Shown here: piece after piece, positions 1 to 64,000 of the stretch
Layout of the letters: each line of letters begins with the position of its first letter
Position numbering within the stretch: the first letter of the stretch is position 1
Source: a virus
Reading direction: 5' to 3' (one strand)
IMG/VR virus record: IMGVR_UViG_3300017917_001176
Location: 1-64,000 of that record
DNA: 64,000 nt
Translations under genes and position numbers: made by a program
The notes under the pieces: generated by a model
The model's database searches: none
The model's input: only the letters and a program-made list of their open reading frames with translations
What the model was told of the DNA's origin: nothing

Positions 1-1
1 A

Positions 2-475
2 AAAGCAAAACCAGTAATTAAAAACAAGTTCTGGATTGTTGAACAGGATGGCGAAAAGGTTGCCACCATACAGGCCATTGAAGAAGGCGGATTTGTGTAT
101 GTGCATGATGACCAACGTGAACAGTTTCCCACAGTGAAGCTGCTCAAGAACAAGTTGAACATTGTGTTTGACAAATCTGCTGTTCGCAAACGAGAATCAT
201 TGTCTGTGACCAACGATGTATATGGATATCCAGCTGGTTTCAGGACCTACAATTGTTTGTATGATGTGAGCAGACGACTGCCTATTTTTACTAAAACTGC
301 AAAAAGCAAGAGCTATTTCTGCGCTGGACACTATGCAGTGAAATTCAACAACACCTGGACTCGCGCCTGCTGTCCAAAACTAATTACTCTACAGCGTTAC
401 CAGTTCATTGGTCCATTCAAGACCAATGAAGAGTTAACAGTAGAACTAGGAAAACTATCATGCAAAACAACCTAA
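2..475 (+). CDS. Conserved phage protein, 5'-truncated by window
   Basis: The frame is open from base 2 without a start codon in view, so the N-terminus lies outside the window; the first in-frame GTG is at 95. About 157 residues are visible. A Tyr/Cys-containing block (YNCLYDV, then SKSYFCAGHY) is followed by TRACCPKL. I recognise no domain. From memory, proteins of this style are conserved hypotheticals in T4-like marine phages, but this is not checked. Its stop overlaps the next start by 16 bases, so the two are probably translated together. Function unknown. Confidence 0.75.
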   Translation, partial: KAKPVIKNKFWIVEQDGEKVATIQAIEEGGFVYVHDDQREQFPTVKLLKNKLNIVFDKSAVRKRESLSVTNDVYGYPAGFRTYNCLYDVSRRLPIFTKTAKSKSYFCAGHYAVKFNNTWTRACCPKLITLQRYQFIGPFKTNEELTVELGKLSCKTT

Positions 476-681
476 CATACCACATCAACATGTTCAATGA
501 TCGTGTACGTGCAATGAATCAAACGCACAAACAGGATCTACGTTTGACCGCAGTAGAAGCAAATAACCTGCAGGCTGATATTTTTGCAATACTGTCGCAG
601 GTTTCAGCTTTGCAGTCCAAATTGGATGCTGCCGAAAGCAACGTGGTAGAAGTGGTTATGGATGGCGGCGGCTTTAAATAA
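460..681 (+). CDS. Small phage protein, probable coiled coil
   Basis: 73 residues. It starts inside the end of the preceding gene, which suggests translational coupling. The middle part (about residues 25-62) has heptad-like spacing of Leu/Ile/Val and charged residues, typical of a short helical or coiled-coil protein; the tail is acidic then Gly-rich (DGGGFK). No enzyme motif and no membrane segment are visible. Similar proteins with an N-terminal NYHxNxFNDRVRAMN-like signature occur in T4-like marine phages (from memory). Function unknown. Confidence 0.75.
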   Translation: MQNNLTYHINMFNDRVRAMNQTHKQDLRLTAVEANNLQADIFAILSQVSALQSKLDAAESNVVEVVMDGGGFK

Positions 682-697
682 TATACCCACTTTATGT

Positions 698-705
698 CAT
701 AAATA
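698..705 (+). promoter_or_regulatory. T4-late-promoter-like motif CATAAATA
   Basis: CATAAATA lies 22 bases upstream of the ATG at 727. T4-type late promoters consist of a TATAAATA-like -10 box with no -35 box, so this could start late transcription of the 727 gene. Based only on match and position. Confidence 0.4.
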
Positions 706-726
706 ATAGATACTAGGATATCGATA

Positions 727-1014
727 ATGTCAAGACCCAAACCAACAGTGTTGCTGGAGTACGTAAACAAGAGCAACTACAAGAGTGAACAAGTACTCAG
801 CAGCGAAGGCATCTGGGCAGTATTCTACGAAGGCAAGCCCATCAACCTTAAGAACCAGAATGTACTGATTGCGTACCCAGGACCAAAATACAAAAAGGTC
901 AGCTTTAGCAATCCGGGCCATGCAATCAACTTGGCCAAAAAGCTAAACGTACTGTTCAAGACCGACAAATTCACAGTGGTCATTCTCAAGCAAGGTGAGC
1001 AGATCTACCCGTAA
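727..1014 (+). CDS. Hypothetical phage protein
   Basis: 95 residues, ATG start preceded by an ATAAATA motif and an AGGATATCGATA stretch acting as a weak ribosome-binding site. The protein is Lys-rich and predicted soluble, with alternating beta-type segments (PTVLLEYV, IWAVFYEG, NVLIAYPG, FTVVILKQG). No known domain recognised. It overlaps the next gene by 20 bases. Probably a small cytoplasmic phage protein of unknown function. Confidence 0.7.
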   Translation: MSRPKPTVLLEYVNKSNYKSEQVLSSEGIWAVFYEGKPINLKNQNVLIAYPGPKYKKVSFSNPGHAINLAKKLNVLFKTDKFTVVILKQGEQIYP

Positions 1015-1345
1015 ACCAGGGCGTCAGCTCAATGCAGAAGCAGGGATGTTTCGTGGCCCTGTACCAAGACAAATTTGGCATAATACTCTCAATCCCGACA
1101 GTCTCAGACTAACCACCGAAGCATATGGTGCGTTGACTAAATACGAAAATAACAAGAACTATTCTTTCAAATTAGAGGTTGCAATGAGCAACCGCATGCT
1201 GCTACAATTAGACAGGTTGATGACAGCTCCTTACTACATAAGCGGCAGGAAGCAGATTCAATTGTTTGGCGAAGCTGATGCAATCATGCTACAATTGCAT
1301 GGTAGCAATCTAGCACAGTACCTGGAGAACTTAGCAAATCAGTAA
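995..1345 (+). CDS. Hypothetical phage protein
   Basis: 116 residues from a GTG at 995, overlapping the previous gene; an ATG at 1046 preceded by GCAGGG is an alternative start giving 99 residues. Contains a basic N-terminus (STRKPGRQ) and otherwise mixed helix/strand composition, with no motif that I recognise. It is the last gene before a clear change from protein-coding to RNA-coding DNA. Function unknown. Confidence 0.6.
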   Translation: MSRSTRKPGRQLNAEAGMFRGPVPRQIWHNTLNPDSLRLTTEAYGALTKYENNKNYSFKLEVAMSNRMLLQLDRLMTAPYYISGRKQIQLFGEADAIMLQLHGSNLAQYLENLANQ

Positions 1346-1408
1346 CACTATTACTTTTTTACTAAGAAAAATATTTTTAAGAAATCTATCCAAAAAGATG
1401 TAAACAGG

Positions 1409-1437
1409 TTGACAGCAGGACTAAATAAATATACAAT
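1409..1437 (+). promoter_or_regulatory. Sigma70-like promoter (TTGACA-17-TACAAT)
   Basis: TTGACA at 1409-1414 and TACAAT at 1432-1437 are separated by exactly 17 bases. Initiation would fall near 1444, giving a short leader before the small ORF at 1492. With the terminator at 1657-1686 this defines a self-contained transcript of about 240 bases. Confidence 0.7.
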
Positions 1438-1491
1438 ACACACATGAACTAGCAACTGCCGGTTCTGTTAAACAAGGAAATGAAACAAAAA

Positions 1492-1629
1492 ATGAAAACG
1501 ACATTCGCTCTCTTTAGCAAATCACATACCCTAGGCTATTCAATGCCTGTGGCCTGTGCGTCTGCGTTTGAGATTAGTAATGATCGCACACCACAGGGAA
1601 ACCGGGGTCCAGGAGACCATGTAAGTTAA
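1492..1629 (+). CDS. Stand-alone 45-residue small ORF
   Basis: ATG AAA ACG at 1492 to TAA at 1627-1629 encodes 45 residues: a short basic start (MKTTFALFSKSH), a mildly hydrophobic middle (LGYSMPVACASAF) and a hydrophilic end (NRGPGDHVS). An in-frame ATG at 1480 would add four residues, but the AAGGA at 1474-1478 is then only one base away; for 1492 the spacing is 13. A promoter (1409-1437) and a terminator (1657-1686) bracket it. No family recognised. It could be a leader peptide or a small effector, and coding is unproven: the transcript might instead be a small RNA. Confidence 0.45.
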   Translation: MKTTFALFSKSHTLGYSMPVACASAFEISNDRTPQGNRGPGDHVS

Positions 1630-1656
1630 CATACCAGTTACTTCCAAACTCCAAGG

Positions 1657-1686
1657 ACCCTAGGATTAAAAACCCTAGGGTTTTTT
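1657..1686 (+). terminator. Rho-independent terminator
   Basis: Perfect 8-bp stem ACCCTAGG (1657-1664) with CCTAGGGT (1674-1681), 9-base loop, followed by a run of T (1681-1686). It ends the transcript of the small ORF at 1492. Confidence 0.85.
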
Positions 1687-1915
1687 GTTTTGTAGCAAGT
1701 GCAATAGGCAACGCGAGCCTGCAGGGCACTATAAACATCCTGCTATTAATGTGGGCGGCAACGGGGATGATAAGTCTGTGGCGATAACGCAGATGTGTAA
1801 AATCCGTTAGTATTAAAGCATTCTCTACCCGCGAGGGGACAAGTGGGTTCATCCATGAAGAGTGCTTTAATACACACTTTGGATGAATCGATATCTGCTC
1901 CTGACGCGGATTTAC
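1687..1915 (+). ncRNA. Non-coding gap with structured element
   Basis: No convincing ORF. An 11-bp perfect inverted repeat, GTATTAAAGCA (1810-1820) and TGCTTTAATAC (1863-1873), closes a 42-base interior containing a second ACCC/GGGT pairing. Just after the terminator, GTGC...GCAC with an internal GGC/GCC also pairs (about 1699-1731). The region sits between a terminator and the tRNA promoter, so its own transcription is not evident. Identity unknown. Confidence 0.4.
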
Positions 1916-1943
1916 TTGACAAACAAGAACCAGAGTGTATAAT
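1916..1943 (+). promoter_or_regulatory. Strong promoter for the tRNA array
   Basis: TTGACA (1916-1921) and TATAAT (1938-1943), both perfect consensus, spaced 16 bases. Initiation would be close to the first tRNA at 1953, so it very likely drives the plus-strand tRNA array. Confidence 0.8.
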
Positions 1944-1952
1944 GTAAATATT

Positions 1953-2036
1953 GCCTCGGTGGTGTAATGGTAGCCACGCTGGTCTTAGAAGCCAGTGTCG
2001 AGAGACGTGTCAGTTCGAGTCTGACCCGAGGCACCA
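1953..2036 (+). tRNA. tRNA-Leu(UAG)
   Basis: Acceptor GCCTCGG/CCGAGGC, discriminator A, encoded CCA. Anticodon loop CTTAGAA on CTGGT/GCCAG gives UAG. A 13-base variable arm marks a class II tRNA, as expected for Leu. First gene of the array. Confidence 0.9.
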
Positions 2037-2043
2037 CGTTTAT

Positions 2044-2119
2044 TCCCCAGTAGCTCAGCGGTAGTAGCACTTGACTGTTAATCAAGGTGTCGGTAGTTCG
2101 ATCCTACCCTGGGGAGCCA
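2044..2119 (+). tRNA. tRNA-Asn(GUU)
   Basis: Acceptor TCCCCAG/CTGGGGA, discriminator G, encoded CCA. Anticodon stem CTTGA/TCAAG with loop CTGTTAA. Canonical T-loop TTCGATC. Confidence 0.9.
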
Positions 2120-2120
2120 A

Positions 2121-2277
2121 TTTTCTGAGATAGACGGTAGGATTGCGAGATCCAACGAGTCCTTAGTAGCGGATGCTGGTGAACCAGCCTTTGTTTACCG
2201 TGAACACAAGTACGTACTCTCCTATGCGAGACAATCCAGCGAGGCCCCACCAAAGGGATAGCTGGGCACTCAGAAAA
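2121..2277 (+). ncRNA. Structured RNA closed by 9-bp terminal helix
   Basis: TTTTCTGAG (2121-2129) pairs with CTCAGAAAA (2269-2277). Inside are ACGGTA/TACCGT, hairpin GCTGG-TGAA-CCAGC and CCAGC/GCTGG, giving a branched fold of 157 bases between tRNA-Asn and tRNA-Gly. No T-arm or anticodon arm is present, so it is not a tRNA. No family recognised. Confidence 0.5.
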
Positions 2278-2287
2278 CCTTTTCAAT

Positions 2288-2365
2288 GCGGGTAGACAGG
2301 ACAAGGGGCGTCCAGCAGCCTTCCAAGCTGAAGATCGCGGAGTTCAACTCTCCCTACCCGCTCCA
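2288..2365 (+). tRNA. tRNA-Gly(UCC)
   Basis: Acceptor GCGGGTA/TACCCGC, discriminator T, encoded CCA. Anticodon loop CTTCCAA on a GCAGC/GCTGA stem (outer pair mismatched). T-loop TTCAACT. Confidence 0.85.
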
Positions 2366-2370
2366 TACAT

Positions 2371-2445
2371 GGGCTGCTAGTGATAATGGGAGCACGGGGG
2401 CTTTGCACGTCTCAGGTCGGGGTTCGATCCCCCGGCGGTCCACCA
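2371..2445 (+). tRNA. tRNA-Ala(UGC), copy 1
   Basis: Acceptor GGGCTGC/GCGGTCC with G-U pairs, including the G3-U70 identity pair of tRNA-Ala; discriminator A; encoded CCA. Anticodon loop TTTGCAC. A second tRNA-Ala with the same acceptor is at 5178. Confidence 0.88.
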
Positions 2446-2453
2446 TGTTTTAT

Positions 2454-2527
2454 TGCGGGTAGGGTGGTCACCACACCGGTCTCATAAGCCAGGTGCATCG
2501 GCAGTTCGAATCTGTCACCCGCTTCCA
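2454..2527 (+). tRNA. tRNA-Met-type (CAU), unusual D-arm
   Basis: Anticodon loop CTCATAA on CCGGT/GCCAG. Acceptor TGCGGGT/ACCCGCT leaves U1-U72 unpaired; encoded CCA. The D region is compressed to GTGG-TCA-CCAC without the usual GG-containing loop. The CAU anticodon could be elongator Met, initiator (1-72 is unpaired, but the anticodon stem lacks the three G-C pairs) or lysidine-modified Ile. The body is less canonical than its neighbours. Confidence 0.7.
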
Positions 2528-2534
2528 GTTTTAT

Positions 2535-2610
2535 CTCTCTAAAGTGTTATCAGGTTGCATCCGCGGTTTGGGGCCGTGTGGTCTTGGTTCGAATCCAAGT
2601 AGGGAGACCA
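2535..2610 (+). tRNA. tRNA-Pro(UGG)
   Basis: Acceptor CTCTCTA/TAGGGAG, discriminator A, encoded CCA. Anticodon stem CGCGG/CCGTG with loop TTTGGGG. T-arm CTTGG-TTCGAAT-CCAAG. Confidence 0.88.
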
Positions 2611-2617
2611 TTTTTGT

Positions 2618-2691
2618 TGGCGTGTGGTGTAATGGTAACACAACAGACTTTGACTCTGTCGTTCCAGGTTCGAGCCCTGGCATGCCTGCCA
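2618..2691 (+). tRNA. tRNA-Gln(UUG)
   Basis: Anticodon stem ACAGA/TCTGT with loop CTTTGAC. Acceptor TGGCGTG/CATGCCT with open U1-U72 (a weak 1-72 pair is a known Gln identity feature), G73 discriminator, encoded CCA. Confidence 0.88.
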
Positions 2692-2698
2692 AATTTTT

Positions 2699-2776
2699 GC
2701 TCCCGTAACTCAGTTGGATCAGAGTACCATGCTACGAACGTGGGAGTCGGAGGTTCAAGTCCTTCCGGGAGCGCCA
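2699..2776 (+). tRNA. tRNA-Arg(ACG)
   Basis: Acceptor GCTCCCG/CGGGAGC, discriminator G, encoded CCA. Anticodon stem CCATG/CGTGG with loop CTACGAA; A34 would need deamination to inosine by the host enzyme to read all CGN codons intended. Confidence 0.9.
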
Positions 2777-2781
2777 GTTAT

Positions 2782-2856
2782 GCCCTTGTATCCTTAGTGG
2801 TAGAGGTCCTGTTTTGTAAGCAGGGTGTGGTGGTTCGATTCCATCCTGGGGCACCA
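2782..2856 (+). tRNA. tRNA-Thr(UGU)
   Basis: Anticodon stem CCTGT/GCAGG with loop TTTGTAA. Acceptor GCCCTTG/CTGGGGC has one U-U mismatch; discriminator A; encoded CCA. Confidence 0.87.
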
Positions 2857-2862
2857 TTCAGT

Positions 2863-2936
2863 GGTGTTGTTGATGTAGTGGTTGCATACTTGACTGTGAA
2901 TCAAGGCGAGAGGGTTCGATCCCCCACAACACCCCA
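2863..2936 (+). tRNA. tRNA-His(GUG)
   Basis: Anticodon stem CTTGA/TCAAG with loop CTGTGAA. Acceptor GTGTTGT/ACAACAC preceded by the extra G(-1) at 2863 opposite C73 at 2933, the hallmark of tRNA-His. Encoded CCA. Confidence 0.9.
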
Positions 2937-2944
2937 AATTTTAT

Positions 2945-3020
2945 GCCTCGTTAGCTCAGCGGTAGTAGCGTCCTCCTTACAAGTGGAATGTCGGCGGTTC
3001 AATCCCGTCACGAGGTACCA
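2945..3020 (+). tRNA. tRNA-Val(UAC)
   Basis: Acceptor GCCTCGT/ACGAGGT, discriminator A, encoded CCA. Anticodon loop CTTACAA on TCCTC/GTGGA with one U-U mismatch. Confidence 0.87.
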
Positions 3021-3025
3021 GTAAT

Positions 3026-3103
3026 GCCCCTGTGGACAAATTGGTAAAGTCGGCTCTCTCAAAAGGAGCAGTTGTCTCCGTTCGAATCGGAGCAGGGGTA
3101 CCA
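3026..3103 (+). tRNA. tRNA with CAA anticodon (Leu?), short variable loop
   Basis: Acceptor GCCCCTG/CAGGGGT, discriminator A, encoded CCA. Anticodon stem GCTCT/GGAGC with loop CTCAAAA gives CAA, which reads the Leu codon UUG. The variable loop is only about 6 bases (AGTTGT), class I, unlike bacterial tRNA-Leu. The identity is therefore assigned by anticodon only. Confidence 0.7.
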
Positions 3104-3110
3104 GTACAAT

Positions 3111-3186
3111 GCAACTTTAGCTGATGTGGTCATAGCGGCGGTTTGAAGCACCGTTGAAGTAGGTTCGATTCCTACAGGTTGCACCA
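3111..3186 (+). tRNA. tRNA-Phe(GAA)
   Basis: Acceptor GCAACTT/AGGTTGC, discriminator A, encoded CCA. Anticodon stem GCGGT/ACCGT with loop TTGAAGC. T-arm GTAGG-TTCGATT-CCTAC. Confidence 0.88.
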
Positions 3187-3190
3187 TCAT

Positions 3191-3264
3191 GCTCTTATAG
3201 GTAAATGGCATACCGCATCCATGGTAAGGATGTATTCTAAGTTCGATTCTTAGTAAGAGCACCA
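3191..3264 (+). tRNA. tRNA-Thr(GGU)
   Basis: Acceptor GCTCTTA/TAAGAGC, discriminator A, encoded CCA. Anticodon stem CATCC/GGATG with loop ATGGTAA. Second Thr isoacceptor in the array. Confidence 0.88.
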
Positions 3265-3275
3265 GTAAAGTTTAT

Positions 3276-3350
3276 GCCCCCGTAGCTCAGTGGTAGAGCA
3301 TCGTCTTGATAAGGCGAGGGTCGGTGGATCGTTCCCACCCGGTGGCACCA
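3276..3350 (+). tRNA. tRNA-Ile(GAU), variant T-loop
   Basis: Anticodon stem TCGTC/GGCGA with loop TTGATAA. Acceptor GCCCCCG/CGGTGGC has one C-U mismatch; discriminator A; encoded CCA. The T-loop reads ATCGTTC (3328-3334) instead of TTCGANN: the usual T54/A58 pair is swapped to A54/T58. Confidence 0.85.
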
Positions 3351-3354
3351 ATTT

Positions 3355-3429
3355 GGAAATGTAGCATAATGGTAGTGCAGCGTCTTCATACGGCGTACAG
3401 TGAAAGTTCGACTCTTTCCATTTCCACCA
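3355..3429 (+). tRNA. tRNA-Met(CAU), second CAU tRNA
   Basis: Acceptor GGAAATG/CATTTCC, discriminator A, encoded CCA. Anticodon loop TTCATAC on GCGTC/GGCGT. Canonical D- and T-arms, unlike the CAU tRNA at 2454, so the two probably have different roles (Met versus initiator or Ile2). Confidence 0.83.
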
Positions 3430-3436
3430 GTTTAAT

Positions 3437-3511
3437 GCAGGTATAATTCAGTGGTAGAATGTCTCGTTGCCAACGAGAATGTCGTCGGTTCGAACCCGAC
3501 TACCTGCTCCA
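3437..3511 (+). tRNA. tRNA-Gly(GCC)
   Basis: Acceptor GCAGGTA/TACCTGC, discriminator T, encoded CCA. Anticodon stem TCTCG/CGAGA with loop TTGCCAA. Confidence 0.9.
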
Positions 3512-3518
3512 GTTGTTA

Positions 3519-3593
3519 CGGTCTTTGGTGAAATGGATATCATCTCTGGCTTCGAACCAGAGGGTGTGGGTTCGATTCCTGCAAGACCGGCCA
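3519..3593 (+). tRNA. tRNA-Arg(UCG)
   Basis: Acceptor CGGTCTT/AAGACCG, discriminator G, encoded CCA. Anticodon stem TCTGG/CCAGA with loop CTTCGAA. Confidence 0.88.
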
Positions 3594-3599
3594 AGATAT

Positions 3600-3689
3600 G
3601 GAAGTGTGGCTGAGTATGGCTTAAGGCAGCAGTCTTGAAAACTGAAGGCTCGAAAGGGTCCGTGGGTTCGAATCCTACCACTTCCGCCA
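3600..3689 (+). tRNA. tRNA-Ser(UGA)
   Basis: Acceptor GGAAGTG/CACTTCC, discriminator G, encoded CCA. Anticodon loop CTTGAAA. Long variable arm (GGCTCGAAAGGGTC region), class II, as expected for Ser. Confidence 0.9.
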
Positions 3690-3695
3690 AACAAT

Positions 3696-3783
3696 AGAGA
3701 GTTGCGCGAGCGGCTAAAGCGTCCTGTTTGCTAAACAGTGAGTCCGAAAGGGCACAAGGGTTCGAACCCCTTACTCTCTGCCA
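3696..3783 (+). tRNA. tRNA-Ser(GCU)
   Basis: Acceptor AGAGAGT/ACTCTCT, discriminator G, encoded CCA. Anticodon loop TTGCTAA, long variable arm (GAGTCCGAAAGGGC region). Last gene before a strong hairpin. Confidence 0.9.
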
Positions 3784-3784
3784 G

Positions 3785-3829
3785 TTTGTTGTATTTTTGC
3801 TACTGTTGTAAAAATACAACAAAGTTTTA
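3785..3829 (+). terminator. Strong hairpin, probable terminator
   Basis: 14-bp perfect stem: TTTGTTGTATTTTT (3785-3798) with AAAAATACAACAAA (3810-3823), 11-base loop, then GTTTTAA. It directly follows tRNA-Ser and precedes a new promoter, so it probably ends the first tRNA transcript. Confidence 0.7.
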
Positions 3830-3830
3830 A

Positions 3831-3859
3831 TTGACCAGAATCCGCTATCCATATACAAT
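3831..3859 (+). promoter_or_regulatory. Promoter (TTGACC-17-TACAAT)
   Basis: TTGACC (3831-3836) and TACAAT (3854-3859) with 17-base spacing, right after the 3785-3823 hairpin. It restarts transcription for the second half of the tRNA array. Confidence 0.7.
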
Positions 3860-3919
3860 AGTGGCTTAGTTAGAAAATACCACTAACTAGCTGTTCATTA
3901 AAAATTTGTTGTGTACATT

Positions 3920-3995
3920 GCACCGTTCGTCTATCGGTTTAGGACACCAGCCTTTCACGTTGGTAAGATGGGTTCGATTCCCATACGGTGTACCA
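3920..3995 (+). tRNA. tRNA-Glu(UUC), copy 1
   Basis: Acceptor GCACCGT/ACGGTGT, discriminator A, encoded CCA. Anticodon stem CCAGC/GTTGG with loop CTTTCAC. Canonical T-loop TTCGATT. Confidence 0.9.
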
Positions 3996-4066
3996 TATTG
4001 AAATACATTAGCAGCGTCGTACCGGTCGCCGGACTTGGGTTGAATTCCCAATAGTGTGTTTCAATA
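3996..4066 (+). ncRNA. tRNA-like RNA with 11-bp acceptor-like helix
   Basis: TATTGAAATAC (3996-4006) pairs with GTGTTTCAATA (4056-4066) over 11 bp. A T-arm-like hairpin TTGGG-TTGAATT-CCCAA follows a small CCGG-TCG-CCGG hairpin. There is no complete D-arm plus anticodon arm and no encoded CCA. It may be a decayed tRNA or a tRNA mimic. Confidence 0.5.
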
Positions 4067-4078
4067 TGGTAAAGTTTT

Positions 4079-4165
4079 GGATGTGTAGGAAAATTGGTAA
4101 CCCCAGTGGACTGTAAATCCGCCGCCCTCCGGGCACTGCTGGTTCAACTCCAGCCGCATCCACCA
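4079..4165 (+). tRNA. tRNA-Tyr(GUA)
   Basis: Acceptor GGATGTG/CGCATCC, discriminator A, encoded CCA. Anticodon stem GTGGA/TCCGC with loop CTGTAAA. Long variable arm GCCCTCCGGGC, class II as expected for bacterial Tyr. Confidence 0.9.
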
Positions 4166-4356
4166 AATTTCCGTTCCCGCTTACGTTAAATGCGGGCGCT
4201 TGATTAGCGATAGAGATCCGGTGTCCAGAAGACCGTTAGCGCAGACGTAAGCAGAATCTGGTAGCATGATCCACACAGGCGAACAAGCAAAGGTGGCGAC
4301 AGGGTTGTAAACTCAGTACGGGGCGACACGAAAAACGTAGCCGTGCAAAGAATTTA
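4166..4356 (+). ncRNA. Structured non-coding spacer
   Basis: GCTTACGT (4179-4186) pairs with ACGTAAGC (4245-4252), enclosing further complementary segments (CGCT/AGCG, CGGT/ACCG). The following 100 bases up to tRNA-Asp show no ORF and only short hairpins. Not a tRNA; no known RNA family recognised. Confidence 0.4.
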
Positions 4357-4431
4357 GGTCTCAAAGTGTTCATGGACGCACGTAGCACTGTCACTGCTAA
4401 AGAAGGGGATCGTTACCCCTTGAGACCGCCA
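4357..4431 (+). tRNA. tRNA-Asp(GUC), variant T-loop
   Basis: Acceptor GGTCTCA/TGAGACC, discriminator G, encoded CCA. Anticodon stem TAGCA/TGCTA with loop CTGTCAC. T-loop ATCGTTA (4409-4415) on AGGGG/CCCCT: A54/T58 instead of T54/A58, as in tRNA-Ile and the second tRNA-Glu. Confidence 0.85.
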
Positions 4432-4436
4432 AGTTT

Positions 4437-4519
4437 GCAGATAACGGATAAGGCGGGCGCCGCTTCGGGGGCGTCTAATACCGGTTGCCACAAAGGTTCG
4501 AGTCCTTTGGTCTGCACCA
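4437..4519 (+). tRNA. Atypical tRNA-like gene, anticodon unresolved
   Basis: Acceptor-like GCAGATA/GGTCTGC, discriminator A, encoded CCA and a good T-arm (AAAGG-TTCGAGT-CCTTT). The middle does not fold as a normal anticodon arm: the best helix is GGGCGCC/GGCGTCT capped by an 8-base loop containing CTTCGG. Could be a pseudo-tRNA, or one with an 8-base anticodon loop. Confidence 0.45.
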
Positions 4520-4885
4520 ATTTAGAGGAGACTTGCATCCGTGCTCAGTCTTAAACAACACAAGTGTCCTGTAGCAAGACGTTCTGCCTAATCAGCAGAT
4601 AGTATGACCCGTACGATGAGAAGTGGTGTGATAGCCAAGGGTGGTAGTCTTCTTACCGAAAGGCCGCTGGCAATGCGAGAACGGAACCTGTCGTGGAGAG
4701 GGTGGAGGCCGTGCGTGATGGTGTGCGATGTAAAGATCGTCACTTGATGCGGTATAATTACCTCCGGGGTTCGCAGAGCATCTAATTTAACAAGGAGAAA
4801 GACATGAAACGAGGTAAACTCTAGTGTCACTCTGAACTTCCATGTGGTTCAGGGTTGGCACGTTAAATCAATAAACATGACCAAC
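4520..4885 (+). ncRNA. Non-coding stretch with minigene and hairpins
   Basis: No ORF of normal size. Several short hairpins (for example CCGAAAGG near 4658) and a TATAAT at 4753-4758 with no good -35. Near the 3' end is a well-formed ribosome-binding site with a seven-codon frame (4804-4824) and then a nested hairpin, CTGAAC/GTTCAG inside GTG...CAC (about 4825-4861). I looked for RNase P and tmRNA core motifs and did not find them. Confidence 0.4.
4804..4824 (+). CDS. Possible six-residue minigene
   Basis: AAGGAG ends 8 bases before ATG, followed by AAA CGA GGT AAA CTC TAG: peptide MKRGKL. The ribosome-binding site is better than that of many real genes here, while the frame is only six codons. 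A stable hairpin follows immediately. It may be a leader (attenuator) peptide or a ribosome-loading decoy; chance is also possible. Confidence 0.3.
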   Translation: MKRGKL

Positions 4886-4962
4886 CCCTCGCTGGCGTTA
4901 ACGGTTAGCGCATCTGACTCTTAATCAGCAAGGTCCAGGTTCGAATCCTGGGCGAGGGACCA
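4886..4962 (+). tRNA. tRNA-Lys(CUU)
   Basis: Acceptor CCCTCGC/GCGAGGG, discriminator A, encoded CCA. Anticodon loop CTCTTAA on CTGA/TCAG. T-arm CCAGG-TTCGAAT-CCTGG. Confidence 0.9.
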
Positions 4963-4965
4963 TAT

Positions 4966-5042
4966 GGGAGTATAGCTCAACTGGCTAGAGCAACCGGCTT
5001 TTAACCGGTAGGTTCAGGGTTCAAGTCCCTGTGCTCCTACCA
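4966..5042 (+). tRNA. tRNA-Lys(UUU)
   Basis: Acceptor GGGAGTA/TGCTCCT, discriminator A, encoded CCA. Anticodon stem ACCGG/CCGGT with loop CTTTTAA. Only three bases follow tRNA-Lys(CUU). Confidence 0.9.
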
Positions 5043-5168
5043 TATGAAAACTCTTTGTAGTGGCTACACTGGAACAACACTAAACTTGACCTATTCTGCA
5101 GAACAGTCAAGAGGTGCCAGGAAGAGCGGGGCCACCATGGATTCAAGCGCCACAGAGAGTTTCCATAT
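5042..5168 (+). ncRNA. Structured RNA closed by 13-bp helix
   Basis: ATATGAAAACTCT (5042-5054) pairs with AGAGTTTCCATAT (5156-5168) with one G-U-type exception. Inside, CTTGAC/GTCAAG forms a second hairpin (about 5085-5111). It lies exactly between tRNA-Lys and tRNA-Ala. No coding frame with support; no known family recognised. Confidence 0.5.
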
Positions 5169-5177
5169 GGTAAATTT

Positions 5178-5252
5178 GGGCTGCTGGTATAATTGGGAAC
5201 ACACCGCCTTTGCACGGCGGAGTACGGGGTTCAACTCCCCGGCGGTCCACCA
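5178..5252 (+). tRNA. tRNA-Ala(UGC), copy 2
   Basis: Acceptor GGGCTGC/GCGGTCC (same as the first copy, with G3-U70), discriminator A, encoded CCA. Anticodon stem CCGCC/GGCGG with loop TTTGCAC. The body differs from copy 1, so this is not a recent tandem duplicate. Confidence 0.9.
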
Positions 5253-5256
5253 AGTT

Positions 5257-5465
5257 TTGTAAGTGTTAGCAAGTGAAGTCACGCTACAAAGGTTTCTTCG
5301 AAGGACCGATGTAGTAGAAGGTTACGGGTTCGATGCCCGACGGATCGGAAGATCCGGGTGCATGGTGGCGCACAGACTGGATGAATCCTAAGTAACGTAC
5401 CGAGTCCCAGCCGGCCTTGATAAATGGGTGAATGGTGCATATAACGATGGTTGCACTACTTACAA
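5257..5465 (+). ncRNA. Structured RNA with T-arm-like hairpin
   Basis: TTGTAAGT (5257-5264) pairs with ACTTACAA (5458-5465), enclosing about 200 bases. Inside are CTTCGAAG, CGGATC-GGAA-GATCCG (a GNRA-like cap) and a T-arm-like ACGGG-TTCGATG-CCCGA. It has no anticodon arm or CCA. Possibly a tRNA remnant absorbed into a larger RNA. Confidence 0.45.
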
Positions 5466-5474
5466 ATTCAATAT

Positions 5475-5549
5475 GTTGCATTAGACTTCTGGTGAGGTCA
5501 TCACCCTTTCAAGGTGACCAGACGGGATCGTAACCCGTATGCAACTCCA
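5475..5549 (+). tRNA. tRNA-Glu(UUC), copy 2, variant T-loop
   Basis: Acceptor GTTGCAT/ATGCAAC, discriminator T, encoded CCA. Anticodon stem TCACC/GGTGA with loop CTTTCAA. T-loop ATCGTAA (5527-5533), the swapped A54/T58 type. Differs from copy 1 throughout. Confidence 0.85.
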
Positions 5550-5612
5550 GGCCTCGCCCTAACACATGGCGTATAATAGGACAAATAGTGTGTTGTCTAC
5601 AGACCCCCGCTT

Positions 5613-5647
5613 TGCTAGGTTGTGCGGCAAACAATCTAGCATTTTTT
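5613..5647 (+). terminator. Rho-independent terminator
   Basis: TGCTAGGTTGT (5613-5623) pairs with ACAATCTAGCA (5631-5641), 7-base loop, followed by TTTTTT (5642-5647). Ends the second tRNA transcript just before the promoter of the large RNA. Confidence 0.85.
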
Positions 5648-5656
5648 CAAAAGTTG

Positions 5657-5685
5657 TTGACAGGTATTCGTATCTGTCTTATACT
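5657..5685 (+). promoter_or_regulatory. Promoter of the large structured RNA (TTGACA-17-TATACT)
   Basis: TTGACA (5657-5662) and TATACT (5680-5685), 17-base spacer. A terminator ends just upstream, so the large RNA downstream has its own promoter; initiation is expected near 5692. Confidence 0.85.
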
Positions 5686-6311
5686 AGAGACTTAGTTAGA
5701 TAACTTTATTTGTTCTGTCTTCTGTAAGCTCAGAAGCAAGATCAAGCATTATGTAACCAAAGCAAACATTCCAGTAAACTCGAGTAAAGCTGGTGAGCGA
5801 GGCATATAGTGCAGAAGGCAGAACAAATAAAGTTTAAGGGCAGTTTATTGTCCTCTGGGCGGCTTGCCGTCTAGGAAGAATAAGAGGGGCGACTCTCCCA
5901 AAGCTGGAATGCCTACATACCAGCGCCGCTTGCGGTTCATGTAAACAAGCCTGCTCACTGGGGTGACCCAGCGTTCACTGATAAGACCGGTGGATGTAAC
6001 AGCAAAGCTGATGTATGGGGAAGAATGTGCGTCGACTGGCCCGCAAGGGAACCAGGGTGCATGAAAAGTAACAGGTGGTGCTGACTTCCATACAAAACCA
6101 ATCAGTCAGTTGGTATGAGAAAGGGTAGTGTATTGGTTCGAGGGGTCGCACCCAAGGGCTCGTGCGCAATGTTCGTGGTTGATGGACTGTTTTGATGCAG
6201 GACATTGGTCGCAAAACATCACTGAGTAGCTCGCGAGGCAAAAGGTATGTGGTGAGTTGTATTGGGTAGTCCAAAAGATTATTCAGCAACAGAGGCAGCT
6301 CATCGCGGTAG

Positions 6312-6383
6312 GTTGATATAGCGTAATGGTAACGCGATTGCCTTTTAAGCAATTGACTGTAGGTTCAAATCCTACTATCAAAT
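6312..6383 (+). tRNA. tRNA-Lys(UUU)-like domain inside the large RNA
   Basis: Anticodon loop CTTTTAA on TTGC/GCAA, T-arm GTAGG-TTCAAAT-CCTAC, acceptor GTTGATA/TATCAAA with an unpaired first position. It is the only tRNA here without encoded CCA, and it has no spacer from the surrounding structured RNA. It may be excised as a tRNA or serve as a structural module. Confidence 0.7.
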
Positions 6384-6716
6384 AAAAATGCAAAGACTGC
6401 CTCGGTTGTATGTGAAAAGTATCTAACTCTCAGAGCTTTGGCTAACTGAGACTAATGAAGCTCGCAAGGTGACATTAGTTTGTGGAGGGGGGTTCGTAAC
6501 GGTTTAGCGACTGTGAATGGCTCGCAAGGTCAACGGAATGGAATCCGCAGAATAGCATGCAGCGACACGTCTACTGCCTGACGTTAAAAACGGCGATACT
6601 GTAAGCAGACTAGGAGATCCGCAAGGACCCTAGTGGATGTCTAGAGAAGGGTTGCTCGCAAGGCGGCTTATAATGCTAGAGGTGCTTATGGGTAGGATGT
6701 AATCTCAGTCCGCCAC

Positions 6717-6771
6717 TATACTAAAACACATTGCCGAGCGACGAAGGAAATGAGTAGTGTGTTTTAGTATA
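6717..6771 (+). ncRNA. Terminal hairpin after the large RNA
   Basis: ATACTAAAACACA (6718-6730) pairs perfectly with TGTGTTTTAGTAT (6758-6770), extendable by a pair at each end, with a 27-base partly paired interior. No T-run follows, so it is more likely a processing or 3'-end stabilising element than an intrinsic terminator. Confidence 0.55.
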
Positions 6772-6784
6772 TCTCGTTTGATAT

Positions 6785-6859
6785 CTGGCGTTCGTTCAAT
6801 GGATAGGACAGCATTCTTCTAAAGTGCGAATAGAGGTTCGATTCCTCTACGCCGGGCCA
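6785..6859 (+). tRNA. tRNA-Arg(UCU)
   Basis: Acceptor CTGGCGT/ACGCCGG, discriminator G, encoded CCA. Anticodon stem GCATT/AGTGC with loop CTTCTAA. Third Arg isoacceptor; follows the large RNA directly. Confidence 0.9.
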
Positions 6860-6861
6860 GG

Positions 6862-6890
6862 TTTACAAAAAATATATTCCGTGTTATACT
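6862..6890 (+). promoter_or_regulatory. Promoter (TTTACA-17-TATACT)
   Basis: TTTACA (6862-6867) and TATACT (6885-6890) with 17 bases between, placed just upstream of the 6916 gene and its AGGAGG site. Confidence 0.75.
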
Positions 6891-6915
6891 GCTGTTTTAC
6901 TACAGGAGGCAGACA

Positions 6916-7215
6916 ATGAACGACACCAACGACATATTGGGTACTCCCATTGAAGTAGGTTCCACTGTTATAACATGCCACAATGGTAGAATAATTGTAG
7001 GACGCATTGCAGAAATATACGAAGAAAGAGGCAATGTAAAAGTTGAACCTTTGCTATTTGATACAAATGGCAGAAGACCTCCGCCCGGAATGAAACCATT
7101 CCGCCGCGCAGACTACAATGTGTTTGTAGTAAACGATCAAGAATTGGTTGTGGGCACTCTTAAAGGATATTGTCATAATACAGGCGAATTTGACGAAGAT
7201 TACGAAGAAGATTAA
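6916..7215 (+). CDS. Hypothetical acidic phage protein
   Basis: 99 residues with a very good ribosome-binding site (AGGAGG, 6904-6909) and its own promoter. The first half looks like a small beta-barrel: GSTVITCHNGRIIVGRIAEI followed by VKVEPLLF, then a Pro-rich link (RRPPPGMKP) and a strongly acidic tail (EFDEDYEED). No family recognised. It is co-transcribed with tRNA-Cys, which starts eight bases after its stop codon. Probably an early cytoplasmic phage protein. Confidence 0.8.
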   Translation: MNDTNDILGTPIEVGSTVITCHNGRIIVGRIAEIYEERGNVKVEPLLFDTNGRRPPPGMKPFRRADYNVFVVNDQELVVGTLKGYCHNTGEFDEDYEED

Positions 7216-7222
7216 AAACAGT

Positions 7223-7300
7223 GCACCGGTGGCAGAGAGGCCCAATGCAAGGGATTGCAAATCCCTAAAACCGCTGGTTCGAATCCAGCCCGGTGCTCCA
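7223..7300 (+). tRNA. tRNA-Cys(GCA)
   Basis: Acceptor GCACCGG/CCGGTGC, discriminator T, encoded CCA. Anticodon stem AGGGA/TCCCT with loop TTGCAAA. Lies alone between two protein genes, separate from the main array. Confidence 0.9.
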
Positions 7301-7323
7301 GTAGTTAACATAGAAAGCAGCAT

Positions 7324-7809
7324 ATGAAAATTGGATTTAGTTTTGGTAGATGCTTGGGCAGTATCATGCGCGGAGAAGTGGCGTTTGAAGATGTGCTGTG
7401 TATCATTGCTCGCACTCGCATGGAAACTGAACAGCATGTTCGCGAGGTAGTTGACGGGTACATGTATCAACCTGGTTATCTCATAGGTCTGGATCAAGCT
7501 GCCTGTGAAGAAATGGGTGTTCGTTTGTTCAACTCAGGCAAGATTCTTGAACCACGTGCCAACGGAATCCGTCCAATGAGTGTACCACGTGACTATATCT
7601 GGATGGATCTATTTCCTACTGCGCCCAATGGCGCAAACAGCGATGCAGTAAACTCTGCATGGGATCACTATCGCATGTTGATCACACTCACAGAACAACT
7701 GCCCGAAGCTGGGTTTGTTCCTGAACACAGTGAAAAAATCAAACCTCCAACCGAGGAAGAGCAATTGGAAATGCAACGAGCTGCACAAATGCTAATGAAT
7801 TCTATCTAG
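7324..7809 (+). CDS. Conserved phage protein, function unknown
   Basis: 161 residues starting just after tRNA-Cys. N-terminal half is Cys/Arg-containing (SFGRCLGSIMRGEVAFEDVLCIIARTR) with helical pattern; the middle has a PRANGIRPMSVPRDYIWMDLFP segment; the C-terminus is a charged helix (PPTEEEQLEMQRAAQ). No catalytic motif recognised. Nine bases separate it from the next small gene, so the run 7324-8356 looks like one operon behind the 6862 promoter. Confidence 0.78.
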   Translation: MKIGFSFGRCLGSIMRGEVAFEDVLCIIARTRMETEQHVREVVDGYMYQPGYLIGLDQAACEEMGVRLFNSGKILEPRANGIRPMSVPRDYIWMDLFPTAPNGANSDAVNSAWDHYRMLITLTEQLPEAGFVPEHSEKIKPPTEEEQLEMQRAAQMLMNSI

Positions 7810-7818
7810 GAGTAGGCC

Positions 7819-7983
7819 ATGGACTCACCATTTCGCCGCTGGTTACAACAGATCTGGTACGAGAACTGCAAAGAGTACGAAGGCTACAATCAACTGCCTT
7901 ACACACTTCAAGAATACTGGAGTCGATACAAGTATTGGCTCAAACGTGAGTACAGGCATCAACATGGCAAAGAAAAAAGTTAA
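7819..7983 (+). CDS. Small basic/aromatic phage protein
   Basis: 54 residues from ATG 7819, preceded by AGGAGTAGG. Rich in Tyr, Trp and basic residues (WLQQIWYENCKEYEG, then YWSRYKYWLKREYRHQ). Similar tiny proteins ending in a KYKYWLKREY-like motif occur in T4-like marine phages (from memory). It overlaps the following gene by 20 bases. Function unknown. Confidence 0.7.
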   Translation: MDSPFRRWLQQIWYENCKEYEGYNQLPYTLQEYWSRYKYWLKREYRHQHGKEKS

Positions 7984-8356
7984 GAATCATTCTTTTTTAC
8001 TCAGTTGGGACTGCAACGGTCTCGAAGTCTGTGTACCAATCCACGAACTAGAAGAAAAATACAAACAAGCCCAAAAAGAACGTATGTGGCACACACTGGC
8101 CAGTCCAGATGCCCAGGACCCTGGTAATCCCATGGACCGTGAAATTGGTCGCATATACCACAGCATAATGATGCGGGCCAGAGTCAATCCGCAACGTCAC
8201 TACGAAATCTACACCATCCAGACCACACCTGGCACCACTGCACAGGATCTACAAGAAATGTTTACCATGAATCCACAGTCAGCCGCAGACTTGATACGCA
8301 AACATGGTAACAAGCTATACAGCGATCGTAGCAAAAATACAACAAAAATTGTGTGA
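7964..8356 (+). CDS. Conserved phage protein, function unknown
   Basis: 130 residues from ATG 7964 (MAKKKVKNHSF); a GTG at 7946 would add six residues but makes a worse N-terminus. Contains a SFLLSWDCNGLEVCVPI segment, a helical region (HELEEKYKQAQKERMWHTL) and a C-terminal helical portion. The KNHSFxLSWDCxGLE start resembles a conserved hypothetical of T4-like marine phages (from memory). No enzyme signature. Last gene of the operon before a new promoter. Confidence 0.75.
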   Translation: MAKKKVKNHSFLLSWDCNGLEVCVPIHELEEKYKQAQKERMWHTLASPDAQDPGNPMDREIGRIYHSIMMRARVNPQRHYEIYTIQTTPGTTAQDLQEMFTMNPQSAADLIRKHGNKLYSDRSKNTTKIV

Positions 8357-8375
8357 TTTTTACAACAAAATTCCG

Positions 8376-8404
8376 GTTGATTTAATTCTTGTTTGATGCT
8401 ATAC
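8376..8404 (+). promoter_or_regulatory. Promoter (TTGATT-17-TATACT)
   Basis: TTGATT (8376-8381) and TATACT (8399-8404), 17-base spacer, within the 98-base gap before the 8455 gene. Confidence 0.75.
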
Positions 8405-8454
8405 TTGTCTTTGTGCTAATATTTGCACATTCAACAATTTAATGGAGAAGCTCA

Positions 8455-9510
8455 ATGACCAAGCGAATTTCGCGTCTTGTAATTGAGGTCGCTCAAGAAG
8501 TTCACACAGAACTCAAAGAGAAATACGGCCTTACTGACAAGGAACTTGAAAAACATAAGGCACGTATTAAAGCAAGCGGCTACGGATTCCCTATTGGGCT
8601 TGCTCTGTTAAAACTTGCAGACATTCACATTGACTACGAAGTGCAACGTGATGTCATTGTCAAGCATGTACTCAACATCATCCGCAAGTTTGACCCACGC
8701 ATTGTCGGTGCGGCATCGTGTGTGCGACTGCCTAAGAGTAAATTTCCCAATCGTTACTATGCCTATGATGGCCAGCATCGTACCATTGCCATGGCAATTC
8801 TGGGCTTTACCGAAATCCCTGCATGTTATGTGGAAACAGAGGACGAGCGTTTTGCTAGTCATGCGTTTGAGATTCTCAACGACAGCGGCATTAAGAAAAT
8901 TGGCAAACCAGACCTGCACCGTATTCGTTTGAATCTGTTTGCAAAAGGCAGTGAAGACAAAGCAAATCTAGAAGCTCGTAAATTGCAAGACCAGTTTGAT
9001 GTACTCAAAATTGACTTGCAAGAAACTGCAAAGCGCAACAACCCTAACCAGTGCGGACCCAACAAGTATTGGTTCAGTCACTTTGACTATGCTTACAAAG
9101 GCATCAAACAGGATGCCAGCGGCGCTACACTGCACGACATCCTTGACGCTATCAAGACCACCTGGCCCAACGAAGAAGAAATTGACCAAGGTGTGTTTAT
9201 TGGCCTGTGGCAGTTGAACAACTGGAGCAAGGAAATGTGCATTGCTCAGCCTGCGGGGTGGATGAAAGCAGTGCTCAAGGAAGTGGGCAAGACCTTTGGT
9301 AACAGTCATGTGGTACATGACATGGCCAAGGCTCAATGGGGTCATGTGGTAGGTAACTGGTCGGCACCAGACGGTGCGGCCAAGTTTATCCGTGAGATCT
9401 ACAAACTGCATGGTGGCAAAATAACTCTGCCCTTCAAAGGACACGAGATTGGCATTGCCGACAAGAGCAACATCTGTGATGCAGTTAAGCCTGCTGTGAA
9501 AGGACTGTGA
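8455..9510 (+). CDS. DGQHR-motif protein (ParB/sulfiredoxin-like)
   Basis: 351 residues, ribosome-binding site GGAGAAG. Residues 103-110 read AYDGQHRT, the loop of the ParB/sulfiredoxin superfamily (also found in DndB-type and nuclease-like proteins), preceded by a typical partner-binding segment (IHIDYEVQRD, residues 57-66). The region after residue 150 is helical and has no domain I recognise. Members of this superfamily bind nucleotides or DNA; here a role in host takeover or DNA handling is only inference. The stop overlaps the ATG of the next gene (TGATG). Confidence 0.65.
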   Translation: MTKRISRLVIEVAQEVHTELKEKYGLTDKELEKHKARIKASGYGFPIGLALLKLADIHIDYEVQRDVIVKHVLNIIRKFDPRIVGAASCVRLPKSKFPNRYYAYDGQHRTIAMAILGFTEIPACYVETEDERFASHAFEILNDSGIKKIGKPDLHRIRLNLFAKGSEDKANLEARKLQDQFDVLKIDLQETAKRNNPNQCGPNKYWFSHFDYAYKGIKQDASGATLHDILDAIKTTWPNEEEIDQGVFIGLWQLNNWSKEMCIAQPAGWMKAVLKEVGKTFGNSHVVHDMAKAQWGHVVGNWSAPDGAAKFIREIYKLHGGKITLPFKGHEIGIADKSNICDAVKPAVKGL

Positions 9511-10064
9511 TGAGTGACTTACAAAAATTAGTTGAAGGTTTTAAGCCTGTTACATACAGTCGTGTGCAACGCGGTGATCAGTCTTATAAAGAAACGTATG
9601 AGCTTACAGAAAAAAAGTTGAAGCTTCTTGTGGCCGAATATAAAGAACTTCAACAGGTTGGGCAAACTGCACGTCTGTTACGTGACGATATTGATCATTG
9701 GATTCGACGTTACCATGGCTACTGTATTGAAGGTGCCATTGGTGCTCACTACACCGAAGTGGGTGTGGATCGTGCTAACTGTGTGTTTGAACATGTGCTA
9801 CCTGCTGCCAAGGTGCGCGACATGCTACTGCAAGGTATTCTAACAGTCAAACAGGCTCTTAACACACCAACCTGTTTTATCAGCAAACGCAACGATGAAA
9901 TCTTACGTGAAGAAGGGCATGTGAGTTCTAGTCCAGATTACTGGAACTTCTTCAAACGCTACGAGATGTTTGACGATGCCAAGTTTGTGACATATAACGG
10001 CGAAGAGATTACCGATCCAAGTACCTGGACACTTGGTAAGCATTTTGAAAAATTTGGAGTTTAA
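9510..10064 (+). CDS. Hypothetical phage protein, coupled to DGQHR gene
   Basis: 184 residues from ATG 9510, overlapping the stop of the previous gene, so probably translationally coupled. The N-terminal 60 residues are helical and charged; a central CVFEHVLPAAKVRDMLLQG stretch has a His within an acidic/hydrophobic context; the end is aromatic. The FEHVLP segment recalls the entry to HNH-type motifs, but no full HNH motif is visible. Function unknown; partner of the DGQHR protein by position. Confidence 0.7.
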   Translation: MSDLQKLVEGFKPVTYSRVQRGDQSYKETYELTEKKLKLLVAEYKELQQVGQTARLLRDDIDHWIRRYHGYCIEGAIGAHYTEVGVDRANCVFEHVLPAAKVRDMLLQGILTVKQALNTPTCFISKRNDEILREEGHVSSSPDYWNFFKRYEMFDDAKFVTYNGEEITDPSTWTLGKHFEKFGV

Positions 10065-10065
10065 C

Positions 10066-10497
10066 ATGAACTTGGATAGACTAAAACGATTTGACAAAGG
10101 CAAACACGATCAGCTGGAACAACTGATTGCATGGAGTCAGATGATGGGCTTGTCAGGCAAGGACCTAGTAAGTCTGGGCGGACACATTGCACGTAGTGAA
10201 GCTAGATCTCAAGCCGTTGCTAACCGAAGTGCAGTTGATGCAATGGGTTGCGAACCCATCGGCAAAGACTCACGTATTGAAGAACGTTGGAAACTTCAAA
10301 GTCATGGCGTTACCTACTGGTTTGAAATCAACGGGTACGGTGATCATGTGAAGGTGACTAACGCCAAGACCAAAGAATCCAGACGACTAAGGTTTGATCT
10401 ATATGGTCCTGAGCTCGGTCGTTTGCACTGGCGTAAGAGATACTTTTATGCTGTAATGACTGCGGTACGTGTTGGACAAATCCAACTGGGATTTTAA
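10066..10497 (+). CDS. Hypothetical phage protein
   Basis: 143 residues from ATG 10066, two bases after the previous stop, with GGAG upstream; the longer frame back to 10033 lies inside the previous gene. Two parts: a helical N-terminus (LDRLKRFDKGKHDQLEQLI) and a basic C-terminus with alternating strands (TYWFEINGYGDHVKVTN, ESRRLRFDLYG). No family recognised. Third gene of the 8455-10497 operon, which ends in an intrinsic terminator. Confidence 0.75.
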   Translation: MNLDRLKRFDKGKHDQLEQLIAWSQMMGLSGKDLVSLGGHIARSEARSQAVANRSAVDAMGCEPIGKDSRIEERWKLQSHGVTYWFEINGYGDHVKVTNAKTKESRRLRFDLYGPELGRLHWRKRYFYAVMTAVRVGQIQLGF

Positions 10498-10503
10498 CCC
10501 AGA

Positions 10504-10530
10504 AGCCCTGCAAATTGCAGGGCTTTTTTT
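10504..10530 (+). terminator. Rho-independent terminator
   Basis: AGCCCTGCAA pairs with TTGCAGGGCT around a one-base gap, followed by T7. Ends the 8455-10497 operon. Confidence 0.9.
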
Positions 10531-10533
10531 GGG

Positions 10534-10562
10534 TTGACAATAATGGTCCATTTTGCTATACT
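10534..10562 (+). promoter_or_regulatory. Promoter (TTGACA-17-TATACT)
   Basis: TTGACA (10534-10539), TATACT (10557-10562), 17-base spacer, TTTGC before the -10 as in neighbouring promoters. Drives the 10592 gene. Confidence 0.85.
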
Positions 10563-10591
10563 GTGGGTTCACAAATAAAAAAGGAGCCTAA

Positions 10592-10879
10592 ATGCAATAT
10601 ACTACAAAAGCCGCCAATTGTTTATTTGTTAACGTTAGCATAAAAGCAAGTCCGTATTCAAACACACCCGTTGCAATTCGTGTAACAGCACACAATTTTG
10701 AGGACTGTCCTGCAAACAAAGCACTATATTATACAGAATTGCCTTTTCACAGTACTACTACTCTAAAAGTTATACAAGCAAAAATTGAACAGTTTCGTGC
10801 GCAAAATAACAGTCAATCTGTTGCTGTAAAAATGCAACCCAAAGTATTAAAGTTTTTGCAATCATTTAATGTTGCATAA
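10592..10879 (+). CDS. Hypothetical single-gene-unit phage protein
   Basis: 95 residues, AAGGAG ribosome-binding site, with its own promoter upstream and hairpin terminator downstream, so it is a monocistronic unit. Beta-rich first half (ANCLFVNVSIKAS, PVAIRVTAHNF), then a helical segment (LKVIQAKIEQFRAQN). AT-rich compared with its neighbours. No domain recognised. Likely a strongly expressed small early protein. Confidence 0.78.
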   Translation: MQYTTKAANCLFVNVSIKASPYSNTPVAIRVTAHNFEDCPANKALYYTELPFHSTTTLKVIQAKIEQFRAQNNSQSVAVKMQPKVLKFLQSFNVA

Positions 10880-10888
10880 AAGCAACAA

Positions 10889-10924
10889 AAAACGGTTGAC
10901 CAAAATCAACCGTTTTGCTATACT
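10889..10924 (+). promoter_or_regulatory. Interlocked terminator hairpin and promoter
   Basis: AAAACGGTTGA (10889-10899) pairs with TCAACCGTTTT (10906-10916), an 11-bp terminator-like stem. The -35 box TTGACC (10896-10901) lies inside its left arm and loop, the right arm forms most of the 17-base spacer, and TATACT (10919-10924) is the -10. One sequence thus appears to end one unit and start the next. Confidence 0.75.
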
Positions 10925-10956
10925 ATAGGCTAAGTTAAACAAGCAAGGAGCTCGTA

Positions 10957-11340
10957 ATGACAAATTGGACAGACCCTGTTATCCACTGGAATCAACTTGG
11001 TTCATCTCAACTCAAGCGTCTAGTAGACACCTGGGGCAAAGACGAGGCGTTCATTGCCAAATACGACAAGAAGCATGGTATTCCCCACACGCCAATTGCT
11101 ATGCCTGCAAAGGCAGTGACCAAGACTACATCTAAAACTGTGGTCAAGGTGCCGGCTAAAAGAGTTGCCAAGGCTCCTGTGCGTCAAAAGCATACTGGTG
11201 CGGATGGTGAAATCAAATTTGTAGAACACCGCAATCTGTTTGTGGGCTTCATGGGCGGCAAGGTTGTTGTGACCAAGCGCACCGAGGCCGCATGCCGCGA
11301 GGTATTAATTAATCAGTTCGGCGCCAAGTGTGGCGAATAA
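10957..11340 (+). CDS. Basic-linker hypothetical phage protein
   Basis: 127 residues, AAGGAG site. The N-terminus (about 1-45) is aromatic and charged; the middle (about 50-82) is a low-complexity Lys/Ala/Val/Thr stretch (TKTTSKTVVKVPAKRVAKAP), resembling a disordered nucleic-acid-binding linker; the C-terminus (about 85-127) is a compact small domain with FVGFMGGKVVVTKRTEAA. No named domain. DNA or RNA binding is a guess from the charge. Confidence 0.75.
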   Translation: MTNWTDPVIHWNQLGSSQLKRLVDTWGKDEAFIAKYDKKHGIPHTPIAMPAKAVTKTTSKTVVKVPAKRVAKAPVRQKHTGADGEIKFVEHRNLFVGFMGGKVVVTKRTEAACREVLINQFGAKCGE

Positions 11341-11360
11341 ACGAACTCAACGAAAACTGT

Positions 11361-11389
11361 TTGACAGTATTTTGTATTTGCATTATACT
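11361..11389 (+). promoter_or_regulatory. Promoter (TTGACA-17-TATACT)
   Basis: TTGACA (11361-11366), TATACT (11384-11389), 17-base spacer; located 42 bases upstream of the AAA ATPase start. Confidence 0.85.
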
Positions 11390-11430
11390 TGTCCTGCAAT
11401 CACAAATTCACAAATTTTTAAGGAGTAAAA

Positions 11431-12534
11431 ATGGCTGCAACCGAATCACGTACAGTAACCTCGCAAGGTGCCCGTAAAGGTATCCTTACTTGTTTTAAAA
11501 CCAAGCGTCCTATCTTCCTCTGGGGTCCTCCAGGTATTGGTAAGTCCGAACTTGTTGCGGGCATCACCGAGGAACTTGGTGGTCATATGATTGACTTGCG
11601 TTTGGGTCAGATGGAACCAACTGACTTGCGCGGTATTCCTTACTTCAACAAAGACAAAGGCGTTATGGATTGGGCTCCTCCAATTGATTTGCCTGATGCA
11701 GAACTAGCCAGCAAGTATCCTGTGGTAGTGTTGTTCTTAGACGAAATGAATTCTTCTGCTCCTGCTGTTCAAGCCGCAGGCTATCAGTTGATCCTCAATC
11801 GGCGTGTGGGCAAATATGTATTGCCGGACAATGTTGTAATCGTTGCAGCCGGTAACCGTGAGTCCGACAAAGGTGTTACATACCGCATGCCGACCCCTCT
11901 TGCCAACCGTTTTGTTCACTTGGAAATGCGAGTGGATCATGCAAGTTGGGAACAGTGGGCCACTGCTAACAAAATCCACAAAGACGTGGTTGGTTACATT
12001 GGCTTCGCTAAACAAGACCTGTTTGACTTTGACTCACGTAGTCCTAGCCGAGCATTTGCTACACCACGCTCATGGAGCTTCGTAAGTCAGTTCTGCGAAA
12101 GCGATAACTGCACTGACCAAGAGCTTACTGACCTGATTGCAGGTACTGTAGGCGAAGGCATTGCAATTAAGTTTATGGCACACCGTAAGGTTTCTGGTCA
12201 GATGCCAAAGCCTTCAGAAGTGCTGTCAGGCAAGGTTACAGAATTGAAGACCAAAGAAGTCTCTGCTCAGTACTCACTTGCAGTTAGCCTGTGCTATGAA
12301 TTGCAGGATGCACACAAGAACGGTACCAAACCCGACGAGTGGAATGTAATGGCAGATCACTTCCTGGCATTTATGATGAACAACTTTAACACTGAGTTGG
12401 TTGTTATGGGTGCTCGTACTGCTCTTACCACATTCAACTTGCCACTGGTTCCTACCAAGCTCAAGAACTTTGACGAGTTCCACAAGCGATTTGGCAAGTA
12501 CATCCTGGCAGCAAGTGCCAAGGATAGCCGATAG
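11431..12534 (+). CDS. MoxR-type AAA+ ATPase
   Basis: 367 residues. Walker A GPPGIGKS (32-39) and Walker B LFLDEMN (101-107) are intact; the sensor-1-like VIVAAGNRE follows, and an arginine-containing TPLANRFVHLEM segment matches the MoxR/CbbQ group. These ATPases usually act as chaperones that remodel a partner together with a VWA-domain protein. That partner is the next gene, after a terminator and a new promoter. In marine T4-like phages related ATPases are often annotated CobS; whether this one is orthologous cannot be decided here. Cytoplasmic. Confidence 0.9.
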   Translation: MAATESRTVTSQGARKGILTCFKTKRPIFLWGPPGIGKSELVAGITEELGGHMIDLRLGQMEPTDLRGIPYFNKDKGVMDWAPPIDLPDAELASKYPVVVLFLDEMNSSAPAVQAAGYQLILNRRVGKYVLPDNVVIVAAGNRESDKGVTYRMPTPLANRFVHLEMRVDHASWEQWATANKIHKDVVGYIGFAKQDLFDFDSRSPSRAFATPRSWSFVSQFCESDNCTDQELTDLIAGTVGEGIAIKFMAHRKVSGQMPKPSEVLSGKVTELKTKEVSAQYSLAVSLCYELQDAHKNGTKPDEWNVMADHFLAFMMNNFNTELVVMGARTALTTFNLPLVPTKLKNFDEFHKRFGKYILAASAKDSR

Positions 12535-12536
12535 TA

Positions 12537-12559
12537 ACAAGGGCTTCGGCCCTTGTTTT
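12537..12559 (+). terminator. UUCG-capped terminator
   Basis: ACAAGGGC-TTCG-GCCCTTGT followed by TTTTA. Lies three bases after the ATPase stop. It probably lowers read-through into the VWA gene, which has its own promoter. Confidence 0.85.
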
Positions 12560-12562
12560 ACT

Positions 12563-12591
12563 TTGACACAAAAGATTGGTTGTACTATAAT
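12563..12591 (+). promoter_or_regulatory. Promoter (TTGACA-17-TATAAT)
   Basis: TTGACA (12563-12568), TATAAT (12586-12591), perfect boxes with a 17-base spacer, upstream of the VWA/peptidase gene. Confidence 0.85.
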
Positions 12592-12614
12592 AACTACAAC
12601 TACAAAGGAATTCT

Positions 12615-13940
12615 ATGAGCGCATCTAATACTACTGCTGTTGACCCAAAGCAAATTGCAAAAGATATCCTCGGCAAGGCTGCGTCAGCTGCCGACGACAC
12701 TATTACCAAGACGCCAGTTGATCCTAAAGTGGATGCGGCTGTGCGTGAGAAACTGATCACTGCTCGTATTGCACTCTTGCTCAAGGCACCGTTCTTTGGT
12801 AACTTGGCAACTCGTTTGCAACTTAAGAATGCAGACGACTGGTGTCCTACTGCTGCCACAGACGGGCGTAACTTTTACTACAATACCTCATTCATTAACA
12901 AACTGCCTCCTAAGCAATTGGAGTTCTTGGTTGGGCACGAAGTGCTTCACGCTGTTTATGACCATATGGGTCGTCGCGTGGATCGTAAGCCTAAGATTTA
13001 TAACATTGCCTGTGACTATGCAGTTAACGCAGACTTGATTGACCAGCGCATTGGCGACCGTATTACTGTGGTACCTATGTTGTATGAACCCAAGTACCGC
13101 GGCATGACTTCTGAAGCCATCTACGATGACTTGATGAAGAACGTTAAAGAAGTCACACTGGATCAGCTGGCTGAGATGTTGCTAGATGAACACTTGGACG
13201 GCAACGGTGATGGCGACGGTGAAGGTGAAGGCGACGAAAAAGACGGCAAGGGCCGTCCTAAGTTGAGCGAAGAAGAAAAGGCAGCTATCCGCGACGAGAT
13301 CCGTGAAGCTGTTCTTAATGCTGCTCAACAAGCAGGTGCAGGTAATGTGCCTGCAGGTGTCAAGCGCATGATTAAAGACTTAACCGAACCTGTTATTGAC
13401 TGGCGTGAATTGCTACAGCAACAGATCGAAAGCACCATTAAAAGTGACTTCACTTGGATGAAGCCTAGCCGTCGAGGCTGGCACATGGATGCTGTAATGC
13501 CAGGTATGAAGCCAGGTGAGCAGATTGACGTTTGCATTGCAATTGACACTTCGGGCAGTATTAGCGAACGTGACATCAAGGACTTCATGGCCGAAATCAA
13601 AGGCATTATGGAAGCCTATGATGAGTACAAGATTCATGTGTGGTGCTTTGATACTGAGATTTACAATCCACAGATTTTCACAAGTGAAAACCTAGAGGAC
13701 ATCTCAGCATACGAACCAGCAGGTGGTGGCGGTACTGACTTTATGGCTAACTGGGAGTTTATGAAAGAAAATCATATTGAGCCCAAGAAGTTCATTATGT
13801 TTACAGACGGTATGCCGTTTGGCGAGTGGGGTGAAGAAGAATACTGTGACACCTGCTGGATCATCAAAGGCAATCCTGATTGCGAACCACCATGGGGTGT
13901 TTGGGCACACTATGAAGAAGCAGCCAAAGGAAAGAAATAA
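12615..13940 (+). CDS. VWA-like protein with zinc-peptidase motif
   Basis: 441 residues. An HEVLH zinc-binding motif (108-112, VGHEVLHAVYDH) lies in the N-terminal part, as in bacterial VWA-like putative metallopeptidases (DUF2201 type). A Gly/Asp/Glu low-complexity linker (about 195-215) follows, then a helical segment, then a C-terminal VWA-like fold with a MIDAS-type DTSGS (IAIDTSGSISE) and FTDGMP. Such proteins pair with MoxR ATPases; the upstream gene is one. A MoxR/VWA chaperone-like machine acting on a metal-dependent or assembly target is inferred. The next small gene overlaps its stop. Confidence 0.85.
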   Translation: MSASNTTAVDPKQIAKDILGKAASAADDTITKTPVDPKVDAAVREKLITARIALLLKAPFFGNLATRLQLKNADDWCPTAATDGRNFYYNTSFINKLPPKQLEFLVGHEVLHAVYDHMGRRVDRKPKIYNIACDYAVNADLIDQRIGDRITVVPMLYEPKYRGMTSEAIYDDLMKNVKEVTLDQLAEMLLDEHLDGNGDGDGEGEGDEKDGKGRPKLSEEEKAAIRDEIREAVLNAAQQAGAGNVPAGVKRMIKDLTEPVIDWRELLQQQIESTIKSDFTWMKPSRRGWHMDAVMPGMKPGEQIDVCIAIDTSGSISERDIKDFMAEIKGIMEAYDEYKIHVWCFDTEIYNPQIFTSENLEDISAYEPAGGGGTDFMANWEFMKENHIEPKKFIMFTDGMPFGEWGEEEYCDTCWIIKGNPDCEPPWGVWAHYEEAAKGKK

Positions 13941-14098
13941 TGACCGACGATATGAAATGGATCAGTTTAATCTTTATTTTTGTCTTAGGCATTCCATTGG
14001 TAGGACTTGGTATTGAAAAATACCAGATCCACCAGTGTCGCATTGAAGCAATCAAAGCTAACATGGAGGCTGAGAAGATTTCTCAAGTGTGCAAATGA
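13940..14098 (+). CDS. Small single-pass membrane protein
   Basis: 52 residues from an ATG overlapping the previous TAA by one base. One clear transmembrane segment (about residues 7-25, WISLIFIFVLGIPLVGLGI), followed by a charged cytoplasmic-type tail with two Cys (HQCRIEAIKAN, SQVCK). The tail resembles small membrane proteins of T4-like marine phages (from memory). First of three consecutive small membrane proteins. Confidence 0.72.
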   Translation: MTDDMKWISLIFIFVLGIPLVGLGIEKYQIHQCRIEAIKANMEAEKISQVCK

Positions 14099-14367
14099 TG
14101 AAAGAAATCATTTATTTTTTACAGTGGCAGTGGCGTAGGTTTGAGACATGGCAGCGTATCTGGTTGTTTGCTGCCATGTGTCTAGGCGCAGCAATTACCT
14201 CAAGACCCGGCACAGCACAGAATGTATTGTATGGTATTGCTGCCGGTGTGTACATTTTCTTTATTTGTAAATGGGTGTTCTGGGATGGCATTCACAGTGC
14301 CTGGGACAGCTATCAAAAAGAGAAACAACAGGTAGTCGATATCATGAAAGATAGTGGAACAACATGA
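14095..14367 (+). CDS. Small membrane protein, two TM segments
   Basis: 90 residues from ATG 14095 (or 14098), overlapping the previous stop. Trp-rich amphipathic N-terminus (FLQWQWRRFETWQRIW), then two hydrophobic segments (about 25-40 and 48-66), then a charged helix. No family recognised. Could act at the host inner membrane (for example superinfection exclusion or lysis timing), but nothing in the sequence decides this. Confidence 0.7.
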   Translation: MMKEIIYFLQWQWRRFETWQRIWLFAAMCLGAAITSRPGTAQNVLYGIAAGVYIFFICKWVFWDGIHSAWDSYQKEKQQVVDIMKDSGTT

Positions 14368-14555
14368 TCAATTGGATACAGCGTCAGCCTGCATGGTTGT
14401 GGCCATATTTGGTAGCCACTGCACTGTGCCTGGCTGGCACTGTTTCGCATGGTGTTTACACAATACTAGGTCTTGCTTTGTATCTGTTGATTATATTCCG
14501 CAAGGTGTATAATACACTATATAAGATGATACAAAAAGGATCTCATGATGTTTAG
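14364..14555 (+). CDS. Small membrane protein, two TM segments
   Basis: 63 residues, ATGA overlap with the previous gene. Two hydrophobic segments (about 9-27 and 29-46) separated by a short loop, positively charged C-terminus (RKVYNTLYKMIQKG). Third membrane protein of the run. Function unknown; possible accessory membrane protein. Confidence 0.65.
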   Translation: MINWIQRQPAWLWPYLVATALCLAGTVSHGVYTILGLALYLLIIFRKVYNTLYKMIQKGSHDV

Positions 14556-14730
14556 TTTTTTCAAACCAAAGTTGGTTAGATGGGAATACAAGATTCTACC
14601 CATTGGCAGTCATGAATCAGATGACTTTGCAGAAAATACACTGTTACTGGATGCAATGGGCCAAATTGGTTGGGAAATGGTATCTGTCTATGGACAGTAT
14701 GTGATATTCAAAAGACATGTTAAAGCATAA
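14548..14730 (+). CDS. Small DUF4177-like phage protein
   Basis: 60 residues; ATG 14548 is preferred over 14545 because AAAAGGA then sits seven bases upstream. The pattern WEYKILPIG ... LDAMGQIGWEMVSVYG ... VIFKR resembles DUF4177-type small beta-alpha-beta proteins, in which a conserved GWE(L/M)V segment is typical. Function of that family is unknown. Overlaps both neighbours. Confidence 0.6.
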   Translation: MFSFFKPKLVRWEYKILPIGSHESDDFAENTLLLDAMGQIGWEMVSVYGQYVIFKRHVKA

Positions 14731-15013
14731 CGAAATCAATCCTCTTAATGTTTTTGGTCTACGTAGACTGGAACATTGTCCAACGCATTTTGAAACTCTG
14801 TTGTTCGATCTGCGAGCACAAGAAAAAGACATAACCGATTGGATATACGAAAATCTTGCAGGCCGTTTTTACTTTGACGATCGGTATGCTATAAACGAAA
14901 AAGGTCAATTGGTGTTGTGCAAGTGTGTGGCGTTTGAAGATGCCAGCGAACTCACATACTTTGCTATGTTTATGGACACAATTAACCGAAACGAGTTCCA
15001 TAATCTAGTCTAA
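14717..15013 (+). CDS. Conserved phage protein, function unknown
   Basis: 98 residues, overlapping the previous gene by 14 bases. Contains RRLEHCPTHFETLLFD, a DWIYENLAGRFYFDD segment, and a C-terminal VAFEDASELTYFAMFMD. Compact alpha/beta appearance, no known catalytic motif. It closes the 12615-15013 transcription unit; no clear terminator follows. Confidence 0.7.
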   Translation: MLKHNEINPLNVFGLRRLEHCPTHFETLLFDLRAQEKDITDWIYENLAGRFYFDDRYAINEKGQLVLCKCVAFEDASELTYFAMFMDTINRNEFHNLV

Positions 15014-15072
15014 GAAATTTTTCTCCTTGGCACACGGTCAGTAAATACTATGTGTTTATTATGGAGAAAAAC

Positions 15073-15345
15073 ATGCCCGAAGAAACAGCGCAACAGTCAG
15101 GTCCAAATTTAACCATTGGCGACTTGATCCTCACAGCTCAAATTATTCAAGCTGCTGCCGCTAAAGGTGTTTTCAAAGCTGAAGAACTACGTCCAGTAGG
15201 CGACTTCTACGAGCGTTTGGTAACTTTCCTTGAAGCCTCTGGTGCTATCTCAAGACAGCAACCTGCTGCCCCAGAATCCGCACCCGCACCAGCAACAAAC
15301 CCAACACAGGAGAAAGCAAATGCTAAAACACGTAGGAAAGCATAA
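15073..15345 (+). CDS. Conserved T4-like phage protein
   Basis: 90 residues. ATG 15073 is chosen because GGAG lies six bases upstream; an in-frame ATG at 15061 lacks such a site. A helical domain (LTIGDLILTAQIIQAAAAKG, then ELRPVGDFYERLVTFLE) is followed by a disordered Pro/Ala tail and a basic end. Its domain resembles a conserved small protein of T4-like marine phages located near the next two genes (from memory). Overlaps the next gene. Confidence 0.75.
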   Translation: MPEETAQQSGPNLTIGDLILTAQIIQAAAAKGVFKAEELRPVGDFYERLVTFLEASGAISRQQPAAPESAPAPATNPTQEKANAKTRRKA

Positions 15346-15988
15346 CGATCGTAAGATCGCAGTTTTATTTAGACAGGTACCTGGTGAAGACCATATGTGC
15401 CTATTGGTGTACAGTGACTTACTGCCACGTATAGTTCATGACGAAATCATGAAAACCATTGAAAGCCCAGCGGGCCAGGCTGCAGAAAATCTAGCCGATG
15501 CACTGTTTCGTACAGTCATGGCAGACGGACGCAACTGTCTTGAGACTCTACACAGAGAAGCATTTATCAAGAAGGTTCCTTGCAACCAAGTTGTAATGAC
15601 TCCAACTACAAAATCAAACGTTCGTCTTGATGAACTAAATGGTATCTTAACTGAAATGGCACAAGGTGCTGAGGCTGTTAAGCGCATGGCCGAACTTGAT
15701 GCTGGTGCAGGTTATACTGGCAAACGTCGTCCAGCAGACACACGCGAAGTAGGTGTACCACGAGATAGTCGCAGCAAACCTGCAGAAGTCCCTTTAACTG
15801 AGTCTGGTGTTTTAACTGACGAGCTGATAGCACAGCAACGCATTGAACAAGCAGAAAAGATGAAAGCAAGTGCTCAACAGCTACTGGCAGAAGCAGAACG
15901 TCTAATGTCTGAAGCTACAGAGTTCAACCCTAAGTTAAAGACCAAGACAACAAATGCCAAGAAAAAAGCCCCAGTCAAAGCGCATTAA
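15320..15988 (+). CDS. Conserved T4-like phage protein, coiled-coil tail
   Basis: 222 residues from ATG 15320 (AGGAG upstream, inside the previous gene). N-terminal domain (1-95) contains VLFRQVPGEDHMCLLVYSD and TVMADGRNCLETLH; residues 95-130 are linker/helix; the C-terminal 60 residues are a charged helical stretch (QQRIEQAEKMKASAQQLLAEAE) likely to form a coiled coil, ending in a basic tail. Together with its two neighbours it matches a conserved three-gene block of T4-like marine phages (from memory); no biochemical role is known to me. Confidence 0.78.
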   Translation: MLKHVGKHNDRKIAVLFRQVPGEDHMCLLVYSDLLPRIVHDEIMKTIESPAGQAAENLADALFRTVMADGRNCLETLHREAFIKKVPCNQVVMTPTTKSNVRLDELNGILTEMAQGAEAVKRMAELDAGAGYTGKRRPADTREVGVPRDSRSKPAEVPLTESGVLTDELIAQQRIEQAEKMKASAQQLLAEAERLMSEATEFNPKLKTKTTNAKKKAPVKAH

Positions 15989-16280
15989 TATTGATTCTAG
16001 AGAAAGATGGAAAAGCATACTAAAGACGGTTACCAAAGATGAAGTTCCAGTAACACTGATTCAAACTGTTACTGTGAACTTGATTGACGGCACCCGTGTT
16101 GAAATTGATATCCGAGAACTTATTGCCGAAGGCTTTGACAACGACGAAATTGAGGGTATGCTGAACAATCGTCTAAAAAAACTTGATGAAATTATTAAAG
16201 ATGTTGATTTTTTTATCAATGTAGACAGTGTGGCTAGCACAGTACAACCTGTAACAGACGACATCTTGAAAAATCTATAA
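15954..16280 (+). CDS. Conserved T4-like phage protein
   Basis: 108 residues, overlapping the previous gene by 35 bases. Basic N-terminus (PRKKPQSKR), a beta-strand pair (TLIQTVTVNLIDGTRVEIDI), a helix (MLNNRLKKLDEIIKD) and a strongly conserved-looking end (VDFFINVDSVASTVQPVTDDILKNL). Third member of the 15073-16280 block. Function unknown. Confidence 0.75.
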   Translation: MPRKKPQSKRINIDSRERWKSILKTVTKDEVPVTLIQTVTVNLIDGTRVEIDIRELIAEGFDNDEIEGMLNNRLKKLDEIIKDVDFFINVDSVASTVQPVTDDILKNL

Positions 16281-16281
16281 A

Positions 16282-16788
16282 ATGATCGCTAGTTTATTTT
16301 CCGTAGACCAAACAGGTGGAGTTGGTAATCGCGGGACCTTACCATGGAAACATCACCCAGAAGACATGGCGTGGTTTAAAGAACTCACTTTAAATCATGT
16401 TGTGGTAATGGGTCGTAAGACCTGGGACGATCCTGCAATGCCACATCCACTGCCCGGTCGAATCAACGTAGTAGTAACCAATAGGCCATTGGATGGCTAT
16501 CGCTCAGTAAGAACCATTAGGGGCGATAGTATATGCAGTCGCATACTGGAACTACAAACAATATATCCATCCAAAAATATTTGGATCATCGGTGGCGTTA
16601 ATCTACTCATGCAGTGCATTGACATCACCGACCACGCCTATGTAACACATCGCAAAGGTAGTTTTTACTCAGACACTAGAATGCACATGAGTGATTACTT
16701 CAAAGGGTTTCGTGCTCAAAGTGCTAGACCTAGTAGCGATAAAATGTTAAACTTTACAACATACAAAAACATAGATCCTTTTAGATAA
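16282..16788 (+). CDS. folA: Dihydrofolate reductase
   Basis: 168 residues, typical DHFR length (about 160). Shows the family pattern: IASLFSVDQTGGVGNRGTLPW (start and substrate loop), MAWFKELT, the NADPH-binding VVMGRKTWD, GRINVVVTN and the IWIIGGVNLL glycine motif. The active-site acidic residue (Asp27-type) falls in the EDMAWF segment. It reduces dihydrofolate to tetrahydrofolate, regenerating the cofactor consumed by the adjacent thymidylate synthase, whose ATG overlaps its stop by one base. The pair boosts dTMP supply for phage DNA synthesis. Confidence 0.93.
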   Translation: MIASLFSVDQTGGVGNRGTLPWKHHPEDMAWFKELTLNHVVVMGRKTWDDPAMPHPLPGRINVVVTNRPLDGYRSVRTIRGDSICSRILELQTIYPSKNIWIIGGVNLLMQCIDITDHAYVTHRKGSFYSDTRMHMSDYFKGFRAQSARPSSDKMLNFTTYKNIDPFR

Positions 16789-17699
16789 TGAAACAATATC
16801 ATGACGCTCTACAAACTGTTCTACGAGACGGTACCCAACGCAGCGACCGTACTGGCACTGGTACTATCAGTGTATTTGGTATGCAACAACGCTATAACCT
16901 GGCTGAAGGCTTTCCTGCTGTAACTACCAAGCGACTGGCCTGGCGGTCAGTGGTGTCAGAGTTGCTGTGGTTTATTGAAGGTTCAGGGGACGAAAAACGC
17001 CTGCGAGAGATACTACATGGTAGCAGGGATAGTGACAAGAAAACCATCTGGACGGACAATGCCACAGCACCATACTGGAAACCTAGTGCTCGCTTTGATG
17101 GCGACCTAGGACGAGTATATGGTGTGCAATGGCGTCACTGGCGTACTGCTCAGCACATAAAGACTGGCAGTTTTAAAAATGAATTTGGCAGCTACTTTAG
17201 TCAACAAGGTGGTATTACAATGACCGAAGTTGATCAATTACGTGGCTTAATTGAGGGCATAAACAGAGACCCTTACGGAAGACGACACATATTATCAGCA
17301 TGGAACCCGGGCGAGTTACAAGCCATGGCCCTGCCCCCGTGTCACGTACTAGCTCAGTTCTACGTAGCTGACGGTAAACTTAGCTGCCAAATGTATCAAA
17401 GAAGTTGCGACATGTTTCTTGGAGTACCCTTTAATATCGCAAGCTACAGCCTGCTCACGGCCATGATAGCTCAAGTGTGCGACCTTAAGGTTGGGGAGTT
17501 CGTTCATGTTCTCGGCGATGCACACATCTACTCGAATCACGTTGAACAGGTAAAAGAACAGCTAACACGTGAACCATTGCCTGCGCCAACTCTTTGGCTT
17601 AACCCTGATATCAGAGACATTACCAAGTTCACCATGGATGATATTCGTTTGGACAACTATTCATGTCATGACGCTATCACTGCACCGATGGCCGTATGA
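16788..17699 (+). CDS. thyA: Thymidylate synthase (ThyA type)
   Basis: 303 residues. All hallmarks are present: RTGTGT near the N-terminus (phosphate-binding Arg), WRSVVSELLWFIEG, GRVYGVQWRHW, the catalytic Cys185 in LPPCHVLAQF, QRSCDMFLGVPFNIASY, and HVLGDAHIYSNHVEQV. Converts dUMP plus methylene-tetrahydrofolate to dTMP and dihydrofolate. Operonic with DHFR upstream and two small genes downstream. Sequence is full length with no missing catalytic residue. Confidence 0.95.
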   Translation: MKQYHDALQTVLRDGTQRSDRTGTGTISVFGMQQRYNLAEGFPAVTTKRLAWRSVVSELLWFIEGSGDEKRLREILHGSRDSDKKTIWTDNATAPYWKPSARFDGDLGRVYGVQWRHWRTAQHIKTGSFKNEFGSYFSQQGGITMTEVDQLRGLIEGINRDPYGRRHILSAWNPGELQAMALPPCHVLAQFYVADGKLSCQMYQRSCDMFLGVPFNIASYSLLTAMIAQVCDLKVGEFVHVLGDAHIYSNHVEQVKEQLTREPLPAPTLWLNPDIRDITKFTMDDIRLDNYSCHDAITAPMAV

Positions 17700-17947
17700 T
17701 CGTATTCAAGACCCTGCGCATAGCGGATTGTGAAGATCCAGAAATATATGCTGCTGCTCCAATCGTTGAGTGGCAGCATACTGATGAAGGCGCTTGGGTA
17801 ATGAAGCATGCAGTAGAAACTCCTAGTTATCGTATCAGAACCTGCCCCGACACCTGGGGCTACGTTGTAGACATCTACGGCCAGTTGAACGAAGCAGACG
17901 AAGTATTCTACAGATTAAAATATGACGTTCAAAGTTCACATCGCTGA
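17696..17947 (+). CDS. Hypothetical phage protein
   Basis: 83 residues, ATGA overlap with thyA. Mixed alpha/beta with EWQHTDEGAWVMKHAVE and TWGYVVDIYGQLNEADEVFY; soluble, acidic. The RTCPDTWGYVVDIYG stretch looks like a two-stranded hairpin. No family recognised. By position it is expressed with thyA but no functional link is visible. Confidence 0.65.
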   Translation: MIVFKTLRIADCEDPEIYAAAPIVEWQHTDEGAWVMKHAVETPSYRIRTCPDTWGYVVDIYGQLNEADEVFYRLKYDVQSSHR

Positions 17948-18146
17948 TCCGGCACCCAACGGATACGATTACAATCAAGATTATTACGACAGCATGGATG
18001 CCTGGGCACAAGAACACTGTGCCAGTTATGTAGGATACATTGTGGTTGATGTTGCAGATGTCAGCGCCTTTTGGGACGAAATTGGCGAATACGAATTTCG
18101 TGACCCAAAAGATGCAATGGCTTTTACATTAAAATTTAAACACTGA
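17922..18146 (+). CDS. Hypothetical acidic phage protein
   Basis: 74 residues, overlapping the previous gene by 26 bases and, at the 3' end, the convergent Fe-S gene by 11 bases. Tyr/Asp-rich start ([16 protein letters not shown]) and a C-terminal [15 protein letters not shown] reminiscent of substrate-type small phage proteins that end with a DxxDAMxFxLKF pattern. Last plus-strand gene before the strand switch. Confidence 0.65.
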
Positions 18147-18441
18147 AGCTGCTGCCGCAACCACAGGTTGTTTGTGCGTTGGGATTCTTGATTACAAACT
18201 GACTGCCCATATCGTTTTCTTCGTAGTCTAACACTGCACCAGTTAGGTACTGCATGCTCATGCTGTCTACTAGAACTTTGCCTAATTCAAAGTCATCTTC
18301 TTCTTTGGCTTGTTCAAAATCAAACACATAGTTGAATCCTGAACATCCGCCGCCTTGAATTGATATACGCAGATAAGGTTCTGCATTTTCTGCAAGGCCC
18401 ATGTCAATTTCTTTGACTGCTGTTTCTGTAATTGTGATCAT
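18136..18441 (-). CDS. A-type Fe-S carrier (IscA/ErpA-like), second copy
   Basis: 101 residues from ATG 18441; a longer frame to 18504 lies inside iscU and is not used. The three conserved cysteines of A-type carriers are present, GGGCSGF and the C-terminal CGCGSSF, with [10 protein letters not shown] and [16 protein letters not shown] between. A-type proteins receive [2Fe-2S]/[4Fe-4S] clusters and hand them to target enzymes. It overlaps iscU by an ATGA junction, making a three-gene iscA-iscU-A-type unit. Confidence 0.9.
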
Positions 18442-18815
18442 TGGTGTTTTCCTTTGTAGTCTGCAATTGCTGCTTTGATTGCGTCTTCTGCTAGAATGCT
18501 GCAATGTATCTTAACAGGAGGCAATGCCAGTTCTTCTGCAATAACAGAATTTTTAATGGTCTGCGCCTCATCCAAGGACATGCCTTTTAGCATTTCTGTT
18601 ACCAGGCTCGAACTGGCAATGGCACTACCGCAACCGTATGTTTTAAACTTTGCATCTTCAATGATACCTGCATCGTTTACTTTAATTTGTAGTTTCATTA
18701 CGTCACCACACGCAGGCGCACCTACCATGCCTGTGCCAATGCTGTCGTCAATGTCGAACTTGCCCACGTTACGTGGATTTTCATAATGGTCAATCACTTG
18801 ATTTGAATATGCCAT
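18438..18815 (-). CDS. iscU: Fe-S scaffold protein IscU
   Basis: 125 residues, standard IscU length. The three ligand cysteines are present in their usual contexts ([33 protein letters not shown]), including the Asp after the first Cys. The chaperone-recognition loop LPPVK ([10 protein letters not shown]) is intact. IscU is the scaffold on which clusters are built with a cysteine desulfurase; no iscS is in this window, so the host enzyme would have to supply sulfur. Located between two A-type carrier genes. Confidence 0.95.
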
Positions 18816-18817
18816 AG

Positions 18818-19138
18818 TTATACCCTAAAACTTTCTCCGCATCCGCAGCGGTCACGTTCATTTGGATTCTTAAAATCAAATCCTTCATTAAGTCCCTGGC
18901 GTATGTAATCCATTTCCAGACCCGACACGTATGCTAGACTCTTAGGGTCAACAAAAATATTCACGTCGTATGATGTGTATTGTACATCCTCTGGATCGGG
19001 GGTGTCAACGTATTCGAGTTTGTATGCAAGTCCGCTACAGCCTGTGGTGCGAACTCCTACCCTAATGCCCACACCGTGTCCGCGATGGGCGATAGTTTTC
19101 ATGACCTTTTCGGCCGCTTTTTGAGTTAATGTTATCAT
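18818..19138 (-). CDS. iscA: Fe-S carrier IscA
   Basis: 106 residues, the usual length. Starts ITLTQKAAEKV as typical for IscA; conserved TTGCSGLAYKLEY and terminal CGCGESF supply the three cysteines; GVGIRVGVRTTG and FVDPKSLAYVSGLEMDY are family-typical. First gene of the trio, two bases before iscU. An ATAAATA motif 40 bases upstream suggests late expression. Likely supplies [4Fe-4S] clusters to the ten radical-SAM proteins encoded nearby (inference). Confidence 0.94.
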   Translation of the reverse strand: MITLTQKAAEKVMKTIAHRGHGVGIRVGVRTTGCSGLAYKLEYVDTPDPEDVQYTSYDVNIFVDPKSLAYVSGLEMDYIRQGLNEGFDFKNPNERDRCGCGESFRV

Positions 19139-19177
19139 GTTGTCTGGGTGTCCTATTGTAAATTAGTGCCAGCTTTG

Positions 19178-19184
19178 TATTTAT
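19178..19184 (-). promoter_or_regulatory. T4-late-promoter-like ATAAATA upstream of iscA
   Basis: On the minus strand ATAAATA lies 40 bases before the iscA ATG at 19138, within the short divergent gap between iscA and the plus-strand deacetylase gene. No -35 needed for T4-type late promoters. Confidence 0.45.
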
Positions 19185-19197
19185 TGTAAATATTCAT

Positions 19198-19773
19198 ATG
19201 AAGCCTGTTTTAATGATTCACGAAATGAGTGAGTCTATTTTAGCACTGCCCTTGAAGAATTATGTGCTAACATTTGACGATGCTCTTTACAGCCAGTACT
19301 ACTATTGGCCGCAATTGCGTGATATACCCACGCAAAAATACTTCTTTGTAAGCTCAGACATACTGTGTGTAAATGGCATACAAAGTCAAGAATTCCCTTC
19401 TTGTACCGCAGCACATGCCAAAGCAGCCACGGGCAACTACGAAGATTACATGACCTTGTCGCAGTTAAAAGAACTAGCACAAGACCCCAGAGTAACCATT
19501 GGCGGGCACGGGCATGTTCATAAAGATCTACGCAAAACACAAGGTCTACAAAATCGTATCACTTTCATGCTAGAAGACACAGAACGCATGCTCAACTGGT
19601 TTGACACTAATCTTCAATTTAGACCAACTGCATTCTGCTATCCTTACAACAACGATGTGGATCAATTGTACACTGCGGTTTTACAACGTGCTGGCTTCAA
19701 GCAATTTTTCGGTCGTGAGCGAACACCAGTTGAAACGCTTCTGCAAAACACGCACCTATCTGAGTGCCTCTGA
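19198..19773 (+). CDS. Polysaccharide deacetylase-like (NodB/CE4)
   Basis: 191 residues, the only plus-strand gene in the 18.1-64 kb region. The CE4 pattern is present: LTFDDAL (25-30, catalytic and metal-binding Asp), GGHGHVH (102-108, metal-binding His residues) and FCYPYN (about 137-142). These enzymes remove N- or O-acetyl groups from sugars in a metal-dependent way. Its 3' end overlaps the convergent PIG-L gene by 77 bases, so the two coding regions share DNA. Substrate unknown; probably a cell-envelope or virion glycan. Confidence 0.8.
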   Translation: MKPVLMIHEMSESILALPLKNYVLTFDDALYSQYYYWPQLRDIPTQKYFFVSSDILCVNGIQSQEFPSCTAAHAKAATGNYEDYMTLSQLKELAQDPRVTIGGHGHVHKDLRKTQGLQNRITFMLEDTERMLNWFDTNLQFRPTAFCYPYNNDVDQLYTAVLQRAGFKQFFGRERTPVETLLQNTHLSECL

Positions 19774-20347
19774 GCACTGCCAGTGCTTCCATACTTTCAA
19801 CTGATCTAGCATCAGGATACTCATAGGTCTCGGTGTCATACCATGACAGTACAGTTCTTTTGGTGTCCATGTAATCTGTTATATCCACCCACTGATTGGC
19901 CTGCATGATTGTGCCTGTGGCCCAGTTAACTGAGTTTTCACACATGTACAATCTTTTTACTGTGCAATCTGCTTTTGGTCTGCATGCAACCAGCGCAGCT
20001 TCTGCTGTTAACTTATGATCTCTATGCAGGTCATCACGATGATGTGTGTACACTACATCAATATCCAACTGCTGTACCAACTGAGATATGTGTTCAACTG
20101 CATGTGTATAATCTAGATGCACATCATCAGCTTCACCAATCACAGAGTTTGCCCCCAACATCTGACACACACGTTGAAATGTTTGTTGCCGTGCTTCCTC
20201 AACGTATTCTGCATTTGGTCTATTACCTCTGCACAAGCTGGCTATCCATACTCTATGCCCATCTGCGGTTAGTTTTCTAATGGTACCGGCTGGCCCAAAC
20301 GCTTCATCATCTGGGTGTGCAAATACAAACAGTATGTTCTGTTTCAT
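19697..20347 (-). CDS. PIG-L-type N-acetylglucosamine deacetylase
   Basis: 216 residues. Zinc motif AHPDDE (residues 10-15) and the second His cluster THHRDDLHRDH identify the PIG-L/LmbE family, which deacetylates N-acetylated sugars in GPI, mycothiol or glycan pathways. The start overlaps the upstream epimerase by four bases. Last gene of the long minus-strand sugar operon. Deacetylation of an amino sugar made by the upstream epimerases is plausible; the actual substrate is unknown. Confidence 0.9.
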   Translation of the reverse strand: MKQNILFVFAHPDDEAFGPAGTIRKLTADGHRVWIASLCRGNRPNAEYVEEARQQTFQRVCQMLGANSVIGEADDVHLDYTHAVEHISQLVQQLDIDVVYTHHRDDLHRDHKLTAEAALVACRPKADCTVKRLYMCENSVNWATGTIMQANQWVDITDYMDTKRTVLSWYDTETYEYPDARSVESMEALAVLRGTQIGACFAEAFQLVFAHDRKIA

Positions 20348-21282
20348 AGCATGTCCTTGATAATACTGTCTAGGTCGTATGCGGGCACGTATCCTGTTAC
20401 TGTTTTAATCTTGCTTAGATCCGGAACACGCATGTCAATGTCACCGTGATTCTTGCTGAATGCTTGTTCATAGGGTACATGCACTATTTTGCTACCTGAA
20501 CCACTGAGTTCAATCACACGTTCAGCCAATTGATTTATAGTAACAGGCTGGTCGTTGCCAATGTTAAACAGCTCTCCATTTACAGTGGATACTTTGAGCA
20601 ATGCGTTCATGGCATCTTTAACATGACAAAAACTGCGCACCTGTGTGCCACTGCCGTATATGATCAAGTCTTCATTGCGTTTGGCTGCATTAACAAAGCG
20701 TGGCAGTACCATACCGTAGTCGCCCAACTGTCCAGGTCCTGTTACATTAAAGAATCGTACCAGTGTGAACGGAAAGTTACTGGCGCGAATCTGAAACTCA
20801 GTCATTAGTTTTGCTGTGGCATACCCCCAACGCAGTTTGCTACTGGGGCCAATGCTGGCATTGGCTTCTTCGTGGAACGGACCGTTGCCGTATATCTCAC
20901 TGGTGCTGGAGAATACCACATGACGTTTGGCTTTTTGAAAGAATGGAATTAGTTTATTGTTTAGTGCAATGTTGTTGAACAGTGTGCCACTAGGGTCTTT
21001 GTCAATGTGTTCTACTCCAACACTGCCTGCCAGGTGCCAGATCTTGTCGTGCTTGCGCACAATCTGTAACAGTTCATCTTCACTCATGGCAGTTAAATCG
21101 CCTTCGATAAAGCGATACAGGTTCTTATGCACAGCAAACTCCTCGCGAGGATCGCTGCTGGTAGCTAGATTATCAATCACAGTAACGCCCACATGGCGTT
21201 CACGTTGATTAAACAGTGTGTGAGTCAGGTGCCGACCAATGAAGCCCGCGCCGCCCAGAATTAAATGATTCATATATTTCAC
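20344..21282 (-). CDS. NAD-dependent sugar epimerase/dehydratase
   Basis: 312 residues (309 if the ATG three codons in is used). Extended SDR: Rossmann motif GGAGFIG (9-15), DNLATSS, a DLTAMS segment, SSTSEIYG, catalytic YATAK (YxxxK), RFFNVTGPGQ and a substrate domain with GELFNIGNDQPVTI. Works on nucleotide-sugars (UDP-glucose epimerase/dTDP-dehydratase type). Overlaps the upstream shorter SDR by 74 bases. Likely produces a modified nucleotide-sugar for surface glycan synthesis. Confidence 0.9.
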   Translation of the reverse strand: MKYMNHLILGGAGFIGRHLTHTLFNQRERHVGVTVIDNLATSSDPREEFAVHKNLYRFIEGDLTAMSEDELLQIVRKHDKIWHLAGSVGVEHIDKDPSGTLFNNIALNNKLIPFFQKAKRHVVFSSTSEIYGNGPFHEEANASIGPSSKLRWGYATAKLMTEFQIRASNFPFTLVRFFNVTGPGQLGDYGMVLPRFVNAAKRNEDLIIYGSGTQVRSFCHVKDAMNALLKVSTVNGELFNIGNDQPVTINQLAERVIELSGSGSKIVHVPYEQAFSKNHGDIDMRVPDLSKIKTVTGYVPAYDLDSIIKDML

Positions 21283-21823
21283 CTAGTGTTATTGCTTCTG
21301 AAAATACAGGTCTAAGATCTGCCATGGCTCTTACTACATCTCGTACATGTGCAATGGCATGCAGCTGATCCGGATTCTCAGGTTTGTGTGCAGTACCCAT
21401 CACGCAGCGTTTAACAAAGCTGTCCGGATCTGCATCTTCACCGTATACAGATGGCAAGCGATAGTTTACACATTCGCGTCCTGTGTGCTTTAGATAGATT
21501 TCCATGCACCGCTTGGCTACATTATACGCACCTTGCGCCGTTTCTGCAATATGTTCAGCACCAAAACTGCTGGCATTAACAAACACTGCATCGGAGTCAA
21601 TGGCAAGAGCTTTTCGAGTTAGATCCATGATAGTATCCATTACACCTGTGGTATCTTCTTTGATACGTGCAGTTGTAGCAGGGCAAGCCAGGTGATAGAT
21701 TCTTTCGCATGATACAGGCGTGAAATCACGGTCAATCAGCACCACGTGGTGGCCTCTACGCTGCAATTCCACCACTAAATGTCGGCCTATAAAGCCAGTG
21801 TGCCCTGTTACTGCGATTTCCAT
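21209..21823 (-). CDS. Short NAD-dependent epimerase-like protein
   Basis: 204 residues, clearly shorter than usual (about 300). Rossmann motif TGHTGFIG (6-13), VNASSFGAE, and catalytic YNVAK (YxxxK); RLPSVYGEDADP follows. The C-terminal substrate-binding part is reduced and extends into the next gene's coding region in another frame. Could work with the full-length SDR downstream or be a minimal reductase. Overlaps its neighbours at both ends. Confidence 0.8.
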   Translation of the reverse strand: MEIAVTGHTGFIGRHLVVELQRRGHHVVLIDRDFTPVSCERIYHLACPATTARIKEDTTGVMDTIMDLTRKALAIDSDAVFVNASSFGAEHIAETAQGAYNVAKRCMEIYLKHTGRECVNYRLPSVYGEDADPDSFVKRCVMGTAHKPENPDQLHAIAHVRDVVRAMADLRPVFSEAITLGEIYESFNSGRRGLHWSAPDSHTV

Positions 21824-22287
21824 ACTGCGTTATCCCATCCTAATCGAATAAATCGTACACCAGGTTTTTGTAATCCTTCTTTGACTGCGCGAACAAAACT
21901 GCTGCAATCTTCTGGTTCATACAGTGGTATGTCTAGCGCATCCATAAGTGCGGCATCATCGGCAACAAGGTGGCCACGCCCACAGATGCTATAACAGCCA
22001 TTATGTCCAGCATTAACAAAAATAATACTGCCCGTGTTTTCGGCCCAACCTTTGATATTAAGTTTAATTTGCTCATATGCTTTGTAGATAACGAATCCTG
22101 CGACTCCGTATATAATTACTTTCTTTCCTTGACTAGCCAGCCCTGCTGCAATGTTAACCATGTTGGGTTCTTGCACACCGCAATTGATTTGTTTATAATC
22201 ACCGTCGGTCCACTTCCACATGTCTCCATGCAAGAAATAAACTTCGCCCGGGTAGCGTGAAAGAAACTTATGTAAGGTTGCTCGCAT
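21808..22287 (-). CDS. Transketolase C-terminal half (pyrimidine domain)
   Basis: 159 residues. INCGVQEPNMVNIAAGLASQG is the typical transketolase/DXS-type pyrimidine-binding segment with its catalytic Glu-containing GVQE, followed by KKVIIYGVAGFVIYKA. The last, C-terminal domain of full transketolase is absent. The N-terminal half is two genes upstream (23470-24189), with a halogenase-like gene in between. The two halves probably assemble into a TPP enzyme moving two-carbon units. Confidence 0.75.
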   Translation of the reverse strand: MRATLHKFLSRYPGEVYFLHGDMWKWTDGDYKQINCGVQEPNMVNIAAGLASQGKKVIIYGVAGFVIYKAYEQIKLNIKGWAENTGSIIFVNAGHNGCYSICGRGHLVADDAALMDALDIPLYEPEDCSSFVRAVKEGLQKPGVRFIRLGWDNAVWKSQ

Positions 22288-23539
22288 CTGCTAACCATTC
22301 ATGATAGATTTTGCCACGGTGAATATTAATTAATTCATAAGGATCAATTTGTTCCCGTGGAGCCTGCGCCATGCCAAAACCGCTAAGAACATATTCCCAG
22401 GCTTCAGCAGGAAAAATATCAGTTTCTTTGTAGGGTTCAATTGACAGTGTTTTAAAATGATCCCAATACTCATTGCTGCGCTCTGAATATCTATAGTGTG
22501 CAGCAATAAAATTAACAATGGCATCAAAGTTCTCGTTGATCTGTTGATTGTATTCTGCCTCAGTTAACTTACCATCAATGTATGCACCAATCTTTTCAAT
22601 GCTGCTGATGATCAAATAGATGCCTGTGCTTTCCAATGGTTCAATAAAGGTTGCAGCAAGACCAATGCCAACCACGTTGTCCTGTAGATGCACACGATTG
22701 CGACCTGTAATAAAGTTCACTGTGTTAACTTCGGGTGGCTCAACTCCTGTGTAGTCTTTTACGTGGGCAACAAACTCCTGGTGTACATCAAACCGTTTGT
22801 CATGCACATACCCAAATGCTAGCCTATCGCCCAGTGGAATATGCCAGCACCAACCATGTTCCATTGCCTTAAACATACTGTAGGGCTTGCACTGTTTAGC
22901 ACGGTCAGTGTACAGTACACGAGTGGTCAATGCGCAATTGTTTGGAATGATATGACTGAAGTCTTCAAAGTTGTTTTCACGTTTGCTTACATGTCTAGCA
23001 AAGCCTGTGCTGTCGATCAGTAGATCGTAAGTGCCAGCCAGTTCTTCTTTGGTTGCAGTCTTACGGATCACTGTTAGATTGGGCATTTCGTGTAAACGTG
23101 TGTCTAGATATGCTGCCATTTCAGTTGTGCGGAAATGTGTGGCAATGTCTGGGTATTGTAAAATCTCATCCGGTATACGTTCTGTTTCAATGATACGATT
23201 GATACTAGCGGTATTGTGTTTTCCAATTTCACCAATGCCAAAAGGAAAACTAAAACGCTCACCAGGTCTGTTGAACCCATCAAACACAATGCCCAACTTT
23301 AACGTACCGTTGCAATGCTTGATAATATTTTCGTGTGTGATATCAATGCTTTTTAAAAAGTGACTGCTCTTGGGCACTAATGCTTCGCCCACGCCAATTG
23401 GATCATTCACCTCAGGAAATATCCAGGTGATAGATTTGTCTTTGTAGGTTTTTGCAAAGTAAAAGGCTGCTAGGTAGCCGCTAGTTCCGCCACCAACGAT
23501 TGTAATTCTGTTGATGTCTCGATCTTTTTGTAGTGCCAT
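22268..23539 (-). CDS. Flavin-dependent (tryptophan) halogenase-like protein
   Basis: 423 residues. FAD-binding GGGTSGY (16-22), GVGEA (49-53), GTLKLGI with Lys81 at the place of the catalytic Lys of PrnA-type halogenases, GWCWHIP (229-235, the family WxWxIP motif), and PLESTG (301-306) that corresponds to the catalytic Glu/Ser region. Shorter than PrnA (about 540). Such enzymes use FADH2 and chloride/bromide to halogenate aromatic rings. Substrate unknown. Overlaps both split-transketolase genes. A reductase that would supply FADH2 is not visible. Confidence 0.82.
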   Translation of the reverse strand: MALQKDRDINRITIVGGGTSGYLAAFYFAKTYKDKSITWIFPEVNDPIGVGEALVPKSSHFLKSIDITHENIIKHCNGTLKLGIVFDGFNRPGERFSFPFGIGEIGKHNTASINRIIETERIPDEILQYPDIATHFRTTEMAAYLDTRLHEMPNLTVIRKTATKEELAGTYDLLIDSTGFARHVSKRENNFEDFSHIIPNNCALTTRVLYTDRAKQCKPYSMFKAMEHGWCWHIPLGDRLAFGYVHDKRFDVHQEFVAHVKDYTGVEPPEVNTVNFITGRNRVHLQDNVVGIGLAATFIEPLESTGIYLIISSIEKIGAYIDGKLTEAEYNQQINENFDAIVNFIAAHYRYSERSNEYWDHFKTLSIEPYKETDIFPAEAWEYVLSGFGMAQAPREQIDPYELINIHRGKIYHEWLADASNLT

Positions 23540-24189
23540 TTTTTGATATCCTCTGTCATTGATTTTACGCCATGCCCTTTTTGTGTTTTACAAAACACTA
23601 TGTTAGGAATATTGTCCACCAGGTTAGCAAACGCCTGTCCTAGTTTTTGTTTGTCGTGTCCATTGACTTCTTGTACCCACCAATGGTAGTGTCTACAAAA
23701 GTCTTTAACCGGGTTTACCTTAAGCACGTCAGACACTGTTCCTGTAACCTGTGCGTTATTGTAGTCCACAGTAACAAATATGTTGCTGATCTGATGATGC
23801 CCAATAAACTGTAGTGCTTCCAGCGTATTGCCCATTTGCAGTGTGGCGTCTGTGATGTTTACCCACACACGTTGCCCAGGGTCTGCTAGTGCGATCCCAA
23901 TGGCAACACCTAGTGCATTGCCCATGGTTTCTTCACCGTAGTCCACAAACAACAACTCGTCGTGCTTGACTCCTACGCTTAAATCTTCTATTGTTCCTAG
24001 GTAGCCCAGCTTGCGCCACACTAGATAGTATGCTTGTGAACCAAAAGGCTTGCCAATAACAATGTGGTCCTTATAAGGTTTCACAATGCCGTCTGTGAAC
24101 AACACATCCACATAGTCCAGCATGCTCAGGGCACTAGGAATATGACTCAGTTGCTGCTGATAGGAATATTCTAACAGTTCCTTTTTCAT
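23470..24189 (-). CDS. Transketolase N-terminal half (TPP-binding)
   Basis: 239 residues. YGEETMGNALGVAIGIALAD, then DATLQMGNTLEALQ and VTVDYNNAQVTG match the diphosphate-binding region of transketolases, although the usual GDG is here TDA. KTQKGHGVKSMTED and WHYKK fit the end of the domain. It overlaps the halogenase gene by 70 bases and the gene upstream by four. The degenerate GDG may change cofactor handling. Split N/C transketolases occur in bacteria, normally adjacent. Confidence 0.78.
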   Translation of the reverse strand: MKKELLEYSYQQQLSHIPSALSMLDYVDVLFTDGIVKPYKDHIVIGKPFGSQAYYLVWRKLGYLGTIEDLSVGVKHDELLFVDYGEETMGNALGVAIGIALADPGQRVWVNITDATLQMGNTLEALQFIGHHQISNIFVTVDYNNAQVTGTVSDVLKVNPVKDFCRHYHWWVQEVNGHDKQKLGQAFANLVDNIPNIVFCKTQKGHGVKSMTEDIKKWHYKKIETSTELQSLVAELAAT

Positions 24190-24902
24190 ACAAACAACTC
24201 CTTGGGCAAATTACCATTCATCATTCTAATGCTGATCTGTTCTCGCTGTACGTCAAATTTACCAAACTGAAAAACTCGTTCAGGAGTATCACCGTTCATT
24301 ATGTACTTGGGTACTTCGTAACTCCACCGCCAGCTGTTCCAAATTGGATATAACATTTTGATTTCATTGTTAACAAATCCGTAGTAGGAAACATCGTTCA
24401 CTGGAAACAGATATAATCGAACGCCATCACGCCAGGTGTACTCTTTTGTTTTAGCATACAGTTGACTGAAACGATGTGCTGCCACTGCGGTTAACTGTGC
24501 AGGTGTTGCCTGCTGTTCTAGATTTGTATAGTAGATAAAATTATCATCTTCGTATTCAATTGGCGGCATGATATCAAATTCGTCACTGCGAGTGATCTGC
24601 TCAAAACGATTGATTATAAGAGCTCGCTGCTCGAGGTCCAGCGCATCACCAAACTCTGCTGGTAGTACTCTATTCCATCCAGACTGCATTCTAGCAAAGT
24701 ATTCTGGATTGTGTTGATTGATTAAATGTATGTACTTGAATGTAAAATTAATTGACCGTGGAACAATTACCTGCTGCGCTGTTCTAAAATGAAAATGATA
24801 ATAACTGTTGTTGCGTTTGGCTTCCTCTACCGTTGCATCAGGTAACAAGGAAGCCAATTGTTCAAACGTTTGAACTAGAAAGTAATTGTCCTGATCAAAC
24901 AT
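24186..24902 (-). CDS. Unrecognised protein linking rSAM and sugar genes
   Basis: 238 residues, aromatic and acidic (EYEDDNFIYYTN, NDVSYYGFVNNEIKMLYPIWNSWRWSYEVPKY). No domain recognised, no membrane segment, no Cys cluster. ATG/TGA overlaps on both sides place it firmly inside the operon between the radical-SAM genes and the transketolase/halogenase genes. Tyr/Trp-rich character may indicate a sugar- or peptide-binding role, but this is only a guess. Confidence 0.65.
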   Translation of the reverse strand: MFDQDNYFLVQTFEQLASLLPDATVEEAKRNNSYYHFHFRTAQQVIVPRSINFTFKYIHLINQHNPEYFARMQSGWNRVLPAEFGDALDLEQRALIINRFEQITRSDEFDIMPPIEYEDDNFIYYTNLEQQATPAQLTAVAAHRFSQLYAKTKEYTWRDGVRLYLFPVNDVSYYGFVNNEIKMLYPIWNSWRWSYEVPKYIMNGDTPERVFQFGKFDVQREQISIRMMNGNLPKELFV

Positions 24903-25990
24903 TATTCTTTTACGTGTCGGCTTAGGTAGAAGTCACCGCCGCAGTAGTCCCAGCGACAAGTGGTTCCTGTTTTATACAAGATAGACAATTTTGTTACGGC
25001 TAACTTGTCATGCACTAAATTTGTATACGGCGTCTCGGGCTGACTTTCGCGAATGAAGTTGGTCATGTGTATTCCACAATGAAAAACATTGCCATCACCG
25101 TTGATAGTAATTGATTCCTGCCCAGCAGCACACTGCCACCCACGAGCATCTACGCCCAATTTAAACAAGTCGTTGGTTGTGTATATCTTACCATCAATGT
25201 CGTACCGCTGCTCTGTCTTGTTATTTTCTTTATAAAACTCCATGTGCTTCGCCGCAACATCTTCTGGATACACATAGTGACAGAACCCGTATATCATTTC
25301 GCAATTTACTATCTTGTCGTAGGTAAGGTAATACTTAACTCTCTCGTAGAATTCTTCTGGAACTATCTTGATTATTTTGCCCTGATGCCAACGATCACCT
25401 CGTTCAACATTCTCCATCATGACATCCATGTTGTGTATCTCTACACCCAGTTCTTTTAAAACTTCCCAATTGTGGTCAAAGTTCTTGAGTTTGTTCAATC
25501 TCTTTAATTCAAGATAGTGAAAGCTGGCATTAAACTGATCGCAATACGGCAACATCTCACGCAACTTATCTTCGCCAATGGTGAGATTGGTTTGCATTTC
25601 GTTGTATGCCTTAATATCTGTTTCTTTGCCCTTTTGATGTATGTACTTTAGAATGTCTAAGCAACGAGGATGTCTAGTAGGTTCCCCGCCGTGATAATAA
25701 AATAGCACAGACTTAAATTGTTGTTTGACAAAAAATTCAAATAGTCTATCTATGGTTGTTATTATATCTTGATATTCATAGTGTCTACCGCTGTGCCAGT
25801 GACAGTAGTTGCATTTTAGATCACACGCTTCAGTTATACGAAACGTAACCATGTACTGATATTCAACTCCGCCGCTTTGTTCAGCGGGAGACAAGACTTT
25901 ATAGTGATGCTGAGGAACGATCTGCCCAACTTGCATATCCTCTTTATCTCTAATAACTTTGATTTTGCCTAGTTTATCTTTCATGGTCAT
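24902..25990 (-). CDS. Radical SAM enzyme 1
   Basis: 362 residues. Cluster motif CDLKCNYC (Cys56, 60, 63) in a FRITEACDLKCNYC context, then YYHGGEPTRHP (the GGEP SAM-binding motif). The C-terminal part contains CAAGQESITINGDGNVFHCG, a SPASM-like auxiliary region that appears incomplete, and ends TTCRWDYCGGDFY. Radical SAM enzymes use a [4Fe-4S] cluster and SAM to make a 5'-deoxyadenosyl radical. Overlaps the upstream gene by 17 bases. First of seven in this cassette. Confidence 0.9.
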   Translation of the reverse strand: MTMKDKLGKIKVIRDKEDMQVGQIVPQHHYKVLSPAEQSGGVEYQYMVTFRITEACDLKCNYCHWHSGRHYEYQDIITTIDRLFEFFVKQQFKSVLFYYHGGEPTRHPRCLDILKYIHQKGKETDIKAYNEMQTNLTIGEDKLREMLPYCDQFNASFHYLELKRLNKLKNFDHNWEVLKELGVEIHNMDVMMENVERGDRWHQGKIIKIVPEEFYERVKYYLTYDKIVNCEMIYGFCHYVYPEDVAAKHMEFYKENNKTEQRYDIDGKIYTTNDLFKLGVDARGWQCAAGQESITINGDGNVFHCGIHMTNFIRESQPETPYTNLVHDKLAVTKLSILYKTGTTCRWDYCGGDFYLSRHVKE

Positions 25991-26813
25991 CCATTATACT
26001 ACGTTTGCTTTGCGCAGTCAAGCTACGATTAATGAATCGCATGAGCTCACCGTAATATTGATTGTCATCCATTTCACGACCAGTAATTTTAAAACTGGTC
26101 ACACCCATATCTATTAGACGTCGCATGTTATCGGGTTTGATGTCCATGCAATCGTGCTTGCTGTCTTTACTATAGTCAAATTTTGGAATCCAGCATTCTT
26201 CAACTTCTCTTGAATAAGGGTTGCCCGCTGTGTTTTCGTCTGCAATGGCTTTGAAGTGCTGATCCCAATACTTGCACCCATACACACAGGTATCGTTTAA
26301 CATCACTTCCCATTTGGTTGCATCCAGTTCGTTGCTGCGAGGATCAAAGATATGTTCAAATCTTGGCACTATCCAATCGTAGTCCTGCTCCAACTGTTTG
26401 TAAAATGCAATGTCACTGTCCTGTAGTGGAATGTTCAACAGGCCCATGCCTGTGATACTGTAGATCAAATCATAGTCGGGATAGTGAGTGCGCACATACT
26501 TGCGCAGATCTTCATTCACAATGATCAGTGCGTTGCCCTTGCGATGAAACTTTTCCAACAGTTGATTGCCCAGTTCATCTGTTAGGTCTATCTTGTAGTT
26601 GCTCATGGTCAGTGCAATGCTTATGCCCTTGCTGTAGTAGAACTCCATGAGTCCTTCGTTGTAGTACACACTGCGATTGATACGGCCACCATTCCAACGG
26701 CATTTGTTTATGCCATCGTACACAACCAGCTGAGTGTTGTCCACCAATTGGTTGCTCAAAAACTTTATGATTGGCACGCTCTTACTAAAGGCACCAGCGA
26801 TTAAATATCTCAT
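25974..26813 (-). CDS. U32-peptidase-like TIM-barrel protein
   Basis: 279 residues from ATG 26813, which overlaps the upstream stop (ATGA). Features that recall U32-type proteins (UbiU/V, YhbU): an alternating beta/alpha pattern, WEVMLNDTCVYGCKYWDQHF with two Cys near a His, and VTSFKITGREMDDNQYY near the end. Radical-SAM neighbours are common for U32 proteins, some of which carry Fe-S clusters. The assignment rests on motif resemblance only. Confidence 0.45.
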   Translation of the reverse strand: MRYLIAGAFSKSVPIIKFLSNQLVDNTQLVVYDGINKCRWNGGRINRSVYYNEGLMEFYYSKGISIALTMSNYKIDLTDELGNQLLEKFHRKGNALIIVNEDLRKYVRTHYPDYDLIYSITGMGLLNIPLQDSDIAFYKQLEQDYDWIVPRFEHIFDPRSNELDATKWEVMLNDTCVYGCKYWDQHFKAIADENTAGNPYSREVEECWIPKFDYSKDSKHDCMDIKPDNMRRLIDMGVTSFKITGREMDDNQYYGELMRFINRSLTAQSKRSIMDDHER

Positions 26814-27748
26814 TTTAAATTTTCTTTGGGAAAGTTGAACATATTCTCGCATTTGCAGCAGTCCAACGGGCAAACTTCTTGTTGTATAAAATCCACTGCC
26901 TTGGGCATCAGCTTCCCAACCTTGCGTCCTGTACAGATATTTTCAATCTCTCCGTTTACACTGATTTCGTAAAACAACGGGGTACAGGTAAATCCTTTGA
27001 ACCGATCGAATCGTTTCTCATAGATTTGAAAATCATTTAGATACTCTACTGTGCCATCGTTGAATTCATATTTATGAGTTAAATTGATGTGACTGGCTCT
27101 TTGCGACATGTCAGCAAATGACCAATCCAACTCAGACTGAAACAGCTCGTAAAATTCTTTGGAGTAGGCCGATGTCCAATGGCTAGTGTCTGACAGAATC
27201 TGCAAACTATAATTGACTCCATTTTCTTTCAGTAGTTTAATTCGTTCCAACGTAACGGGCCAATGTTTGCTTTCGTCGCTCATGATCAGCGTGACAGAAA
27301 ACTTTATGTACTGTGAGTCTTTGAGTGACAATGCTTTGTCTATAAACTTGTTGTCTACAAAGTCAGGGTGCAAGGATGCTGCAATTTCAACACCCGTTAA
27401 CTCTGGCCTATCTAATTTTTTGTAATAGTTTAAACTGCGAGATAAGTTTGTAGCAACCAGTACACCTTTACAGTGCGGAATACTTTTTACTTCTAACAGT
27501 ATGTCTGCCATCTTAGGATGCAGTGTAGGTTCACCGCCTACCATGTCTATTTCAAAATCTGTGTCTAATTTTTTCAATCTAGCCAGAGTGAACTTGTACT
27601 GGCTCATGCTGTCTTCGTGTTGCCAATTCTCTGTCATCTTGCCAGCACTGGCACAATAGTTACAGCTGAAGTTACACCAATTGGTTAGATACCAACTGAA
27701 GTGTATGGTTTTGTATTCAGGATTGCCTGCACGAATTATTGAGCGCAT
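26810..27748 (-). CDS. Radical SAM enzyme 2 (AGNPEY family)
   Basis: 312 residues from ATG 27748, which has a perfect AAGGAGG site. N-terminus RSIIRAGNPEY, cluster motif CNFSCNYC (Cys25, 29, 32), then DMVGGEPTLHP. The C-terminal region has CTPLFYEISVNGEIENICTGR and a terminal Cys cluster CPLDCCKCENMFNFPKE. It is a close paralogue of the next upstream enzyme (27736) and of that at 30288. Probably two Fe-S clusters. Confidence 0.92.
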   Translation of the reverse strand: MRSIIRAGNPEYKTIHFSWYLTNWCNFSCNYCASAGKMTENWQHEDSMSQYKFTLARLKKLDTDFEIDMVGGEPTLHPKMADILLEVKSIPHCKGVLVATNLSRSLNYYKKLDRPELTGVEIAASLHPDFVDNKFIDKALSLKDSQYIKFSVTLIMSDESKHWPVTLERIKLLKENGVNYSLQILSDTSHWTSAYSKEFYELFQSELDWSFADMSQRASHINLTHKYEFNDGTVEYLNDFQIYEKRFDRFKGFTCTPLFYEISVNGEIENICTGRKVGKLMPKAVDFIQQEVCPLDCCKCENMFNFPKENLK

Positions 27749-28641
27749 GGTGCCTCCTTGTAAAAATTCAGCATGCTTTCGCACACACAACAATCTCTAG
27801 GACAGCTGACCTTGCGCAGCAGTTGTTCCTGTTTTAAAAACAAACCATTGAATCTTTGTCCTGTGCAGGTGTTGGCCACAGTGCCATCGAAGTATATTTC
27901 AAAGAACTGCGGAGTACAGGTGTACCCAGTTAGTCTGTGTAGGTTTTGATTGTACACTTCCAGACTGCTCAACTGCTGTGGTCCGCTATCAAACTCATAT
28001 GAGAATCTAGCATCTGCTGGTGTCTCAAACTGTTGAAACAAAGCAAAACATTCTGGCGTGTAATCGGGTGTCCAGTCTGTGCTTTCGTGTAACCAATGCA
28101 GTCCGTAGCTGATGTTGCGACTGGACAATTGTTCAATCAATTCCAGCGTGACAGGCCAGTGTGCTGGGTCATCTGATATGTTCACACTCACGCGAATATT
28201 TAGATGCTGCATGCGATTAATGGCATCAGCTTTTTCTATAAAGTCTTGATTGTAATATTCAGGATGAAAACTAGCAGTCACAGTCATGCGACTCAATGAC
28301 GCTTGATCCAAGTCTGAAAAGTAACTTAGTGGTCTGGATAGATTGGTGAACAATTCAATTCGTTGGCAAAGCTCAATGCTGCACAGTTCAGTTAGTATCT
28401 CTGTCAACTGCGGATGCAGTGTAGGCTCGCCGCCTAGCAGTTCAATTTCAAAGGGTGCGTCAAACTTTTTCAGTTTGGTCAGTGTTAGTTTGTAGTTGCT
28501 TGAGCTTTGTTCTTTTTGCCATTTGTCTACCATGACCAATTGTTCATAGCAATAGCTGCACTGGTAATTGCACCAATTGGTCAAGGTCCATGCAAAATGG
28601 AACTTGTTGTATTCAGGATTGCCTGCACGTAGTATCTGCAT
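27736..28641 (-). CDS. Radical SAM enzyme 3 (AGNPEY family)
   Basis: 301 residues from ATG 28641, coupled to the upstream gene by a TGATG junction. QILRAGNPEY start, cluster motif CNYQCSYC (Cys24, 28, 31), ELLGGEPTLHP, CTPQFFEIYFDGTVANTCTGQ and the terminal CPRDCCVCESMLNFYKE. Shares its whole architecture with enzymes 2 and 6, indicating tandem duplication and divergence within the cassette. Substrate unknown. Confidence 0.92.
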   Translation of the reverse strand: MQILRAGNPEYNKFHFAWTLTNWCNYQCSYCYEQLVMVDKWQKEQSSSNYKLTLTKLKKFDAPFEIELLGGEPTLHPQLTEILTELCSIELCQRIELFTNLSRPLSYFSDLDQASLSRMTVTASFHPEYYNQDFIEKADAINRMQHLNIRVSVNISDDPAHWPVTLELIEQLSSRNISYGLHWLHESTDWTPDYTPECFALFQQFETPADARFSYEFDSGPQQLSSLEVYNQNLHRLTGYTCTPQFFEIYFDGTVANTCTGQRFNGLFLKQEQLLRKVSCPRDCCVCESMLNFYKEAPCAQ

Positions 28642-29396
28642 CACATCAAAAAGCACTTGTCATGGTTGCAAATACCATTGTGCTTTTCCCTATAGCAACA
28701 GTTGTACAGCTCTAAATTAGGACCATATAAAAAGTACTTGTCATTGTACAAACATGGTTTGCCCCGCGGACTAAATTCTGGATCGTCCCAGAGCTCTGAT
28801 CTATCTTTGCCCAATCGTTTGACTTCTTCAAAACGCACCAACTTTTGATACGCAGGATCCTTGCGCATTTTATTGTACAACGCAGTAGACCAATTGCTCA
28901 CTCCATCACCAAAGTCAGCGATAGGAGTCAGAAACACGTTCACATCAGGGTGTACCAACTCTTTGATTTTGAAATAGTAGATCAATGCTTCCTTGCCTGT
29001 GAACATAACATCAATGGTTCTTATGGTAGCTGTAACGCTGGACAGCACATCCATGAATTCTTCAACTGACACTTCAGTTGGATGCACACTGACCTGCAAC
29101 AGGTACGGGTCTGTGATTGTTTTCATCACCCGAGCACTGTGCGCAGACAGGTTGGTTTGTATTACAAAAGGTATAGAAAACTCATTGAAGCATTGTATGA
29201 TCCACTGAATGTCTGGATGAACAAATGGTTCGCCACCAAACACAAAAACTTCCACACCAGGGTATTGCTCTCCAAGGCCGCGCACAAAGTCACGCACCAC
29301 ATCACGATCCAGAACTGGATGTATGGTTTTATCTAGGTTCGTGCAATACACACATGAGTAATTGCACTTGAGTGTAATTTCCCATTCAACCTGCAT
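28641..29396 (-). CDS. Radical SAM enzyme 4 (short)
   Basis: 251 residues, shorter than its relatives. The cluster motif is at the very N-terminus: CNYSCVYC (Cys11, 15, 18), then FVFGGEPFVHP. The C-terminus has CLYNDKYFLYGPNLELYNCCYREKHNGICNHDKC, a Cys-rich tail that could bind a second cluster. It begins within the end of enzyme 5 (overlap 11 bases). Not of the AGNPEY subgroup. Confidence 0.9.
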   Translation of the reverse strand: MQVEWEITLKCNYSCVYCTNLDKTIHPVLDRDVVRDFVRGLGEQYPGVEVFVFGGEPFVHPDIQWIIQCFNEFSIPFVIQTNLSAHSARVMKTITDPYLLQVSVHPTEVSVEEFMDVLSSVTATIRTIDVMFTGKEALIYYFKIKELVHPDVNVFLTPIADFGDGVSNWSTALYNKMRKDPAYQKLVRFEEVKRLGKDRSELWDDPEFSPRGKPCLYNDKYFLYGPNLELYNCCYREKHNGICNHDKCFLM

Positions 29397-30291
29397 CTTT
29401 TACCTTTAGCTGTTTGAGCAAGCCATCGCAGTTGCATGCCCGATGTGGACATATCATTGGAACTGTTTTTGTAATGTTCTTAAAGAAGTCAGGTTGTTGC
29501 AATAGGTTAACGTGATTGCATTTATCTAAACAAAACTTAACCACGTTACCATTGACATCAATTTCGTAATTGTTGTTATAGCAACTCCACCCTTGGAAAT
29601 TGGTTAGTTTGTCACGGAACACTATGAAGTCATTGAACAACTGATCGTCGTACACTAGATCCTTCTCATAGTGTTCAAGAAAAGCAAAGTATTCCCAGAA
29701 GTCCTTGCGATAGTTGAACAGTTTGCTGATACTGTTACCGTATAGAAAGTGCGGATGTATCTTGAGTCCATCTATACCCTCACAGATATCAAACATTTCT
29801 TTAATCAAAGGCCATAGCTTCTTATCATGATGCAACATGATGTTGACTTTGCACTGATACCCGCGACTGATCATTAACTTCATGTTGGCAATAAACCGTT
29901 CACGATTGGTACAGTCTGCAGGATGATAACTGAACAAAAAGGCCAACCCTGGATAGTCAGGATGATCTGTAAAATCTTTTTCTGCATTGGTTACCACGTA
30001 CACACGATTGTATGTGGGCAACTGAGTTATCTGTTCCAGTATGTAATGATAGTATGGACCAAGAGTAGGCTCACCACCTAGCAGTCCTAGGTTAAAGCTC
30101 AGGCTACTGCGGCGCAAGGATTCCACAACACCATCAATGATTTCTTTGCTGCTCAACTTGCCCCATTCTTTACCGTATTCATTTCTAGCATAGCAGTAGG
30201 AACATTGCAGTTGACAAATGGTCAGGCTGTCCCAATGCACATTTATGTGATCTGGGTTCTGCTGAATGTGATGTTGTCTACTGTAGTTCAT
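29386..30291 (-). CDS. Radical SAM enzyme 5
   Basis: 301 residues from ATG 30291 (ATGA overlap with the upstream gene). QQNPDHINVHWDSLTIC leads into cluster motif CQLQCSYC (Cys26, 30, 33), then LLGGEPTLGP. A C-terminal GWSCYNNNYEIDVNGNVVKFCLDKC is followed by CPHRACNCDGLL, equivalent to the terminal Cys cluster of enzymes 2, 3 and 6 but diverged. Probably a distant paralogue with another role. Confidence 0.9.
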   Translation of the reverse strand: MNYSRQHHIQQNPDHINVHWDSLTICQLQCSYCYARNEYGKEWGKLSSKEIIDGVVESLRRSSLSFNLGLLGGEPTLGPYYHYILEQITQLPTYNRVYVVTNAEKDFTDHPDYPGLAFLFSYHPADCTNRERFIANMKLMISRGYQCKVNIMLHHDKKLWPLIKEMFDICEGIDGLKIHPHFLYGNSISKLFNYRKDFWEYFAFLEHYEKDLVYDDQLFNDFIVFRDKLTNFQGWSCYNNNYEIDVNGNVVKFCLDKCNHVNLLQQPDFFKNITKTVPMICPHRACNCDGLLKQLKVKDAG

Positions 30292-31205
30292 AATTTCTTT
30301 TTTGGAAACTCTAATGTTTGTTTGCTCAAGCATACTTCACGTGGGCAGATTTCTTTTCTAACCAAATTGTTATCGCCCAAACTCAGTCCCACTTCTCTAT
30401 TGGTACATAGATTAGTTATCACTCCTTCGCGGCTGATTGAGTAATAAACCGGAGTGCATTCATAACCCTGGAATTTATTCCAATGGTTTATTTCTATTTC
30501 GTGGTCTTTGAGCATGGCGTGGGTGCCATCTTCAAACTCCACTGGAATCTCAAAAGGATGATCTGTGTCATCAAAGTACTGCCCGAACCTCTCATGAAAT
30601 TCTGATGTATAATTGGCAGTGAAGTTTTGATTGCTGATCAAGAGATTCAAACGTGTTTTTACTTTTTTCTCCAGCAAACGCTCAATTACCAACTGTGTGC
30701 TATCCCAGGTGTCGGGTTGATCTTTAAGATTCAACTGTACCACAAACTCGCGACAGTGTTGATGCAGCTCAATGGCTTTTTCTAAAAACTTGTCCTTGTA
30801 GTACTCTGGATGATATGCTGCCATGATCAGCAACTTGTTTTCATTGAACTTGTTGAGCACGTTCAATGCTTCTACTTGTTTATAGAAGTCCACGCTGCGT
30901 GACAGGTTGGTCATCACTGCTATCTGTACACAGTTGTCTATAGCAGACATCTTGTTAACAATATCCAAGAACTGTGGGTGTAGTGTGGGCTCGCCACCGC
31001 TTAGGCACATCTGAAAGTTTCTTTGCACTGTGCCCAATCTAGCCAGGACCATTTTGTAATCAGCATGTCTGGGCTGTGTGAAGTCATTGGTTACCACGTG
31101 CAGCACTGGACAATAGCTGCACTTGTAATTGCACCAGTCAGTCAGGTGCCATGCAAATTCAATGCGTTGAAAGTTTGGATCGCCGCAGCTCTTAATTGGA
31201 TTCAT
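30288..31205 (-). CDS. Radical SAM enzyme 6 (AGNPEY-related)
   Basis: 305 residues. SCGDPNFQRIEFAWHLTDW leads into CNYKCSYC (Cys25, 29, 32) and CLSGGEPTLHP; then CTPVYYSISREGVITNLCTNR and a terminal CPREVCLSKQTLEFPKKK, in which two of the cysteines of the homologous cluster are missing. Paralogue of enzymes 2 and 3. Overlaps the glycosyltransferase gene upstream by 14 bases. Confidence 0.92.
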   Translation of the reverse strand: MNPIKSCGDPNFQRIEFAWHLTDWCNYKCSYCPVLHVVTNDFTQPRHADYKMVLARLGTVQRNFQMCLSGGEPTLHPQFLDIVNKMSAIDNCVQIAVMTNLSRSVDFYKQVEALNVLNKFNENKLLIMAAYHPEYYKDKFLEKAIELHQHCREFVVQLNLKDQPDTWDSTQLVIERLLEKKVKTRLNLLISNQNFTANYTSEFHERFGQYFDDTDHPFEIPVEFEDGTHAMLKDHEIEINHWNKFQGYECTPVYYSISREGVITNLCTNREVGLSLGDNNLVRKEICPREVCLSKQTLEFPKKKL

Positions 31206-31851
31206 GTAAAAAGTCCATGGATGCTGTGGTGTTCACTGAGCTGTTGCTGTCCGGAAAGGATATGTTATCGCCACCGTCTGTGGTTTGAAAGTACAGTACC
31301 CGGTTAGTAGTGCGTATGAGTTTGCTACGTGCTGCTGAGTGCATGACCAGAGCAATGTCGTTGTGAATGTTGTTGTCCATTGGAAATGCGAAATCCACAA
31401 TAGTACTCTTTTTAAATATATGCTGCCCCAATTGCAAACGCTCCAGATCCAGTTGCAGACAAAACTCTCGCGCATCAGTCCACAATTGCTCTTGGTGCAT
31501 GCTCAAACATTTGACCCAATTTGGCTGTTGTGCTGGCATGTAATTGCCAACTATGAGATCTGCGTTCAGCTCTAGCTTGTTAAAGAAGTCTGCAGACACA
31601 TAGTCATCATCTTCAAGATAGTACACATACTCGCCTGTGGCCTGTTGCAACAAAAATTCATATATCATGCTCAAGTTGTCAAACTTCTGATAATGGTACT
31701 GTACCCGGGCATGAGGTATTTCCACAATGTCGTTGCTGTCATTGTTCACAATAACTTCAACGTCAGTAGGCAATTGTCTTAGCACACTGTTTAGACAACG
31801 TTGGAATAGATCAGGACGCTGATGCGTCAATATCAAAATGCTCAGTTTCAT
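31192..31851 (-). CDS. Family-2-type glycosyltransferase
   Basis: 219 residues, GT-A fold signature: SILILTHQRPDLFQRCLNSVL at the start, VNNDSND, and the metal-binding acidic motif YYLEDDDYVS (about 75-84). Shorter than average; the acceptor-side half is divergent. Transfers a sugar from a nucleotide-sugar to an acceptor. It sits between radical-SAM genes and overlaps both, so it is part of the same pathway, possibly glycosylating the product or the modified protein. Confidence 0.85.
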   Translation of the reverse strand: MKLSILILTHQRPDLFQRCLNSVLRQLPTDVEVIVNNDSNDIVEIPHARVQYHYQKFDNLSMIYEFLLQQATGEYVYYLEDDDYVSADFFNKLELNADLIVGNYMPAQQPNWVKCLSMHQEQLWTDAREFCLQLDLERLQLGQHIFKKSTIVDFAFPMDNNIHNDIALVMHSAARSKLIRTTNRVLYFQTTDGGDNISFPDSNSSVNTTASMDFLHESN

Positions 31852-32924
31852 TTGAAGTGATTCTTTCTATAGAAAGTCACTTGGGTGATCTTTTCGCCTT
31901 CTTCTGGAAACACTGGAACATTCTTTAGTTCGCGCTCTACACCATCGCAGATGTAAAAATGTTTGCATTTCAAGCAGTCCACTTCTTTGCGATAGAATCG
32001 TACCCGGTGGTCCGCACAGTGATCGTGTGCAAACTTTAACTTCTCTTCTGTTGTGTACTCACGGCTTACATCAATCTTGACGCCACGCTCGTCAATGTAC
32101 ATTTCCTTGTTCCAGTCATACAGGTCGTAGATGTGTTGGTATTGATCACACACATACTGTTCGTAACCTTTCATGTAGCAGTAAGGAACATAGCGCACAT
32201 TGATCAACATGTTCTTGTTCAAGAGGTCAATGCACTTTTTGATGTTGTCTGTCATGTCCTTGTAGCTGACATTGTCTGTGTCAATCTCCACTTGGTCCCA
32301 GTAGTTCAAGGTAATAAAGTTAACTTCCAATGGAGCAATATCATTGATCAGTTGTGCGTACACATTGTCCAACTGAAAGTAATTCTTGTAATATACTGTG
32401 CAGTTGATCCGTACAATCATGCCCAGTTCCTGTGCATTCTTGATACCTTGTAGAATACGTTTGAAACTGCCTTTGCGATTGGTAATGGCATCATGTGTTT
32501 CTGCTGTGCCACCGTGTAGACTGAACAGCACTTCTTTGAGTCCATGTGCTTGTGATTCTCTCAGGAACTCTATGTTGGCAAATTTGCCGCCATGGCTCAA
32601 ACAACTCACATGCTCAAATCGTTCGTTACAGTAGTCCAGTATTTCAAACCAGTCTGGACTCACACTGCTTTCACCGCCGCTGAGATCCACTTGTGTGATC
32701 CCGTATGCTTTTAAATAGTCTGCTCGTTGCTTGACCACTTCCACCGGTGTCTTTACATCCAGCTGATCACGATAGTAACAGAACTCACAATCATAGTTGC
32801 AAAAGGTTCCTGTGTCTAGCTTGGCTCGATTACAACGAGGAGTTTGGTAATCAATTTCAATGCCGTGCGTACTCAACTCATTCAATGAGTTAGCATTAGC
32901 GTTGAGTACTATTGGCATTTTCAT
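31848..32924 (-). CDS. Radical SAM enzyme 7
   Basis: 358 residues. Cluster motif CNYDCEFC (Cys42, 46, 49), then VDLSGGESS (a GGE motif). LHGGTAETHDAITNRKGSF is typical of SPASM-type peptide maturases and anaerobic sulfatase activators. The C-terminal third contains CADHRVRFYRKEVDCLKCKHFYICDG, a Cys-rich region that can bind an auxiliary cluster. Differs from the AGNPEY paralogues. Overlaps genes on both sides by four bases. Confidence 0.9.
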   Translation of the reverse strand: MKMPIVLNANANSLNELSTHGIEIDYQTPRCNRAKLDTGTFCNYDCEFCYYRDQLDVKTPVEVVKQRADYLKAYGITQVDLSGGESSVSPDWFEILDYCNERFEHVSCLSHGGKFANIEFLRESQAHGLKEVLFSLHGGTAETHDAITNRKGSFKRILQGIKNAQELGMIVRINCTVYYKNYFQLDNVYAQLINDIAPLEVNFITLNYWDQVEIDTDNVSYKDMTDNIKKCIDLLNKNMLINVRYVPYCYMKGYEQYVCDQYQHIYDLYDWNKEMYIDERGVKIDVSREYTTEEKLKFAHDHCADHRVRFYRKEVDCLKCKHFYICDGVERELKNVPVFPEEGEKITQVTFYRKNHFK

Positions 32925-33844
32925 AATGCTTTAACCAATTCTAAAAAGTAATCATTGTTGGTTAACAACAATGAATTCAGGTCCTGTGCTATTGCACGTT
33001 TTCTTGCTTCAATACCAGCGTCCACATAATCAATTTCATACTGCACCTGTTTGCCAAACACAGCGCATTCTACAATGAACCGAGGACTGCAATCAAATTG
33101 ATTAGGAATCGCAGTATATATGTAGGTATCAAATCTGTTAAAAATATCCTGTACAGGCACCTGTGCCAGTGTTACATTGGGTGCAGTCAATGACTGATAT
33201 AGATCAACATTGTTTGTGAGAATCAAATAGTTCTCGTGCTCTTTTCTATCAATGATAGCCTGTATTGTGCGTGGATCCAGTCCACGACAGTTGGTAGTCA
33301 GATACAATAGTGCGGTGTTGGTTGCAACTGACTGCGGCTGTTGATACCGATTCCATAATATCTTTTTGTTGTAGTCAACCACAGTGATGTCTAGATCGCA
33401 GTAGCGTTCGTCATACACATTAAAATCCTGTAACAACCAGGTGTGCTTGATTGTTTTGTGTTGATGAAAATAATCAAACTCATATGCTGCACATCTTAAT
33501 AGTATAACATGATCAGCATAGATTGTGCAAGAATCAAAACGTGGTGCTCCATCAACTACACACAGAGCGTGAGTTATAATAACTTTGGGTTGAGCACACT
33601 CAATGGTATGAGTTGCAAACTGCTCCAGTTCGGGCTCAGTGAAGTTGTATTTGTCTTGAATTGCTTGTATCAGTGTTGTTTTGGTTGTACCATCTGATAA
33701 CAGTATTGCACAGTTGATTTGATTTTGTCTGCACACATGAAAGTAGTCAATCATTTCGTACAAATGACCAGACACCCCGTGAGTGTTTTCAAACGAGGTG
33801 GTGAAGACTAGATCATATTCTTTCAGTTGAAGGATCTTAGACAC
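32921..33844 (-). CDS. Glycosyltransferase-like protein (GT-B style), tentative
   Basis: 307 residues. Alternating alpha/beta with FTTSFENTHGVSGHLYEMIDYF near the start and FDCSPRFIVECAVFGKQVQYEIDY near the end; the latter resembles the donor-binding part of GT-B glycosyltransferases (Glu in an SPRxxxE context). No DxD motif. Overlaps radical SAM enzyme 7 by four bases. It is the upstream end of the minus-strand cassette after a 18-base gap. Confidence 0.5.
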   Translation of the reverse strand: MSKILQLKEYDLVFTTSFENTHGVSGHLYEMIDYFHVCRQNQINCAILLSDGTTKTTLIQAIQDKYNFTEPELEQFATHTIECAQPKVIITHALCVVDGAPRFDSCTIYADHVILLRCAAYEFDYFHQHKTIKHTWLLQDFNVYDERYCDLDITVVDYNKKILWNRYQQPQSVATNTALLYLTTNCRGLDPRTIQAIIDRKEHENYLILTNNVDLYQSLTAPNVTLAQVPVQDIFNRFDTYIYTAIPNQFDCSPRFIVECAVFGKQVQYEIDYVDAGIEARKRAIAQDLNSLLLTNNDYFLELVKAL

Positions 33845-33862
33845 AATGAACTTACATTGCTG

Positions 33863-34969
33863 TTAAGCAGTAATTTCAGCGTAGGTTAATGGAGTATATC
33901 CTAATTCAGCAAAGATGTCTTTGGGTACGCGAGCAAGATCTTCTACTGTCAGGTTACCCTTCATTTGCAATGCGCCAGGACGCCATTGCTTTTTAAGAAT
34001 CAGATCTTCAAGAGTAACATATATTAGATCTGTCATCTCTGGATTCCACTTGATCTCACCCGGAACATAGTCTTGGAATCTTCTGTTGAATGTGTCTACG
34101 TCTGCTGAGGTTGTTGGAGAAATTGGAATATGTACATCCTTCTCCCAGGCTGTTAGATACTGATTGCCACCTTCATTCATAGTAGGCGGACATTTGATAT
34201 TACTACCGTTGAAGGTAAATGTTTTATCTCTTAAGATGTCTTCGTATCGTACTGTTTGTACTCCAGGAGTATTCTTAAGAATCATTGCATTAAGAATAGA
34301 ATAGTTCAGCTTGGTAGCATCATCTTCTCTGTTCTGAATTTCACCAGGCGGTACAGAATTTTCGTAATGGGCAGCAGATTTGGCATGCAATAAAGATACC
34401 ACTGATGGATTACGAATGATGTTTAGTACCGAAACATTTTGCTCGCCTAGATCTTGGCGCAAACGTTCAATAAAGAATCTACCAAACATGCCAGTGATGA
34501 CTTGCACAGGGTATGTGCGTTTCTCATATTGTTTTAGTATGTGTTCGTAATCGTGCGGAGTAGGTATATTGTACGTTAGATTGCGTTCTGGAAATGGTGC
34601 ATCTACGTCTTTAATAAATCCATGGTCATACCATACGTCTGCAAATACATCGTAGTAGTGATTGGTACCAGTACCCCGTTGAAATAAGATGTCGCGAATC
34701 TTTTTTGCTTTATCAATGATATCAATTCGAGGACTCACGTTTTCAATTGTGTCTCCAGGAATAGCCAAACCTGCCAATGGATTACCCTCCATGTCAGTGT
34801 CTGAGCTTTCGTTTACTACCAGTCGTCCAGCTGGGTCATAGATTTTAAAATTATTATCAGTAAAGTCAATGGTATATCCGCCCAGTACAAACGTGTTTAA
34901 CTGCGCCAGCAGTTGACGGGCGAAAAACATTTTATTTACGGTTTCTGTTCCGCTTAGGACAACTAGCAT
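33863..34969 (-). CDS. Sulfotransferase/P-loop-like protein, tentative
   Basis: 368 residues with an excellent AAGGAG site. The start VVLSGTETVNKMFFARQLL resembles a degenerate nucleotide-binding loop. VSVLNIIRNPSVVSLLHA resembles the 3'-phosphate-binding RxP segment of sulfotransferases. Residues 250-330 are rich in Trp/Pro without known motif. No membrane segment. It begins three bases after the 34972 gene, in the fibre operon, so it may modify or accompany the fibre protein. Confidence 0.45.
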   Translation of the reverse strand: MLVVLSGTETVNKMFFARQLLAQLNTFVLGGYTIDFTDNNFKIYDPAGRLVVNESSDTDMEGNPLAGLAIPGDTIENVSPRIDIIDKAKKIRDILFQRGTGTNHYYDVFADVWYDHGFIKDVDAPFPERNLTYNIPTPHDYEHILKQYEKRTYPVQVITGMFGRFFIERLRQDLGEQNVSVLNIIRNPSVVSLLHAKSAAHYENSVPPGEIQNREDDATKLNYSILNAMILKNTPGVQTVRYEDILRDKTFTFNGSNIKCPPTMNEGGNQYLTAWEKDVHIPISPTTSADVDTFNRRFQDYVPGEIKWNPEMTDLIYVTLEDLILKKQWRPGALQMKGNLTVEDLARVPKDIFAELGYTPLTYAEITA

Positions 34970-34971
34970 CC

Positions 34972-35373
34972 TTATCTCCTTAGGTACTCTTCTACTATGC
35001 TATTTACGCCGGCTTGATCATTATGATCTGCCAGTCTCTGTAGTTTAGTAATAATATCTTGGTACTCTTGCTTTTTGTGTTCAATCTTTTTCATATTGTC
35101 AGCAAGAGTAATATAACGCTCTAGGTCAATGATCAGACTTTCGTCGCCCGATTCGATAACTTTGATATAGCATTCTTCTCTGTTGTTATCGGTAATAAAA
35201 ATACCTTTGCTGGCAAACTTGTTGTTCAATTGCATAAACGAAACAAAATCAAGCAAAGTAAAAATTAACAGCTCATCACCCATGATTCCACGAGCTTTGA
35301 CTTTGACCGCTACTGCTGCTTTGCCTGCATAGGTGGTGCCATCAATTCCTTCTATTTCTTTTACTTCTTTCAT
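34972..35373 (-). CDS. Small protein adjacent to Cys-rich fibre
   Basis: 133 residues, starting one base after the fibre protein stop codon. N-terminal half looks beta-rich (TYAGKAAVAVKVKARGIMGDELLIFTLLD), the C-terminal half is a helical, charged region (RYITLADNMKKIEHKKQEYQDIITKLQ) that may form a coiled coil. No family recognised. Likely a structural or chaperone-like partner of the fibre (by position). Confidence 0.65.
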   Translation of the reverse strand: MKEVKEIEGIDGTTYAGKAAVAVKVKARGIMGDELLIFTLLDFVSFMQLNNKFASKGIFITDNNREECYIKVIESGDESLIIDLERYITLADNMKKIEHKKQEYQDIITKLQRLADHNDQAGVNSIVEEYLRR

Positions 35374-35374
35374 G

Positions 35375-36025
35375 TTATCCTTCGATCATGTTCACTGGTA
35401 GTTGAGAATAGTCAACAAAGTAATACCCACCGCGGTCGGTACCAAGTGCTGACTCATATTTTGTTCCAAGTAGTTCTTGTGCAATTACACCAATATACTT
35501 TTTGTCTTTGTTCCACTTGTAGGTATATGAATACACATTCAAGTCACCTTCTGTACGCAGGAACTCAACATTGTCTTTTAGACGTTGGTCACTGTAGTTA
35601 CAGTTACAGGTACAAGCATAGTTACAGTTACAGGTACAGTAGTTACAGTTACAGGTACAGTAGTTACAGTTACACAAACACACTGCGCCAGCAGTTTTAA
35701 CTTTCTGAATCATTGCATTAATATTAGCAGCGTACACAATACCATCTACGGCAACGTTGGTAAATCCTGCTGCGTATGGATAACTGCCAGTGGACAAATT
35801 TCCCTGCATGAGATTCAAATGTCTAGCAAGGATGTTTCCATCTGTGTACACTGTTTGTACTGCTCTTGCGGCATTACCTCTGCGAGCAAGTTCAGAGTTT
35901 ACAATTCCGGCCAACTCTGCCATCTTAGATGCTAGTACCCTGCTGTCAACTGCTGCATTAGCTGTTGTGTAGGTTACTGCATCGTTGATTGCAGTTCCAC
36001 CTTGTTGTTCTGGTCCAATTGGCAT
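35375..36025 (-). CDS. Cys-rich repeat fibre protein with S74-type C-terminus
   Basis: 216 residues. Residues 1-110 are a soluble virion-type domain. Residues 116-142 contain 12 cysteines in CNCNYCT units, an extraordinary density. From 145 (SDQRLKDNVEFL) to the end is the S74 intramolecular-chaperone/endosialidase-tip type domain, with YIGVIAQEL as the usual core. This domain trimerises and then autocleaves in phage fibres; here the catalytic Ser145 is in the expected SDQRLK context. The genes just upstream are radical-SAM enzymes and two small proteins, so the Cys/Asn/Tyr repeat is the likely substrate (inference). Confidence 0.85.
   Translation of the reverse strand: MPIGPEQQGGTAINDAVTYTTANAAVDSRVLASKMAELAGIVNSELARRGNAARAVQTVYTDGNILARHLNLMQGNLSTGSYPYAAGFTNVAVDGIVYAANINAMIQKVKTAGAVCLCNCNYCTCNCNYCTCNCNYACTCNCNYSDQRLKDNVEFLRTEGDLNVYSYTYKWNKDKKYIGVIAQELLGTKYESALGTDRGGYYFVDYSQLPVNMIEG
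35594..35680 (-). repeat. In-frame 21-base tandem repeat encoding CNCNYCT
   Basis: On the minus strand the codons TGT AAC TGT AAC TAC TGT ACC repeat about three times with near-identical DNA, one unit altered to TAT GCT TGT ACC. Near-perfect codon identity indicates recent expansion by slippage. Each unit adds four Cys on average to the fibre protein, so repeat number could vary between isolates. Confidence 0.85.
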
Positions 36026-36037
36026 TTCTATTTCCTT

Positions 36038-36421
36038 TTAAATTTCTTTTTTAAGAAAATCTAAACTGTCAGCTGCTTTGGTCTGCGCTAAAAACTTTTC
36101 GTAGTCGTCTAGATCTGATGTAATAAATTCCAAGGTGGCTGCGTCTGGCACTTTAGTACTCAAAATTTCAGTTTCGGTCTGCAAGGAATTGGTTAGAATA
36201 TGACTGACCAATTGCTCTAGGTCGTATCCCAGTGCCTTGGACACAAAGTCAACCTGCTGTGTGAGATCCACTGTTTCGCGTTTGCCAGCTTCTGCAACTG
36301 CTTGAATGGTATTCACTGTGATGCCAAATCCTTCTAGTAGCAGCGCACCAACAGTTGGATCCTCATCGCTGATCTCTTTGATAAGTGCATAAATTTGTTC
36401 GATTTTTTCAACGATAGTCAT
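36038..36421 (-). CDS. Small helical protein between rSAM and fibre
   Basis: 127 residues, predicted mostly helical and acidic (MTIVEKIEQIYALIKEISDEDPTVGALLLEG, then VDLTQQVDFVSKALGYDLEQLVSHIL). No Cys, no membrane segment, no known motif. It overlaps radical-SAM gene 8 upstream by four bases and precedes the fibre by 12 bases. In RiPP systems small partner or peptide-recognition proteins occupy this place; whether it has the winged-helix RRE fold cannot be told by eye. Confidence 0.65.
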   Translation of the reverse strand: MTIVEKIEQIYALIKEISDEDPTVGALLLEGFGITVNTIQAVAEAGKRETVDLTQQVDFVSKALGYDLEQLVSHILTNSLQTETEILSTKVPDAATLEFITSDLDDYEKFLAQTKAADSLDFLKKEI

Positions 36422-37317
36422 GTTAGTTCCTTGTCTTTAAAGTCATGAAATTTTGGAGAGTTTTCGTAATTCTCGTACGTTGTGACATTACCTTCGTCCG
36501 TATAATACGTTTTGAGCTCTTTTCTTTCACCACAACCACTGCACATGTCGCAGAAAAGCTCGCAAACAGGCGTGGATATAGTCTTATTTATCCAGTCCTG
36601 ACGCAGCAGCTTTTTTGCATCTTGCAGCTTTTGCATGTCTTCGGGCTGTAGTGTGCTCCAGGCCACGCTGGTGATCAGGCGCCCTGGGCGGAATGTTTTA
36701 ATAACACGAGTCATGTCTTCATACAGGTGATTTATGTTGCCCTGCTGTATGGTATATCTAATGCGGAATTTTACTCCGTTTTTTAACAGATTGCGAAACA
36801 CCTGTATCATCATAGGAGTGGACTCTGTTCCAGCATGTGTTACTCTGTCCTGATTACCAATACCGTCAAAACTAACATCAATGCTCAACAGTCCACGCTG
36901 GTAGAAAAACGTGTTTTTAACTTCGTCAATAAACCGCTGACTTAGGAATTTGATGCCATTGGTTTCCAAATTAAAATGCACATTGTTCTTTTTATTGTAT
37001 GCGTATTCCATTGCATAGCACACGTTCTCCCATTCCAATGTGGCTTCGCCGCCAAACAGTACAATCAATGTTTGGTTATCTGGATTTTCTCTAGCCAGTA
37101 TCGAATCAATGGAGTCTCGTATGTTTTGCTTTGATAGTATCTGCGGAGGCCGACCTGGCAAATCCTCGTAGCAGTAGGTACACGCCAAATTGCACTTGTT
37201 GGTAAAGTATAGAACATTAACGCCAGATCCTGCGGGTGTAGGAAGATCTGTTTTATCGCCTACATAAAAGTTTAGGCCAGGGTTCGCACCAACAAAGGAT
37301 CCAACAATCTGACTCAT
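36418..37317 (-). CDS. Radical SAM enzyme 8 (fibre cluster)
   Basis: 299 residues. Cluster motif CNLACTYC (Cys42, 46, 49) preceded by VNVLYFTNK, then VLFGGEATLEW, SIDVSFDGI. The C-terminus has VCELFCDMCSGCGERKEL, a compact Cys cluster shorter than a full SPASM domain. Overlaps the small gene upstream by four bases. Immediately precedes the 127-residue protein and the Cys-rich fibre gene; a peptide-modifying role is inferred from that position and the SPASM-like end. Confidence 0.92.
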   Translation of the reverse strand: MSQIVGSFVGANPGLNFYVGDKTDLPTPAGSGVNVLYFTNKCNLACTYCYEDLPGRPPQILSKQNIRDSIDSILARENPDNQTLIVLFGGEATLEWENVCYAMEYAYNKKNNVHFNLETNGIKFLSQRFIDEVKNTFFYQRGLLSIDVSFDGIGNQDRVTHAGTESTPMMIQVFRNLLKNGVKFRIRYTIQQGNINHLYEDMTRVIKTFRPGRLITSVAWSTLQPEDMQKLQDAKKLLRQDWINKTISTPVCELFCDMCSGCGERKELKTYYTDEGNVTTYENYENSPKFHDFKDKELT

Positions 37318-37634
37318 TGTATAATCATCTTATGTTTGTTTTTGTATCGCTCTTCTTCACGCATGGCTTTTGCTTGTTTGATTATATGACTCATGTTTTC
37401 TAAAAAACGCACATAGTCATATTTGTAGTCAAACAGATGTCCACGCTCGTCGAGTTCAAAGCCAACATACTGACTGTCTACCTTGGCTTTACCTTTACGT
37501 GCTTCATCAATCTGCGCTTGTAACTCTTCTGTGGTTAACACTCGATTGCTTGCATGCTCAACAGGCTGCATCTCAACCTTGATAGGTACAGCAATAATAC
37601 TCTTAAAAGATTTTTTTGGTTTTAGTTCCGACAT
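37314..37634 (-). CDS. Small charged partner protein of rSAM cluster
   Basis: 106 residues, basic/acidic with a beta-like start (FKSIIAVPIKVEMQP) and a long helix (EELQAQIDEARKG; later YVRFLENMSHIIKQAKAMREEERY). No Cys. Starts within the end of enzyme 9 and ends overlapping enzyme 8. A recognition or scaffold protein for the substrate is plausible by context; no sequence evidence for a fold. Confidence 0.65.
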   Translation of the reverse strand: MSELKPKKSFKSIIAVPIKVEMQPVEHASNRVLTTEELQAQIDEARKGKAKVDSQYVGFELDERGHLFDYKYDYVRFLENMSHIIKQAKAMREEERYKNKHKMIIQ

Positions 37635-38746
37635 TCCACACCCTCGTTTTCTACACCAACGTTTTCAATGTAATGCAATATCAAGTCTTGGAACAATGGT
37701 TCATCGCGGCATTCTTCAACCACACGCATGGCCTGTTCATAATAGATATGAAACAGTTCGCAGATACTGTCCAATGGCTTGTTATCATTCATAACCTGAC
37801 TATAGGTACAGCCTGCATTACATACCTGCTTGAGATCGCAAGGCTCGCACTTGTCATAGCTGCCTGGATTGAAAATCTTTTGATAGTACTTGAAGTCGTA
37901 TGCTTCGTCCATCTTCATGATCTTCTTGCTGGCAAAACGAGCACAGGGATAAAACTCTCCTGAACTCATTAGCACACCGCCATTGGTTCCTGCGAAGCAA
38001 CCAAACTGTCGCTTGCCTTTGACCAAGCCGTATAGAATATCTAGTATGGCCAATCTTAAAAATCCAACACTGCACGGAACGCCTTCTTTGATCTTCTTGA
38101 TCCAGAATGTTGCTAGACGTTCGCATTCATAGCGGAATTCAACAATGTCTTCTCTGGTCCATACGTCATCTCTTACGATAGAGAAGTCAGGATGCTCGAT
38201 GCCCCAGCTTAATAGGAACTCAAAGTTCTCTACCATGTCCTTGGTGTTGCCAGGCCAAATCATCACCTTGCATCCGTTGGTAAGACCAGTGATCAATTCC
38301 TTCTTGTAATTGTACATGTCCAGAATACCGTCAAACAGTTCACCTGTTTCTGGATTGGTATTTTCCAACAGCGGCAACAAAGGTCGTGTTTCGTTAGAGC
38401 TCATACCGTCAAAGCTCCAACTAACACCCACACCGTTTTCTCTAAGATAAGTGGCTTTTTCCTCATCAATCATGGTGAGGTTGGTAATGATGTTAATACC
38501 CTTACACTTTTTGTCTGCTCTGAGTTTAGGTACTGCATGTTTGATCAAATCAAAGTTCAACAGCGGCTCGCCACCAAAGAAACTCACGTGATACTCTGCA
38601 TCACCTGATCGTAACATCAGCTTGTGCAGATCCACTAGACCTTTGTCAAATATTTCGTTGGTCATCCAAGTAGGACGGTTGGCCACATAACAATACGGGC
38701 AACCTAAATTACATTTTTCTGTTACGCTTACTTCTAGAGTGAACAT
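37622..38746 (-). CDS. Radical SAM/SPASM enzyme 9 (fibre cluster)
   Basis: 374 residues. Cluster motif CNLGCPYC (Cys12, 16, 19), VSFFGGEPLLNF, VSWSFDGM. Full SPASM-type C-terminus: GCFAGTNGGVLMSSGEFYPC, then CEPCDLKQVCNAGCTY and IC, enough cysteines for one or two auxiliary clusters. SPASM enzymes mature ribosomal peptides and sulfatases. Overlaps enzyme 10 by 13 bases. Confidence 0.94.
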   Translation of the reverse strand: MFTLEVSVTEKCNLGCPYCYVANRPTWMTNEIFDKGLVDLHKLMLRSGDAEYHVSFFGGEPLLNFDLIKHAVPKLRADKKCKGINIITNLTMIDEEKATYLRENGVGVSWSFDGMSSNETRPLLPLLENTNPETGELFDGILDMYNYKKELITGLTNGCKVMIWPGNTKDMVENFEFLLSWGIEHPDFSIVRDDVWTREDIVEFRYECERLATFWIKKIKEGVPCSVGFLRLAILDILYGLVKGKRQFGCFAGTNGGVLMSSGEFYPCARFASKKIMKMDEAYDFKYYQKIFNPGSYDKCEPCDLKQVCNAGCTYSQVMNDNKPLDSICELFHIYYEQAMRVVEECRDEPLFQDLILHYIENVGVENEGVECRN

Positions 38747-39840
38747 TGCTCTGCCTCAAATTTAATCACTGGCTTTTTATAACTCTTGAGTGCAGTACGC
38801 AGTGCATGATGAACGATCTCATTGCTTTTGAATACTTTGCAAACCTGCCAGTTACTGGTGTGGTCGCTCCACTTCTCAAGGTATGTATCTTTCTCAGACT
38901 TTTCATATGTGGCTGCATTACATTTCATACAGAACTGACTGTCGCAGCTAATACAGTCCAGCGGCTGATTCTTCAGCGCATCTCTGTACATGTCTGTTTT
39001 TTCTTTAATCAGTGCATCTAGGTCTGGTGCCTTAAAGATGTTGCCAATCACGTGTGCATGAGATTCTTTGTACATACAACCGTGGCAAGGACTGATATCG
39101 CCATTCAAGTCTACGCTGATATAGTTGATACCAGATGCACACAAGGCACGACTTTGTGTGAACCAACCAAACTTTTCCGGAGGCAGTTTGTTTACATAGA
39201 TGTACTTGGCAATCTTGGTCAAGCCTTCTTTAAGCACTTCCAGGCGCGGCATGAACTCTTCTTCAGTTAACTGTGAGTACATGTCGGGTGTTGGAAAGTA
39301 GTTTTCGTCTAGTTCAATTACATCAAGAAACGCTTCGTAGATCAAATGAAAGTGTTCTGCTGTGAGTACGCTTTTCATGCGCACGTTCAAGCCTGCTTGC
39401 TTGGCAGCAAGGTAGTTTGATTTAACCAATGTAGAACTTGGATTGCCTGCCTTGTCAATACGAGTAATATCGTTTACTGGCTTGCCATCATAGCTGACCT
39501 GAATATTCAAACGATTTGGCATAGCTTCGTGCAAACGCACTAGATCCTTAAGATACTTTTTCAAGTATACGCCATTGGTGTAAAAGAAAAAGCTGTAGTT
39601 GGTGTCGTCTTTGTATTTCTCCATTACGCCACGGCAGAAGTCATAGTTAACAAATGGCTCGCCGCCCCAGAAGTAAATATCCTTCTTGGGATCGCTGATT
39701 TTGTTCATGAACTCTTCGATGTTTTCCAAGGTTACTTCTGTGTTTTCCTCGTATGCTGTGCTCAGACCGCACTCAAATCCTTCTGAACAGTAGGTGCAAG
39801 CTAGATTGCAAGTACTGGTTACATTAATATCAATTACCAT
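38734..39840 (-). CDS. Radical SAM/SPASM enzyme 10 (fibre cluster)
   Basis: 368 residues. Cluster motif CNLACTYC (Cys11, 15, 18), IYFWGGEPFVNY, IQVSYDGKPV. SPASM-type end: CASGINYISVDLNGDISPCHGCMY, then CISCDSQFCMKCNAATY, all auxiliary-cluster cysteines visible. First of the three fibre-cluster enzymes, overlapping the sugar dehydrogenase gene upstream by 11 bases. Probably acts on the same protein substrate as enzymes 8 and 9. Confidence 0.94.
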   Translation of the reverse strand: MVIDINVTSTCNLACTYCSEGFECGLSTAYEENTEVTLENIEEFMNKISDPKKDIYFWGGEPFVNYDFCRGVMEKYKDDTNYSFFFYTNGVYLKKYLKDLVRLHEAMPNRLNIQVSYDGKPVNDITRIDKAGNPSSTLVKSNYLAAKQAGLNVRMKSVLTAEHFHLIYEAFLDVIELDENYFPTPDMYSQLTEEEFMPRLEVLKEGLTKIAKYIYVNKLPPEKFGWFTQSRALCASGINYISVDLNGDISPCHGCMYKESHAHVIGNIFKAPDLDALIKEKTDMYRDALKNQPLDCISCDSQFCMKCNAATYEKSEKDTYLEKWSDHTSNWQVCKVFKSNEIVHHALRTALKSYKKPVIKFEAEQCSL

Positions 39841-40567
39841 TTCTATACCCTTTGTTAAGTTCTAATACGGTGTCCAACAATGCTAGTTTGTATTTATGGG
39901 TTAAAGCCTGCGTGTCTTTGGGCAAGCAAGGGCCGCCAAATCCTCGCTGGCCGTCTGGCCCAGGAACTGCAAAGTGATGTGAACCCATCCACGGATGCGT
40001 GGACAAAATCTCTGCCGCAGTAGCATAATCTGCACCCATATCCTGGGCAACATCATAAATGGAATTCATGTATGTTACTTTGAGCGCATAGAATGTATTC
40101 ATTGTGTATTTTATAAGAGATGCCGTGGGAATGTCAACCAAATAACAGTTTGATGTGTCCACAGTTGATTCTCTAGCATACAGATCCAGCAGCTCTTGCC
40201 CACGCCGGCCGCCAATGATCAGGTATTCTGGATTAACAAAATCCTCTAGAGAAGTGCTGCGAGTTAAAAACTCTGGGTTGTACAGCACATCAAACCCTGC
40301 GAGATGCTCTGGCAGCACTGTGCTTTTGACCACCACTAGACCTGTGTAGTTGGAGTCTTTGATTTCTTGTAAAACTGATTTGAGCAGTGCGTAGTCTGTG
40401 CCATCCGAGGGTGTAGGAACGCACACAAAGATTGCATCCAGCTCCATTTTGCAAAGGTGCTTGACGCTTACTGTGTTATATTTAGGGTCTGAGTAAAATA
40501 CTTGAGTTTTGGAAAAGCCGTGTTTGACGGCTCTTCCAACCATGCCGTAGCCAATAATTCCGATCAT
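39830..40567 (-). CDS. Truncated UDP-glucose/GDP-mannose dehydrogenase-like protein
   Basis: 245 residues versus about 390-440 for complete family members. NAD domain (IGYGMVGRA at 5-13, FVCVPTPS, VVVKSTVLP, YNPEFLTRS), then the central dimer domain and catalytic Cys214 in GFGGPCLPKD. The C-terminal UDP-sugar-binding domain is missing entirely, because the stop comes soon after the catalytic loop. Some phage/archaeal minimal forms may still be active. First gene of the fibre/rSAM operon, following a hairpin. Confidence 0.85.
   Translation of the reverse strand: MIGIIGYGMVGRAVKHGFSKTQVFYSDPKYNTVSVKHLCKMELDAIFVCVPTPSDGTDYALLKSVLQEIKDSNYTGLVVVKSTVLPEHLAGFDVLYNPEFLTRSTSLEDFVNPEYLIIGGRRGQELLDLYARESTVDTSNCYLVDIPTASLIKYTMNTFYALKVTYMNSIYDVAQDMGADYATAAEILSTHPWMGSHHFAVPGPDGQRGFGGPCLPKDTQALTHKYKLALLDTVLELNKGYRNGN
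39891..39897 (-). promoter_or_regulatory. T4-late-promoter-like ATAAATA inside the dehydrogenase gene
   Basis: Minus-strand ATAAATA lies 51 bases upstream of the start of radical SAM enzyme 10, inside the end of the dehydrogenase coding region. It could give separate late expression of the fibre/rSAM genes. Motif match only. Confidence 0.3.
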
Positions 40568-40577
40568 AACAATATGT

Positions 40578-40597
40578 ATGCGGCGCTAGGGCCGCAT
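40578..40597 (-). terminator. Hairpin between fibre and sugar/rSAM genes
   Basis: 7-bp ATGCGGC/GCCGCAT stem with a 6-base loop, between the stop of the 40604 fibre gene and the start of the dehydrogenase gene. No T-run follows on the minus strand, so termination is uncertain; it could be an mRNA stability hairpin. Confidence 0.4.
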
Positions 40598-40603
40598 CCA
40601 ATA

Positions 40604-42673
40604 TTATCTAACCTGAACTACGGACATTACCAATGCTTCTTCGGCAGTTTCTTTGTTTTCTAGTGCGCGACCAAGTACATTGAATGCAGTTGCTTCGCCA
40701 TCAGCAGCAGCACGAGCACATCCGTTGCCAGCTGATACCAATCGCTGTCCTTTGGTTACTTGTCCTACCACACGAACATTAACACGACCAGTTAGTGCAA
40801 TAGGTGGATGTGTGTCATTGTCTCCTGCACCTTCATTCATCAGGTACGCAAAGTTATGACTTACTACACCAAACACTGTTTCGCTGGCATCTGTGTTTTC
40901 TTGTGTGACTTCGTGTGTGCCACCAATAGTAACCACAGTTCCTTCTGGGTACGCAGCATCAGCAGCAAAACGTTCTGCCAAGTCAGCGTATGTTGCACGG
41001 AAGGTTGCGCCCGATGCCAATTGCCATGTACCAGTAACAATACTGGTACTCAAGCCTGAGTGAATACCTTTAACGTAAGCATTACCAAACATCTGTGCGC
41101 TGCTACCAATGTCACCTGTTCCGCTGGTGCCACCTTTAACCACACTGTGAACGTTTGCAGCAGTCACATACACAGTACCAAATCGCATGTCTGGCTGGCC
41201 AATATCACCAATACCTGGGGTTGTGCCAGATGTTGCGCCATGCACAATACTGTGTACGTTGGCTGTGTTGGCGTAGAAATCTCTAAAGCGGTTGCCTTCG
41301 TTAGCTAGGTCACGAATGTTGTTTTGGTCAGGTGCTAGTACACCCAAGATACTGGAAGTACCGTCACGTAACAATGATCCGGTGCTCAATGTGCCCAGTG
41401 TGCTTTGAATTGATCTAACGTTAGAGAACATACTGGCTGTTGCAGCAGGTGCAATACCAGGATTACTCAACACGTTGGCATGAATAGCAGCAACGTTGGC
41501 CCACAGTGCAACCACGTTGGCTGCAAAGTTTTGACCAGAATTCATAATCTGATTCCACTGAGTGCTGTTGCCCAACAATGAACCAGCTGTGTAAATGCCC
41601 AACTCGCTTTGTAGTACACGAACGTTACCGTACACTGAATTGGTGTTTGCTGTCAACGCAGTGATAGATGAGTTGATAGTGTTGGTGTTAGACGCAATAA
41701 AACCTTTGATAGCATTATCAGCAGTATCCACATAACCTTTGGTAGCAATACCAAGTACGCCAGTTGGGTCTGCGTTCACTGTGATCAAGCCAGTGTTTCT
41801 ATCAACAGTTAATACGTTAACGGAAGTACCGCCTGCATTTTCTGGTTTGGTTGCAATAATAAAACCATTGCCGCGATATACGCTGGACAGTGTTAGGTTG
41901 TTGTCGTTAACACTGATTTCTGCATAATCAATTGTACCACCAGTTTCTGTAATCTTGATACCGTCAGTGTTCTGAATTTCAATCTGCGCATCAACCACTG
42001 GTGTGGTTTTGGTTAGATAGTTTGCTGCAAGAATACCGCCTAGGTAAGAGGTGTTGTTTGCATTCTCATAGTACACCAGAGCTGGAATACGATCAGTTGC
42101 TAGGTTGAAACCTGGCTTGACTGTTAGGAATCCTGGAATAGCAGGGCTTGGAGTAAACGCTGTGTCCTTGCTTAGAATAGCAACCAAGTTGTTCTGTACA
42201 AAGAACTTAACAACCACGTGGCTAACCAAGCCGCTGTCAATAATGGTGTCAGCAATCGCGCCTGACGTACCAGTGGTGGCAGTAAAGCTAGGACCAATAA
42301 CAATCCAGCTTGCGCCTGAATATGTTTTCAACTGTTGATTAACTGTGTCAAACCACAAGTCGCCTGCAATGGCATTGCTTGGGGCATCGCTGGTGCTTTG
42401 TGCTCCAGAGATAGTTTTCCAGTTACCAAACTTGTCGTATACCTGTAGTAAACGAGTATCAGTTCTCCACCAAAGTTGTCCGACAATTGGGTTCAGTGGC
42501 GCCGATGACGATGCAAAGTTTTCTAGCAGTCGTATAAAGTTCTCATTAAGGAACGTGCCATAACCAGCATAGTTTTTCCCAATCAGTGTCAAGCTACTAG
42601 CAGAACTGTTGGTTTGTCCATCTGCTACTGTAGCTAACGGTGTTCCATCCGTTTTAATAATGTTATAACTCAT
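40604..42673 (-). CDS. Tail-fibre-type virion protein with YADLAE C-terminus
   Basis: 689 residues. N-terminal domain (1-130) with SLTLIGKNYAGYG, NENFIRLLENFA and GQLWWRTDT, a pattern seen in fibre or structural proteins of T4-like marine phages. It is shared with the next upstream gene. Middle: repetitive Thr/Asn/Ala-rich beta stretches (ANTNSVYGNVRVLQSELG, NVHSVVKGGTSGTGDIG repeats). C-terminus: FRATYADLAERF and PEGTVVTIGGTHEV, a beta-roll-type end. Likely a trimeric fibre. An ATAAATA motif precedes it. Confidence 0.85.
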   Translation of the reverse strand: MSYNIIKTDGTPLATVADGQTNSSASSLTLIGKNYAGYGTFLNENFIRLLENFASSSAPLNPIVGQLWWRTDTRLLQVYDKFGNWKTISGAQSTSDAPSNAIAGDLWFDTVNQQLKTYSGASWIVIGPSFTATTGTSGAIADTIIDSGLVSHVVVKFFVQNNLVAILSKDTAFTPSPAIPGFLTVKPGFNLATDRIPALVYYENANNTSYLGGILAANYLTKTTPVVDAQIEIQNTDGIKITETGGTIDYAEISVNDNNLTLSSVYRGNGFIIATKPENAGGTSVNVLTVDRNTGLITVNADPTGVLGIATKGYVDTADNAIKGFIASNTNTINSSITALTANTNSVYGNVRVLQSELGIYTAGSLLGNSTQWNQIMNSGQNFAANVVALWANVAAIHANVLSNPGIAPAATASMFSNVRSIQSTLGTLSTGSLLRDGTSSILGVLAPDQNNIRDLANEGNRFRDFYANTANVHSIVHGATSGTTPGIGDIGQPDMRFGTVYVTAANVHSVVKGGTSGTGDIGSSAQMFGNAYVKGIHSGLSTSIVTGTWQLASGATFRATYADLAERFAADAAYPEGTVVTIGGTHEVTQENTDASETVFGVVSHNFAYLMNEGAGDNDTHPPIALTGRVNVRVVGQVTKGQRLVSAGNGCARAAADGEATAFNVLGRALENKETAEEALVMSVVQVR

Positions 42674-42698
42674 TCCTTAAACTCCAATTTGTTTTTAA

Positions 42699-42705
42699 TA
42701 TTTAT
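42699..42705 (-). promoter_or_regulatory. T4-late-promoter-like ATAAATA before fibre gene
   Basis: On the minus strand ATAAATA lies 26 bases before the ATG at 42673, in the gap after the collar-type fibre gene. Position and sequence fit a T4-type late promoter. Confidence 0.5.
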
Positions 42706-42709
42706 GGTA

Positions 42710-45124
42710 TTAAATTACCTTCATGATGTAGCAAAGCGCATAGTATGGAGGTATAGTGGATACCACAACACTGTGAGTATGTGCGCCATCAGATGAAATA
42801 GTGTGATCGTGCCCTTGCCCGCCACCAGTGTTTGCTACCAATGTGCTTGTGCCGCCAGTTTGTTGACCAGCCTGGTGTATAAAGTACCCAGTTCCAGAAA
42901 CGGTTAGCACTGTGCCAGACGCTGGGTGAGTATGGTTTGGCATTTGTGCAATGCTCAGTGCTGTATTTCCAGTGATGCCTGCATGGCTGTGTGCGCCATT
43001 GCTGGCTGTAATTGCTGTGTTACTAGCTGCACCGCCCTGAGTATTAGTGTTGTATGCTGCACCTGCTCCAATTACAAATCTGTCACGCAGATCGGGTGTA
43101 CCGTTGTCTCCGTTACATAGCTGCCAACCATATGGTACATTGCTGGTAGTTCCGTACCACATCATGATCATGCCAACTGGTAACACTGTGTGTACAAACG
43201 CTGTGGTTGCCAACTGTGTGGTGTTAGCTGAAATGTTTGCAGTTGGTGCTGCGGGTGTGTTTGTAAAGGTTGGACTTGACAGTGTTGCATACTGGCTCAG
43301 GTCCAGATTAGCAATAGTACTGTTGACCCAGAATGTGCTAGCAATCTGTCCAGAGCTGTCGCCTGGAGCAGCATTTGGTGTTAGAGGAACTCCTGTAAAT
43401 GAAGGGTTCAGTATTGTGGCTCTTAATCCAATTTGTGTGTTTGCTGCATTAAGACTTGCTGTTGTTGCTGATAGATCTGTGTCTGCTCTTGCGGTCACAA
43501 ATGCTGTTGTAGCAATCATGGTATTGGCTGTGCCAGTTGGTGCAGTTGGTGCAGTTGGTGAGCCAGTTAGTGCAGCATCTTGTGCATAAGGTCTTAGAGC
43601 CACGCTTTGTGTTAGTGCTCCAAGATTGCCGTACACGTCAGTGATTATGGTACTTACTTGTCCAAATGTTTGTCTGCCAGCTGGTGCAGAATCAATCAGC
43701 GCAGTTACGTTACTGGCTAGATAGCTTCTTGTGGTGTTATCAACTGTGTCTACATAACCTTTGGTTGCAATACCTAAAGTTGCAGTTGGGTTAGCTAACA
43801 CTGTGGCCAAGCCATCAACGCCGCTGATAGTTAATACTGGTGCAGCAACGTTGGTTGAGATGTTGCTAACAAAAGCAATTCCGCCATCTCTAACAATGTT
43901 CTTTACTGTTACATTACCGTTTAAAGAATTGATCTGCAAATTACCAGCACCAAGTTCTACGTTGCCTTCAAACGTGGTCTTGCCTTCAAAACTGTTGTCA
44001 ATGGATAGTTGCGCAAATGCGTCTGCTGCTAATCCACCTAACTGTTGAGAGTTTGTTGCAGTTCCGTTGAATAAAGTAACTGCACCAGCGCCTCGTTGGA
44101 ATGTAACTGGTTCATTCTCATACACTGTGGTTGAAGTAGCCACGGTAACTGCATTGTTTCCGTACAGTGCAGAAACAGTAATACCGGCACTCAAACTCAC
44201 GTTAGCTGATGTAAAGTAGTCTCCGGTCTGTAAATTCTCAATTGATCCAACTGTGAATGTGGTCGAGCCACCTGCGCCAGTTGCAAAAGCATCAACAGTT
44301 TTTGCAATCTGAACACCGCTGGATGCTCTTGTCTGAATACCAGGCTTGATTGAACTAAAGTTTTCAATCTCGTAAGCTGGTGCTAGAGTGTATTCTAAGT
44401 CTTTGCTGATTGTGGCAACAATGGTGCCATCTGCATACACTAGATCCAACACATGTGAAATGCCGTTGACATCTAGTACTGTGGTAGGAATAATACCATT
44501 GATTCTTTGTGCGCGAGTGTAAATTGGACCAACTGTGTACCAACCAGATCCACGAGTGAATGTGATGGTGTCGTTTAAAATTACGTTTGCACTGGTAGTC
44601 AAACGCAACTGGTTGGTATTTAAAACCTGAGCAATTCGTACATCGTTTAGTGCAGGAATATTCGCATGCGTCACTGTGTCGTTGACCAACAGATCTGATG
44701 TACTGGTTATAGTAACTGTGTTGCCGGTGCTGTTTGATGTGATGTTTCTAGTGAATACTGTTTCACCTGTCCAGATTTTCAATTGATAGTTTTCTGTGTC
44801 CCACCAAAAATTACCAACTTTGGCAGTGACCGTGCTAGGTGCGCTGCTGCTAGAGGTCAAATGACTGATCAATTTCCAGCTGGTTCCAGTCCATAGACTT
44901 AGGTCGCCTGTGGTAGTTGAGAACCATAGTTGTCCACTCAGTGGGCTAGCTGGAGCAGTGCCATTGGCAAAGTTTTCCATTAACTTGACAAAGTTGTCGT
45001 TTAAGAAAACACCATATCCTGAATAGTTACGACCTACCAGCGTTACGCTGTAGTCATCATTTCTTTCAGTATCTGGTACTGTTAGTAAAGTGTCGCCATT
45101 GGTTTTTGTAATTATGTAGGCCAT
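42710..45124 (-). CDS. Tail fibre with collar-type C-terminus
   Basis: 804 residues. N-terminal domain similar to the downstream fibre (SVTLVGRNYSGYG, NDNFVKLMENFANG, GQLWFSTTTG). Long Thr/Ala/Val-rich repetitive shaft. C-terminus: VGMIMMWYGTTSNVPYGWQLCNG, then TPDLRDRFVIGAG, the phage tail-collar (gp12/short-fibre) signature. It ends in His/Gly-rich loops (NGAHSHAGI, GQGHDHTISSDGAHTHS), typical of tip domains binding metal ions and host receptor. Probably a receptor-binding fibre. Confidence 0.92.
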   Translation of the reverse strand: MAYIITKTNGDTLLTVPDTERNDDYSVTLVGRNYSGYGVFLNDNFVKLMENFANGTAPASPLSGQLWFSTTTGDLSLWTGTSWKLISHLTSSSSAPSTVTAKVGNFWWDTENYQLKIWTGETVFTRNITSNSTGNTVTITSTSDLLVNDTVTHANIPALNDVRIAQVLNTNQLRLTTSANVILNDTITFTRGSGWYTVGPIYTRAQRINGIIPTTVLDVNGISHVLDLVYADGTIVATISKDLEYTLAPAYEIENFSSIKPGIQTRASSGVQIAKTVDAFATGAGGSTTFTVGSIENLQTGDYFTSANVSLSAGITVSALYGNNAVTVATSTTVYENEPVTFQRGAGAVTLFNGTATNSQQLGGLAADAFAQLSIDNSFEGKTTFEGNVELGAGNLQINSLNGNVTVKNIVRDGGIAFVSNISTNVAAPVLTISGVDGLATVLANPTATLGIATKGYVDTVDNTTRSYLASNVTALIDSAPAGRQTFGQVSTIITDVYGNLGALTQSVALRPYAQDAALTGSPTAPTAPTGTANTMIATTAFVTARADTDLSATTASLNAANTQIGLRATILNPSFTGVPLTPNAAPGDSSGQIASTFWVNSTIANLDLSQYATLSSPTFTNTPAAPTANISANTTQLATTAFVHTVLPVGMIMMWYGTTSNVPYGWQLCNGDNGTPDLRDRFVIGAGAAYNTNTQGGAASNTAITASNGAHSHAGITGNTALSIAQMPNHTHPASGTVLTVSGTGYFIHQAGQQTGGTSTLVANTGGGQGHDHTISSDGAHTHSVVVSTIPPYYALCYIMKVI

Positions 45125-45130
45125 TTGCTA

Positions 45131-45835
45131 TTATCCTATTGCACTCAAATTGGTCAGCGTCTGAATACGCACAGTGTAATCAATTTGAATCAGTCGATTC
45201 AAACTCTTTTGCACTGGATGGAAAATCACGTGAGTAAGTAATTTTCCTGTACCTGCGGTACCGTCAATTGCACGAGCTTTGATTCCTAGCTCGTCAAAGG
45301 TAAATGTGTCGTTTAGTGTGGTGCTGTTGTCAAACACGCTTTGAGTTGCAGGCTCACCGTAGTCCAGTAAGCAGCTGATAATGATATCGCTGTATGCGTT
45401 GCCTGGCACGTGTCGCACCTGCATTTTGTTGTTGGTTGGATCAGAATTGTTGCTGTCTGTGTCGTCTACAATTTTGTAATAAGTTGGGTTGTACAGGGTA
45501 GCATTTACCGAAGTGGTGTTTGGAATCAAATATGTGATCACCCCAGTGCTGTCCACAGCACTACCACCGTTTCCAAAGTGCATTTCGTACATGTACTGTT
45601 GGTCTCTGTGACTCAGTGCATACGCAATTGCTTCACTCATATTTTCATAGTGAATAGCGTTGGCCTTGTCCACTAGCACAACAGGTGCATCTTTGTCGGT
45701 TACGTCTGAAATTTTAATGTGCCCACGCACATAAATTCCGCCAAATTCGTTTGGGCGTTGAGATTTTTCCATTGGTGCCTCGGGCTGCTTATTTTCTGAT
45801 AAATTGTTCATATCCTTATTTAGCATGACTATCAA
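45131..45835 (-). CDS. Virion structural protein
   Basis: 234 residues, possibly starting a few codons later than the first ATG. Beta-rich middle (GGIYVRGHIKISDVTDKD, HFGNGGSAVDSTGVITYLIPN), no enzyme motif. Six bases before the collar-type fibre gene. The arrangement small structural-fibre-fibre is typical of T4-like marine phages; a fibre hinge or baseplate role is inferred. Confidence 0.75.
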   Translation of the reverse strand: MIVMLNKDMNNLSENKQPEAPMEKSQRPNEFGGIYVRGHIKISDVTDKDAPVVLVDKANAIHYENMSEAIAYALSHRDQQYMYEMHFGNGGSAVDSTGVITYLIPNTTSVNATLYNPTYYKIVDDTDSNNSDPTNNKMQVRHVPGNAYSDIIISCLLDYGEPATQSVFDNSTTLNDTFTFDELGIKARAIDGTAGTGKLLTHVIFHPVQKSLNRLIQIDYTVRIQTLTNLSAIG

Positions 45836-45837
45836 TC

Positions 45838-46713
45838 CTAAGAACTAAGTGTTTGTAAGCCTAAAATACTAATCAAGTTTCCAGCGGTTAAATTGCCAGA
45901 AATTGTGCTGTTTGTGGTTCCGCCCACAGTTCGCGTGAGATTAGTTAGGGTGCTGTTTGCTGTCCATACTTTTTCATACCAAATTACTTCTGCTCGTACC
46001 CGTACAGCTCCCACAGTGGGACGGCTGTTGAATTCTATATATTCGCCGGCAGCAAAAGTAACGTTGCCCGTGAGCCCAGATACTTGTACCACGCTGTTTT
46101 GAGAAAATATTTTGGATACTTTAACTAGATTTGGCAGGTCAATTTCAGCAGCAACATTTGCAGTACTCAGCACTGATCCAATGTAAACATTGTCCAAGGT
46201 CTCTAAGGGTAGCAGTATAGTATTTGCAGTGATGCTGCTGGATGTAGTACGTATGGTTCTAATAAATGCTGTTTTTGGGTACAGGTATAATGTTTCGCCT
46301 GATGTAATAGTAGCATTGCCCACACTACCTTGTAGCAATATATTGCTGTTTGAAAATATCTTGACCACTGAAACATTTGCAGCAGTGGTGATATTTGCTG
46401 TCACAGCCTGACTGCCCAAAGTGATTGTGGAAGTAGACGATACAGGAACCAGTAGCACATTTGATAGCAGACTGTTAGCGGTAACTGTGCTGTTGGCAGT
46501 AATCCCGCTGGGATCCGGAAACAGCGAAATATTGCTCACAATAATCTCAGCGTTTGCAAAATTGGTTAAGTTGCCTGCAAGGTAATCGTACTTGGGCAAT
46601 CTTGGATCTGTATTCGTGGTGTACGCAGGGTATGTACGCAAGAATATGCTTTCCAGCGTATTGCTTGCATACAAGCCTGTTCCAGTTACAGTAACGTTAT
46701 TGGTTAATGCCAT
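45838..46713 (-). CDS. Virion structural protein, Thr/Asn-rich
   Basis: 291 residues, beta-rich and repetitive (TVTANSLLSNVLLVPVSSTSTITLG, SSSITANTILLPLETLDNV). A hydrophobic/threonine alternation without catalytic residues, compatible with a tail or baseplate component. Ends two bases before the next structural gene. Precise role unknown. Confidence 0.75.
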   Translation of the reverse strand: MALTNNVTVTGTGLYASNTLESIFLRTYPAYTTNTDPRLPKYDYLAGNLTNFANAEIIVSNISLFPDPSGITANSTVTANSLLSNVLLVPVSSTSTITLGSQAVTANITTAANVSVVKIFSNSNILLQGSVGNATITSGETLYLYPKTAFIRTIRTTSSSITANTILLPLETLDNVYIGSVLSTANVAAEIDLPNLVKVSKIFSQNSVVQVSGLTGNVTFAAGEYIEFNSRPTVGAVRVRAEVIWYEKVWTANSTLTNLTRTVGGTTNSTISGNLTAGNLISILGLQTLSS

Positions 46714-46720
46714 TTTTCAC

Positions 46721-49700
46721 CTAGGGTCTTTCAAGCCAGATAGTACCTTGTGGTACACTGGAGATTATTGTGCTTTGATACGTTGCAGTATTTGCATTAC
46801 CAGAGAAGCCATTGTTGACTTCAAGGTCTTGTGTAATACTCAACACCGTATCACGAGTGATAATTTGTTCAGCACTTGCATCAGTAATTATGCTGCCCAC
46901 AGGGTGAGCTAACGGAATACTGGTTCTTGCAGCACCACGTCTGATATCAGTCAGTACATTGCGTCCATAATCAATACCAAAGTAATTGATCTTTTCTGCA
47001 TTGATCCAAATAGATCCAGGCTGGTTCTGAGAAGCATTTGGCTCTGGCAGCTTGGCCACATCGTCGACTGCAACTTCTTCTGAATCGTAACTGAGTTCGC
47101 TGGTCAGTATCACTGTGTTAGCAGCTGGCAAACGATAATACACTGTTGGCAATTTGTAATCTGTGAATGCTTTGTAAGCAATCACATTACCGTAGTCAAC
47201 ATTACCATTTACAACATTGGCCGTGAACACGTTCATTTGCAGACTATCAATCACTTGTCCAGGTACCAGTTCTTCTGGTGCATGGCTGCTGAATGTGTCA
47301 ATGTACTTGCCGCCGTTGATGGTAATATCTTCAGGGCGTGTGCCTAGTTCGTTATCAGTGTAAACGCTGGTGATCTGTGTATCCAGGCTCAGAATGTCTG
47401 TTGCTGTTTCTGTATACGGTTGTCCAATTACTCGTGCGCCTGGATAACTGGTACCTGGAACTAGATCTGGAATATCCTTTGCCAGATGATCCAGTACACC
47501 ACCAATGGTATAAGACTTGGTGCTGGTAATTGCCACACCACCTAGTATGCCCAGTGTAGTGTTAGCTTCCAATGTGTACCCTGCACCCAGTGTGGCAGTA
47601 TTTGCAAACGCCAGTGTGTAGGTATCCTTGTTCAAGAACTGTGTGGTTCTCAATTGCAGTTTGGTACCAGTGGTGTCAAAGAATGTTACCAATGCACCAG
47701 CTGGAATATTTGCTGTGAACGGTGTGTTCAGTTGCACTGTGGTTGTGTTCACACTCACGCTGTTGTAGTCAATGTTAACATCTTTACCACTGCTTCGTGC
47801 ATACTGCCATGTAAAGTTTGCAAAGCGACCAACTTGTTTAACTCTTGCACCAGTTGGCATGCCTGTACCTGAAATGGTCCAGTTGCCTAATACTTTGGTA
47901 TAATTGTCTACATAGACAATGTTGTCGCCTTTGCTTGCAGCTCTACTGGTTACCAACTGTATGCTTGCACTGTTTGGTCCAGTGAATGTTAGTGTTGTTC
48001 CAGATGGAATATCATCAACAAATCCGTAACTGAATGACACACGTTGATTAACGCCTGCAGAAACTGTGGCTGTTGCAAATGCAATGGCAATTGACCACAG
48101 TGTGGTTTCTGCATTGTAACTGACTCCTGTTACCAAACTATCGTCTGGTAGCAAGGATGCAGTGACTGTCATGCCTGCAAATACTTCGCCTGCTAGGTCT
48201 GTGGATGGAATCAGCACGGTCAACGATGTTGCATCTGTTACTGCGTCCCAGTCAGCTGATGGAGTTCTTGTACCTGCAGACAACACAGGATTAACTGCGC
48301 CCAGCTCAATGTAAGCTTCACTTTGTACGCCCGGGTAACCCCAGATGATTGTACTTTCGTTGCCTACAACCACAAACTTTTCACCGTCCCAGGTTACGTC
48401 TGAGAAGTTGATAGTCTTAACTGCGGCAGGACTCAGTGGGCTGATAAAATTATCAGCGTTGAATGCTCTGAAGTTTTTAAACACTTCAATACCGTAGTTA
48501 ACCACAGTTTTACCAATAGTGTCACTGCCTAGTTCTGCTGCGCCTGATCTGAGTTGTACTGGACTATCTAACTTGTTCCAGATCAGTGTACCAGCTGAAC
48601 CAACTGCCACCAACCAACGATCTGTTTCGCCACTGAGTGCAATAGCATTGATCTGTTGTCCACTTACACCATCGCCTTGTCCAATTACATCAATTGGGGC
48701 TTTCATTTCAATCCATGGGTAAGCACTGTCTCCAGCTTTGCCTGCATCGTAGTTGTAGCCTTTGGCATAACCCAACAGCGCATCTTCTAATCTAGCATAG
48801 CTGGTAATAAAGAAGTTACCGTTGTTGCCTGCTGCAATTACAAAACCTTGTTGCAAGCGATTGTTGCTGGTACCACTGGTTGTAAAGTATCCTGAGTCTT
48901 GCAGATCCACTGCATAGGTTGTTCCGTTGTTGTCAGTTAGGTCGCCAAATGATTGAGAGAACAATGTCAGGAACTGTATTGGAGTTCCATAAATTGTAGG
49001 CTGTGGTTTCGCACTGTACCAACCTTGATCCAGATCCAATGAAGTATCATACGGATTCATCAGTATGTTGCTACCGTTACCTGCTGCAATCACGTAGTTG
49101 CCTCTGGTGCCAGTTACTTCGGCCACTGCTGTAAAGTCAATTGCCTGACTTGCATTCAACAGTGTACTACCAGAAGTGTTGTCAATGGTTGGTGAGAACT
49201 GATATTCAGTTACAACTTCTTTTGACCAATCCACTGCATTATCACTGGTGAGCAGTGTGGCTTGATTACCAACTGCAATCCAAGTGGTTCCATTGAACAA
49301 ACAAGCATCGCGAAGATTAATTTGGTTCTCTGAAATAAATGCAACTACCCAGTTTGTGCTGTTCTTGCTCAGTGCGATCAGTCCGCGATTACCAACAGCA
49401 ATGTATTGATATTCGTGTGTTGCTGGAACAACACCGCTGTGTTTTACTGCGTTCCACTCATTGCCCTGCGAGCTAACTGCGTCATTGGTATTACTGTCAT
49501 CCAAACGATTGGTATCTGGACTGCTGTACAATGTAGCAATATCTGGAGTACCAGGTTGATTGTATGCAGCCACACGGTCAATTGCATTGTCAATGTCTGA
49601 ACCACGTAATTTTTGTACTACAGTTTCATCGTCAAAAATATTCAAGTTCAGAGTATCTGTGCCCAACACAGTTTTTATTGCTAGGTACACGTTGTTGTAA

Positions 49701-52700
49701 CGTGGTAGCAATTGGTCTGGCAAGTTAGCAAACAGTGTTTTTGTAACATCTGGTACCACAATGATGTCCCCAGGATGATATGTGGTGTATGGCTTCCACA
49801 TACGTACTTTGGAAACATAAGTGGTTCTATCAAAACTCAATGTGGTTGTGATAGTTCTCACAGTCTTGTTTTGAGTAGAAATGTTCACGTTTGCAGAACT
49901 TCCACTCAGTACCACATAAGCACGAGCACCAAATCCGCCGCCGCCAGTGAATGTCACAGTTGGGGTTGTGGTGTAACCTGATCCGGCTGTTACAATATCA
50001 ATTTCTGTAACTTGTCCAGCTGGGTTAATGATTGCGGTTGCGGTTGCACCTGTACCATTACCGCTGATAGTAACAGTTGGAGCTCTTACATATCCTTCGC
50101 CGCCGTCTATAACAATAATAGACTGTACGCTGTATTTGTAATTGTTTAACCAATTAACTGATGCTGAAGCTGCAATAGCGTTAGCATCGCGAGGTACGTT
50201 GATGTTCAGTGGACGATAGGTTCCAGTTATGCTGTCATACACTGATGGGAAGTCAAAGTCGGTGCTGTCAGCCACTGCATATTCAAGGCCTTCATAATCT
50301 AATAGATACTCACGCACCTGTGTACGATATGGTTTAACTTCGTTAATATACTGTTCAAAGTAATCCTGTTGATCTCTGGTGTATGCTGCAAACTGTTCCA
50401 GTTTACGAATCTTATGAACCACAGATACAAAGCTGGTCTTAATTAACCAATCTACATTTTTCTGTTCACTTAAGATGTAGTTGATTAATACAAAGAACAA
50501 TTTGTTAATTTCAACGCTGTCTGTGTTGGTTAATATTCCATCAAACATGCCTTGAATAATATTGCGCAGTTCAATGGCATTGGTCTTGGCAAAACCAATG
50601 TTATCAAAACCAGTGTTGTCAAATCCAACCAATGACAGGTCAGTGTTATACAACGATTCGTTCAGTTGTATTGTTCCGTTTTGAGCACCAACAATTACTG
50701 GAGCAAGTGTAGAGTCAATTGCATATAATTCAAAGTTACCGTTGCCATCATCCAGTACCTTGATAACATCGCCTTCTGCTGCTGATGTTACTGTGGCAAT
50801 ATCCTTGAATTCCTGCACAATGTAGTCCACTTGTGTTTGGTCGTTGTAACCGGTTGTGTACCAGTTAGCATAACTCCAGTATCGGTTAGAGTCATAACTT
50901 TGAATTCTGTTCAAACTCCACTGAGGAGTGTTGGCTTCTGTAAATTCGTATATGGTCCAGTAGCCTTCGTTTTCGCCGTCGTTCAATACCAATACCTTGT
51001 AGCCGTCAATCAAGCCAGCAACCGGAATATAGTTTAATTCATCATAGGTATTCACAACCTGGTTATAGAAACCAGCTGCATCTGGAGGAACTGGTTCCTG
51101 TGCTTGTAGTCCTGTTAGATCTTTGGATCTAACAATTAGATTTTCTGCAAGGAATCGGTTCAAGTAACCTACAAAAATTTGAATTGCTTTTGCAGGATTC
51201 TTTATCATGGTCTGACGAGGACGAACACCAACGCCAACCTGATTGTTTTCTTTCAGACGTAGATCAGGAACAACTTCACCCACACTGTTTTCGCCGCTGA
51301 GACTGTCAATCAGTTTGCTGATGTATTTCTCTGGAACTTGACTCAACGGGTTATTCTGTTGTACCAGCTCGTACTCGCTGTGTGCAATGTTCTCATTGAG
51401 AGTGCGAGCATATTCAATCTTTAAGATAATATCACTTGCACTCAAGTAATTGTTTACATTGTACAAGCTGAATGCGTTAGATGCCACAACCGCAACGTAA
51501 GGAATATCTTGTCCACGTGGATCTTGAATAAAGTCTGCAATCGCAGCCACACTGCTGGTACGAGTGGTATATGACGACTCAATGTTGGTCTTGTTCTTTA
51601 CCCAATAGTAGTACTTGGTTTTAATCAACCCAGACTGACTATCGTAGAACGACTGCTCCACATACGCACTGTCATCTGCATATTTGGCTTCTCCGTTGTT
51701 TGTGGCAGCGTACTGACTAGGCAGTACTAGGCTCTCAACCCACTCACATACTTCAATTGTGCTGCCTGGGAACAATTGACCCCAGTAGGTCACACGATAG
51801 TTGATGTCACCTTGCTCGTAATCAATATAACGACATGTGTCTAGATTCCACCAGGTTCTACCAACTTGAACTTCATTCCAAGAACTGTTGGTGTCGTATG
51901 TTACTGCTGACACTGTGGTACGGTTGTACACTGCTGGGTCATATGCGGTTTTGTAATCTAGGTCTTGATCTGCTACGCCTAGTATTTTGCCTTTGACTGG
52001 ATCAAAATAATCTAGGTCAGTTACAATCAGCTGAGTGTTTTGATCATACAAGAACGCCTGGTTGATGTAGTCAATGTCTACCTTGTCTCCACGCTCACGC
52101 AGTTTTACCCAACCTTTGCTCAGTGTTGGGTTAGTAAACAGATGCACTGCACCTGCATCTTCACGATAGTAATCGCTGCGAGTTGAACCAACCACAACCC
52201 AATCGTTGTTAATTGCAATACCAGAACCAAAGTTATCATTGAACAAGATCAATGAGTTTTGTAGAACTTGATTGTATAGATACTGACTTGGCTCAGACAG
52301 TGTTTCGCCAGGAATTGGCAAATAATCATACACGTATACTGCACCAGAGTTCTTTAGTACGTCAATGAATCGTGTGGTATCACGATCAAACAGGGTACTT
52401 AGATTATCAAATGTACTGGTTTTCAGTGTTGCGCCGCCCAAGCTGCTTACTAATAAAGATTCTCCAGTGGTATTATCTACTTTTACAATAGTACCAAACT
52501 TTTCAGGAGTTCCAGAATCTGGGTGCTCAAATATCTGCACCTGTTTGTAGATCTTTAATCCTAGGTCTGATAGGCCTGTTCCTACGCCTGGTAAAATATT
52601 AATGCGCTTGTCTTTAGAACGCTCGGTTGTATAGATTTTCAACGGCGAACGACTCACTGTAACTGTTGCCAGTGCTGTGGTTGTATTTGCGCCAGTGATT

Positions 52701-55700
52701 GCTACATTTGGTGCGAAGGTGTATCCTGAACCAGGATCGGTTACTTGATAGGTGTTAATTGCGCCATTTGCAAACAATGTGAAATTGCTAATAACTGCCT
52801 GACGTCCTTCAGTCTGGTCAGGTGGATCAATTACCGCAGCAATGTTTGCTTCAAAGTAGCCAGTTCCAAGCACTGGACGATTGTTTTCATCACGCAAAAA
52901 TTCTAATCCGCTGATACCGTCAGTCCTTGCTGCAACGCCAGTGATGTTCTTACTGTTCAGGTTCTTAACAGCACGTTCAGTTACTCCGCCAGTTGATGTT
53001 AATACCACTTCGACATCGTTGATTCTAATGGTGTCACCTAGAGTTGCATTTGGGCTACTGGTTTCAGCTGAGATTGCTCCAAAATTCAAGGCTTGATTTA
53101 GATATCTGTAAACTCTACCATTGTAGTAATTAACGTTTCTATATCCTGGTGCACCAACAAAGATGTTAAGATTGTTAGGACTGATTGCCACTGTGGCACC
53201 ATAGAATGCTCGTGCAACAGGATCTGGATTCTCTATGTCTTGAATCAAGTTGAAATGATTGGTATCAACTTTGATTCTTGCGCCGTTACGTGGAACAATA
53301 TTAAATGCAATAGTTGCACCTGACACTGTGAAGTCAATGCCTTCAAATACTTCAATATCATCAATCGTAACCTTGGCCACTTGGTTAACTGTTTGTGTAG
53401 CAGTAAAGATTGCACCGCTAACACCCGAGCCTGTGAACACCTGATAGGATCTATCAAATACCCAAACTTTTCCAGCTTTGGCAATATCGTCTGTGCCATC
53501 GTTCACAGTGACCTCTGGTGCTCCAACCACAACCTGATATCCGCTTTCTGTTGTGGCAATAGAAGATCCAAACTTACCAATTCTGGTAATGGCTCGATTT
53601 TCTACACCGCGTAACCCAAACCCTGGCGTTGACAATTTTGCATAGATTTCAAAATCATCAAATGTACCATCTGCTTGCTTGTTTAACACCTTGATCAGAT
53701 CGTTTGTGGTCCAGGTGCCCGCTTCCATGTCCGCATAGGTATCCACAGTTCCAGCCAGTGGAATTCTATCATAATCGCTTGCACTGTAACCATTTTCCCA
53801 CAATACCTGTCCGCTTGGTTCTAGTGTATCTACTAGCACATAGTATGAATTTAGAACAATAACTGAAACAGATGCCTGCCCTGCAAATTCTTTGGTCAAG
53901 AAGGTTAATGTTACACCAGCAATATTATAGTCAAGACCTTTTACATACACACGACCATCGGCACCAACCACGCTCAGCTGGTCGATTTCAATCGGAGTAG
54001 TGTTCAATACGTATGATGTTTGTAGTACACCACGAATTGTAGTTGGCACTATAACTGTGGTTGGATACAACTGAGAAACATAAATTGCTGTTTCGTTTGC
54101 AATGGTTTCAAAATTTGTAAATGTCAATGAACCAGCTACAACAACATAGTCAAATCCTGGCTCATATTTCTTTCCTGAGCCACCAACCACTTTAACTTCG
54201 GCATTGGTCTTTACTAATACAAAATTAGTCAGGTAACTGAACTCGCCTGGCACCACTGTGATTTTTTGTGAGTTAGTTGGAGTGAGCTTACGTGCATACA
54301 CATACACACGGTTGGCACCTGGTGCGCCAACATACAACCAACGTTGATCTTTGGTAGTAGCAAGTGCATGCCCATAACGATCCTCTGGATTCAGTTCCAG
54401 TGGGTGTAGTACCTGCGTTGGTTGCCATACTGTTCCGCCGTTTTGTGCAATTGACACTGCACCTTTGCCGTCAAATGATCCTGGCGCACCTACAAATGCA
54501 ACGTCGTATCCAATATCTAATGTGTACCCAAACTCGCTGGCATCAGGGCCAAACGATGGAACGTTTTGAATTTGAGTGAATGTTCCTTCGCCGTATTGGA
54601 ATGCTTTAACAAGACCTGTACTGAAAATAACGTCTAGTTCAACTCCTGTTCCGGTAGCATCGTTACTGGTGTCAGTGACTGTAACACTAGGTGCCGCGGT
54701 ATAGCCAAGACCATATGCTCTAATTGTAACACTGGTAATAGACTGATTGGTTACGTTTACATTACCAGATGCACCTGTTCCGGTGTTGTCGTTGGTATGT
54801 GTGCTAACCAGCAATCGTGGATGACGATAGTCTCTACCTTCGCCTGCTACTACAAAGTCTTTTACAGTGCTAGGAGTAAGTCTAGCTTCTAATATGGCGC
54901 CATGGTTTACGTTTGTAGTAATCAAATTAACTGTAGGAGGATATGTATAACCTGAGCCTGCAGAAGTAAGAATTACTTCGTCAATTGCACCATTTTGATC
55001 CAGCGTCACATAACCTGCTGCGCCAGATCCGTCGCCGCCAATCAGTTCAATGATTGGGTTTGTTGTGAAGCCACCACCGCCATTGATCACCACAATGTTG
55101 GCCAGTGTGGTTGGAGTTAGTCTAGCCTGTACATTACCACCAGTACCTCTAGTGAACGTTAAGGTGCCGCCACTGCGATAACTGATATTTGAGTTCAGTA
55201 CAACAGAACTGCTACCAGTTCCAACTTCTTTAACAGTGGTACTGATAGTGTTACCAAATCCGTCGGATCCAGTAACTGTGTCGTTTACATACACGCGACT
55301 GTGCGTGAATGCCAGTGTTTGTGTGTTTACGTTGGACCAAGTGACATTACTGGTCAGTGTGATCACGTTGGTTGCATAGTTAATGTTTGCAACCAATACT
55401 GTAACTGGTATAGTGTTTCCGGTGCCATCATTACCAAACACTGTGTCACCAACCCATAGATCATTAACACTGTTTAATGTAAGATTTTTAGATTCACTGG
55501 CATTGGTTAAAGGAGTCTTGTTAACCGACACTGTCAACGAACTCAAAGTCACAACGTTAGAATTAATAACATTGCCATTCACAGTTCCTGTGCTGGTATC
55601 ATAAACTTCTACGTTTGGAGTCAGCTGGTAACCACTGCCTGAGGTATTTGTACGACCATACAACAAGGTACCGCTGGTTTCGTTGAAATCTGCTACAGCA

Positions 55701-58700
55701 GTCTGTCCGCTCAGTGCCGATAGATCAGGTGGGCTAAATTCTCCGTCTGCTACTTTATACAGGAATCCTGGATACAGCACACGCACCGTGGTAATTGATC
55801 CAGGGGTAGAATCTTTTGCGCCAGCAAGTACTAGGGTATTGTTGTTGTTGATCTTTAATGCTTCGCCGTAGCCTTCATTGGTACGTGCATCGCCATCTCT
55901 TAGTGGCAATAATTTGTCAAATTGCCAACCTTGACTCTTTTCGAACACTGCCCATTGGTCAGTGGCAGTATCGTTGTCGATCCAAACTTTATCAGCTGAT
56001 CTCCAACCTTTGATAGGAGTAGTAGTTACTAGATCATTAACACGATCAAATCTTACTGAAGACAAGGTTAACAGAATACCAACGCCGGTGATACTCTGTG
56101 CGGAACGCAGTCTTTGAAGATTTCTGTAGCCCAAAACTTTAAATGTGCTTGATCCAGCAACACTCAAAACTTTGTAAAAACCATTGTAGTCTGGATCAAA
56201 GTTCTTGATCACAATCAATTGATCCACTGCTACATTGTGCGGTTTGTTGCACACAATGGTAATTTGACTGTCAAGGCCAATCTGTATCTCGTCAACCAAT
56301 ACATCTGTTTCGTTTGCACGATACACATTCCAACTCTTGTTAAAGTCTTTTGCTACCCAGATTTTAAATCCTGCACCAATACGATCCACTAGAGTATAGT
56401 TGTTCTGGAAGTCGGTGATATCAAACAGTGTAGCATCAACATCATCCAGACGTGGATAGCCTGCGGTTACTGCATCGCCTACTCGTGCTTTGATATCATC
56501 TCTATTGATAATAGGATTACGGTTAAATGTGTCTTCGCTGGTTCTATACAATGCACCTGGGTCTACGTTAATATAGCCCTCAGTTGGTGTTTCATCACGA
56601 TTGATCAACAGCAGTGTCGAAGGGTTGTCAGCAAAATCTTGCTCATTCAATTCAAACTCAATGCTTTGGTCGCTGCCAATTGCACCGTAGTCGCCAATGC
56701 GCAATGCCCATTCTTCGTATAGAGTAATACTGCTGGATAGGTTTCTAAACTGTGCAGTGGTCAACGCATCGATCGAATTGATTGTACCTTTTTGTTTAAT
56801 AAATCCTTGATAGAATTTGGCCTGGCTGGTTAAATCTAAATCAAAGTCTTGGAAGTAACTGCGGTCACGATAACCAGTTACACCTTGTCCTAACAGATTA
56901 AATGTGGTATCAGTTGGACGATTGTCTATGTCATAGATGTTGTTAAACTTTTCTGCATTGTACGCAAAGTTTGGTAGTAAGCCTGTTTTGATATTGTTCT
57001 TATCAACCTGTGACCAATCAGCAAAATTAAATTCTTCGCTGGCAGTTACGTCAGAGATTGCATAGTAATATTTTTCTTTGTAGCTAACCAAACTGCCTTT
57101 TCTATAGTTGCGTCCACTGATCCACTCGTCAATGGCATCACTGTTATAGATAAATCCAGCTGGATTCAACTGCCCTGTCCAGTTGCCTGTCTTGTTACCA
57201 ATCAAGCGTAAACGATACTGTCTATTGCCCAGTTCTGGTTGATATACTACATCTCCAAACACTGTGGAGTTGTCCATCAACAGCACATGTTCATACTGAA
57301 CAACATTTAAACTTGCCAGTGCAATTGTTTGTCCAAATATTGATGTTAATGAAAATGCGTTTTCATCTCTGATAATAGTGTACTGGCTAGGTTTAATGAT
57401 GTTGAAGTTTTGATCCAACACTCTGCTGCCAGTGATAGATGTACCAACTTGATCAATGATACCAGCACTGTTATTAAATTTAAGTACATTATAGATTGGA
57501 CTTAGAATCAACAAACTACCAGAGCTCCAGCCTTGCTGTGCCCAGGTCATAAATTCTCTTGCACTTAATATCCAATCCTGACGCACTTCCATGTCAGAGT
57601 TGAATGTGTCAAACACCATGCCTTGACCAATGAGATATCTACCATAGCTGACCAAGAAGTCTACCACCTGTTGAATGGAATCAAATTCATAGCCATATGG
57701 CACAGTTACTTTGACTGGGTCAAAATCTCTGTACACTGTTGCACTGCGATTAATTGCAGTGATATTAAATCTATTCTGATTGACCTTGCTTGGAATAATA
57801 GTAAAGTAAGGTTGTTCTAGATCGTAGCCAGTTACGCTGTACCCTGTGGCACTGCGTTCAATTACCACTGCACTGTAGGTCAGTCTTGTGATCGGAGCAC
57901 TCTTGTTCAAGAAAATCTTGTAGTTTTCTTGTGGTAGCACAATGCTGCTGCTACTGCTCACTGGAGAGCTTTGATCAGCAACCACGTTCAGGAATTTAGG
58001 ATCGCTGTACCCAGCCATCTTATAACTCAGCTTGACTTCTACATTCTTAATCAATTGAGATATTTTAGCAGTACCGTCGATGGCTTTGTTTGTAAACCAA
58101 TCTCGTACCCAATTGATGTAGCCTGCTGTTAGATTCACAGTACCAGAAACTAAACCATCATCAGGGATACTGAAGTTATACTTGGTAACTCGCTGTTTGC
58201 TATCTTTTAAAATTAATTGATCAATGTCTGCGTCACGTGCGTAGTCAACTGTGTTAAACATCTGACCAAAGTAGAATGCAGGACGACTTAGTGCAATTGC
58301 AATCTGTAGTGCATACGGATATTCGCTGCTGCGGCGCCATGCTGTTTCAGCTGGTGCTTGATCTCCAACTGCCCAGCCTGAACTTAATCTGCCTGAATCA
58401 AATGCTTTTGGAGCAAACTTTTCTGGACTCTTTAGTGCGCCAGTATCGTCCACTGGAATAATTTTGCTCAGCCCTGGGCGAGCAAAACGTGCGTCGTATC
58501 CTTCACGAACTCCGCCAGCAATAAATCCTAGTTCTAGATCGTCCCATAGCACCGAGTTAGTACCAGTGTACGGAGCAGGACCGTAGCGTTCAGTCCACCA
58601 GTCTGGCATTTCATAGAAGCCCAACATTTCCCATGGCGCTGTGTGTGGACGGTCTGTATCAAAATAGTATTGATAGATGCCGCGCCAGAATCCTGGCAAA

Positions 58701-61700
58701 TTTTCACCACTGGCATCTTTAAGATATTTGTAATTCCATGTCCATGGGTTATTGCCCTGGAATGTGGTATTGTCGTTGTAATCAATCTTGTTGTTACCGG
58801 CCCAGCGCAAGAAGTTTCTAGTCAACAGTCTGTTGAACTCTGCTCTTGTGTACCCAGTATCTCTGAACTTGCCTGGTATGCTGTCAATTACATCCAACAG
58901 TGTGTTCTGGTAATCGACCTTGATGTTGTTGTAGATACGCAGTTCAAGTTCCAACAGCAACTGGTCACGGTAGTCACCAAAGGTTGGAGTAATGCTGCCA
59001 TCGTGTCCAATCAATACTTCTGTTGGCACTTGGTACGTGTTGTCAGTATAGATACGTGGAACAAAACGAGGATACAATCCCAGCTTGGTTGGAGTTTCTG
59101 GAACATAGCTGCCAACAGTACTTGGACGATCAATAACATCTAATCGTTGTGTGTATGACAGTGTCACAGTTGATGCAATGTCAATTGCAGAAATATTTTG
59201 ATTAAATGTAAAGTCAATGCCCTTGATCAACTGTTGACGCAGGCCAATTGAATCATCAATCAGATAAACCAACACGCTACGACGACTTGGAACTGTGTCG
59301 TAATAGATGCTTGGAATCTGATAGCGACGTTGGCGAATGTCAAGAATAGGAATTGATGTTGTGGTATTTGCAGTGCCATATGGAACCATGTCGCTGTCGT
59401 ACCATGGCATGGTGGTATTGCGACCCACATTAACAATATTCATCAGCTGGTCAACTGCTGCTGGAATATTCTTAACATTAATTTCTTGTCTAATAGCCTG
59501 GTCTAAGAACTTGTTTTTAAACTTGGTGTATTCTTTTTGTGCAAATTCTGCTGCTTCAATAAACTCAAGTCCTTGATCACCAAAGAACAGCGCACTGTAC
59601 ATTGCAGGCGCTGCATGTTGCATCACTGCACCACTCCAACCTTTTATGTCAATGTCGCGCAGGTTATTGGTGCCTAGCACTGTGCCAGTTAATCCATAAT
59701 GATTTTCTGACATGGTCACCAGGTGCTGTCGTAACTGTCCCAGTGTCAGAGAAGTAAAGTTTGTGTTCTCTGTGTTTAAATCAATATTGGTTGGAATTTG
59801 ATAGTAGCCCAACGATGACACTTGATCACTGTATATCAGTATGTCTACTTTGCTCAACGGAGCATCTACCAACAGGTCCGCATCAATAATAATAACCTTA
59901 CGTTCTTGGAATGTGGTTATTTGATACTGAGTTTCATCAATCAACACATTGTCAACATATACCTTGATGTAGGGAATTGTTGCACTGACCTTAGGGAATA
60001 TATCAATTTCAAAGTAATTGGTATTGCCGTCAAAGAACTTGGTGATGATCTGATACTGTTTGGTTAACTCTGTTGCACGAGTCCAAATGTTTCTAAACTT
60101 GAATCCTGTAGCAGTCTTTTGCTTAAAGAAAAACTCATTGATTGGATTCAATACTTCAATCTTGTTTGACAGGTATGCAAAAGATTCTGTATCATAATTG
60201 TTTTCGAACACAATATCGCCAACGTTTTGGAAATTACGATAGCTCAGTGGGAATCCCAATTGCGGATCATTGCTGCCTGTGCCGGACTTGTATGAGAAAA
60301 TCTTTGTTCCAAAGAATTTGCTACCTTGATACACTGTGGTATCAGAAGCACTTGCGCCGTTCTTGTTAAACACATCAAACAGTGGTGCTTGGTTGTACTT
60401 GCTCTTCTGCTGCGCAGGCAACCAATTGGTACCATCGTACCAGTACTGGTTAAATGTATTAACTCCAACTTGACGCTGTTTGAGTGAGGACACACCTGTG
60501 GTAGGCAGTGCAATAATAACAGTATCGTCTGCTTCGTATGTGTCAGGGGTTTCGTCTGCGGTGATAGTTTGTGTTACGTTCAGACTTTGAATCTGCGCCA
60601 ATGCTTTAGCCGACAGGGTAAAGGTCAGCAACAGACTTTCAAATGCAGGCTGTGTTTGATTTAGATCCACAAAGTAATCAAATGTGTCTGTACCAGTTTG
60701 TACACTAATCAAATCAATAATACGAGGAACTTGTGAGCCAGTGGTAACGCCATCACCGGCCACGCTAAATTCACTGTTCACGCTCATGCCAATTTCAAGA
60801 CCGTCTAGATCATTGACCTGTAGTCTAGCAGTGCCTGTGGAAGTAGCCACTTTAACAATTGCTGGAATTGCAGGTTCAATTGTGATGGTTGGCGCTGAAG
60901 TGTACTCGGCACCAGCATTTTCAATTTGAATGCTTTGAATCTTGGTTGAGTTCAAATTGGTAGTAACTGCGCCCACTGAGCTGAAAGACAACGGAACGCC
61001 TGTGTCAACATTAATACGTTGACTAATAGTAATGCTCTTGTTCACTTGGTCAACAGATACAACTTTGATAACTGATGTTGCTAGTGCTTCAGACAACACA
61101 CGCACAGTCATGCCATGCTGTAGTCCTTCAACTGATGTCAGTGACACTCTTGTGGTATCAAACACTGGCAAACGTGTATAATACGTTGCCTTGATTTCGC
61201 CTGCAGGAGCACTGTCGCCTGTGTAATCTTCTGTAAAGTATCTGCTCTTGGCAGTAAAGAATATGTTGCTGTTAGATGGCAAGTTGATAATTTCGCCGTC
61301 CGAGTCCAAAGAATTGATGTCGCCCGACAGTGTGATTTGCCATTGTGTTTCTAGATTTTCTTCTATCTGTTCAATGCCAACCACAGTTAGTATTGTGGCT
61401 TCAGATAGACCAACGTCCATGTAGTATCTGTAGTTGTTAGGATCTGGACCAGTGATACTGGTGCTGGCATACGGAATTTGTCCAAAGTCAGTGTACTTGG
61501 GCTGTAGATTGTCTACCACTATCAAGAAAGCTCTCCAACCTTCTTTAATGTAGCGAATTTCTTCTGAGTCTGCAAATGTCAGTACTCTTGTTCCATAGGT
61601 AACTTCTTTAATGGTAGTAGCAGTTGCAGAGCTGATGATTTCTGTGGTAATGTTGTTTGCAATTTCATATCCGCTGCCTGCGTCAACAATTTTAAAGTAT

Positions 61701-64000
61701 TCAATTACATTGTCATTTAAGATTGCAGTAGCAGTTGGGGTTACTGTGCCACCAACTGCGGTAATTGTTATATTAGGTGCAGTTGTATATCCAGCACCGT
61801 GTTCGGTTACCTTGATAGCATACACTTCTGTACCGTCTGCAGACACAGTGGCAGCAGCTCTGATACCCACAAAAGATACCACAGTACCAGCACGTATGCT
61901 GATAGCCTCACTTAATTCCAGTGTGTTTTCGTCAATGATCTTGGTAACTGTTACTCCGTACTCAATGGTGTATGATGCTAGCACACCGCTGTCAAGGTAA
62001 TCAGTATAGTTTCTACCGTCTAGTGTGATCTGTAGGGCATCGTCAGCATACAGTCTCACTTGAGTTAGACTAACTACTTTGATCCAATAGGTCTTATTAT
62101 TAAGTTCTTCTGTTCCGTTAACACCACGAATAACAATTTGATCGCCATCAATTAGGCCATGCGGATTCTCAGTGGTTACTACAACTGGATTATCTGTTTC
62201 AACTCCAACAATGTTCACTGGCTGTTGTCCGCCAGTGATATACATGTCTGGGCTTGCAGTGCTGGTGCTGTCCACATTCAGTGTGGTGCTAAAACGCACT
62301 GTTTCAACTGCTACCGCTGTGCTAACTCCGTCTGGTTTAAATGTATATTGTCTTCCGTTCTTTACCAGTATAGAAGAACTCATCAATACACTGGCGTTAC
62401 CAAACACTGTGCTCACTGTGGCGCCAACTGGTACACCTTCACCAAACACACGCCATCCGGTTGCAATGGTACCAACTGCACTCAATGAAACAATGTCTGT
62501 ACTGAATACTACACTGTTAGAGTACACTGCGGTAGCCACTTCCACTGTGGAAGTTGACGGCTTGAACACATATTTGGTTTCATCTAATACAGCAGCAGGG
62601 CTGCTTAATCGTACAGCAGATCCAACCACTTCTTCAACTGTGGTACCACCTGTTACACCATTGGCAAAAACCAATTGGCCAGCACTTACACCGCTGGTGC
62701 TGTCTAGCGTTACTAGGTTACTGGTGAATACCACTGAGTTTGCATAACTTGCAAACTTCTCAAGACTGTTTGGACTTTCAATGCTGATACTTGCAGCGCC
62801 AATACCAGATCCAGCATTGGTAATACGAATATAATCCACATACTTGTAGGCACTGTACACAGGAGTAACCACTGCTGTTGATGTGCTGGTAGTAGAGATT
62901 TTAACATATGGGTCAGCAATATAGTTAATACCGCCATATGACACGCTAACGTTTGCAACAGAAGTTGGGCGCATGATTGCGCTGCCGGTTGTCTGTACTG
63001 CGCCAATACTTGGTACAGGACGGCTGAATGTCACAGTAGGAACGAAGCCGTACACCGGAGCAACTGAGTAACCAGAACCACCAGTTACCAATTGGTAATT
63101 ATAAATTTCGCCGTTTAACAGTTCAATATCAATTTGTGCGCCTGATCCAATACCACCACCAACAAATGTTACTTCAGGCTTGCTGCGATAACCTGCACCA
63201 CGATCACTAAATGTAATGTCTAAAATTTCGCCTGTGATAGAATCCACACTCAGTGTGGCTGCTGCAGGACGGTCAGGATTTCCGCCAACAAAGGCTACAC
63301 TAACGTCTTCAACTAGCTGTGCGCCATTAACATAGTATGTTGGCAATAGTTCTGTGTTTTGACTTACCAAGTGAATCTTGGTACGTTCTGCCACAGTGAT
63401 AAAGTCCACACGATAAATTCTGTTGCGAACTTCGGGGTTAGTGTCTGCGGCAAAAATAATACGTGTGCCAGCAGTCAACGGACGGCTTACGTTGTTTGGC
63501 AGTTGAATAACATAGCTTTCCTGTCCTTCAACTTCCTTGAACGCATCAGTCACTGAATAGTCAAGTATTTCAACTGGTGCTTTGGCCAGTTGTCCATAAT
63601 TGTACAAATACAGGTCTGGCTCAAATTCAATAATTGGTCTTGATGCACGAGTTGCAATTGTTTCACGAATGGTTGGATCGTTGTTGTAGGTCGCTGCTAG
63701 ATCAATCAGTTCGCTGTGGAACCAACGATTGCTACGTGACCATGCGTTTAGATCCAAACTGCCACGACTCACAGTGATGTAGTCTGGAGTGCTTAGGTTG
63801 TCATCTAGTGCATACTGCTCCGGAACAATAAGGTTACCAGCACTGACCAGACGAATACTCTTGCCTACACCTTCAACAATGTACACATTGTTAGTATAGC
63901 TAACAGGAGTAACTGTGCCATCAAAGCGAATCTTCATGCCATTGGTAAACTTAACACCGTTAGGACTGGTATAGTTTGTTCTGCCAATGATGTCTGTTTC
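46721..64000 (-). CDS. Giant repetitive virion protein (>5,750 aa), 5' end outside window
   Basis: The frame is open from 64000 to the stop at 46721-46723, over 17 kb; the ATG at 63937 gives 5,738 residues, but the frame continues upstream to the window edge, so the true start is outside. Beta-rich units of the type AGSGYxxxPxVTxxGGGxGA recur (near 63.2, 61.7, 60.9, 55.0, 54.7, 52.7 and 50.0 kb). Integrin-like FG-GAP repeats ([13 protein letters not shown] near 54.45 kb, then about 53.5, 53.1 and 52.2 kb) suggest a beta-propeller. YCF48/BNR-like repeats ([19 protein letters not shown]) occur near 49.3 kb. No peptidase or nucleotide-binding site seen. Probably a huge tail or surface protein involved in adhesion. 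Confidence 0.85.

Follow-up and report, generated by a model that had tools for sequence, protein, structure and literature searches.

Why should a virus encode three radical-SAM enzymes directly beside a protein that carries a dense block of cysteines and an S74 chaperone? The locus that raises this question lies in a window of 64 kb, taken from a 77,051-bp IMG/VR virus record, where a minus-strand operon spanning 40567-34972 holds three radical-SAM enzymes (A, B and C), two small proteins and a 216-aa Cys-tip protein together with flanking genes (Table 1). Between the dehydrogenase and small protein 2 each gene overlaps the next by 4-13 nt, and the gene for the Cys-tip protein starts 12 nt past the latter. 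A first-pass annotation had read this as a single minus-strand operon through which the phage crosslinks the neck of its own fibre; its coordinates and counts are correct for all genes, including the 12 Cys at residues 116-142 and the S74 domain, and the genes do form one operon, though its extent was drawn too short, as it also takes in the dehydrogenase gene (39830-40567) and the downstream gene (34972-35373). Further genes in the window encode a glycosyltransferase, a sugar epimerase, a halogenase and seven more radical-SAM proteins. The interpretation offered at that time is partly supported overall, and the locus can with reasonable probability be described as a phage maturation cassette for its own fibre-like protein, the thioether step being the weakest part of this description.

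Table 1. Features of the Cys-tip locus, in reading order along the minus strand.
Feature	Coordinates	Strand	Remarks
689-aa fibre-like protein	42673-40604	minus	first in reading order, before the dehydrogenase
UDP-glucose/GDP-mannose dehydrogenase-like protein	39830-40567	minus	overlaps enzyme A; cassette-conserved
Radical-SAM enzyme A	38734-39840	minus	SPASM-like, variant Cys spacing
Radical-SAM enzyme B	37622-38746	minus	full SPASM pattern
Small conserved protein 1, 106 aa	37314-37634	minus	conserved among relatives
Radical-SAM enzyme C	36418-37317	minus	short auxiliary Cys cluster; related genes in the majority of heptad cassettes
Small conserved protein 2, 127 aa	36038-36421	minus	acidic C-terminus conserved
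216-aa Cys-tip protein	35375-36025	minus	helical N-terminal domain (~32-113), Cys repeat, S74 chaperone
Cys repeat, residues 116-144	35594-35680	minus	12 Cys; four CxCNCNY units, Ala inserted before the last
S74 intramolecular chaperone, residues 145-216	35378-35593	minus	PF13884; predicted self-cleavage dyad Ser145/Lys150
Conserved downstream protein, 133 aa	34972-35373	minus	phrog_25260
Radical-SAM enzyme D	31848-32924	minus	top NCBIfam model is AlbA, with a score far short of the cut-off

All 12 Cys of the block in the 216-aa protein belong to a heptad repeat, which in 58 distinct proteins (469 heptads) follows the unit C-[TP]-C-[ND]-C-N-[YF]. The number of units per protein ranges from 3 to 28, occasionally with one additional residue between units; position 6 is Asn in 417 of the 469 heptads, and position 7 is aromatic or His in more than 95% of them. 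Lys and Arg are absent from the repeat, which would therefore escape a standard tryptic analysis. When the codons of the repeat are compared between the window and its relatives, up to 18 of 27 differ synonymously, and most homologous pairs hold 0-1 amino-acid changes. A chance or DNA-level repeat is ruled out by this comparison; with many synonymous and few amino-acid differences, it is the protein sequence of the repeat that is conserved and under selection. In the AlphaFold model of the Cys-tip protein the N-terminal domain is helical and the S74 domain is predicted with confidence, while pLDDT falls below 50 at residues 119-144; low values across the repeat would be compatible with modification, with metal binding or with a need for trimerisation, and prove none of these. 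A Foldseek search with the model gave no significant match, and tblastn of the fibre protein against phages recovered S74 matches only, because the repeat is of low complexity.

The place of the repeat within the mature protein can be read from the S74 domain at the C-terminus, which scores 29.7 bits against a Pfam cut-off of 22. S74 domains cut themselves directly before a Ser whose partner Lys lies five residues further along (PMC3742443); the Ser145/Lys150 dyad stands right behind Tyr144, the final residue of the repeat, and by homology self-cleavage between Tyr144 and Ser145 is to be expected. Of the 58 distinct repeat proteins, 14 terminate at the repeat and 23 terminate after a short SDxxLK stub. 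Since the repeat stops at the S74 cut site and those 14 proteins end there, it would form the C-terminal tip, not the neck to which it had been assigned, and the mature protein should end in the Cys repeat. Endosialidase-type S74 tail spikes have the same Ser-Lys pair five residues apart and are likewise cut before the Ser; however, the stalks of known S74 spikes are triple beta-helices, whereas here a Cys repeat of 3-28 units stands at the cut.

Turning to the enzymes, all three in the operon exceed the cut-off of the Pfam radical-SAM model (47.7, 44.9 and 52.6 bits against 29.5), and the CX3CX2C core motif is invariant in the alignments of relatives of A (16) and B (17). Enzyme B has the complete seven-Cys SPASM pattern, with C250, G263, C268, C300, C303, C309, C313 and C329 invariant, and the conserved C234, C252, C296, C299, C304, C307 and C334 of enzyme A make up a seven-Cys SPASM variant, which falls marginally under the Pfam SPASM cut-off (21.4 against 21.5 bits). 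The C-terminal Cys clusters that the first-pass annotation had described in all three are thus conserved in A and B, while C has a short cluster only. The nearest solved structure to the profiles of both A and B is 5wgg (E 3e-35 and 1e-25), listed as 'Radical SAM domain protein' and known as CteB, a thioether-forming maturase. In NCBIfam, PapB (NF047865) scores best with each of the three enzymes (125.7, 74.1 and 68.9 bits); as these scores lie far under its cut-off of 340 bits, the three are relatives of the PapB family and not members of it, and no enzyme score in the NCBIfam search attains a family cut-off. A weak match to the QhpD model TIGR03906 was also returned. Relatives of enzyme D are present in 30 of 69 enzyme-A loci, downstream of the Cys gene in many of them. 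A RiPP recognition element, a frequent though not universal part of RiPP systems, was sought and none is fused, A and B beginning at the radical-SAM core. The predicted structure of small protein 1 is of low confidence, with two helices and no strands, and gives no usable model.

Whether repeat and enzymes belong together was approached from both sides. Scanning two whole collections, one viral and one cellular, with the pattern C[ND]CNYCTC[ND]C located 45 stretches on 44 viral contigs and four stretches among 11.3 million cellular contigs, all four in MAGs. Repeat proteins in many genomes without radical-SAM genes had been named beforehand as the result that would speak against a link; instead, radical-SAM genes are carried by 39 of the 44 viral contigs, and in four of the other five the heptad gene lies 0.15-1.7 kb from a contig end. 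The one real exception is the 43.8-kb contig L057/G010, which lacks a radical-SAM gene even though its heptad gene is well away from either end. In the cellular collection, relatives of enzyme A or B adjoin the repeat in three of the four stretches, and one is found about 5 kb off in the fourth (Chloroflexi).

In the reverse direction, viral contigs were searched with the enzyme alignments, which gave 74 and 80 loci, and a gene was counted as Cys-rich if it encodes at least 7 Cys in 25 residues, a threshold that about 5% of genes reach. Of the loci scored in this way, 67 of 78 for enzyme A and 55 of 70 for enzyme B have such a gene, mostly 1-2 genes from a radical-SAM gene; a candidate substrate gene thus adjoins the putative maturase, as in RiPP systems. 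Among distinct enzyme-A relatives the count is 63 of 69; in 32 of these 69 loci the Cys-rich gene starts -31 to +61 nt from the stop of enzyme A, and relatives of enzyme B occur in 55. The six A loci without a Cys-rich gene comprise two cut by contig ends, one with a weaker Cys block (L223) and three exceptions (L122, L188 and L189). Matches from human-gut clones (L235-L237) were set aside, as their enzymes of 468-479 aa resemble ordinary bacterial maturases and the Cys repeat is absent nearby. As a control, 118 S74 motifs were taken from 120 unrelated viral loci (1.06 Mb; the loci average 9 kb and are shorter than the test loci): in none of the 118 proteins do the 40 residues ahead of the motif contain as many as 3 Cys, and no relative of A or B is found in any of these loci. 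The search for CNCNY-type repeats beside radical-SAM genes that the first-pass annotation had suggested thus did not refute the link, and reverse linkage and S74 control are in agreement.

A second, hexad type of repeat (CxCNxx), for example CICNSDCSCNLVCACHNDCGCNYSD, is followed by S74 in the same architecture as in the heptad proteins, and proteins of this type are encoded directly downstream of many enzyme-A relatives. With the exception of the long-branched L205, the enzyme-A relatives that accompany hexads group together in the tree as a single well-supported clade, separate from those that accompany heptads, and repeat type changes twice among heptad and hexad rows; the tree was a quick one with some long branches, and its fine branching is accordingly unsure. 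Enzyme clades thus track repeat type. The Cys are common to both types, while the remaining positions vary. Taken with the adjacency, this makes it likely that the Cys repeat is the substrate of these radical-SAM enzymes.

The same genes are present in cultured phages. Both enzymes and a heptad protein of 534 aa occur in all 15 Firehammervirus (Campylobacter) records; the heptad protein has no match in any further phage record, and NCTC12673, a sister phage that is present in the collection, gave no match to A, B or the repeat protein. The CP220 gene for the repeat protein has baseplate genes and the gene for a tail-fibre attachment catalyst in its vicinity, with A at a distance of 2.2 kb; B is found elsewhere in the genome near an annotated UDP-glucose dehydrogenase. 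These are the same protein and enzymes as the 'RRx' repeat protein and radical-SAM genes of CP220/CPt10 (Timms 2010); the CP220 paper noted '21-bp repeats' and 11 radical-SAM genes separately, reading the latter as host-metabolism genes and proposing no link between the two (PMC2853527). An alternative view of the present locus would have the Cys tip unmodified, binding metal or iron-sulphur clusters or held by disulphides, with the radical-SAM genes serving sugars or host metabolism and merely sharing a variable host-recognition island. The UDP-sugar dehydrogenase, glycosyltransferase, sugar epimerase, halogenase and seven further radical-SAM genes of the window fit this view, as do the radical-SAM cassettes reported in the host-recognition cluster of pelagimyophages (PMC7029224), and with radical-SAM genes so numerous in such phages (10 in the IMG/VR record, 11 in CP220) part of the adjacency could come from a common variable island. 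It is nevertheless improbable, because enzyme A is directly coupled to the Cys gene in nearly half of the distinct A loci, enzyme clades and repeat types segregate together, and enzymes and repeat protein are jointly present in dispersed Campylobacter phage genomes.

The CP220 data also bear on where the protein ends up. The repeat protein is not among 11 identified gel bands of CP220 virions (PMC2853527), and S74 is wholly absent from some members of the family, both of which would suit a secreted or intracellular RiPP-like effector that has borrowed the S74 fold for its maturation and is no part of the virion. Such an effector is improbable, since the Cys gene adjoins fibre genes, S74 domains typically belong to spikes and fibres, the N-terminal domain is similar across types, and the CP220 gene has tail-fibre attachment and baseplate genes as neighbours; it is very likely that the repeat protein is located in the virion.

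The maturation of the fibre-like protein may then proceed as follows. A and B, together with C and probably also D, would modify the repeat while the N-terminal helical domain is still attached, most likely by forming serial intramolecular thioethers in which each Cys sulphur is bonded to a residue nearby, for instance at an Asn/Asp carbon. Trimerisation of the protein by the S74 chaperone would follow, and the chaperone would then cut itself off just past the repeat, leaving the stapled repeat as an exposed C-terminal tip; as to its role, we infer a tip that would be rigid and protease-resistant where it contacts the host. If the repeat is indeed the substrate, thioether chemistry is somewhat favoured. 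The radical-SAM enzymes could instead modify the repeat without Cys thioethers, by forming C-C links, by epimerisation or by acting on the conserved Asn/Tyr, with the Cys kept as metal ligands or disulphides; Asn at position 6 and the aromatic or His residue at position 7 are almost as constant as the Cys, the best score of enzyme D is to the sactipeptide maturase AlbA, and the presence of three to four enzymes in each cassette points to multiple reactions. However, the Cys are what heptads and hexads share while other positions change, and the closest enzymes to A and B form thioethers, which leaves this alternative unlikely.

In comparing the proposed system to known ones, the kind of enzyme and the formation of thioethers in proteins by radical-SAM enzymes are already known. 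QhpD is a radical-SAM enzyme that places thioether links in a protein and not in a small natural product; its target is a subunit of a bacterial metabolic enzyme (quinohemoprotein amine dehydrogenase), non-viral and without a repeat. The CteB / SCIFF maturases of ranthipeptides (5wgg) are likewise SPASM radical-SAM enzymes adjoining a Cys-rich substrate gene, but CteB acts on a short free peptide, whereas the candidate substrate here is the tip of a fibre-like protein, and CteB has a recognition domain of its own, which A and B, beginning at the core, do not. PapB, the freyrasin ranthipeptide maturase, forms thioethers from Cys to Asp/Glu with flexible spacing, accepting Cys-Xn-Asp with n of 0-6 (PMC9413430); the phage repeat, in contrast, has Asn as often as Asp. 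RiPP systems remove a leader and release a small peptide, whereas here the Cys block makes up the C-terminal portion of a larger protein and the predicted S74 cut takes off what follows the block; with neither leader removal nor release of a small peptide, the system does not, strictly speaking, qualify as a RiPP. A survey of jumbo phages does not mention radical SAM (PMC7824862), and full-text searches of the open-access literature gave no earlier description of phage radical-SAM enzymes tied to a fibre protein, in line with the earlier statement that no phage structural protein was known as a RiPP-type substrate. What was not found described in that literature is a fibre-like phage protein as the target, and repeat types matched to enzyme clades.

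The broader proposition is that diverse phage lineages have dedicated radical-SAM maturases which covalently staple the Cys-repeat tips of their own fibres, whether these face receptors or puncture membranes, and that at least two repeat chemistries have co-evolved with matching enzyme clades; we regard the odds on it as even, and it would be the first RiPP-type chemistry to build a virus particle. As the family appears to serve 3 to 28 repeats, its enzymes would, if this holds, be attractive tools for crosslinking repeat proteins, and the cultured Campylobacter phages make the idea directly testable. If true, the enzymatic stapling of tips would add a new level to virion maturation and give a role to radical-SAM genes, of which large phages have many without explanation.

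Cys-tip genes, which encode fibre-like proteins with a Cys repeat as the predicted C-terminal tip, stand in tandem in the cassettes of L008, L024, L028 and L018 (two to four per cassette), and most of these tandem genes lack the full S74 chaperone domain; mixed tips, or a single copy supplying the chaperone, are therefore suggested. At L013, the repeat Asn/Asp residues of the heptad (C-[TP]-C-[ND]-C-N-[YF]) protein could be a target of a hydroxylase-like gene product, and a 2007-aa GSAGSAG-repeat fibre is encoded upstream of the heptad gene. The Cys-rich protein of L205 (CGCDANCGCDVNCTC) carries a fused domain that is apparently of the intein/Hint splicing type, from a weak Pfam match.

Radical-SAM genes total ten in the 77-kb record, including a further group with which sugar-related and halogenase-like genes are associated.

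Coordinates of features in the window and compared loci
Sequence	Positions	Strand	Feature
Window	20344-21282		nucleotide-sugar epimerase-like gene, adjoining the seven-gene group
Window	22268-23539		tryptophan-halogenase-like gene, adjoining the same group
Window	24902-32924	-	seven more radical-SAM genes, family 2 glycosyltransferase among them
Window	46721-63937	-	single 5,738-aa ORF upstream of fibre genes
L008	7386-9443		tandem Cys-tip genes
L024	7956-10520		tandem Cys-tip genes
L013	7908-10008		heptad gene and, two genes after it, aspartyl/asparaginyl beta-hydroxylase-like gene
L205	9802-10464		Cys-rich protein with fused domain
L234	3099-7299		small Cys-repeat ORFs, two radical-SAM genes, virion structural gene

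Other Cys patterns, such as CQLTCQVNCQHTCQISCQ, are seen in proteins near more distant radical-SAM relatives (L229, L232, L141, L142 and L147). In Erwinia phage phiEaH2 (L234), Cys repeats of the GCSGSCSGGCSGKC type occur in small ORFs near two radical-SAM genes, and a virion structural gene adjoins the group; these genes possibly represent a third, unrelated viral Cys-peptide system.
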